Assembly (NCBI RefSeq): GCF_028389875.1
Contig: NC_084671.1
Coordinates: 28,329,083 to 28,393,082, forward strand
DNA from: Rhea pennata
Taxonomy: Eukaryota > Chordata > Aves > Rheiformes > Rheidae
Length of the DNA stretch: 64,000 nt
Direction: 5' to 3'
The stretch's first letter is position 1; each line of letters opens with the position of its first letter. Shown piece after piece: positions 1 through 64,000 of the stretch. The notes below the pieces were generated by a model, which did not search any database, was not told where the DNA came from, and saw only the letters and a list, made by a program, of their open reading frames with translations. A program made the position numbers and the translations under genes.

Positions 1-8245
<8,245 letters not shown>

Positions 8246-9094
8246 TTTGGAAAAACTGGACTTAATTGAAAATGAAAAGTCAGATGTGTCAGAAGTCTAT
8301 TCTCCTGCCCATTTTAGAATGAAAAAGAGGGAGGGTGGGGTAATTGTTGAGGTATATATTATTTTTTTTTCTAAATGGTGAAAGTGCTCAGATGAGTTGC
8401 AGAAGATTCTACCGTTTTCAGGACATAACTGGTGCTGCCTATAGTGTTCAATGTCCTGGAACGATGAAAAGACTCATTGAGCAGGAAAAAGTGGGGAAAG
8501 GAGTTTTAAGTTCCATGCAGATTGGAATTTCTGGTTTTTAAATATACTTTGATGTGACTTTTCTTGGCCATCTCAACATATTTTTCATAGCTTCTCCTGC
8601 TTTTTGTTCTTTGTGTCACTCTCTTCTAGGGCTTTTTTTTTTCTTTCTTTTTTTTTTCTTCTAATCCAAGCCCTTCCTTTCCTCTCCAAGTCCAGAGTGA
8701 TATTGTTTGAGTGCGTTTCTGGGGCCAGAGTACAGGTGCTGTTGAGAGTGGACTGCAGGAAGAGCTTTGTGTGCTATGTTAGGGCTCCACACGTGGTTGA
8801 GATAGCAGTAGTGAAGAGAAGTCTCTTAAGCCTTCTTTGGACCGTTAGCTGCCAAGACGTCCTCTCGTCCTGAAAGTTAACACTTGATTTTTGAAGTCAC
8901 AACTTCTTTCTGGGTTAGCAAAGACACCTCAGACCTCCTTCATACCGTGGGATTTTGGAAAATAACAGAAATGACTCCTTGTGGACTTGGTTCTTTCTAC
9001 TGGCCCCCAACTGTAACTGACAGCTTGGCTGGAAAAGTTCACTTACCTCCTGCACTCTGTCCTCTATGAGGACAGGTGAAGCTAACAGCACAGA

Positions 9095-9100
9095 AATAAA
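9095..9100 (+). terminator. Candidate DNAJB11 poly(A) signal AATAAA
   Basis: First canonical AATAAA after the DNAJB11 stop codon (8245), implying a 3' UTR of about 0.85-0.9 kb. It is followed by T/G-containing sequence. Position only; no transcript evidence. Confidence 0.5.
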
Positions 9101-9416
9101 GATATTTGAGTTGGAATGGCAAACTATCTGGTTATGTATTTAAGCAGAACTGATGCTGGTATAGCTGTGAGTCACTGGACTAATGTAGAAGGGTTCCTGC
9201 TGTGATATAAGCAGTAGCATTAAGTGGTGAAACTAGAGCTGCTAGTACCAGCTAAAGCTCTGTAGCTACTTTATTTGAACTGAAGGCCTGGTATATGAGC
9301 CAGGAAATACCTGTGGTGCAATGGTATGCATCATGAAGGCCCTGCTCTCTTAGGCATTCCTGTCAGAAATGTTTACCTCTGCTTGTTCTTTGCTAGTACT
9401 TTGGGAACAGTAGCTT

Positions 9417-9439
9417 AAAAAAAAAAAAAAAAAAAAAAA
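9417..9439. repeat. Poly(A) tract, 23 nt
   Basis: Uninterrupted run of 23 A. The upstream 300 bp do not resemble a known gene or SINE and I see no target-site duplication, so I call it a simple repeat rather than the tail of a retroposed sequence. Confidence 0.85.
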
Positions 9440-12400
9440 GACCTCAAAGCAAGTCAGCCTTCTGGCTCATTGCAACGTGGATGTAAGCAGCAAAATTGTT
9501 CGTGTGATGCAGCAGTCTGCACCTTCTGCACTATCGTGGGATTCTTGCAGCAGCTGCTTTGATATTTCATCGCCTGCCTCACTCGCCTGGGAAATGGATG
9601 CTAGGGACATACGTTTCCACGCCAAAATGTTTATTGGGAAGCAGCAGCAGGTGAGCCCAGGTTTTCTTGTTTTAACTTAATGTAAAAATAACACTGAATA
9701 CAGAGAGCTCTGGACCACGCCGTCTGCCGCGTGCCAGCGGTCTAGCAGTGTCCTACCAAAGCCTCGAATTCTCGCAGAGCAGCAGGAGCTGACGCATCGG
9801 AAAAACAGTGCAGGGAAGGCTTCCTGTTGGATCCCTTACACGTTTGCCTTGGCAGAGCAAAGTGGGGGCTTCGGGAATAGCTGAGAAAGACGGGCCAGAC
9901 AAACCCTGGCTGCCGGACACCTAGTTTCAATGCCGCTCTTCCTCAAAATCCTCGCCTGGCTGAGGTTGCTACCTTGAGTGTCAGCCTTCTTGATGACCAG
10001 CTTCTTCCAGGCCCATAGCCAGTTGCCTCTCCCTGGCCTAGCTTTGATTTCAAAGAAATGCACCTTCTCATATCCCTGTGCGTGGGGCTGGTTCCAGTTA
10101 CATCAGCCCTGTGAGAGTCCACTTACTGATGGCTCCTCTCAACTGGCCTTGCTTGTCTTCCTGTTCAAGTGTGGGTCCATGTTGTCAAAATTAGCTCTTA
10201 AATTGCTCACACTGCCTCCGAGGCAGCCTGGATTCTGCAGAAGCTGGTGAGAATTGTTTGCCTGAAGCGATGAGAGTCTCGCCCTGGTTTTGCCTGGGAT
10301 TTGTCCCTCTCCTTTGCTTTATAGTGCAGCCCAGACAAAGCGACAGCTCAGTTTGCACCTGAGTCTTTCCTCTGGCAGTTACCGGGTGCTTTCACACAGA
10401 GGTGTAATAGCTGAGCGCATCCTGCTCCAGGGAGGAAGGGTGGCAGGTTTGGGAGTTTCCTGAGGGTGCTTATGTTACAACAAGGGCAGAAGTGCTACTG
10501 TCCTCCCAGCTGGGCGTGCAAGGGCAGCATGGAAATGTCCGCTATGACAGGAACCGCAGGAACCAGAACAGGTGCCGTAAACCTGTTTCCCATTAAGCTG
10601 CATATGCTTGTTGCTTCTGAACTCATGTAGCAGGCAGCCTCAGCTGGACAACCCTTCTGCATGACCTGAGAGGCCGTTCCTCTAGTTGGGGTCTGCAGAA
10701 AAGAGGTAGCAATAGGCCGTTTCCCTTTTGGCACTTTTAAAGGCAGAGCTGGCCAAACCAGCGTACTTTTCTTGGAGCCTGATAGGTGCTTTTTATCCAA
10801 ATAATGTTGTCTGCTTCATCACACACACGGGCTGTTGTGACAAAGTCAAAGCTGGGACCTTGCACCGAATCTCAGCTTCTGTACGCGAGGACTTTCTCTG
10901 GCTGCAGCGTAACCTTTCGTATCCCCCATCCCTAGCAGCAGACAGTGCATTCATTTCAAGCACAAGCACTGGTTCCTGCTGCTGCTTTTCCTTTCCCTGG
11001 TAATTCTTTTTTCTTCCTGTAAGTGTTTTCTTAAGCTGTGGATTTGTACTGCCTTGGGACTTATTGAACAGCAACAATAGCAGCTGCAGAAGCGGCAGTT
11101 CGTGGCCGGGTGAGACCGCACGGCGAGTCAGCAGGCTCGCTGCCTTGTTTGTGGGGCAGGTGATTCAAAGAAACGTGAGCCAGGAGGAAAAGCAGGAAGG
11201 AGAGAACTGCAAACTCCCAAATCCTACCAAATAATCCTACTTCCTTCTGCCTTCCTTTTCCCCCTACTGCTTCCCTGCTACTATATAGTTTGTCTGCACA
11301 ACTGGAGTTAGAGTTTTTTTCCCCATCTTCAAAGCTTCCAGTGTTTCTGTGCTTCCTCTCTCTCTAGGCGGTAGCGCACACTGGTGCTTCCCAGGGTCCG
11401 ATTACGTATTTCCACTCACTTGGTCTCAGTCTGCTTACCTGATAGAAGCTTTATATCTTCTAGGATGATTGCAGGTCTTAGAAATGTTTCAGGAGTGGCT
11501 TACCCCTTCTTGAAACAGCAACAACTTGTATTTAAATAAGCCTCTGGTCACTACTTGGTTAAAATGAGATCCTGTTTTCTCAAGGGAACGTTTTTGATCA
11601 CATTCAGAAGTTCAGCATGTTCCTCTAGGTCCTAACTGCAGCTCCACTTAGCTCTGCTTGGAAATAACATTGCTCTTGTCAACTCTCTGTTGGCATCCTT
11701 CAGCTGAATCACTGCCGTCCCTGGAAAACCAAAGGAACGGATGTGATGAGGATTCCAGGGCCACATTGGGGCAAAGGCTCAGCTGTCCTGGACAATACCT
11801 GGGAGCAGATATTCTTGCACGTGGGCCGAGGTCAGGTAACTTTTACAGCCCTTCCAGGTATTTGCTAAGCAAGTGAGCACGTGCCCCTGGCTTAGCATTC
11901 TGCATGAAATAAATTTGGACAAGAGAAGGCTGGCAGCTCTCTGATTTCAGTCCTTCAAAAATGCAGGAGAAAAGCAACAGGAAAAGTCCGACCCGGAGCC
12001 TTTCAGCTGAGGGTGATGGCTGCTCTGTAAGGCTTAGCCTTCGCTGAGTCCTTTCTGCTACAGGAAAAAATACAGGTCACGAGAGAGAGTGGTGTAACTT
12101 AGCTGTCAGCCACACTTTCATTTTCTAAAATGGGGACCTTGTGTTTCTGGTCCTGGCAAATATTCATTTCTTTTGGTGGGAGAAATACACATTATGGAGC
12201 ATTTGCTCCGAGAAGGTGAGGAGTCCTATACTGGGGTCTAGTATCACTATAAGTGTTTGTCCTGTGACATGTAAGGAGAGAATAAGTAGCTGAGAGAGAA
12301 AGCATCTTTCTCGGAGAAGTGTATCTCTGGTCACTTTAAATATTTGGAAAAGACCACCTGTTTTGCAGCTGGTTTGCTGAGCAGCTTCCTACAGCTTTGC

Positions 12401-14019
12401 AAAGGTAGACCTTGGGGTTCAAGCAGGATTCAATATTGCTTTTCCAGAAGGCATCTTGCCAACCAGTCTCTTCTCAGGAGAGAGAAGTAAAAAGTTGCCT
12501 CAACCTTGTCCAATTCTGTCATTGCATGGTCTGGGCTTTCTGCACGTGAAGTCCTGCTTCTAGCCACCCCTTCCTTTCGCCTCTTTCCCAGAATCAAGGC
12601 AGGGAGTGAAAGTGTTTCCAAGCAGCACAGTTTCTCTTCCATGGAAACTTTTTTACAAGAACAGTGCAGACTGGTTTGTTTTTCATAAGACCTTGTTTTT
12701 TTTATTAAGCACTTATCTATATTTAAACTTTTCTACTTGTAAAAGGATGGTGGAGATAGGAGGGGAGAAGTGGTTGATGCCAGGAGAAAATTGCTCTCCT
12801 TCTGAAGGCACTTTAATTTGCCATGCTTGTTTTCAGAGTGCAGCTGCTTAAATGCACGTCTGAAAAGCTTGGTGGCATGGTCCCAGCTGGGAGGGGAAGA
12901 TGAATGGCTCTGAAATGAGGATTTCTCTCCGGAGTATTTTACGTGATTTTTAGGTAGGAACAATGTCTCTGCTCCTGTGCCATCGCCGTCAGGCTGAGCG
13001 GTGCCACAGTCTGCAGGAGCAGCGGCAGCGCTGTTTGCTTGCTGTCTCGCCAGGGGACAGTATGCTCAGACCAAAGTCGTCTTCCGCACGCAGGTACGTG
13101 TAGGGGACAACCTGGCTGTGGCAGGAAGGGTGGCACCAAGGGCTCTTTGTGGTGGCCAGTCGATGTAGCACGTTCCAGCTGCATGGTGGTATCCTGTTGC
13201 CCCAAAGCCTCCTTTCGCACAGATTGCTATGTAGCCAGGCTCAGTATTGACTTTGGCCAAAAGCCAATTTTCTCCTCCTGTTTCCTCTGGCTGGGTCAGG
13301 CACGGTGACCTGGGAGTTGAAAGGAAAAGGAAGAGGGCAGTGATAGTTCCTGGGCACCCATACACCCTGCAGGGAAGGACTCAAATGTGGTCAGCACAGC
13401 CCCTTCCTCTGCTGTTTAAATATTTTGTGAGATCTGCCTTCTCTTGTGTGGGAGCAGGGGGGCTGATGGAAAAACAGGTATTCGATCAGCTCCATCAGCC
13501 TCCACCCTCCCACATAACTCCTCACCCTCTCCCCTCCCATGGTCTTGCAGGAACAAAGAGGATTTGATGGATAAGGATGCTGCCACAGGCAGAAGAACTG
13601 TTGAACCTTGGGGTGGAGGAAGTAAAAGCTGGATGGGAGCCTGAGGTCATCTGCTGTGCAAGTAACTGTCCCCTTTTCAGTGCTACAGTGTTGTCCCCAG
13701 CCTCATTTGCCTCATGCAAAGTTGGTTACTGCATGTCTAAAGAGGAAGTAAATGCACAAATAAAAAGGCCTAATTGCGTAGGGATAATGCAGCAGATGAT
13801 GATCTTTGTGCTTCTAATAATCCCAAATTCAACACAGCTCTAAACTGTGTTGCCAAAAAAGGCAACTCTTGCTCCAGGAGGACAAGTTAGCGTGTCTTGA
13901 GATTGCACGCTTAACAAATCCATGCACTCTGGCATCAACGAGGGTTACGGCAGCCTTAAAGTTGGGCTAAAACTGGAAATTCCAGAAGCAAAAACATCTG
14001 GGGCTTTGAAAATGTGGCC

Positions 14020-14175
14020 TTTGAGGAAAGCTTGAAAGAACAGGGCTTGTTTAGTCCAGAAAAGAGATGATGATGTCATCCCAGGCACCAAATGCAGAAT
14101 GTTTATGAAAATAAGCCCTTCTTACGTCTTTCCTCATCATCAGGACAGGAACAGCTTAATTTTCAGTAAAGGAGA
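14020..14175 (+). mobile_element. Decayed CR1 LINE fragment (3' part of ORF2)
   Basis: The stretch resembling 'gaggaaagcttgaaagaa ... cttgtttagtccagaaaag', followed about 90 bp later by 'aggacaggaacagcttaa', matches in order the CR1 3' ORF2 region that encodes [11 protein letters not shown] and then NRTRGN in the better-preserved copies at the right end of this window. Sense orientation is plus. It is heavily diverged, with no open frame, and edges are approximate. Confidence 0.6.
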
Positions 14176-17100
14176 CTAGCGTGGTGATAGAAAGAAAGAC
14201 AGCAGGGAGAGATGCCAAGGGCAGTCTACTGCTTCTGTTCCAGCACAGCATGTCTGCTCTTACTATAACTGCTCGTAGCCTGACTTTGTGTTTTTCCCCA
14301 AGCACCTGTCTCATGTCATGCCTTTCAGCCCAGCTACTGGAGCAGGACTGCAGCACACGTGTGTGTGCTAGGTCCTCGTGAACTGAGCTGTGTGCTTCTC
14401 GGGGTGTTCTCCAGTTGATGCGCAAAGTACATCTGTGGCCAAGAGTTTCTTTCTTGGCGACATCTCATGTTTTGCTGTTAGCTCCCAGCCTAAAGCCAGG
14501 CTCTCTCAGCTCTTGGCATTCTCCAGAGCTACTGCCTTCTCCATCCCTGCCTCAGTGGTAGCTACAGTTCATCACTGACTGCAGCAGCTCCTGAAAACAC
14601 GGACATGGGGAAGGAGATGGGCACAGCATGGAGTCCAGCAGCTGGGGCTTGGGGCCAAGGCTGCTTTGTGAACAGTCGGACAGGCTGGAGGCTCATGAAG
14701 GACACGACCAGGGGAGGCTGATCTTGTGATGATCTGTGGGAGCTGATGTATGAAAGGTTTTTCCCCAGGAGGAAGGGGAGGGGGGAAGGATGTGGGGACC
14801 ACATGTTCCTGCTCGACTCCGTTGGTGAGACGAGAACATGCTGACTGCATTTCAAGCACCCAGGATACGTAAATCCACAGATCAGTAGTCTGCCTTCCCT
14901 GTAACTCAAGCCTTGTGTGCCGCAGATGCTATCCTAATCTCTGAGTCAGGGCCTGAGGAAAAGAGTTTGATCTCTGAGCAAGTGTTTTTAATGATAGCAT
15001 GTACTGCCCATGGAAAGGAGTTTGGAAGAGATTATCCATTCCCATTACATTGGTTCCAAGTTGAGCAGAGCTAAGGAGCAAACCCTTAGCCACAGCAAGC
15101 GCCATAAAACACCAGCACATGCAAGTGCTTTGGTTAAACCCCTCCTGGGATATGTACAGAGGGGAAGAGGAAATTCAGTTAATAGTATGCTGGCATCATC
15201 TTACTCACTAGAACAACATACTGTCTTCAATGCTGGGCATCTTATCTCAACAGTTATCTAAAATAAAGATAGCAGAGCTGAGGGATGGAAACTGTTTGGC
15301 ATGTGGAAGAAAAACCTCACACAGCAATCAATATATAAAACTCAGGATTGTTTGCTTTAGCAAGATGTTGCTCATGGGGCTTGATAAAGCTCTCCAAAGG
15401 AATGCATGCGGTTGGTTTGCCCTTCAGCAGAAAGCAAAAACCAAAGAGCAAATTGAAAACATCTCTCATTTGATAGGATGCGTAGTTAAGTGTTGGCACT
15501 AGTCCCGAGATATAATGGATGTCGGAAGCATGGCCAAATTTGGAAAAGCTCAGGCCATGGACGTGGATACCAGCTGCCAAAGAGATGGTAAATATTTAGG
15601 TAGTGCTTTGGAAGAAACCCAGATTGCAGCTGCAGCCGGTGATTCCCCCCCACCACCACCACCTTGGGGACCAGGCAGCCATGATGTGGCCACAGCATGC
15701 TGCAACGCTGCTCAGCAAGGAGGGAATCTGCAGCCTGGTGGGGAGGAAAGGTGTTGTGGGGTTGAAGGAAAGAGCATATTATTGCAGTAATCCTTCCTTT
15801 TGCTCTCTGCTGTTGTACCTCTATTTGATGCAGGTGCTATCGCCACCAGAGAAGAGGCCCTGGGATACAGGGATGGCTGTTTTGGGATGGGTTTTTCATG
15901 GTCATGGTTCTGGACAGGAATGTTGTAGAAAGTTTGGATAAAGTCTATCACACCTTTTGCTGTCCTTTTCCATCCTTTGGTGCTCCCATGGTCCAAATGT
16001 TGCTACTTATCAAGCAGCATTGCAGATTGCATTTTGCAGGTGCATGGAAGCCTGTGTCCAGGCAATGGAGAGCTGGTAGGCCATGGTTTGGCATGGGGAC
16101 AACAGATCCTAGCAAGCGATGCTGGGAAGAGACCAGCTCTGGACTAGTCAGTGCTGGTTGTGACCACTCTCAAAGGCTCAAGAAGGCAGCAGCAAAGTCA
16201 GTTCACCTTCCAAAGCGTGACAATGCAGCCGCTTTCTGGAGCACTTTCCTTCTGCTCTGGTCAGGCAAGCTCAGGGGCCCAACAGACAGGAAAAAGGCTT
16301 TCCCAGAGCTGTTTAAAGTAGAGACTTCCTAATCTGTCCAAAAGATGACGCATTTCAAAAGCAAGAAGCAAAACAAGCCCCGGTGTTCCAGAAGCTCCGG
16401 TTTCTCCTGCCTGAGAGCACCCCAGGCAGCAGCTCTGCTGAAGCCCACGTCAAACAGCATGCTCCCGACCGGAGCCCACTGTGTGCGTCCCACCTCCTGC
16501 TCAGCTGATTTGGGGGACCGCGAGGCAGGGCAGGGTACAGAGCAGGTCTTCTGCCCTGCTGTGACAGAGCACCTCTGACTAGATGGGTGAATCACCCAGA
16601 TGCAATCCAAAGCTGCTGGTCTGCAGAGAGGGTTGGTTGAACCCACCTCAACTGCGGCAGCTCCTAGCTGGGTCTGATTTTCTATAGAGGTAGGGCTGGC
16701 TCCTCTCTGCATTGAGACAGCAAGGAGGAATCCTGCCCTGGCTCCGTCCTTATTTCCCGGTGCGGAATCGCATTGCAAAGTCTTAGTGTGTTGCCCCTGT
16801 TTGCTGTTGCTCTCCCATGGGTGCGATACTCTGCTGCCCAAATGAGAGCAAGGAGATGCAGCACAGGGAGGCCTCAGCAGGAGAACTGCTCTGGTAAAAC
16901 GTGCAGTGCTCAGGACAGCAGCATGAAATCTCTTCTGGCACTAGCGTAAGAAGAGCAGGTGCTCCGGAGGCTTTTGGGAGCCCAAGGGCCAGAGAAACCT
17001 CTGAGGCTGCTGGTCCTGCAGCTCTGTTTGCGCACACCACCAACGCCCCAGCGTTAGAGAGCCAAAAGCAGAGGCCTACAGGGACGTGAATGTGGCAGTC

Positions 17101-17296
17101 TCTCCCTGCTGCAAGTGGGTAACAAGTGTTTTCTCTTGGAGAGATGTAGGGATTGCAAGGCTAAGCTGACCTTCAGAGCAAGCACCCCATCTCCCAACGC
17201 CTGCGGCAAGGACCCCACAGCCCCGCAGAGCTTGGCACGTAGCAGGGGTATCAACAAAGCCACGTGTTGAGATGCTGAGCAATGACATTCATATGT

Positions 17297-17302
17297 TTTA
17301 TT
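17297..17302 (-). terminator. Possible PROCR poly(A) signal
   Basis: AATAAA on the minus strand, about 1.44 kb downstream of the PROCR stop. It is the first canonical hexamer I found on that strand after the gene. The implied 3' UTR is rather long, so a non-canonical signal nearer the stop is equally possible. Confidence 0.3.
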
Positions 17303-18738
17303 GTCACTGTTTTGATTCCTCTTAAATCTTGGCCGGCATTTCTATTTCGCAAATGAAGCCACTAAAGGGTGGAGAGAGCTGTGGTTCCATCCCTGACGGA
17401 CCCAGCTAGGGAAGAGCGAACGCGTTGCTCTGGTGGAGGAGTCGGCTGGCTCCAGCGATGGACTCTGGCCAGGGTGACCTGGCAGCTTGAGCAGATGAAA
17501 TGTGGTCTTTTGAAACCTTTTCCCAACTCCCTTGTTGCAGACACCGCTATGTCATCTTCCCATCCCATTTCAATCATGTGTTTCTTTTCCCCGGCCCACC
17601 CTTTCTTTTTGTTGGTTGCTTTGACCAAGAGGAAAGGATATTTAGAAATAAAGGAGCTGGAAATTAAAGCAGGAGAGCTCCTTGCCCCATGGCCTCCCCA
17701 CCTTCAGTGCCCAGAGCTACGTGGTCCTCTGCAGGCAAAGCGAGCTGCAGCCGGGCAGCGTTGGTGCGTCCAGCCCTCGCGTTGGCAGAGAAAAGCACCA
17801 CGTGCTGTTAGGCTCAAGGTTTTGTAATAGGCAAAAGGGCAGAAAGGGCCAAGAGTTTCTTACGAGCATAATCTGGACAGTCCAGTCAAAGATGCACCGT
17901 TAATTCAGATCTAGTTATTAAGGAAAAGAAGAGAAATGAAACAAAGCCTATTGCGCAGAGGAAGTAGTTTCGTGCCTTGGGGTTTCTGGCGTCAGCCCGT
18001 GCCCCGGTGCTGCTCTGCACCGGGGCTGGTGGCCCCCCTTCCGGAGGCCTCTGCTGCCCTCCCAGGCCTGCGTTGCTCCAGGCCACAGCTTTATAAGCGG
18101 GTCAGAAACCCGCTCGTTCTGTGCGCAAAATCTAGCATCGGTTGATGCTATTTCTACTCCACTTCGGTGGCGCCAAGCAAAGATGAGGGAAAGGGAAACA
18201 AATCAAGCATTGGCACCTGCTCAGTAGAAAAACCTCCTTGGCGGCGAAGCCAAGCGCAAGCGAAGCCGCGAGGCGGGCCCGAACAAACTCGGACAGCGCC
18301 GCCGGCCTGGCGAGCCTCCGTCCCGAGGCTCTGCAAACTCGGTACGTAGCTTGCGGCCCGATACCGGCCGCGGCCTGCGACAGGCCTGCAAGCGCGGCAG
18401 CGAAATGAAACCTCCCCAGGTTCAGTAGTCGTGCCACGACGCCCGGCGGCTCCCGCCGAGCCTGGCACGCCGGGGTATCCCGGCGAGCCCCGAGCGTGCT
18501 GCGCCAAGGCCACCGGTGCTGGCAGAGGGGCACCGGGTCCTCCGGCAGGGGCACCGTCCCCGGGGCCAGCCGGGACGGTCCGTCGGAGCCGGGGGCGGCG
18601 CGGCGAAGTCGGCAGCGGCGGCGGGAGGGCCGCGGCCGGGCAGCAGGCGTCCCTTGCCGAGCGCGGCAGCGGTGCCCTGCTGCCGCGGGGCGATGCGGGG
18701 TCCGTCCCCGGGCGCCGGCGGGGCGGCTGCGCCGGCCG

Positions 18739-20090
18739 CTAGCAGCTCCCGCCGGTGCACAAGAAGATGCCCGTGGCCATGCCCACCAGGGCGAAAGCTC
18801 CCAAGGTCAGGCCCAGCACCAGCGGGGTGTGCGACCGGCTGCTCTGCTTTCCTGCGGGAGAAAAACACTGCTGGGGGCGAGGCCACAGGGCCGGGAAGGC
18901 CCCCGCGACCCTCCCGTCCCCCCTGCCCTCGGCGTGCAGCGGCGGCCGCCCCACGCCCGGCGTCGTACGAACCCGTGCTGACGCTCTGAGCCCTGAGGAC
19001 ATCCACGCAGGAGGTATTAAGGAAGTGCTGGAGGTCCTTGGTGGTCTCGGGGTACTTCATGAGCTCCTTGCGGGCGAAGGCGGCCACCATGTCCCGCCGG
19101 GGCCAGAGCTGCTTCCAGGTGGCGGTGGGCACGTGGAAGCTGAGGAAGTCCGTGCCGTTGAGGGTCACCTCGTAGAAGCTGTGGGCCGTGCCGTTGGGGA
19201 AGAGGAGGCAGCCCAGGTGGCAGCGCAGGCTCTGGGTGTCTGTGGCGAGGCGGAGAGGGAAGGCAGGTCAGGCACAGGCCGGGAAGGGCTGGCTCTGCCG
19301 CACACGGATCAGATCGGACCGGACCGGCTGGCCTGGAGGAGAGCGCTCCCTCCCGCTGCTCCCTCCCCCCGGTAGCCCTGGAGCCCCCTGAACCCGGACC
19401 ACCGTCCCCAACGTCAGGCCACAAGCTACGTACCGAGTTTGCAAGGCCTCGGGACGGAGGCTTGCCAGGCTTGAACTGAAATCGCAACGGTTCTGCGATT
19501 AAAACACCCAGGCTTCGATCATACCGCCACGAAGCTCCCGTCTCGGTACGTGGGGCACGTTTCCATGCCGCCACCCGCTCCCCCCGCTCGGGAGCGGGGT
19601 GCCCGGCCACCCGCCCGGCCCCGCGCCCCCAGCCTCTCCCGCGTCCCCGCGCCGGCGGGGCCTCGCTACGCCCGGCACTCGCTCACAGTTGATGGGCCTC
19701 TCCATGCTGATGAGCCGCACCATGCTGGTAAAGTAGTGCAGGTAGGTGGCCACGTCCTCCTTCCTCCTGGCCCAGGCGGCCGGCGGCTCCAGCGGCAGCA
19801 CCTGGCTGAGGTTGAGCCCCTCCAGGCGGTGGCTCAGCCGCCCGTCGAGCGTGGCGTTGCCCCAGAAGTCGGAGCGGCCGTCGGAGACGCGCGTCAGCTG
19901 CAGCATGGTGAAGGCCAGCGGGGCTGCGGGAGAGGCGAGCAGTCACCCGGCGCCGCTGCCCTCCCCACCGCCGCCCGCCCCCCCGGCTCCGAGGCCGGGA
20001 GCCGGGGCCCGCGGGGCGCCGGGGACCCCCCTTACCCGCCTGGTCGGCCCCGCAGGCCAGGGCGCCGCAGAGGAGCAGGAGGCAGAGCAT
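18739..20090 (-). CDS. PROCR: PROCR-like endothelial protein C receptor, complete, 4 exons, 223 aa
   Basis: Type I membrane protein of the MHC class I/CD1 fold (alpha1-alpha2 only, no alpha3), known to bind the Gla domain of protein C/activated protein C on endothelium. Exons on the minus strand: 20090-20036, 19923-19687, 19239-18973, 18851-18739; all introns are phase 1 and the total is 672 nt. The start is the ATG opening a leucine-rich signal peptide (MLCLLLLCGALAC). Diagnostic matches: ARRKEDVATYL...MVRLI in alpha1; SLRCHLGC and LNTSCVDV supplying the alpha2 disulfide; then SSRSHTPLVLGLTLGAF and GIFLCTGG, very close to the mammalian EPCR membrane segment and its Cys-ending short tail. Six N-x-S/T sequons are present, one (NYT) created at the exon 2/3 junction. 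The mammalian protein is 238 aa. The exon 3 donor (gttcgt) is weak. Confidence 0.88.
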
Positions 20091-20625
20091 CCCGCGCGGC
20101 CAGGGGCCTGGCTGCGGATGGGACTGGGACAGCAGTGGTGGCCCGGTGGCCTGGCGGGCACTTAAGCGCTCCCATGCCGGAGGTGGGGCTCCGGGAGGCG
20201 GAGGGTGGGAGTCCGGCCAGGTCTCTCCCATTTCCTCAGCCGGAGCCACCCGCACCCCTTCCCTGCCGGACGCGGCCCGGGGGCCGGCGGCAGAGCCCGC
20301 GCCCGTCCCCGAGGCCGGGGCCGTCGCCTGCCCGGGCCATCCGGCGGCGTGTGCAGGGCGAAGCAGCCGGACGAGGGTCCCGAGGCGCTGCGAGCCCGGC
20401 GGGCACCGCGGGCCGGGCAGCAGCGCGGAGCCCAGCGGCTCCTGCCTCAGTTTCCCCTCCCGGGGCCGGCCAGCCTGGGGGGCGGGGCCTGGGGGCGGGG
20501 GCGGGTGCCGGGCCGTGGGGCGGGGCCGGGTGCCGGGGGCGGGGCCTCGGGGCGGGGAAGGGGAAGGGGCGGGGCGGCGCCGGGGGCGGGGCGGCGCCGG
20601 CGGCCGGAGCCGGGGAAGCGCAGCG
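20091..20625. promoter_or_regulatory. Shared PROCR/PFKL divergent promoter interval
   Basis: Only 535 bp separate the two divergent start codons. From about 20,475 to 20,605 there is a dense cluster of GC boxes (repeated GGGGCGGGG-type Sp1/KLF sites), closer to PFKL. No TATA box is evident for either gene, as is usual for CpG-island promoters. Both transcripts must start within this interval unless upstream noncoding exons exist, so bidirectional activity is likely. Confidence 0.7.
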
Positions 20626-34015
<13,390 letters not shown>

Positions 34016-34599
34016 TCCTGCCAGCCCGAGCTGTAGCTCCCTGCTCTCTCTCCCTCCCATCTAAAACCTCCAGAGTGCCGCATGGCCCGGGACCACGTGC
34101 TTGCTTGGAGCACCACACCAGTGAGTGGGCTGCAGACCTGTGGGATATCTCAGCCTTCCCCAAGCATGCGCCCCCTTCCCCAGGTGCTGCTCATGGGGCA
34201 CAGGGACCCATGTTTTCAAGAGCCAGTACTTTCACTCCAAACTCTTTAAAGCAGGCAGAGCCTGGCCCTGGTTCCTAAAACAGCACAATCATGCCTGAAA
34301 ATGCTGGCCCAGGGTCTGGTCCCTGAGCAGCTGGGGGAAGAAATAATATTCCTAGAGCCCAGCTGCACAGCCAAGACCCTTAACCTTCCCTTTTTAGTTT
34401 ATTCTTACTATTTAATGATCAAGGATCCAGATTCCTTACTTAGCAGCTTGACCGTATGAGCCAGTTGCTGCTTTTAGTTCCCTGCCCTCCGAACTGGGAG
34501 GGGGGCTGAGAAGGAGAGCTGAGGAAGACACTGTACTGTTCCAGAGCAAGTAGGGGCAGAGCCTGGGGGCTCGCTGCTGCCACTTGGGCCCCCAGTAAA
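34016..34599 (+). other. PFKL 3' UTR
   Basis: Sequence from the TAG at 34013-34015 to the candidate poly(A) signal. No conserved open frame. The length of about 0.6 kb is plausible for this gene. Confidence 0.6.
34594..34599 (+). terminator. Candidate PFKL poly(A) signal AGTAAA
   Basis: A common single-base variant of AATAAA, 580 bp after the stop, followed 20-45 nt later by GT-rich sequence (tgctgtgcgtgttgtctg). No canonical AATAAA was seen between 34,015 and 35,000. Confidence 0.5.
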
Positions 34600-34649
34600 G
34601 CTCCTTCCGTTTCTCACGGCCTTGCTGTGCGTGTTGTCTGCACGTTGCC

Positions 34650-37600
34650 CGCTGGCTACATCCCAGGTGTTTGCCTAGTGGGATGTCTCGAGGACCTAGC
34701 ACAGAACAGTGGTTCTGGCAAGCCCCACTCCCCAACCACCTTGCATGACGCTTAGCTCCGACCGCTGCCGCGTGGCATTTGGTGCTGGTACTTTTCCAGC
34801 CCCAGAGCCGTGCCCCTTTATGCCAGGTACTCTTGCCACGAGCAGGGCCGTGCCCATCATGTCGCCGTTGCTCTGTGAATCCCATGTCTTGTACTGTTCA
34901 TGGCACTGCTTGTGTCTTCTAGAGATAAAATCTGCTGGAGCCAAATTATGTTTCTGGAAACTGGTCATTGCGTGCTGAGTGCCAATAAGGGAGGAGAGGG
35001 CCTGTGTCTCCCAGGGGGAGTGCAAATGTATCGTGGTCCTGTTCCTCTGCTGCTGCCAAGTGAACCCAAGTAGTTCCTGTCCCACAGCCTCAGGCCTGTG
35101 CAGGGCCATGCCATTGCCAGGACCAGGAGAAAACATTAGGATGAGCAGACGGTCCCGTGCTGGGCTGGGACAGTTAGCGCAGGCTCGGCAGGAGTGCTGA
35201 TTTCTGGGAAGCAGTTGTGGGAAAGCAGGCACTGTCCACAGTGAGAAAATCCAGGAGGCATTAAGACATGCTTGCTGAAGCATGGGGCTTTCTCTGGAGT
35301 TGGATTAATGCAGAGCCAGGAGCTTTCCTAGGAGCATTGCTGTGTCTCTAAGACCCTCTCTGCTCTGCTCGGGTCTGGAGAGCAGGACCGCCAAGGGCCT
35401 CTCCGATGCCTGAGTTCACAGTGTGCCTTGGCTGGCAACCAGCGGGTGCAAAGCCAGCATCCCTCTGTGGGGAGACTTTGCAACCCTGGACAGAAATCAT
35501 TTCTCCCAATGTTTTGTTTCCCACCTTCAAAGAAAGTTCAAAATTGATTTATCAACATGACATGTTTGTTTATAACAGAATTTCTCAGGGTGGCTGCCAA
35601 GCACTTCAGCCTCCACTTGCAGCGTTCAGGCCTGGCTCTGAGCTCAGATGCTTTGGCCAATGTCAGACATCTGAGCATAGCAGATTTCCCAGGGCTTCCA
35701 CGCCAGCCTCTCCTCCTGGGGCCTGCAGCTGATGGCCTCTGGTCTGTGGGACGTCGTCAGCACAAGGACATGTCACAACCCTTTGGTTTGAACATGCTGT
35801 TATTCCCCCCCCACACACACACTCCACATGGAGGCTCCCCCTGTGGCGAGTCCCCCTTGGTTGCAGGAGCAGCGGTGTGGCCAATAGCACTGCCGCGTTA
35901 CGTGTTTTGAGCTTTGGACAAAGGTTATAATCCTTCACAGCTTCTCTCCAGTGCATACCTGCTTTGGAGAGCCCAGGCAGCAGCACCACACAGCTCCTCA
36001 CCAGTGCTGGTGCAGGGACTGTGGGAAAGTGGTAGGTAGGAAGCGGGCACGTTCACCCTCCGGATCGCTGATTTGTGGCCCTGTGCCAGTGCCTGACGCT
36101 GCTGAGCGACTCCATGGCCAGACTACCTCTGAGCTGCTGCGCCCCCATCCTGCTCTTCAGCATCAGCGGGGCCTTCATCAAGCCACCGAAACGCAGGCTG
36201 CAGTCAGCGTCAGCTCGTGCACAGCACTTGGGCCACGTGCCACCTCCCAGTGATCGCTGCGCAGTGGTGGTCCCGTGCATCCGACTCACCATGCTGGAAA
36301 GAGAGCTTTCCACCTGGGCCTGCCAAAAGTCCCTTTAACACAGGTTGTGCTGGATCAGCTTCCACGGGCAGCTGGCTGCTGACGAGAAATACTACTGGGA
36401 AACGGTCGTCTTCACTGCTCTATCACTCAGCCGAGGCAGGTCAGGACACAGGCAAACCCTGCTGCAAAGCTACGTTGTCATGCCACGTGCTCAGGTGGAG
36501 CCAGCAGGCCCCCCGACATGCTCAGCTCCTCTCCTGCACTCCTGCTTTCTGTAGCCTTGCTCTTTCAGCAGCAGCAGCAGCAGCCAGGGCCCTGGATGGG
36601 CTGGGAAAGCAGAGCAAGTCACCGTGCTCCAGCACCCAGCTTCTGCTCGGGCAGGGAGGGATGCAGGTCCCCCGGAGGCCATGCCATCCCTGATTTGTGG
36701 TGGGAATGGGAGAAGTCCCCAAGCACCCCCAACCAACTGCACAGCTGGAGGCATTTGAGGTCAGGGACACTCTGGCCCTAACTCCATGCTCCCCAAAACA
36801 GCCTGGTGTGCCAGATTCCTGGCGGTAGGTCAGTAGGTGCAGTCCCTCGCCTCTGCATCCTGTTCAAACCCAGGAGCGCACGGAGCATGAACACAGCTAC
36901 CCTGAGCCCCTACAGGATGAAGCAAGGTCCCCCGTGCCCAGGCCTGCCTGCATATGCCACAGCCCTGGCTTCACGCTCTCTAGCACAAGTAACAACACAA
37001 AAGCATCAGCCCAGCAGCTGGACCAGACCTTTGCACCCTCCTCTCTGGTCCTTGGGGGCACAAATAGACCTTAACTGCCCTGGCTAGGCTTACCTGGGGC
37101 CCTCAGCCACACCTCTGCCCAGGGGCCCTGGGTCTTCTGTCCCCACCTGAGATGCACTGTAAGCCCCTGCCTGCAGCTGTTTTATCACGCTTGGCTCCCA
37201 GCTCCCTGTCTTTCAGGGAGCAGCTACCCTCACTCCTCCCTGACACCACCTAGTGCAAAAAAGCTGGGCCTGTCTGTGAGCAAAGCCAACCCAGCTCACG
37301 CCAGCCAAACACACAAGCACTGGTCGGCCATCTCCCTCGCGTGCTGGCAGAGCCCTGGAGCTGCCAAAGTACATCAAACAGCAGGACCTGCAAAATTTAT
37401 TATCTAGCGGCTTCAGCCCCCCCCACCCACCCCCTCAAAGGAGGCTGTGCAGGGGAACCGGGGAGAACTTCTCTCTAGCAGGAAACAAGCGCTGGCAGCG
37501 ATGAGTTGTCTCCTGCAGAGAATTGCTCCTGTTAACCAGTCTCCCATGCTCCTGTTCTAGCAGCGCTGCCAAACCAGAGCCATGAGCATCTGACAGCAAA

Positions 37601-38860
37601 AGGCAAGCTGCTAGGTCTCCAGAGTAAAAAGGGATGAGCCAAAGGGCCAAGCCTACTCCTTGGGCTGTTTGGAGAGCAAGTGGGAGGCTGCAGGGTCATC
37701 CCTGCAGCAGGAGGAAGGAGTAAAGATCAGCAAGGGCAGATTGCCTGGCAGCAAGAGCACCAGCACCAGCCAACTATGACAAGCATGGCACGTAGGCGAA
37801 GAACGCTGCTTGGGGACAGCTAGGCTGAAGCGGAGCAACAGCCCAATTTCTCAAGCTGAGGGTGCAGAGGAACTGTGCCAGAGCAGCCTCAGGCCTCAGC
37901 AGCTGCCAAATGAGCCACCAAGCTTCCTTGATGCAGACAAGCCCCAGACTATGCTTACTTTGTTCACATCCCTCCCAAGGAAGCTGGAGTCTCTGGGCCA
38001 TGGGGTTGTCTAACTGTGGACAGATTGCAGCTCCTGCATTCCTCCCGTGCAGAAAGGCATGACTTTTGCCACCTCCCAGGCTATCCTGACAGCCTGCCAG
38101 AAGATATGCCCTCATCTCAAGGTCATGATGCAAACAAGGTGATGAAGTCTCTCCGGCCTTGGCTGCGAAGGAAAGTCCAGCATATCATAAATCACACTAT
38201 TTAAGTGCAATTAGTTCTTGAATTCTGCATTAAAACCAAGTGGCAAGGCACAAATTCTGCCCCCTCATGACAAAACCAGCTAAGCAGGCTTGCACACACA
38301 GGGCTGTCAAAATCTGGGAAGTGTTCTTGCCCACCACTATCAAGCATGCAGAGGTTTGCATGCCTGCACCACCGTAAAGGAGTAGAGTCACAAAGGCCAC
38401 GCTTGCCTGCACAGCTTGTGCTCTGGGGGCTCCAGCTGGGTGGCACCGCGGGCCCATGGTCTTACCTCACAGGTCCCAGAGGCCGTCGCGCTAGCCTGTG
38501 GCAGGCTTTGTACCCCGACGAAAGAAAATGAGTCGAGCTCTGCTCAAAAATCTCTTTTGTTTCCTCTATTTGGGCGGCCTTGCATCAGCAGAAGGTTCTC
38601 AAATAGTAAAGTTAGTGTCTTTGAAAAGCAGCTCAGCACCGGAGAGCTGCAATAGCTTTTCTAGTCATAAAACAGCAGCACGCTAAGGAATGCCATTGAC
38701 AGGGTCCAGCGAAGCAGAAGAGAGCAAAGGCTAACAACCCTCCTCCCACTTTACAGGGGCTAACAATGCAAGCTGAGAACCACGCTTCATGGAGTAATGC
38801 CACAGTCGCAGTTCTCATCACATTTGTTGACTCCAGCCATAGCTTACACATCCTAGAGAG
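34650..38860. other. Intergenic region between PFKL and CFAP410
   Basis: The two genes converge tail to tail. No gene, RNA or transposable element recognised in 4.2 kb; open frames are short. The only simple repeat of note is a (CAG)6 tract. Confidence 0.55.
36566..36583. repeat. (CAG)6 microsatellite
   Basis: Six perfect CAG units, not in a recognised exon. Confidence 0.85.
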
Positions 38861-38869
38861 AAAATTATT

Positions 38870-38875
38870 TTTATT
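38870..38875 (-). terminator. Candidate CFAP410 poly(A) signal (distal)
   Basis: AATAAA on the minus strand, about 940 nt after the CFAP410 stop. An alternative proximal AATAAA lies at 39029-39024 (about 790 nt after the stop). Which one is used cannot be told from sequence. Confidence 0.4.
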
Positions 38876-39814
38876 TAGCACGTTACAATGTTTTAGTTAG
38901 CAGCTAACAACTCTGTATAAATTCAGCTTCTTCAGATGAAGAGAAATCCCACCCTTGGTACCTGTGCAAACTGGCCAGTAACACTTGTCTTGTTTTCTCA
39001 ACTGCAAAACGCACATGTGGTTTTTTATTCCGGACTTCAGCTGCTCTAAACCCTGCAGGGCATGTGAGGGATAAAGCAGACCTGAGCATTGAGCACATGG
39101 GAGAGAGAAACTTCTGTTTCAGCTAGGTTGCAGCAAGCTTTTCTTTAGGCCACTTCACCACCGACTCAGATGCCGCATATGCTAACCAAAAGCAGTTAAA
39201 AGTTTAAGATAAACTAAGAATTTGACACTGAGCTTCACAAACTGCCCCAAAGACAGTTCTTAGTAATTATCTGAGGCAGTGTCCTTTCTGACAAGTTTTA
39301 TAAAAACAAGTGTTTGTGGTAGGAGCTGCCTTCAAAGCCTGCTGTGCACAAAGAGAGGCTGGTACCATGTCAGGCCCAGCTGAAGCTCAACGGAGAACAA
39401 GCAGTGACCTTTCGAGTCATCAGCAGGCTTTGCCATCCCCCTTTGGTAGCACAGCAGCAGGCACTAGCACCTCTCACTGTACTAGTTTTTGCGTGCTGAT
39501 TCCTCCACAGCTCTGACCAAATGACCCCAGCCACATGAGATACAAACGTAACGGAGCCTGCTATGCAAGCAGGAAAGCTCCGGTGAGTCAGATCAGGTGC
39601 TGCCACTGTGATATGTACAGCCAAGGGCAATGTCAGGAACTAAAGGCACAACTGCTTTCGCAGTGTCCTGTCACAGCCTGCCCGCAGGGAAAGCACAGCA
39701 GGACACATTGAGGTATTGGCTGTAGCCTGAAATGTGTTGGCAGAATGGTGCTGCTGGTCCAGGGCTGGTTCCTCAGCCTGCAAAGCGCTCTGAGGAGCTT
39801 TGTAATGAGTACCA

Positions 39815-42800
39815 TTACTCCTCCTGCAGTTCCTTCTTCCGAAAGGCCTGAAGCCTCCTCCCGGCTGTTTGCTGGATGATCTCCAGCCCCTCTGAATCCA
39901 ATTCCTTCATGAGAAGCAAGATGGCATTCAGGACGTTATTCTGTTGGAACAAGACAGAGATTGCTTTATACAAGCATGCTAATGCTAGCCCTGAGAAGAA
40001 CAGGATACTCAGTTTTTAAAGAACTGCTCCTTCTAGGAGCTCCTAAAACCTCAGCAGTGGTCTGGAACAGACACCTGCACCTAGAGCAACAGATCCAACC
40101 GGGCCCTTGGGACTGATTCTGGGCAGAGTCTGCATCTGACGAGTCTAACTGGAATGCAGGACAAACTTGTCTGTCCAGTTCTGCACAGATCCCCCCTGGG
40201 AGGGAGAGGGGGCCTCTGGCCACCCTTTGAACTGACTTCTGCAAGAAAAAGCATATTTGGCTGAGCAGTCACCCTCTCTCTCCTCTGTTGTCTATGTGTA
40301 GCATGGGAAAGGACAGGGACTCTGATCTGAAGATTAATAGCTGATAGAATCACAAAAGTGCTAGTTGGAAGAGATCCCTGGAGGTTCCCAGCCCAATGTC
40401 TCACCAAAGCAGGACTACTGCCAACACCAGACCATGGCTTTGTCAAGCCAAGACTTAAAAAATTCCATAGACAGAGATTCCACAGCCTCTCTACATAACT
40501 ACACTCCCAGTGAACAGCTTTTCCCTAATGCCCAATCTGAACCTTCCAGGCTGCAATCTGTGACCATTTCCCCTTGTTATATGTTCTCTTTTCCTCAAGG
40601 CCAGAGCCTGCAGTAGTACTTAAGATACTGCAAAGGAATACACTCAAGTAAGCTTGAAACATGAATGAATGAGAGATTGCAGGTGACTAGTATAAGAATG
40701 AAGCAGAACACAGTCTAGGTCTCACTCCGGCCTTCCAAAACTCGTTGAAGTGATGGCTCTGAGCCCAGCATACAGCAGCTCCCAGCTGGACTCAGCTTAA
40801 CACCTGACAGGTTCAGCTCAGGCTACACCACACAGGTGTCAGAGGAGCCGCCTAAACTCAGCAGCCTCTAGGCCAACAGCATTTCAGCCACTGCCCAGCC
40901 ACCTTAGCACAACCCCAGTGTAAGGGACATGCACATGCTCCTGTGCAACCAGATCAAGAGCACAAACCCCATCAGGCTTTCTCCCCATTGGGAGGAAAAA
41001 TATTACACCATGTCTTAAAGATGAAAAGCAACTTGGTCTTTAAGGACACTCACCCTCTTCTTTCTGCTGCAGTCTGTTTCTCGTGGTGAAAAGGAGGAAA
41101 ATTTATCCCTGGGAACAGGCTTCATACCGAGCTGTTCTCGAATTTTGCTAAAGGGAGGAAGAGCAAGCATTATATGACCAGAAGTGAGCACCTGTGTTCA
41201 TCCACCAAGACAATCCTTTACAACCACAAGTAATCATGCAAGAGGTATCTAGTTGAAGGGTTCATAGTGCACCTACCTCACACAACCCCACTGCCTACAG
41301 AGAACAACACCTCAAGCAAACCTCCCCTACGCAGTAAAAGCCTCACAGCAATAAAATGTAAATGAGCACAACACCATAAGGAGTCTGCTCCAGCCCTACC
41401 GGGGATGACAGACTCCCATGCCCAACGCTAGCCAGGACTGCAGACGGACCATGTAACACTGCACTGGAACAACACATACCACAGCACTAATGTGTGCCAA
41501 AGCATGTAGCAGAAGAGCTAAGCAAGAATGGACCAGAGCTCACAGCTCAGTGAAGATCCCTCTCTGTCCACACATGCAGCTGACACGCTTGAGAGCAAGT
41601 ACCCACCTATGGAAGAGCCAGTTTTGCAGACAGAGAACCAGACCCACAAGTACTACTAAACCAGCACAGCTCCACCACGGTAACTGGAACAACAGGAATT
41701 TGCACCAGTTGCAGGTCTGGCTCACATAATACTGGGGCTGACTGGCAGGGTCCTTTCATGCTACATGAGTTCAGCCCTGAAATCCTAACAGCTCATGAGC
41801 AAGCCCTCACTTTGTCTCCTCCAGACTGAAGTTCAGCAGTTCACTCTCAGTCTCTGCTGTGGATTCAGCAGCACTGGATTCACTGGACTCAGGGCAGCCA
41901 TTCTCCACGTTCTTCCTGGCTGGTGGGGCTGTTATCTCTTCACCATCAACCAGAGCCTGGGACAGTTCTTCCTCTGTCACAGCTGCAAAAGTCAAAACAA
42001 AAGCCTACAGGCACCTGCCACAATGCAGGAACTATAGCAGCTCAGGAAGACAGCATATGTAACCAGGAATGTAGCACTGCTGCAGAGCTATACCACCAGT
42101 TCTGTCCAACAATTGTACTTTGTATTGGCCTTCTGCTTTCATTCTCCTCCTGCAGTAAAACCCACGCAGGAGAGCACTAACAGCTGTCACCCATCTTGCA
42201 AAACTGAGAGAGACACCAAGGAGAGACGCAAAGACACCCTACCATTTCTTGTCTCAGGTTTTACAGGCTCCAAAGCCAGCAAATTCCTGCTACCAGGTAG
42301 AAAAGCTGTCCTATTTTTATGAAAGCAGATCCAGTTACAGAATCTTTGTTTTGCCAAAGCAAAGGAGAGAGCTCTAAAAAACATTAATTAGCAGCACAGT
42401 TTCAGCTATAAAGAGTCTCTCTAGCATCAACCCTGGTGTCACATATGTCAAAGGACATAATTCTAATAAGAGGAACCACAGATGGCGGCTTTCTAGTTCA
42501 CCCAGACAAGACCCTGCACCAGGTTTAGGGCTGTTGAGGCCCCCATTTATCTGCAAACACCCACCTTGATTATCAAGCTTCTGTAGGTGGGGTAGGTTAC
42601 GCAGCACGGTCATTCTGTAACGGTGGGGATCCGGCCCACAACAGGGATTTTCCGAAAGCCACAGGACCCTCAGCCGGGGCAGGTTTTTGAGGTAGAAGAG
42701 CTCACTTAGGCTTGCAATGTTGTTCTTCCTCAGATAGAGTTCACTCAGATTCTGGCACTGGTTCAGCGGCTCAAGATCCGAGATGCTATTCACACTGAAC

Positions 42801-45715
42801 AGAGATCACCAGATCAGAGACCAGGGAGCCCATCCCTCCCTCGCTGCGCTGCACCATCCAGATGGGAGCAGGACCCTTGTACGGCAGCAGCTCTTCAGCC
42901 CCCTTTCCTACATCAGCTTAATATAGGAGCCTCATGCTGGCACGGCACAGCAGGGGAGGGTGCTGCGGGGCCTACATTGCCCAGAACACACTGGTAACAT
43001 TCCATCTTCTCAAGCAGAGAAAAGAATTATAAAAGTAGGCTCACCTCTCTGCTGAACACGAGAAACAGCCTTTGCTTCCCCCAACCATCCATCACACTTA
43101 TACCCTTTTCTGTAGCAGTTCCTCAGATGTACTGAAGCAGAACCCATGTAAGATTACCAAGCTACAAAGCTTAAATTCAAGGACAGCAGAAGCTCTGTGT
43201 GATCCCCAGAACACATGGAAAATGAATGTGTTGGGGGAAGCTTATGGAAATTAAAAGCCTTGCAAGATCTAAGAAGAGTTTCAACAACCATTCTGCTGAC
43301 TGGCCCCATATCAAGGTCGACAAAATCCCATCTAAACTATGGAATATACCTTAGCCAGCAAAAATCCAAAAAGGTTTGACCACATCTAGAAATACCAACT
43401 CTTTCCCAACCACAAGCTGAGTAACAAAAGGAAAGGTGCAGAAAAAAAAGGTGCAGCTAGCAGAAAAATGAGATTTTCCTGCATCTCTGCCGCTTATGAA
43501 ATCAGGCAAGAAGAGCCAGGCAGCTCAGCACACATTCACAGAAAGGCAGTAAAGAACCAAGTGCCAAGGCACAGCCCCAGCAGACATGCAATGGTCCCTG
43601 CCCTCGCCATGCCCAGGTGTCTGCTCTTTACCTGAACGTGATCACCTCGATGTTCGGCAAATCTCGGCATATCGATATCTAGGCAGGAAAAGACAGAAAC
43701 AATAAGCTGCAATCTCAGGCGGGGGGGGGAGGAGGGGGAGAAAACTAGAAAGAAATTAACATTGTGCACAAAGAATTAACAGCAAGAACAGGAATTTAAG
43801 GTTACTCCAGTCTCACCCAAGCCTAACACAGACGTGGGGGGTTGCTGCCACACTCAGGAACCCCTCCACCTCTCCACTCGCACACCGACACAAGCCAACA
43901 TCACACTGCTCTCCTGGCTCAGCAGCTCTGCACCTTCTGCGCTTCTTTCCAGCTGTTGCACTCCAGAAGGGACTTCTTCCACCCCAGAGAACCCTTCCAC
44001 GCTAAGGGCACACGTCCGCAAGCAAGTCCCAAGCAGGCACATCAAGACTCGGGACTTCAGCGTCCCTCCCTCAAGGGCAAAAAGCCTCTTCCGCCCCCTT
44101 CCAGGCGCCTTTTCCAGGCGCTCTGAGCAACCCGTCTGCATGAGATGCTAAGCAGTCCCCACAAGCGCCGGAGCTCACTGCTCGCGGGCAGCCCGGACAG
44201 AGGCCCCCGCCTGCCCCCACGCCCTGCCGCCAGCTCCCCATCACCGCTCCGGCCAGCGGCCGGCACGAGGCTTTCCCGGTGGAGCCGAGCGGCCCGCGGG
44301 CCAGGGCCTGGGGCAGCAGGGTGGCGCCGCCGGTCGGGTCGTTCCGGATGCCCAGAGCCTGCGGGGAGGCCCCCGAGCGCTGCCCCTCCGTCGCGGGCCG
44401 GCCGGCGGCCCAGGGCAGCGAGGCCGCAGCGGTGCTTACGTCTGTGAGGCGGCTGCCCCTGCGGGACGAGAGCCAAGGGTCACGGCAGGGCCCCGCTCCC
44501 TCGCCAGCCTGCGGCTGCATCTTCGCCCCCGCCATGGCCCGCAGCCCCCTCTGCCACAGACCCCCACGGCCCACAGCCCCCCAGGTCCCCTCTGCCACAG
44601 ACCCCCATGGCCAAGAGCCCCCCAGGCCCCGTCTGCCAGAGACCTCCATGGCCTGCAGCCCCCCAGATCCCCTCTGCCAGAGACCCCCATGGCCCGCAGC
44701 CCCCCAGGTCCCCTCTGCCACAGATCCCCACGGCCTGCAGCCCCCCAGGTCCCCTCTGCCACAGACCCTCACAGCCAACAGCCACCCAGGCCCCATCTGC
44801 CACAGACCCCCATCGCCCGCAGCCCCCCAGATCCCCTCTGCCAGAGACCCCCATGGCCCGCAGCCCCCCAGGCCCTGTCTGCCAGAGACCCCCATGGCCC
44901 GCAGCCCCCCGGCCCCCTTTGCCAGAGACCCCAACGGCCCGCAGCCCCCCCAGGCCCCTCTGCCACAGACCCCCCGGCTCACAGCCCCCCAGGCCCCTCT
45001 ACCAGAGACCCCCACAGCCCGCTTGGTCCCCCTAGGCCCCCTCTGCCAGAGACCCCCCCGGCCCGCAGCCCCCCGGCCCCCTCTGCCACAGATCCCCATG
45101 GCCCACTTGGTCCCCCCAGGCCCTCTCTGCCACAGACCCCCATGGCCCACAGCCCCCCAGATCCCCTCTGCCAGACACCCCTACGGCCCTCAGCCCCCTG
45201 GGCCCCCTCTGCCAGACACCCCCATGGCCTGCAGTCGCCCAGGCCCCCTCTGCCAGAGACCCCCACGGCCTGCAGCCCCCCGGGCCCCCCTTCTGCCGGA
45301 GACCCCCATGGCCCACAGCCCCCTCTGCCCCCCTTCTGCCAGAGACCCCCATGGCCCACAGCCCCCCGGCCCCCTCTGCCAGAGACCCCAACGGCCCCCA
45401 GCCCCCTCTGCCAGAGAACCCCCCGGCCCACTTGGGCCCCCCGGCATGCAGGGTCCCTCCAGATCCTTCACCACCTGCTTGGCCCCCAGCGGCCCCCGGG
45501 GACCAACACATCCCCCTCCAGGCCCGGGCCCCCCACGGCCTCCACGGCCTCCACGGCCTCCCCGCCCCTCTCGGCCGCCCCCCGCCCGCTGCCCCCGGCC
45601 CGGCCCGGCCCCCACGGCCCCGCCCGGCCGCTGCCCACCAGCAGTTGAGGCGGCGGACGCCATCCAGGGCGGCGGCCTTGGCGCGGCCCAGCACGGCCGC
45701 CCGCGTCAGCCTCAT
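39815..45715 (-). CDS. CFAP410: CFAP410 (C21orf2), complete, 7 exons, 254 aa
   Basis: Leucine-rich-repeat protein of the ciliary basal body/connecting cilium, a partner of NEK1. Exons (minus): 45715-45639, 44458-44440, 43678-43632, 42794-42565, 41982-41811, 41147-41054, 39940-39815; 765 nt, all phases consistent. The N-terminus [14 protein letters not shown] and RLNCWGSRLTD match mammalian CFAP410. LRRs follow ([42 protein letters not shown]) with an LRR cap ([14 protein letters not shown]), then an acidic low-complexity linker (about 125-185) and the conserved C-terminal helical domain ([20 protein letters not shown]...FRKKELQEE). The human protein is 256 aa, and the first two exon ends (coding nt 77 and 96) coincide with the human ones as far as I can recall. 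Exon 2 is only 19 nt. Intron 1 holds a large minisatellite. Confidence 0.95.
40345..40600 (-). mobile_element. Decayed CR1 3'-end fragment in CFAP410 intron 6
   Basis: Read on the plus strand, it follows the reverse complement of a CR1 3' end: 'agaatcacaaaagtgctag', 'ttggaagagatccctgga', 'attccacagcctctctac', 'cccagtgaacagcttttccc' and 'gaccatttccccttgtta' correspond in order to blocks of the CR1 3' region preserved at 51,38x-51,640. The sense strand is minus, the same as CFAP410. Old, with no coding capacity. Confidence 0.75.
44440..44458 (-). other. CFAP410: CFAP410 19-nt microexon
   Basis: Flanked by an acceptor (cccgcag) and a donor (gtaagc). It supplies the last base of the Trp codon and GSRLTD. 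Skipping it would shift the frame (19 = 3n+1). Confidence 0.9.
44533..45440. repeat. 41-bp minisatellite (about 22 units) in CFAP410 intron 1
   Basis: Consensus on the plus strand is of the form AGACCCCCATGGCCCGCAGC followed by CCCCCAGGTCCCCTCTGCCAC, 41 bp in total, with a few shorter units. Because 41 is not a multiple of three, each reading frame cycles through all frames every three units (123 bp). Stop codons are almost absent, creating spurious frames up to 692 codons. The CFAP410 sense strand (minus) is G-rich, with G4-G6 runs in every unit. Confidence 0.95.
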
Positions 45716-45942
45716 GGCGGCGCCGCCGTTGCCGGGGCCGCGGCGGCCGCGCTCCGCCCCGCGCCGCCCGCGGCCCCGGCCCGGCCCCCGGCGGCCCCGC
45801 GGCGCCTCCCGCTCCGCCCGCCACGGCCGCTCGGCGGGCGGCAGCCGCGGCCCCGCGCCCGGGAGCCCCTCGGGCTCCTTCCCCGCGCTGCGACGCGGTC
45901 TGCGGGCCTGGGCGGGCCTGAGGGGAGCCGGGAGGCCCGCGC
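45716..45942 (-). promoter_or_regulatory. CFAP410 promoter-proximal CpG-rich region
   Basis: Very GC- and CpG-rich sequence directly upstream of the CFAP410 start codon, without a TATA box; presumably the CpG-island promoter. It abuts the inverted duplicate that begins at about 45,943. Confidence 0.5.
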
Positions 45943-46146
45943 AGGGCTGCCGCCAGAGCCCCGCCACGACAGCCTCGCCCCGGGCCCTTCCCGTTCTCTG
46001 CCTCCGGGCCCTGCTGCCCCCCACTCCCTCCTGCCTGCGCTCACACCAGCACTGCTGCGGGCAGCACAGGGGCTCCGGAGCCCGCAGCCACGATGCCGAG
46101 CCCAGCTGCCCCACGGCACCCCCAGAGCAGCTCCAGCCACGGGCAC
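45943..46146 (-). repeat. Inverted copy of the array segment 48,999-49,212
   Basis: The reverse complement of this stretch aligns with 48,999-49,212 (the end of the 57-bp minisatellite and the following spacer of array unit A) at high identity. There is one small gap around 45,970-45,985 where the array copy has about 10 extra bases. Equivalent segments recur in units B and C. Confidence 0.9.
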
Positions 46147-46224
46147 CACCCGCCTTCCCACCCCGAAAGCGAGCTTATGGCAGCATTCGGGCAGGAGAAG
46201 TAGACGTAGTTTCTCAGTTCTTTC

Positions 46225-46390
46225 TAGGAAAGGTGTTGCAGCGTTTGGTCACCCTCTGAATGAAAATACTTTGTGTTTCAGTAGAATTTCCTGTAGCGAA
46301 GTATTGTGTGGCGCCTGGGTGTCCATTGCCTGTTCTCCTGTTACTGGGCAATGCTGAAAAGACTCCGAGTTTGTCGTCTTTATCCCCATG
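46225..46390 (-). mobile_element. Decayed CR1 3'-region fragment
   Basis: Plus-strand blocks 'gcgtttggtcaccctctga', 'tagaatttcctgta', 'ccattgcctgttctcctgtt' and 'caatgctgaaaagactc' run parallel to the CR1 segment 51,545-51,670 (cctcttgtcctgttg ... caactgaaaagcg). Sense is minus. Diverged, with no open frame. Confidence 0.6.
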
Positions 46391-46424
46391 ACATGGATAA
46401 GGAAACAAGGAGCAGATCCATGCT

Positions 46425-46577
46425 GCGGGACAGCAGCCCCACAGGGCCCAGAGCCCCAGAGTCAGCCAGGCAGAGATGCTGCCAGCCACAAAGCAAAGCC
46501 CCCTAAACGAAGCCAGGCCCCGGCCGGGCCCTGGCCGCCTCACGTGCCACACGGTGGGGAGCCTGGAGCTAAGTGAG
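46425..46577 (-). repeat. Relic of the RING-gene 5' flank (array unit 0)
   Basis: Aligns with 50,966-51,132, the first exon/upstream part of the RING gene, at roughly 80% by eye. No RING coding sequence lies next to it: the expected coding part is missing, so this is a deleted older copy. At about 46,578 it switches abruptly to sequence equivalent to 48,219 onward. Confidence 0.8.
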
Positions 46578-47154
46578 GGGGTCCCGACCAGAGGCTGCTG
46601 CAGGCCATGGAGGCCTGGGAGCGCACACAAGGCCCTGGCCTGTCCTTCGCTGCAGCCTCTTTCTCCTGTCCCTGCAGAGAGGGGGGACAAGTAACCCAGC
46701 AAGTGTAAGCTTTGCACAGCCATGCAGCCCGCGACTGCCAGTGAAGGCCATGGCTGGATCTGGTGTGGGTGCAGTGGGGTATCTGGACTCAGTGGTATGG
46801 GTGCCCGTGGCTGGATGTGCTGTGGGTGCAGTGGGGCATCTGGACTCAGTGGCATGGGTGCCCATTGCTGGATCTCCTGTGGGTGCAGTGGGGCATGTGG
46901 ACTCAGTGGTATGGGTGCCCATGGTTGGAGCTGCTCTGGGGGCAGTGGGGCATCTGGAATCAGTGGTACGGGTAACCGTGACTGGAGCTGCTGTGGGAGC
47001 AGTGGGGCATCTGGAATCACTGGTATCGGTGCCCATGGCTGGATGTGCTGTGGGTGCTGTGGGGTATCTGGACTCAGTGGTATGGGTGCCTGTGGCTGGA
47101 TCTGCTGTGGGTGCAGTGGGGCATCTGGACTCCGTGATATGGGTGCCTGTGGAT
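46578..47154. repeat. Array segment plus 57-bp minisatellite (unit 0)
   Basis: 46,578-46,745 matches 48,219-48,380 (the unique block preceding the minisatellite). About seven 57-bp units follow (form: GCTGGATCTGCTGTGGGTG, CAGTGGGGCATCTGGACTC, AGTGGTATGGGTGCCCATG). 57 bp is 19 codons, so frames stay open on both strands without being genes. Confidence 0.9.
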
Positions 47155-47800
47155 ATGGATCTGTGGATGTCAGGCTTGCCCACAAGGTCTCTAATCCTCT
47201 CCTCCTCAACCAAAGGAAAGTCTTCCTTTCTCCAGGCTTTCTGCCTTGCCTCCAGGCTCTGGGGTTCTTGCGGGCTGCCCTTAGCAGTGAAGTCTGAAGC
47301 CAAGGCAGCACTCAGTAGCTCTACCTTCTCCGGAGCCCTTGTCACAAGCGCCCCATTCAGTAGTGGGCCCGTATTTTCCCCACTCCTCCTCTTGCTCCTG
47401 ATGCATTTGAAGAAGCCCTTCCTGGTGTCCTGAACATCCCTTGCCAGACTCAATTCCAGCTGGGCCTTAGCCTTCCTCGCCGCATCCCTACATACTCGGA
47501 CAACATTCCTATAATTCTCCCGGGTAGCCTGTGCCCTCTTCCACATTCTGTGTACTTTCCTCTGCTCTCTGAGTTTGGCCAGGAGCTCCTTGCTCGTCCT
47601 GGCAGGTCTCCTGCCCCCTTTGCTGGTCCACGGTGACCACATTCAGGCCACCAGACTGTCCTGGTGAAGTGCTCAGTGTTTTCTGCCCAGGAGAACAGGA
47701 ACGCCTTCACTGTCTATCACTGTCTCTCCTCCACCCTTCACAACACCCCAAGAACCGGGACCATAGAAATGCATGTGCTCCTTTGAGGAGATGCGGCACT
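47155..47800 (-). mobile_element. CR1 fragment, 5' part only (unit 0)
   Basis: Equivalent to 52,915-53,560 of unit A: the CR1 ORF2 linker between endonuclease and reverse transcriptase (KVHRMWKRAQATRENYRN..., then RKGFFKCIRSKRRS). It is cut off sharply at 47,155, where the sequence continues into the 57-bp minisatellite; GATCTG is shared by both sides. The 3' two-thirds of the element, present in units A and B, are absent. Confidence 0.9.
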
Positions 47801-47811
47801 ATTTCCACCAT

Positions 47812-48090
47812 CACAGGGTCAGAGAATGGTTGAGGAAGGAAGGCACCTCTGGAGAGAGTGTAGTCCAAGGCCCCTGCTCAAGCAGACTCACCTAGAGCAC
47901 GTTGCCCCGGAACCTCTCTAGGTGGCTTTTGAAGAGCTCCAAGCACGGAGACTGCCCAAGCTCTGAGGGCAAGCAGAGCTCAGTTAGCCTCCCAGGAGGA
48001 CGCTTGTTGCTGATGGCCAGAGGGAACTGCCTGTGCTCCTGTTGGTGCCTGTTGCCTCTTGTCCTCTGCCTGGATGCGGTGAAAAGGGCC
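47812..48090 (-). mobile_element. Second CR1 3' fragment (different subfamily), unit 0/A
   Basis: Minus-strand translation reads FTASRQRTRGNRHQQEHRQF ... LELFKSHLERF, collinear with [20 protein letters not shown] ... [12 protein letters not shown] of the first CR1, so it is the C-terminal end of ORF2 plus 3' UTR of another, more diverged CR1. The 3' end is at the low coordinate. It is repeated in the next two units. Confidence 0.75.
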
Positions 48091-48381
48091 TGCGCCGTCC
48101 TCTTAACATCCTCCCTCAACAGTGCCAGCTCTCTCAGGCTGTCCTCAGAGGAGAGACGCTCAGGGGTCGAGCTGACATGGCCTCCAGGGCGCATGGGCAG
48201 GGTGTGGGGGAGGCCCCGGGTGAGGCTGCTGCAGGCCATGGAGGCCTGGGAGTGCACACAAGGCCCTGGCCTGTCCTTCGCTGCAGCCTCTTTCTCCTGT
48301 CCCTGCAGAGAGGGGGGACACATAACCCAGGAAGCGTGAGCCTTGCACAGCCATGCAGCCCGCGACTGCCAGTGAAGGCCG

Positions 48382-49039
48382 TGGCTGGATCTGGTGTGGG
48401 TGCAGTGGGGCATCTGGACTCAGTGGTATGGGTGCCAAGGCTATGGATCTGCTTTGGGGCATGTGGAGTCAGTGGTATGGATTCCCGTGGCGGAGGTGCT
48501 CTGGAGGGGTGCAGTGGGGCATGTGGACTCAGTGGTATGAGTGCCCATGCATGGAGCTGCTGTGGGTGCAGTGGGGCATCTGGACTCTGGTATGGGTTCC
48601 CGTGGCTGGAGGTGCTCTGGAGGGGTGCAGTGGGGCATCTGGACTCAGTGGTATGGGTGCCAAGGCTATGGATCTGCTTTGGGGCATCTGGAGTCAGTGG
48701 TATGGGTGCCTGTGGCTGGAGCAGCTCTGGGGGCAATGTGGCATCTGGACTCAGTGGTATGGGTGCCCATGCATGGAGGTGCTCTGGAGGGGTGCAGTGG
48801 GGCATGTGGACTCAGTGGTATGGGTGCCCATGCACGGAGCTGCTCTGGGGGGTGCAGTGGGGTATCTGGTCTCAGTGGTATGGGTGCCCATGCATGGAGC
48901 TGCTGTGGGTGCCATGGGGCATCTGGACTCTGGTATGGGTGCCCATGGCTGGAGCTGCTCTGGGGCGTGCCGTGGGGCATCTGGACTCTGTGGTATGGGT
49001 GCCCGTGGCTGGAGCTGCTCTGGGGGTGCCGTGGGGCAG
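48382..49039. repeat. 57-bp minisatellite of unit A (about 12 repeats)
   Basis: Units of 50-61 bp sharing CTGGACTCAGTGGTATGGGT. Several are variants with 'gctatggatctgctttgggg' or 'ctctggaggggtgcagtgg'. The order of variants partly repeats, indicating block duplication within the satellite. Confidence 0.92.
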
Positions 49040-49710
49040 CTGGGCTCGGCAGCGTGGCTGCGGGCTCCGGAGCCCCTGTGCTGCCCGCAGCAGTGCTGGT
49101 GTGAGCGCAGGCAGGAGGGAGCTGGGGGGCAGCAGGGCCCGGAGGCAGAGGATGGGAAGGGCGCGAGGGCGAGCAGGGATTTCTCCTCCCTGGCGGCGGG
49201 GCTCTGGCGGCGGGTGTGTGCCAGGGCTGTGTGCGTGGAGGGGAGGGGAGGCCTTGGGAGGCTGCTGCCCAGAGCCCTTGGGGCCGGGGCCTGGAGGTGG
49301 GGGGGGGGCCTTTGGAGGGCAAAGGTGCCCTTGCGGGAAGCCGCCCTGCATTTGCCCGGAGGTGGCAATACGTACACGGCGTTTGCTGTAGAGCAATACA
49401 CAGCAGATAAGGTGAACATTTGCCCTGGAGGTGGCGTGTCCCGAGGCGCTCGGTGTGTGGGGCACCGGGCCGAGAGCGAAGGGGCCCCCGCTACTTGGGA
49501 GAGGTGTTGGGTCTCCTGCGAGAAGTCTGGCTCGTGGGCCCTTGGAGCCCTGGCCGAGTTTGCAGCCCCGTGCGCAGGCGCCGGCAGCTCTCTGCCAGCT
49601 CCTGCCGGGGGCTTTTGCAAGGCTCGTGGCTGTTGCCCGCCAGCTGCGGGCCGGACAGAGTGAGCCCCGAGACGCGGGTGGTGGTTGCAGGCAGTGGCTG
49701 CTCCCTGCCC

Positions 49711-49716
49711 TTTATT
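49711..49716 (-). terminator. Poly(A) signal of RING gene copy A
   Basis: AATAAA on the minus strand 191 nt after the stop codon of the RING gene; identical in all three units. Confidence 0.65.
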
Positions 49717-49906
49717 AAGCGCCCGGCCCAGCACACGAGGAGGCCCCAGAGGCTCCCAGGCACCCAGGCTGCCTGCCTGGCTCTGCTGCGTCCTTCCCGG
49801 TCTTCCTTTGCCCAGCCAAGGCAACGGCAGCTCCCGCGGCCCTCGTCCGAACGCGCCCTGCTGCCGCCTGCCCCGAGGCCCGGGCCGCTGCGGGGAGCAG
49901 GGGACT

Positions 49907-50683
49907 CTAGAGGAACGCGCTGAAGTGGGGCAGCAACAGGATGTTGCACAAGAACACGAGGAATAAGGCCACCACTTCCATTTCGGCGCTGGGAGCCGGG
50001 CTGTCCCTGGGAGCCGGGCTCCTCTGCCTCCCGCGCCGAGCCGGGCGCTCGCAGACCGCCACGACCGTGAGTCCGTCAGGGAGCTCGTCCCGTCGCCCGG
50101 GGGACCTGCTGCGGCGGCAGCCTCGCGAAGGTGCCTCCCGTCTCCTGGTGCTTCCAGTGCTGCGGGACCTCTGCCGTAACGGCCCGCGGGCTCGGGGTCC
50201 TGCCCGCCGGTGGGCGTGAGCAGTCGCCCGAGCCCTGCTTGGCCGTCGCCGGCTCCTCGCTGGAGAGTCGTAGCCCCTGTAGCGCAGGAGGCTGCTGGCG
50301 CCGTCACGGCCGCTCCTCGGGGACCTGCTTCGCGCCGTCCTCGCTGCAGAGCGGGAGCGACGCCTCCGTCCTGGGCGGCCCGCAGAAGAGCGCCTGGGGC
50401 GGTCCGCCCGGGAGCCGTGGTGCGGGGGGCGCGCGCGGCCGGAGCGGAAAGGCCGCTGGCAGAGCGGGCACTCGGCTCTGCTGGCTGACAGCTGCTGGAC
50501 GCAGCCGAGGCAGAGCCTGTGCGAGCAGACGCTGACGTAGGCGGCGGCGTGCAGCGGGCGCAGGCAGACGGAGCAGCGCAGCTCCTCCGAGGCGTCCGGC
50601 GGCACGTGCTGCGGCAGCCAGCCGGCGCTGGCGCCGGGGGAGAAGCTGCCGTGCTCGCGGCAGTCCTCTTGCGCAGACCTCAT
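49907..50683 (-). CDS. RING-finger protein with RS-rich region and hydrophobic tail, copy A, 258 aa
   Basis: Probable membrane-anchored E3 ubiquitin ligase; function inferred from domain only. C3HC4 RING at residues 37-75: C37-x2-C40-x12-C53-x-H55-x2-C58-x2-C61-x10-C72-x2-C75. Spacing and the motif AECPLCQRPF resemble the Topors RING. An Arg/Ser-rich stretch follows (about 80-215, e.g. RRRRSRSAARTARSRSPRSG), as in Topors, but the protein is far shorter. The last ~24 residues are hydrophobic (MEVVALFLVFLCNILLLP...), a possible tail anchor; no signal peptide. The start is the first ATG after a good acceptor (ctgccttgcag, exon 2 from 50686). An upstream noncoding exon ends at 50879 with donor GTGAGC, leaving a 192-nt intron. 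CRE upstream, AATAAA downstream. I do not recognise a named orthologue. Confidence 0.75.
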   Translation of the reverse strand: MRSAQEDCREHGSFSPGASAGWLPQHVPPDASEELRCSVCLRPLHAAAYVSVCSHRLCLGCVQQLSASRAECPLCQRPFRSGRARPPHHGSRADRPRRSSAGRPGRRRRSRSAARTARSRSPRSGRDGASSLLRYRGYDSPARSRRRPSRARATAHAHRRAGPRARGPLRQRSRSTGSTRRREAPSRGCRRSRSPGRRDELPDGLTVVAVCERPARRGRQRSPAPRDSPAPSAEMEVVALFLVFLCNILLLPHFSAFL

Positions 50684-50686
50684 GTC

Positions 50687-50878
50687 CTGCAAGGCAGAGA
50701 GACCCGGAGCTTGTGTGAGCTGTGCTTGCGGCCGAGGCAGGCGAAGGCAGAAAAGCCGGGTGAGCGGCGAGCCAAAGGGCTGCGCAGGCTTCTGGGGGGC
50801 TGCAAGGGAGCAGCACAAGCGCCGAGAGGTCCCCCCGAAAGACCCCCTTGCTGCCTGCCTTGCAGCAGCACAGCTCAC
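50687..50878 (-). other. Putative 5' intron of RING gene copy A (192 nt)
   Basis: Donor CGCAG|gtgagc at 50878 and acceptor ttgcag at 50688-50687 on the minus strand. The intron is a multiple of three and open, so an unspliced reading from a GTG at 51169 runs through to the RING frame. A spliced 5' UTR with the ATG at 50683 is the simpler model. Confidence 0.55.
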
Positions 50879-51182
50879 CTGCGCACGTCGGTCCGTGCTC
50901 AGCGCGGAACACCCCGCGCACCTGCAGGGCTGCCCAACACGCCGGCAGCCTCTGGGCGGCCCAGGCGCGGGACAGCAGCCCCGCGGGGTGCGCAGCGCCT
51001 CGGTCAGCCAGGCAGAGATGCTGCTGGCCGCCGAGCAAAGCCCCACACGCAAAGCGGAGACCCTGCCGGGCCCTGGACGCCTCGCGTGCCACCCGGCGGG
51101 GAGCCTGGGGCTAAGTGAGGGGGTGCCGACCGGGCGGCTGCCTCCCAGCAGTGAGGTCGCGGGAGTCACAGGAACTCTCTGG

Positions 51183-51190
51183 TGACGTCA
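51183..51190. promoter_or_regulatory. Palindromic CRE (TGACGTCA) upstream of RING copy A
   Basis: Perfect 8-bp CRE, about 300 bp upstream of the putative first-exon donor, within GC-rich sequence lacking a TATA box. Retained in all three units. CREB/CREM/ATF-type binding is the usual reading; not proof of promoter activity. Confidence 0.5.
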
Positions 51191-51357
51191 CAGGGCTGCC
51201 GGGGCCGCGCCCAGGAGACCCCCCAGGCTGCGGGAGCAGCCCCGGGCTCGCAGAACACGTTGGAGAGCCGGCTTCAGCCGTGGGGCTTTGCCGGGGCTCT
51301 TTGTGCCTGGGGCTGTTGGTGCCGGGACTGGGCCAGGCTTTGCCTTGGCTTCCCTGG

Positions 51358-53560
51358 CAGTCAGAGAGCCAGAGAGTCAGAGAACCAGAGAATCAGGAAG
51401 GTTGGGGGGGAGACCTCCGGAGATCATCTAGTCCAACCTCCCTGCTCCAGCACGGTCACGTACAGCATGTTAGACAGGGTTGCATGCAGGCGGGCTTTGA
51501 GTATCTCCAGAGAAGGAGACTCCACAACCTCTCTGGGCAACCTGCTCCAGTGCTCCGTCCCTCTCACAGGGAAGACATTCCTCCTCACGTTCAGGTGGAA
51601 CTTCCTGTGGTGCAGTTTTGGCCCATTGCCTCTTGTCCTGTTGCATGGGGCAACTGAAAAGCGTTTGTCCCCATCCCCTTGACCCCCTCCCTTCACATAC
51701 TTAGACACATTGATAAGATCCCCCCTCAGTCTTCCCTTCCCCAGGCTGAAGAGGCCCTCCTCTCGCAGCCGTTCCTCAGAGGGCTGATGCTCCAGCCCTC
51801 TGATCATCTTCATAGCCCTACACTGGACTCTCTCCAGCAGCTCCATGTCTCTCTTGTCCTGGGGAGCCCAGAACTGGATGTAGTACTTGAGATGAGGTCT
51901 CAGCAGGGGCTGAGTAGAGGGACAGGATCACCTCCCTCAACCTGCTGGCCACACTCTTCCAAATGCAGCCCAGGAGACCATTGGCCTTCCTGGCCACAGG
52001 GCCACATTGCTGCCTCAGGGTCAACTTGTCATCCACCAGCACTCCCAGGTCCTCCTCTGCACAGCTGCTTTCTAGCAGCTCAGCCCCCAGCCTGTACTGG
52101 TGCCTGGGGTTATTTCTCCCTAGGTGCAGGACTCTGCACTTGCCCTTGTGGAACCTCAGGAGGTTCCTCTCTGCCCAGCTCTCCAGCCTGTCCATGTCTC
52201 TCTGAACGGCAGCACAGCCCTCCTGTGCCTCAGCCACTCCTCCCAGCTTGGTAGCATCAGCAAACTTGCTGAGGAGGCACTCTGTCCCTTTGTCCAGGTC
52301 GTTGATGAAGAAGTTGAACAGGATGGGAGCCAGTTCTGAGCCCTGGGGGACTCCACTAGCCACAGGCCTCCAACTAGACTCCACGCCAATGATGACAACC
52401 CTCTGAGGTCTGCCTTGCAGCTAGTTCTCAACCCACCTCACTGTCCACTCATCTATCCCACACTTGCTGAGCTTCTCTAGGAGGATGTTATGGGAGACAG
52501 CGTCAAAAGCCTTGCTGAAGTCAAGGTACCCAATGCCCACTGCTCTCCCCTCCCCTACCCAGGCAGTTGTTCCATCCTAGAAGGCGATCAGCTTGGTTAA
52601 GCAGGAGTTCCCCTTGGTGAAGCCATGCTGTCTACTCCCGATCACCTTCTTTCCCTCCATATGCTTGGAGATGACATTGAGAATGAGCTGTTCCATCCCT
52701 TTTCCAGGGATGGAGGTGAGGCTGAGCAGCCTAGAGTTGCCTGGGTCCTCCTTCTTGCCCTTTTTGAAGACTGGAGTGACACTGGCTTTCTCCCAGTCCT
52801 CAGGCACCTCTCCCGTTTTCCCAGGACCTTTCAAAGATGATGGAGAGCAGCCTGGCAACAACATCCGCCAGCTCCCTCAGTACCCATGGGTGCATCCCAT
52901 CTGGGCCCACCGATCTGTGGATGTCAGGCTTGCCCACAAGGTCTCTAATCCTCTCCTCCTCAACCAAAGGGAAGTCTTCCTTTCTCCAGGCTTTCTGCCT
53001 TGCCTCCAGGCTCTGGGGTTCTTGCAGGCTGCCCTTAGCAGCGAAGCCTGAAGCCAAGGCAGCACTCAGTAACTCTGCCTTCTCCGGAGCCCTTGTCACC
53101 AGGGCCCCTGCCCCATTCAGTAGTGGGCCCACATTTTCCGCACTCCTCCTCTTGCTCCTGATGCATTTGAAGAAGCCCTTCCTGGTGTCCTGAACATCCC
53201 TTGCCAGACTCAATTCCAGCTGGGCCTTAGCCTTCCTCGCCGCATCCCTACATACTCGGACAACATTCCTATAATTCTCCCGGGTAGCCTGTGCCCTCTT
53301 CCACATTCTGTGTACTTTCCTCTTCTCTCTGAGTTTGGCCAGGAGCTCCTTGCTCGTCCTGGCAGGTCTCCTGCCCCCTTTGCTGGTCCACGGTGACCAC
53401 ATTCAGGCCACCAGACTGTGCTGGTGAAGTGCTCAGTGTTTTCTGCCCAGGAGAACAGGAACGCCTTCACTGTCTATCACTGTCTCTCCTCCACCCTTCA
53501 CAACACCCCAAGAACCGGGACCATAGAAATGCACGTGCTCCTTTGAGGAGATGGGGCACT
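51358..53560 (-). mobile_element. CR1 LINE, 5'-truncated, inactive (unit A)
   Basis: Minus-sense ORF2 remnants in order: linker (KRKVHRMWKRAQATREN), RT N-terminus (WEKASVTPVFKKGKKEDPGN), RT core ([20 protein letters not shown], then FADATKLGG) and C-terminal end ([18 protein letters not shown]), followed by the 3' UTR ending near 51,358. The catalytic FADD box reads FADA and the frame is broken at least twice. The endonuclease domain is missing. The 3' end shows degenerate GAGTCAGAGAACCAGAGAAT-type repeats instead of the usual ATTCTATG octamers. Confidence 0.92.
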
Positions 53561-53571
53561 ATTTCCACCGT

Positions 53572-53850
53572 CACAGGGTCAGAGAATGGTTGAGGAAGGA
53601 AGGCACCTCTGGAGAGAGTGTAGTCCAAGGCCCCTGCTCAAGCAGACTCACCTAGAGCACGTTGCCCCAGAACCTCTCTAGGTGGCTTTTGAAGAGCTCC
53701 AAGCACGGAGACTGCCCAAGCTCCGAGGGCAAGCAGAGCTCAGTTAGCCTCCCAGGAGGACGCTTGTTGCTGATGGCCAGAGGGAACTGCCTGTGCTCCT
53801 GTTGGTGCCTGTTACCTCTTGTCCTCTGCCTGGACGCGGTGAAAAGGGCC
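53572..53850 (-). mobile_element. Second CR1 3' fragment, unit A
   Basis: Same as 47,812-48,090: the C-terminal ORF2 end and 3' UTR of a diverged CR1, in the same orientation and directly 5' of the larger CR1. Confidence 0.75.
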
Positions 53851-54141
53851 TGCGCCGTCCTCTTAACATCCTCCCTCAACAGTGCCAGCTCTCTCAGGCT
53901 GTCCTCAGAGGAGAGACGCTCAGGGGTCGAGCTGACATGGCCTCCAGGGCGCATGGGCAGGGTGTGGGGGAGGCCCCGGGTGAGGCTGCTGCAGGCCATG
54001 GAGGCCTGGGAGTGCACACAAGGCCCTGGCCTGTCCTTCGCTGCAGCCTCTTTCTCCTGTCCCTGCAGAGAGGGGGGACACATAACCCAGGAAGCGTGAG
54101 CCTTGCACAGCCATGCAGCCCGCGACTGCCAGTGAAGGCCG

Positions 54142-54575
54142 TGGCTGGATCTGGTGTGGGTGCAGTGGGGCATCTGGACTCAGTGGTATGGGTGCCAAGG
54201 CTATGGATCTGCTTTGGGGCATCTGGAGTCAGTGGTATGGGTGCCTGTGGCTGGAGTAGCTCTGGGGGCAATGTGGCATCTGGACTCAGTGGTATGGGTT
54301 CCCGTGGCTGGAGGTGCTCTGGAGGGGTGCAGTGGGGCATGTGGACTCAGTGGTATGGGTGCCCATGCACGGAGCTGCTCTGGGGGGTGCAGTGGGGCAT
54401 CTGGACTCAGTGGTATGGGTGCCCATGCATGGAGCTGCTGTGGGTGCCATGGGGCATCTGGACTCTGGTATGGGTGCCCATGGCTGGAGCTGCTCTGGGG
54501 CGTGCTGTGGGGCATCTGGACTCTGTGGTATGGGTGCCCGTGGCTGGAGCTGCTCTGGGGGTGCCGTGGGGCAGC
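54142..54575. repeat. 57-bp minisatellite of unit B (about 8 repeats)
   Basis: Same variant units as in unit A but lacking a block of about four. Differs from unit C by a few substitutions (for example 'catgcacgg' here against 'ctatggctgg' in C). Confidence 0.92.
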
Positions 54576-55248
54576 TGGGCTCGGCAGCGTGGCTGCGGGC
54601 TCCGGAGCCCCTGTGCTGCCCGCAGCAGTGCTGGTGTGAGCACAGGCAGGAGGGAGCTGGGGGGCAGCAGGGCCCGGAGGCAGAGGATGGGAAGGGCGCG
54701 AGGGCGAGCAGGGATTTCTCCTCCCTGGTGGCAGGGCTCTGGCGGCGGGTGTGTGCCAGGGCTGTGTGCGTGGAGGGGAGGGGAGGCCTTGGGAGGCTGC
54801 TGCCCAGAGCCCTTGGGGCCGGGGCCTGGAGGTTGGGGGGGGGGGGCCTTTGGAGGGCAAAGGTGCCCTTGCGGGAAGCCGCCCTGCATTTGCCCGGAGG
54901 TGGCAATACGTACACGGCGTTTGCTGTAGAGCAATACACAGCAGATAAGGTGAACATTTGCCCTGGAAGTGGCGTGTCCCGAGGCGCTCGGTGTGTGGGG
55001 CACCGGGCCGAGAGCGAAGGGGCCCCCGCTGCTTGGGAGAGGTGTTGGGTCTCCTGCGAGAAGTCTGGCTCGTGGGCCCTTGGAGCCCTGGCCGAGTTTG
55101 CAGCCCCGTGCGCAGGCGCCGGCAGCTCTCTGCCAGCTCCTGCTGGGGGCTTTTGCAAGGCTCGTGGCTGTTGCCTGCCAGCCGCGGGCCGGACAGAGTG
55201 AGCCCCGAGACGCGGGTGGTGGTTGCAGGCAGCGGCTGCTCCCTGCCC

Positions 55249-55254
55249 TTTATT
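55249..55254 (-). terminator. Poly(A) signal of RING gene copy B
   Basis: Minus-strand AATAAA, 191 nt after the stop codon, the same position as in copies A and C. Confidence 0.65.
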
Positions 55255-55444
55255 AAGCGCCCGGCCCAGCACACGAGGAGGCCCCAGAGGCTCCCAGGCA
55301 CCCAGGCTGCCTGCCTGGCTCTGCTGCGTCCTTCCCGGTCTTCCTTTGCCCAGCCAAGGCAACAGCAGCTCCCGCGGCCCTCGTCCGAACGCGCCCTGCT
55401 GCTGCCTGCCCCGAGGCCCGGGCCGCTGCGGGGAGCAGGGGACT

Positions 55445-56221
55445 CTAGAGGAACGCGCTGAAGTGGGGCAGCAACAGGATGTTGCACAAGAACACGAGGA
55501 ATAAGGCCACCACTTCCATTTCGGCGCTGGGAGCCGGGCTGTCCCTGGGAGCCGGGCTCCTCTGCCTCCCGCGCCGAGCCGGGCGCTCGCAGACCGCCAC
55601 GACCGTGAGTCCGTCGGGGAGCTCGTCCCGTCGCCCGGGGGACCTGCTGCGGCGGCAGCCTCGCGAAGGTGCCTCCCGTCTCCTGGTGCTTCCAGTGCTG
55701 CGGGACCTCTGCCGTAACGGCCCGCGGGCTCGGGGTCCTGCCCGCCGGTGGGCGTGAGCAGTCGCCCGAGCCCTGCTTGGCCATCGCCGGCTCCTCGCTG
55801 GAGAGTCGTAGCCCCTGTAGCGCAGGAGGCTGCTGGCGCCGTCACGGCCGCTCCTCGGGGACCTGCTTCGCACCGTCCTCGCTGCAGAGCGGGAGCGACA
55901 CCTCCGTCCTGGGCGGCCCGCAGAAGAGCGCCTGGGGCGGTCCGTCCGGGAGCCGTGGTGCGGGGGGCGCGCGCGGCCGGAGCGGAAAGGCCGCTGGCAG
56001 AGCGGGCACTCGGCTCTGCTGGCTGACAGCTGCTGGACGCAGCCGAGGCAGAGCCTGTGCGAGCAGACGCTGACGTAGGCGGCGGCGTGCAGCGGGCGCA
56101 GGCAGACGGAGCAGCGCAGCTCCTCCGAGGCGTCCGGCGGCACGTGCTGCGGCAGCCAGCCGGCGCTGGCGCCGGTGGAGAAGCTGCCGTGCTCGCGGCA
56201 GTCCTCTTGCGCAGACCTCAT
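55445..56221 (-). CDS. RING-finger protein, copy B, 258 aa
   Basis: Second intact copy, same length and start as copy A, with all eight RING ligands kept (C37, C40, C53, H55, C58, C61, C72, C75) and the same hydrophobic C-terminus. Differences are single residues: Thr for Pro at 16 (FSTGAS), Thr for Ala in SRTDRP, a Cys within the Arg/Ser stretch (RRCRSRS), Val for Ala (ARTVRS), and Trp for Arg (RSRRWPS). No frameshift or stop. The 192-nt upstream intron (56225-56416) and CRE are kept. Function as for copy A: inferred E3 ligase. Confidence 0.74.
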   Translation of the reverse strand: MRSAQEDCREHGSFSTGASAGWLPQHVPPDASEELRCSVCLRPLHAAAYVSVCSHRLCLGCVQQLSASRAECPLCQRPFRSGRARPPHHGSRTDRPRRSSAGRPGRRCRSRSAARTVRSRSPRSGRDGASSLLRYRGYDSPARSRRWPSRARATAHAHRRAGPRARGPLRQRSRSTGSTRRREAPSRGCRRSRSPGRRDELPDGLTVVAVCERPARRGRQRSPAPRDSPAPSAEMEVVALFLVFLCNILLLPHFSAFL

Positions 56222-56720
56222 GTCCTGCAAGGCAGAGAGACCCGGAGCTTGTGTGAGCTGTGCTTGCGGCCGAGGCAGGCGAAGGCAGAAAAGCCGGGCG
56301 AGCGGCGAGCCAAAGGGCTGCGCAGGCTTCTGGGGGGCTGCAAGGGAGCAGCACAAGCGCCGAGAGGCCCCCGCGAAAGACCCCCTTGCTGCCTGCCTTG
56401 CAGCAGCACAGCTCACCTGCGCACGTCGGTCCGTGCTCAGCGCGGAACACCCCGCGCACCTGCAGGGCTGCCCAACACGCCGGCAGCCTCTGGGCGGCCC
56501 AGGCGCGGGACAGCAGCCCCGCGGGGTGCGCAGCGCCTCGGTCAGCCAGGCAGAGATGCTGCTGGCCGCCGAGCAAAGCCCCACACGCAAAGCGGAGACC
56601 CTGCCGGGCCCTGGACGCCTCGCGTGCCACCCGGCGGGGAGCCTGGGGCTAAGTGAGGGGGTGCCGACCGGGCGGCTGCCTCCCAGCAGTGAGGTCGCGG
56701 GAGTCACAGGAACTCTCTGG

Positions 56721-56728
56721 TGACGTCA
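56721..56728. promoter_or_regulatory. Palindromic CRE upstream of RING copy B
   Basis: TGACGTCA, unchanged from unit A, at the same distance from the gene. Confidence 0.5.
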
Positions 56729-56895
56729 CAGGGCTGCCGGGGCCGCGCCCAGGAGACCCCCCAGGCTGCGGGAGCAGCCCCGGGCTCGCAGAACACGTTG
56801 GAGAGCCGGCTTCAGCCGTGGGGCTTTGCCGGGGCTCTTTGTGCCTGGGGCTGTTGGTGCCGGGACTGGGCCAGGCTTTGCCTTGGCTTCCCTGG

Positions 56896-59098
56896 CAGTC
56901 AGAGAGCCAGAGAGTCAGAGAACCAGAGAATCAGGAAGGTTGGGGGGGAGACCTCCGGAGATCATCTAGTCCAACCTCCCTGCTCAAGCACGGTCACCTA
57001 CAGCATGTTAGACAGGGTTGCATGCAGGCGGGCTTTGAGTATCTCCAGAGAAGGAGACTCCACAACCTCTCTGGGCAACCTGCTCCAGTGCTCCGTCCCT
57101 CTCACAGGGAAGACATTCCTCCTCACGTTCAGGTGGAACTTCCTGTGGTGCAGTTTTGGCCCATTGCCTCTTGTCCTGTTGCATGGGGCAACTGAAAAGC
57201 GTTTGTCCCCATCCCCTTGACCCCCTCCCTTCACATACTTAGACACATTGATAAGATCCCCCCTCAGTCTTCCCTTCCCCAGGCTGAAGAGGCCCTCCTC
57301 TCGCAGCCGTTCCTCAGAGGGCTGATGCTCCAGCCCTCTGATCATCTTCATAGCCCTACACTGGACTCTCTCCAGCAGCTCCATGTCTCTCTTGTCCTGG
57401 GGAGCCCAGAACTGGATGTAGTACTTGAGATGAGGTCTCAGCAGGGGCTGAGTAGAGGGACAGGATCACCTCCCTCAACCTGCTGGCCACACTCTTCCAA
57501 ATGCAGCCCAGGAGACCATTGGCCTTCCTGGCCACAGGGCCACATTGCTGCCTCAGGGTCAACTTGTCATCCACCAGCACTCCCAGGTCCTCCTCTGCAC
57601 AGCTGCTTTCTAGCAGCTCAGCCCCCAGCCTGTACTGGTGCCTGGGGTTATTTCTCCCTAGGTGCAGGACTCTGCACTTGCCCTTGTGGAACCTCAGGAG
57701 GTTCCTCTCTGCCCAGCTCTCCAGCCTGTCCATGTCTCTCTGAACGGCAGCACAGCCCTCCTGTGCCTCAGCCACTCCTCCCAGCTTGGTAGCATCAGCA
57801 AACTTGCTGAGGAGGCACTCTGTCCCTTTGTCCAGGTCGTTGATGAAGAAGTTGAACAGGATGGGAGCCAGTTCTGAGCCCTGGGGGACTCCACTAGCCA
57901 CAGGCCTCCAACTAGACTCCACGCCAATGATGACAACCCTCTGAGGTCTGCCTTGCAGCTAGTTCTCAACCCACCTCACTGTCCACTCATCTATCCCACA
58001 CTTGCTGAGCTTCTCTAGGAGGATGTTATGGGAGACAGCGTCAAAAGCCTTGCTGAAGTCAAGGTACCCAATGCCCACTGCTCTCCCCTCCCCTACCCAG
58101 GCAGTTGTTCCATCCTAGAAGGCGATCAGCTTGGTTAAGCAGGAGTTCCCCTTGGTGAAGCCATGCTGTCTACTCCCGATCACCTTCTTTCCCTCCATAT
58201 GCTTGGAGATGACATTGAGAATGAGCTGTTCCATCCCTTTTCCAGGGATGGAGGTGAGGCTGAGCAGCCTAGAGTTGCCTGGGTCCTCCTTCTTGCCCTT
58301 TTTGAAGACTGGAGTGACACTGGCTTTCTCCCAGTCCTCAGGCACCTCTCCCGTTTTCCCAGGACCTTTCAAAGATGATGGAGAGCAGCCTGGCAACAAC
58401 ATCCGCCAGCTCCCTCAGTACCCATGGGTGCATCCCATCTGGGCCCACCGATCTGTGGATGTCAGGCTTGCCCACAAGGTCTCTAATCCTCTCCTCCTCA
58501 ACCAAAGGGAAGTCTTCCTTTCTCCAGGCTTTCTGCCTTGCCTCCAGGCTCTGGGGTTCTTGCAGGCTGCCCTTAGCAGCGAAGCCTGAAGCCAAGGCAG
58601 CACTCAGTAACTCTGCCTTCTCCGGAGCCCTTGTCACCAGGGCCCCTGCCCCATTCAGTAGTGGGCCCACATTTTCCGCACTCCTCCTCTTGCTCCTGAT
58701 GCATTTGAAGAAGCCCTTCCTGGTGTCCTGAACATCCCTTGCCAGACTCAATTCCAGCTGGGCCTTAGCCTTCCTCGCCGCATCCCTACATACTCGGACA
58801 ACATTCCTATAATTCTCCCGGGTAGCCTGTGCCCTCTTCCACATTCTGTGTACTTTCCTCTTCTCTCTGAGTTTGGCCAGGAGCTCCTTGCTCGTCCTGG
58901 CAGGTCTCCTGCCCCCTTTGCTGGTCCACGGTGACCACATTCAGGCCACCAGACTGTCCTGGTGAAGTGCTCAGTGTTTTCTGCCCAGGAGAACAGGAAC
59001 GCCTTCACTGTCTATCACTGTCTCTCCTCCACCCTTCACAACACCCCAAGAACCGGGACCATAGAAATGCACGTGCTCCTTTGAGGAGATGGGGCACT
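56896..59098 (-). mobile_element. CR1 LINE, same insertion duplicated (unit B)
   Basis: Same truncation points, same FADA for FADD change and same frame breaks as in unit A, so it was copied with the unit rather than inserted independently. Confidence 0.92.
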
Positions 59099-59109
59099 AT
59101 TTCCACCGT

Positions 59110-59388
59110 CACAGGGTCAGAGAATGGTTGAGGAAGGAAGGCACCTCTGGAGAGAGTGTAGTCCAAGGCCCCTGCTCAAGCAGACTCACCTAGAGCACGT
59201 TGCCCCAGAACCTCTCTAGGTGGCTTTTGAAGAGCTCCAAGCACGGAGACTGCCCAAGCTCCGAGGGCAAGCAGAGCTCAGTTAGCCTCCCAGGAGGACG
59301 CTTGTTGCTGATGGCCAGAGGGAACTGCCTGTGCTCCTGTTGGTGCCTGTTACCTCTTGTCCTCTGCCTGGACGCGGTGAAAAGGGCC
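59110..59388 (-). mobile_element. Second CR1 3' fragment, unit B
   Basis: Third occurrence of the fragment at 47,812 and 53,572, at the fixed array spacing. Confidence 0.75.
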
Positions 59389-59679
59389 TGCGCCGTCCTC
59401 TTAACATCCTCCCTCAACAGTGCCAGCTCTCTCAGGCTGTCCTCAGAGGAGAGACGCTCAGGGGTCGAGCTGACATGGCCTCCAGGGCGCATGGGCAGGG
59501 TGTGGGGGAGGCCCCGGGTGAGGCTGCTGCAGGCCATGGAGGCCTGGGAGTGCACACAAGGCCCTGGCCTGTCCTTCGCTGCAGCCTCTTTCTCCTGTCC
59601 CTGCAGAGAGGGGGGACACATAACCCAGGAAGCGTGAGCCTTGCACAGCCATGCAGCCCGCGACTGCCAGTGAAGGCCG

Positions 59680-60113
59680 TGGCTGGATCTGGTGTGGGTG
59701 CAGTGGGGCATCTGGACTCAGTGGTATGGGTGCCAAGGCTATGGATCTGCTTTGGGGCATCTGGAGTCAGTGGTATGGGTGCCTGTGGCTGGAGTAGCTC
59801 TGGGGGCAATGTGGCATCTGGACTCAGTGGTATGGGTTCCCGTGGCTGGAGGTGCTCTGGAGGGGTGCAGTGGGGCATGTGGACTCAGTGGTATGGGTGC
59901 CTATGGCTGGAGCTGCTCTGGGGGGTGCAGTGGGGCATCTGGACTCAGTGGTATGGGTGCCCATGCATGGAGCTGCTGTGGGTGCCATGGGGCATCTGGA
60001 CTCTGGTATGGGTGCCCATGGCTGGAGCTGCTCTGGGGCGTGCTGTGGGGCATCTGGACTCTGTGGTATGGGTGCCCGTGGCTGGAGCTGCTCTGGGGGT
60101 GCCGTGGGGCAGC
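59680..60113. repeat. 57-bp minisatellite of unit C (about 8 repeats)
   Basis: Same length and unit order as unit B. Confidence 0.92.
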
Positions 60114-60786
60114 TGGGCTCGGCAGCGTGGCTGCGGGCTCCGGAGCCCCTGTGCTGCCCGCAGCAGTGCTGGTGTGAGCACAGGCAGGAGGGAGCTGGGG
60201 GGCAGCAGGGCCCGGAGGCAGAGGATGGGAAGGGCGCGAGGGCGAGCAGGGATTTCTCCTCCCTGGTGGCAGGGCTCTGGCGGCGGGTGTGTGCCAGGGC
60301 TGTGTGCGTGGAGGGGAGGGGAGGCCTTGGGAGGCTGCTGCCCAGAGCCCTTGGGGCCGGGGCCTGGAGGTTGGGGGGGGGGGGCCTTTGGAGGGCAAAG
60401 GTGCCCTTGCGGGAAGCCGCCCTGCATTTGCCCGGAGGTGGCAATACGTACACGGCGTTTGCTGTAGAGCAATACACAGCAGATAAGGTGAACATTTGCC
60501 CTGGAGGTGGCGTGTCCCGAGGCGCTCGGTGTGTGGGGCACCGGGCCGAGAGCGAAGGGGCCCCCGCTGCTTGGGAGAGGTGTTGGGTCTCCTGCGAGAA
60601 GTCTGGCTCGTGGGCCCTTGGAGCCCTGGCCGAGTTTGCAGCCCCGTGCGCAGGCGCCGGCAGCTCTCTGCCAGCTCCTGCCGGGGGCTTTTGCAAGGCT
60701 CGTGGCTGTTGCCTGCCAGCCGCGGGCCGGACAGAGTGAGCCCCGAGACGCGGGTGGTGGTTGCAGGCAGCGGCTGCTCCCTGCCC

Positions 60787-60792
60787 TTTATT
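60787..60792 (-). terminator. Poly(A) signal of RING gene copy C
   Basis: Minus-strand AATAAA, 191 nt after the stop codon, as in the other copies. Confidence 0.65.
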
Positions 60793-60982
60793 AAGCGCCC
60801 GGCCCAGCACACGAGGAGGCCCCAGAGGCTCCCAGGCACCCAGGCTGCCTGCCTGGCTCTGCTGCGTCCTTCCCGGTCTTCCTTTGCCCAGCCAAGGCAA
60901 CAGCAGCTCCCGCGGCCCTCGTCCGAACGCGCCCTGCTGCTGCCTGCCCCGAGGCCCGGGCCGCTGCGGGGAGCAGGGGACT

Positions 60983-61759
60983 CTAGAGGAACGCGCTGAA
61001 GTGGGGCAGCAACAGGATGTTGCACAAGAACACGAGGAATAAGGCCACCACTTCCATTTCGGCGCTGGGAGCCGGGCTGTCCCTGGGAGCCGGGCTCCTC
61101 TGCCTCCCGCGCCGAGCCGGGCGCTCGCAGACCGCCACGACCGTGAGTCCGTCGGGGAGCTCGTCCCGTCGCCCGGGGGACCTGCTGCGGCGGCAGCCTC
61201 GCGAAGGTGCCTCCCGTCTCCTGGTGCTTCCAGTGCTGCGGGACCTCTGCCGTAACGGCCCGCGGGCTCGGGGTCCTGCCCGCCGGTGGGCGTGAGCAGT
61301 CGCCCGAGCCCTGCTTGGCCATCGCCGGCTCCTCGCTGGAGAGTCGTAGCCCCTGTAGCGCAGGAGGCTGACGGCGCCGTCACGGCCGCTCCTCGGGGAC
61401 CTGCTTCGCGCCGTCCTCGCTGCAGAGCGGGAGCGACGCCTCCGTCCTGGGCGGCCCGCAGAAGAGCGCCTGGGGCGGTCCGCCCGGGAGCCATGGTGCG
61501 GGGGGCGCGCGCGGCCGGAGCGGAAAGGCCGCTGGCAGAGCGGGCACTCGGCTCTGCTGGCTGACAGCTGCTGGACGCAGCCGAGGCAGAGCCTGTGCGA
61601 GCAGACGCTGACGTAGGCGGCGGCGTGCAGCGGGCGCAGGCAGACGGAGCAGCGCAGCTCCTCCGAGGCGTCCGGCGGCACGTGCTGCGGCAGCCAGCCG
61701 GCGCTGGCGCCGGGGGAGAAGCTGCCGTGCTCGCGGCAGTCCTCTTGCGCAGACCTCAT
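60983..61759 (-). CDS. RING-finger protein, copy C, 258 aa
   Basis: Third intact copy. All RING ligands and the hydrophobic tail are kept, and Pro16 is as in copy A. It shares RSRRWPS with copy B but RRRRSRS and ARTARS with copy A, so the copies form a mosaic. One private change is Val for Ala in DGAVSLL. Putative 5' intron 61763-61954, again 192 nt. Function as for copy A. Confidence 0.74.
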   Translation of the reverse strand: MRSAQEDCREHGSFSPGASAGWLPQHVPPDASEELRCSVCLRPLHAAAYVSVCSHRLCLGCVQQLSASRAECPLCQRPFRSGRARPPHHGSRADRPRRSSAGRPGRRRRSRSAARTARSRSPRSGRDGAVSLLRYRGYDSPARSRRWPSRARATAHAHRRAGPRARGPLRQRSRSTGSTRRREAPSRGCRRSRSPGRRDELPDGLTVVAVCERPARRGRQRSPAPRDSPAPSAEMEVVALFLVFLCNILLLPHFSAFL

Positions 61760-62258
61760 GTCCTGCAAGGCAGAGAGACCCGGAGCTTGTGTGAGCTGTG
61801 CTCGCGGCCGAGGCAGGCGAAGGCAGAAAAGCCGGGCGAGCGGCGAGCCAAAGGGCTGCGCAGGCTTCTGGGGGGCTGCAAGGGAGCAGCACAAGCGCCG
61901 AGAGGCCCCCGCGAAAGACCCCCTTGCTGCCTGCCTTGCAGCAGCACAGCTCACCTGCGCACGTCGGTCCGTGCTCAGCGCGGAACACCCCGCGCACCTG
62001 CAGGGCTGCCCAACACGCCGGCAGCCTCTGGGCGGCCCAGGCGCGGGACAGCAGCCCCGCGGGGTGCGCAGCGCCTCGGTCAGCCAGGCAGAGATGCTGC
62101 TGGCCGCCGAGCAAAGCCCCACACGCAAAGCGGAGACCCTGCCGGGCCCTGGACGCCTCGCGTGCCACCCGGCGGGGAGCCTGGGGCTAAGTGAGGGGGT
62201 GCCGACCGGGCGGCTGCCTCCCAGCAGTGAGGTCGCGGGAGTCACAGGAACTCTCTGG

Positions 62259-62266
62259 TGACGTCA
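62259..62266. promoter_or_regulatory. Palindromic CRE upstream of RING copy C
   Basis: TGACGTCA, unchanged in sequence and position relative to the gene. Confidence 0.5.
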
Positions 62267-62433
62267 CAGGGCTGCCGGGGCCGCGCCCAGGAGACCCCCC
62301 AGGCTGCGGGAGCAGCCCCGGGCTCGCAGAACACGTTGGAGAGCCGGCTTCAGCCGTGGGGCTTTGCCGGGGCTCTTTGTGCCTGGGGCTGTTGGTGCCG
62401 GGACTGGGCCAGGCTTTGCCTTGGCTTCCCTGG

Positions 62434-64000
62434 CAGTCAGAGAGCCAGAGAGTCAGAGAACCAGAGAATCAGGAAGGTTGGGGGGGAGACCTCCGGAGAT
62501 CATCTAGTCCAACCTCCCTGCTCCAGCACGGTCACGTACAGCATGTTAGACAGGGTTGCATGCAGGCGGGCTTTGAGTATCTCCAGAGAAGGAGACTCCA
62601 CAACCTCTCTGGGCAACCTGCTCCAGTGCTCCGTCCCTCTCACAGGGAAGACATTCCTCCTCACGTTCAGGTGGAACTTCCTGTGGTGCAGTTTTGGCCC
62701 ATTGCCTCTTGTCCTGTTGCATGGGGCAACTGAAAAGCGTTTGTCCCCATCCCCTTGACCCCCTCCCTTCACATACTTAGACACATTGATAAGATCCCCC
62801 CTCAGTCTTCCCTTCCCCAGGCTGAAGAGGCCCTCCTCTCGCAGCCGTTCCTCAGAGGGCTGATGCTCCAGCCCTCTGATCATCTTCATAGCCCTACACT
62901 GGACTCTCTCCAGCAGCTCCATGTCTCTCTTGTCCTGGGGAGCCCAGAACTGGATGTAGTACTTGAGATGAGGTCTCAGCAGGGGCTGAGTAGAGGGACA
63001 GGATCACCTCCCTCAACCTGCTGGCCACACTCTTCCAAATGCAGCCCAGGAGACCATTGGCCTTCCTGGCCACAGGGCCACATTGCTGCCTCAGGGTCAA
63101 CTTGTCATCCACCAGCACTCCCAGGTCCTCCTCTGCACAGCTGCTTTCTAGCAGCTCAGCCCCCAGCCTGTACTGGTGCCTGGGGTTATTTCTCCCTAGG
63201 TGCAGGACTCTGCACTTGCCCTTGTGGAACCTCAGGAGGTTCCTCTCTGCCCAGCTCTCCAGCCTGTCCATGTCTCTCTGAACGGCAGCACAGCCCTCCT
63301 GTGCCTCAGCCACTCCTCCCAGCTTGGTAGCATCAGCAAACTTGCTGAGGAGGCACTCTGTCCCTTTGTCCAGGTCGTTGATGAAGAAGTTGAACAGGAT
63401 GGGAGCCAGTTCTGAGCCCTGGGGGACTCCACTAGCCACAGGCCTCCAACTAGACTCCACGCCAATGATGACAACCCTCTGAGGTCTGCCTTGCAGCTAG
63501 TTCTCAACCCACCTCACTGTCCACTCATCTATCCCACACTTGCTGAGCTTCTCTAGGAGGATGTTATGGGAGACAGCGTCAAAAGCCTTGCTGAAGTCAA
63601 GGTACCCAATGCCCACTGCTCTCCCCTCCCCTACCCAGGCAGTTGTTCCATCCTAGAAGGCGATCAGCTTGGTTAAGCAGGAGTTCCCCTTGGTGAAGCC
63701 ATGCTGTCTACTCCCGATCACCTTCTTTCCCTCCATATGCTTGGAGATGACATTGAGAATGAGCTGTTCCATCCCTTTTCCAGGGATGGAGGTGAGGCTG
63801 AGCAGCCTAGAGTTGCCTGGGTCCTCCTTCTTGCCCTTTTTGAAGACTGGAGTGACACTGGCTTTCTCCCAGTCCTCAGGCACCTCTCCCGTTTTCCCAG
63901 GACCTTTCAAAGATGATGGAGAGCAGCCTGGCAACAACATCCGCCAGCTCCCTCAGTACCCATGGGTGCATCCCATCTGGGCCCACCGATCTGTGGATGT
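62434..64000 (-). mobile_element. CR1 LINE, same insertion (unit C), cut by window edge
   Basis: Collinear copy of the unit A/B CR1 with the same FADA box. Only the 3' UTR, RT core and RT N-terminus are inside the window. Confidence 0.9.

Follow-up and report, generated by a model that had tools for sequence, protein, structure and literature searches.

At the right end of the 64,000-nt window analysed here (the whole stretch of Rhea pennata contig NC_084671.1 under study) lie three head-to-tail units, all on the minus strand, each carrying a small gene. The period of 5,538 bp given for this array in the preliminary description is also the dominant self-offset of the window sequence. Unit 2 (52923–58460, from the self-offset and unit comparison) and unit 3 (58461–63998, from unit comparison) differ at 17 of 5,538 positions (99.69% identity), and unit 2 is 99.2% identical to 48616–52922 in the leftmost unit. 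The array had been taken to start at 48382, but blastn to unit 2 extends the homology of unit 1 leftward to about 47169 (47169–52922, with extra VNTR length), and an older, partial remnant of the promoter/exon-1 segment, at 81% identity, lies at 46418–46601 on the same strand, its match stopping short of both the CRE and the donor. Nor is the array open-ended with an unknown copy number: in the window's own assembly it comprises nine gene copies in 47.6 kb, six of them beyond unit 3 and outside the window, and it ends at contig position 28,423,887, 31 kb past the window. The gene copies are spaced at 5538, 5538, 5649, 5695, 4193, 5867, 4188 and 5528 bp; in the two short intervals (4193 and 4188), about 1.3 kb of the CR1 is missing.

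Besides the gene, each unit contains a 57–60 bp VNTR (about 48455–49047 in unit 1, 54166–54582 in unit 2 and 59704–60120 in unit 3) and a dead LINE piece that we take to be of CR1 type. On the minus strand, the latter occupies approximately 56922–58940 in unit 2 and, by offset, 51384–53402 in unit 1 and about 62460 to the window end in unit 3. One piece of it matches RVT_1 (E 2e-9), and no Pfam family matched the upstream 200-aa pieces. The element was described earlier as dead in every copy; this holds for unit 2, the one unit in which it was read, where the reading shifts between frames and stops are present. To the left of the array, at about 42.66–43.68k on the minus strand, are exons that we assign, by peptide motifs, to CFAP410.

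The complete gene model proposed for each unit is borne out in the three window copies and extends to all nine copies of the array. In the window, each copy has a CRE (TGACGTCA), a donor CAG/GTGAGC, a 192-nt intron, a 258-codon frame and an AATAAA, all on the minus strand. The coding exons, which encode a RING, an RS-rich region and a hydrophobic tail, lie at 49907–50683, 55445–56221 and 60983–61759 (copies 1 to 3); the 5′-UTR introns (GTGAGC..AG) at 50687–50878, 56225–56416 and 61763–61954; the 312-nt CRE-to-donor segments, comprising the promoter and noncoding exon 1, at 50879–51190, 56417–56728 and 61955–62266; and the AATAAA signals at 49711–49716, 55249–55254 and 60787–60792. The upstream segment is CpG-rich, the coding part is a single exon, and the noncoding first exon is a model. 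Across the array, the open frame, the CRE, a 312-nt segment free of ATG and the AATAAA are present in 9/9 copies, and the intron is 192 nt long in eight and 191 nt in one.

The RING of the encoded protein (C3HC4 core at residues 37–75; 55997–56113 in copy 2) is recognised by Pfam zf-C3HC4_3 (E 1.8e-6, 28.1 bits against a cut-off of 27), while several other Pfam RING models scored below their own cut-offs; its eight zinc ligands stand in order in every one of the nine copies, as had been stated for the window. It is followed by an RS-rich region that contains no lysine, with 20 RS/SR dipeptides between residues 81 and 235 of copy 2 and 45 Arg and 23 Ser among these 155 residues. The hydropathy of the tail over 19 residues is 2.29; within the last 30 residues, none of 176 other GC-rich frames in the window reaches 2.2 and five reach 1.6. 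AlphaFold, run on copy 1, predicts a C-terminal helix at residues 233–257 (55451–55525 in copy 2; block pLDDT 82, 95, 77); the whole-protein model is poor, and the RING in it is not confidently folded. The tail sequence has no second occurrence anywhere in the assembly, and, judged from sequence, a hydrophobic, tail-anchor-like C-terminus is a property of the window array alone.

BLASTP of the array protein against the genome's own TOPORS gives E 1e-16 over residues 13–146, a match that includes the N-terminal leader and thus similarity outside the RING. The TOPORS in question is a 1,004-aa frame on a Z-like contig (G000:C61:16.12 Mb), taken to be TOPORS from its length, its Z location and its likeness to the human protein. 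On this sequence evidence the array gene is a shortened, diverged TOPORS offshoot. The two proteins share the leader, a RING that can be aligned without gaps and an RS-rich remainder, whereas the 258-aa array protein lacks the middle and SIM regions as well as the post-RING stretch, and has changed RING residues, an added hydrophobic tail and many copies. Of the conserved post-RING stretch (HTVRAEDDFKEY in the genome TOPORS), only scattered residues are found, and the post-RING HTVRAxDDFxEY motif is absent; because this stretch is lost, we file the gene as TOPORS-derived rather than as a full TOPORS. A VVAV at residues 207–210, after DELPDG, is SIM-like, although motifs this short often arise by chance, and BLASTP did not align it with DNCVIVGYVKP of the genome TOPORS.

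Within the RING, the TOPORS CPIC has become CSVC and the W has become L. These are positions that we take to touch the E2 in other RINGs, and the changes suggest altered or weaker E2 use. The best PDB sequence matches of the array RING are RING2/RNF2 and other RINGs, with a lower score than that of TOPORS when RINGs are compared (74 versus 124). The earlier view of a multicopy, amplified, E3-like RING gene is upheld, but the gene stems from TOPORS rather than from an unknown source. TOPORS is presented as a ubiquitin/SUMO E3 in PMC12002637, PMC11358161 and PMC8860612, the first of which also places a SUMO-interacting motif, SIM2, in the human protein. A row in PMC7563548 gives chicken an annotated ‘E3 ubiquitin-protein ligase Topors-like’ gene, of the same family name.

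The genome assembly contains 110 matches to this family, TOPORS itself counted. The window's own contig has 36 genes in three array regions 0.7–1.1 Mb apart, and no stop interrupts the matched stretch in 36/36 copies. The sister arrays there encode mini-TOPORS forms of 373 and 367 aa, in 27 copies, which have the same CRE-to-donor segment, N-terminus and RING register as the window genes, but those that were read retain CPIC, W and, after the RING, the motif HTVRADDDFQEY, and they end in an RS tail without the hydrophobic C-terminus. All 27 further genes with the 312-nt segment are stop-free in the matched stretch; the intron plus single coding exon was looked at in two sister genes (L018 and L019). 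In a tree, the window protein sits on a long branch, with 1.05 changes per column, and the branch joining it to the other forms on its contig has support of 90/90, not starred. A 548-aa form has 55 full-length matches elsewhere in the genome, and a second contig carries a nine-copy array with two stops in all nine matches. In one count of 26 loci of the family, at least 16 were full-length, 5 of the 26 having escaped the start pattern. Relatives were also sought in viral and GTDB contigs, and none was confirmed. Linkage of the 548-aa contigs to W is not supported: spindlin and HIT-family genes, presumably Z-linked with W copies in birds, gave three and four matches, respectively, on the TOPORS contig only, and no W copy was found. 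We had considered it because chicken TOPORS is assigned to Z in a table row of PMC1876622. The row of TOPORS-derived genes and the further sets point to what is probably a fast-evolving gene family; among the matches listed from the open-licence PMC literature, we found no description of it or of any TOPORS array or expansion in birds.

Between arrays, identity is 98% over promoter and first exon (the 312-nt segment differs by 1.6%), but only 58–80% over the first 80 codons (which differ by 20–42%). Within the array the segment varies like the coding sequence (6/314 versus 17/777), which favours conversion over constraint and speaks against ultra-constraint of exon 1. The likeness of promoter and first exon across arrays thus seems best explained by gene conversion, and the combination of a shared promoter with diverging coding exons offers a natural setting for testing gene conversion against selection among the arrays.

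We consider it probable that the array is a tandem row of nine genuine, protein-coding mini-TOPORS genes, with a proposed E3-like product. A TOPORS-derived gene that kept the TOPORS N-terminus and C3HC4 RING, with an RS-rich region devoid of lysine behind them, would have been amplified via unequal crossing-over, and gene conversion would hold the promoter and first exon alike in the three same-chromosome array regions while the coding exons diverge. The product, expressed from many promoters, would be a small RING protein that resembles a ubiquitin (or SUMO) ligase and is nuclear or membrane-bound, and it may share or compete for the E2 enzymes or substrates of TOPORS. With 110 matches in several arrays and amplicons, this would be an unusual and testable amplification of a SUMO/ubiquitin regulator in a bird genome; comparable amplifications elsewhere have been linked to germline conflict or dosage. 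A bolder version, which we regard as quite improbable, is that TOPORS seeded a conflict-driven multigene system with a shared, conversion-homogenised CRE promoter and diverging coding exons, in which the window form neofunctionalised, a membrane tail replacing the TOPORS body. Its product would then be an RS-rich RING protein, tail-anchored in the nuclear envelope or ER, that alters germ-cell SUMO/ubiquitin control.

The intact frames themselves carry little of this argument. The preliminary description set them against the dead CR1 as a sign of selection, but over three copies the CR1 side is more alike (2/1,538 sites differ) than the gene (15/1,480; p 0.001), and with a mean coding divergence of 0.7%, at most 1.4%, among the nine copies, open frames in copies so alike are weak evidence; selection is not demonstrated by the three in the window. 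The pattern of the differences between copies is neutral: the dN/dS check suggested at the time gives N:S of 11:6 within the array, against a neutral expectation of 69% N. All of this would suit a dying or neutral macrosatellite, in which a TOPORS-like copy with an open frame was recently arrayed and stays open only through youth and homogenisation, as would the stops in the second contig's array, the changed RING residues and a window-lineage dN/dS near 0.9 (0.87 over 95 codons against the 373-aa form, and about 2 in the RING, where sites are few). We nevertheless find such a macrosatellite rather unlikely, given that the frame stayed open after the sister arrays diverged (dS about 0.46 over 95 codons) and until amplification, that no copy on the contig has a stop in the matched stretch, and that the 373-aa and 367-aa sister forms differ with a whole-frame dN/dS of 0.58 (366 codons, p 0.004). 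In neutral simulations, 190 codons remained stop-free in 20–26% of runs at 0.1 substitutions per site and in 4–6% at 0.2. The sister-array dN/dS, together with the TOPORS match, supports a coding status for the array gene; against this, the constraint between the sister arrays sits outside the RING (5 N and 0 S changes within the RING; dN/dS 1.08 over the first 100 codons).

Repetition of a single unit by the assembler is hard to credit: units 2 and 3 are near-identical, but the copies have private differences and unequal spacings, part of the CR1 is missing from two intervals, and the same kind of gene recurs, differently spaced, in two further array regions. Instead of working as a ligase, the product could act on TOPORS as a decoy or dominant-negative, having kept the N-terminus and RING shell and lost the post-RING stretch. 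The many copies, the CSVC and Leu substitutions and the missing HTVRAxDDFxEY motif would all agree with a decoy, which we think doubtful, as the zinc ligands are kept throughout the array and RING2, which the PDB listing names as an E3, likewise has a Leu aligned with the W to L position.

The window array belongs to a TOPORS-derived family that is amplified several times in this genome. Comparing the window with itself recovered the three successive units of 5,538 bp that had been described from the sequence: units 2 and 3 (52923..58460 and 58461..63998) differ at 17 of 5,538 sites, and unit 1, whose left part contains a longer VNTR, is 99.2% identical across 4,311 bp, with unit homology beginning at about 47169. 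The array was also expected to run past the right edge, and in the window's own assembly (1.27 Gb, 180 contigs; window at C9:28329083-28393082) it comprises nine gene copies and ends at 28,423,887, ~31 kb beyond the window. Copy-to-copy spacings are uneven, with ~1.3 kb of CR1 sequence missing from intervals 5-6 and 7-8. Left of the array lies an older relic, 184 bp that adjoin VNTR sequence and are 81% identical to part of the promoter/exon-1 segment, stopping short of both CRE and donor. A 176-bp inverted piece just left of the array (window 45974-46147) is 96% identical to VNTR-adjoining sequence, and a GC-rich minisatellite (44544-45406; ~21 copies of a 41-bp repeat) separates CFAP410 from the array.

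The complete gene model claimed for every copy in the preliminary description extends to all nine: each has the CRE, the donor, an acceptor adjoining the start codon, a 258-codon open frame with all eight zinc ligands, and AATAAA 190 nt past the stop. The intron is 192 nt long in eight copies and 191 nt in the other. None of the nine has an ATG between CRE and donor, and the pre-donor segment is modeled as a transcribed noncoding exon. The protein consists of a RING, an RS-rich, lysine-free body and a hydrophobic C-terminus with a hydropathy of 2.29 over 19 residues; for the last 30 residues of 176 other GC-rich window frames, none reaches 2.2 and five reach 1.6. Single-sequence AlphaFold predicts a helix for residues 233-257 (block pLDDT 82, 95 and 77), with low confidence for the remainder, RING included. 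At the sensitivity of our search, DNA of the last 64 codons plus 3′ UTR matched only the nine window-array copies in the assembly.

The window protein matches, leader included, a 1,004-aa frame on contig C61 (E 1e-16) whose length, sequence and location lead us to take it as TOPORS. C61 fits the Z chromosome, since the assembly's only spindlin and HIT-family matches lie there; a published table places TOPORS on Z in chicken (PMC1876622). With the matches confined to this Z-like contig, W copies of the spindlin and HIT-family genes seem to be absent from the assembly. A family search of the assembly, in which 147 of 150 candidates were scored, gave at least 110 matches, all of its counts being minimum values. 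On C9 these include a 373-aa form in at least 20 copies (29.437-29.512 Mb), a 367-aa form in at least seven (29.144-29.199 Mb) and one further short match. Elsewhere there are a nine-match TOPORS-like array (L022, G000:C18:3.126-3.151 Mb; period 3,086 bp) whose matched stretches each carry two stops, two oppositely oriented 525-aa TOPORS-like frames ~650 kb apart on C1 (L014 and L015, at 135.7 and 135.1 Mb), one short match on C1, and one more on C61 besides TOPORS. The RING segments of L014 and L015 are identical.

A longer form accounts for at least ~59 matches, counted by eye and with varying open-frame lengths, on C21, C138, C139, C145, C146, C147 and C161 (L023-L048). With a 548-aa member as query we obtained 80 matches, the C61 TOPORS being one; 55 start at residue 1 or 2 and reach 548, and of these 32 are stop-free (counted by eye, frameshifts left out). 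As C145 and C147 mirror one another and are possibly haplotypes, the true copy numbers may be lower. Members that we inspected retain the RING, the middle region and a SIM-like DSCVLVGYWKP. This form makes up a second, larger TOPORS-derived amplicon, in which most members lie tens of kb from one another. Bird annotations contain "Topors-like" gene names, and family members may therefore be annotated singly. In our literature searches no listed paper was on a TOPORS array or expansion in birds, the nearest item being a tabulated chicken gene under the name "Topors-like" (PMC7563548).

The window gene shares 98.4% identity with either sister form over the 312-nt CRE-to-donor segment, versus 77% upstream of it, 83-84% in the intron, 80% over the RING and 58-64% over codons 1-36. 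The segment's upstream edge, ~45 bp before the CRE, is sharp, and its intron edge gradual. A DNA search of the assembly placed it at 40 positions, 36 on C9 at 97-100%, one per gene (9, 20 and 7), and four on C18 at 72%. Within the window array, segment and CDS are equally variable (6 of 314 versus 17 of 777 columns), which suggests that the segment's low divergence between arrays is better explained by gene conversion than by constraint.

For the coding sequence, the preliminary description had contrasted intact frames with a dead CR1. This argument fails because, among the three window copies, the gene has diverged more than the dead CR1 side (15 of 1,480 versus 2 of 1,538 sites differing; p 0.001). 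Between units 2 and 3 the CDS is likewise richer in differences than the rest (7/777 versus 10/4,761, p 0.006), and CpG sites account for four of its seven. The dN/dS comparison proposed there gave 11 nonsynonymous and 6 synonymous changes among the nine copies (69% nonsynonymous expected), so changes within the array are neutral-like. In neutral simulations at 0.1-0.2 changes per site, 190 codons acquired no stop in 4-26% of runs; with an assumed indel rate, <1% of runs escaped both stops and frameshifts.

Taken whole, the sister forms bear a sequence signature of constraint: the 373-aa and 367-aa forms give dN 0.134 and dS 0.230 over 366 codons (ratio 0.58, p 0.004 versus equality, CpG effects uncorrected). 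Speaking against this reading, their RING has five nonsynonymous and no synonymous changes and the ratio is 1.08 over their first 100 codons, so the constraint shows outside the RING. For the window form versus the 373-aa form, dN/dS is 0.87 over 95 codons; by part, residues 1-36 give 0.53, the RING about 2 (21.5 N, 3.5 S) and the stretch beyond it, on an unreliable alignment, 0.51. For the 548-aa form, dN/dS is 0.53 among 16 full-length copies from 26 loci (at least 16 being full-length).

The TOPORS descent, structure and copy number of the window gene are shown by these comparisons. It would be expressed from the CRE promoter, and its ligase-like product would act near TOPORS in ubiquitin/SUMO control, possibly anchored in a membrane. 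Human TOPORS is a SUMO-targeted ubiquitin ligase whose activity as such was lowered by SIM2 mutation (PMC12002637). The window protein has only a weakly SIM-like VVAV. In Mule duck gonads, topors expression, of TOPORS itself or a relative, is reported to be higher in females than in males (PMC9643717).
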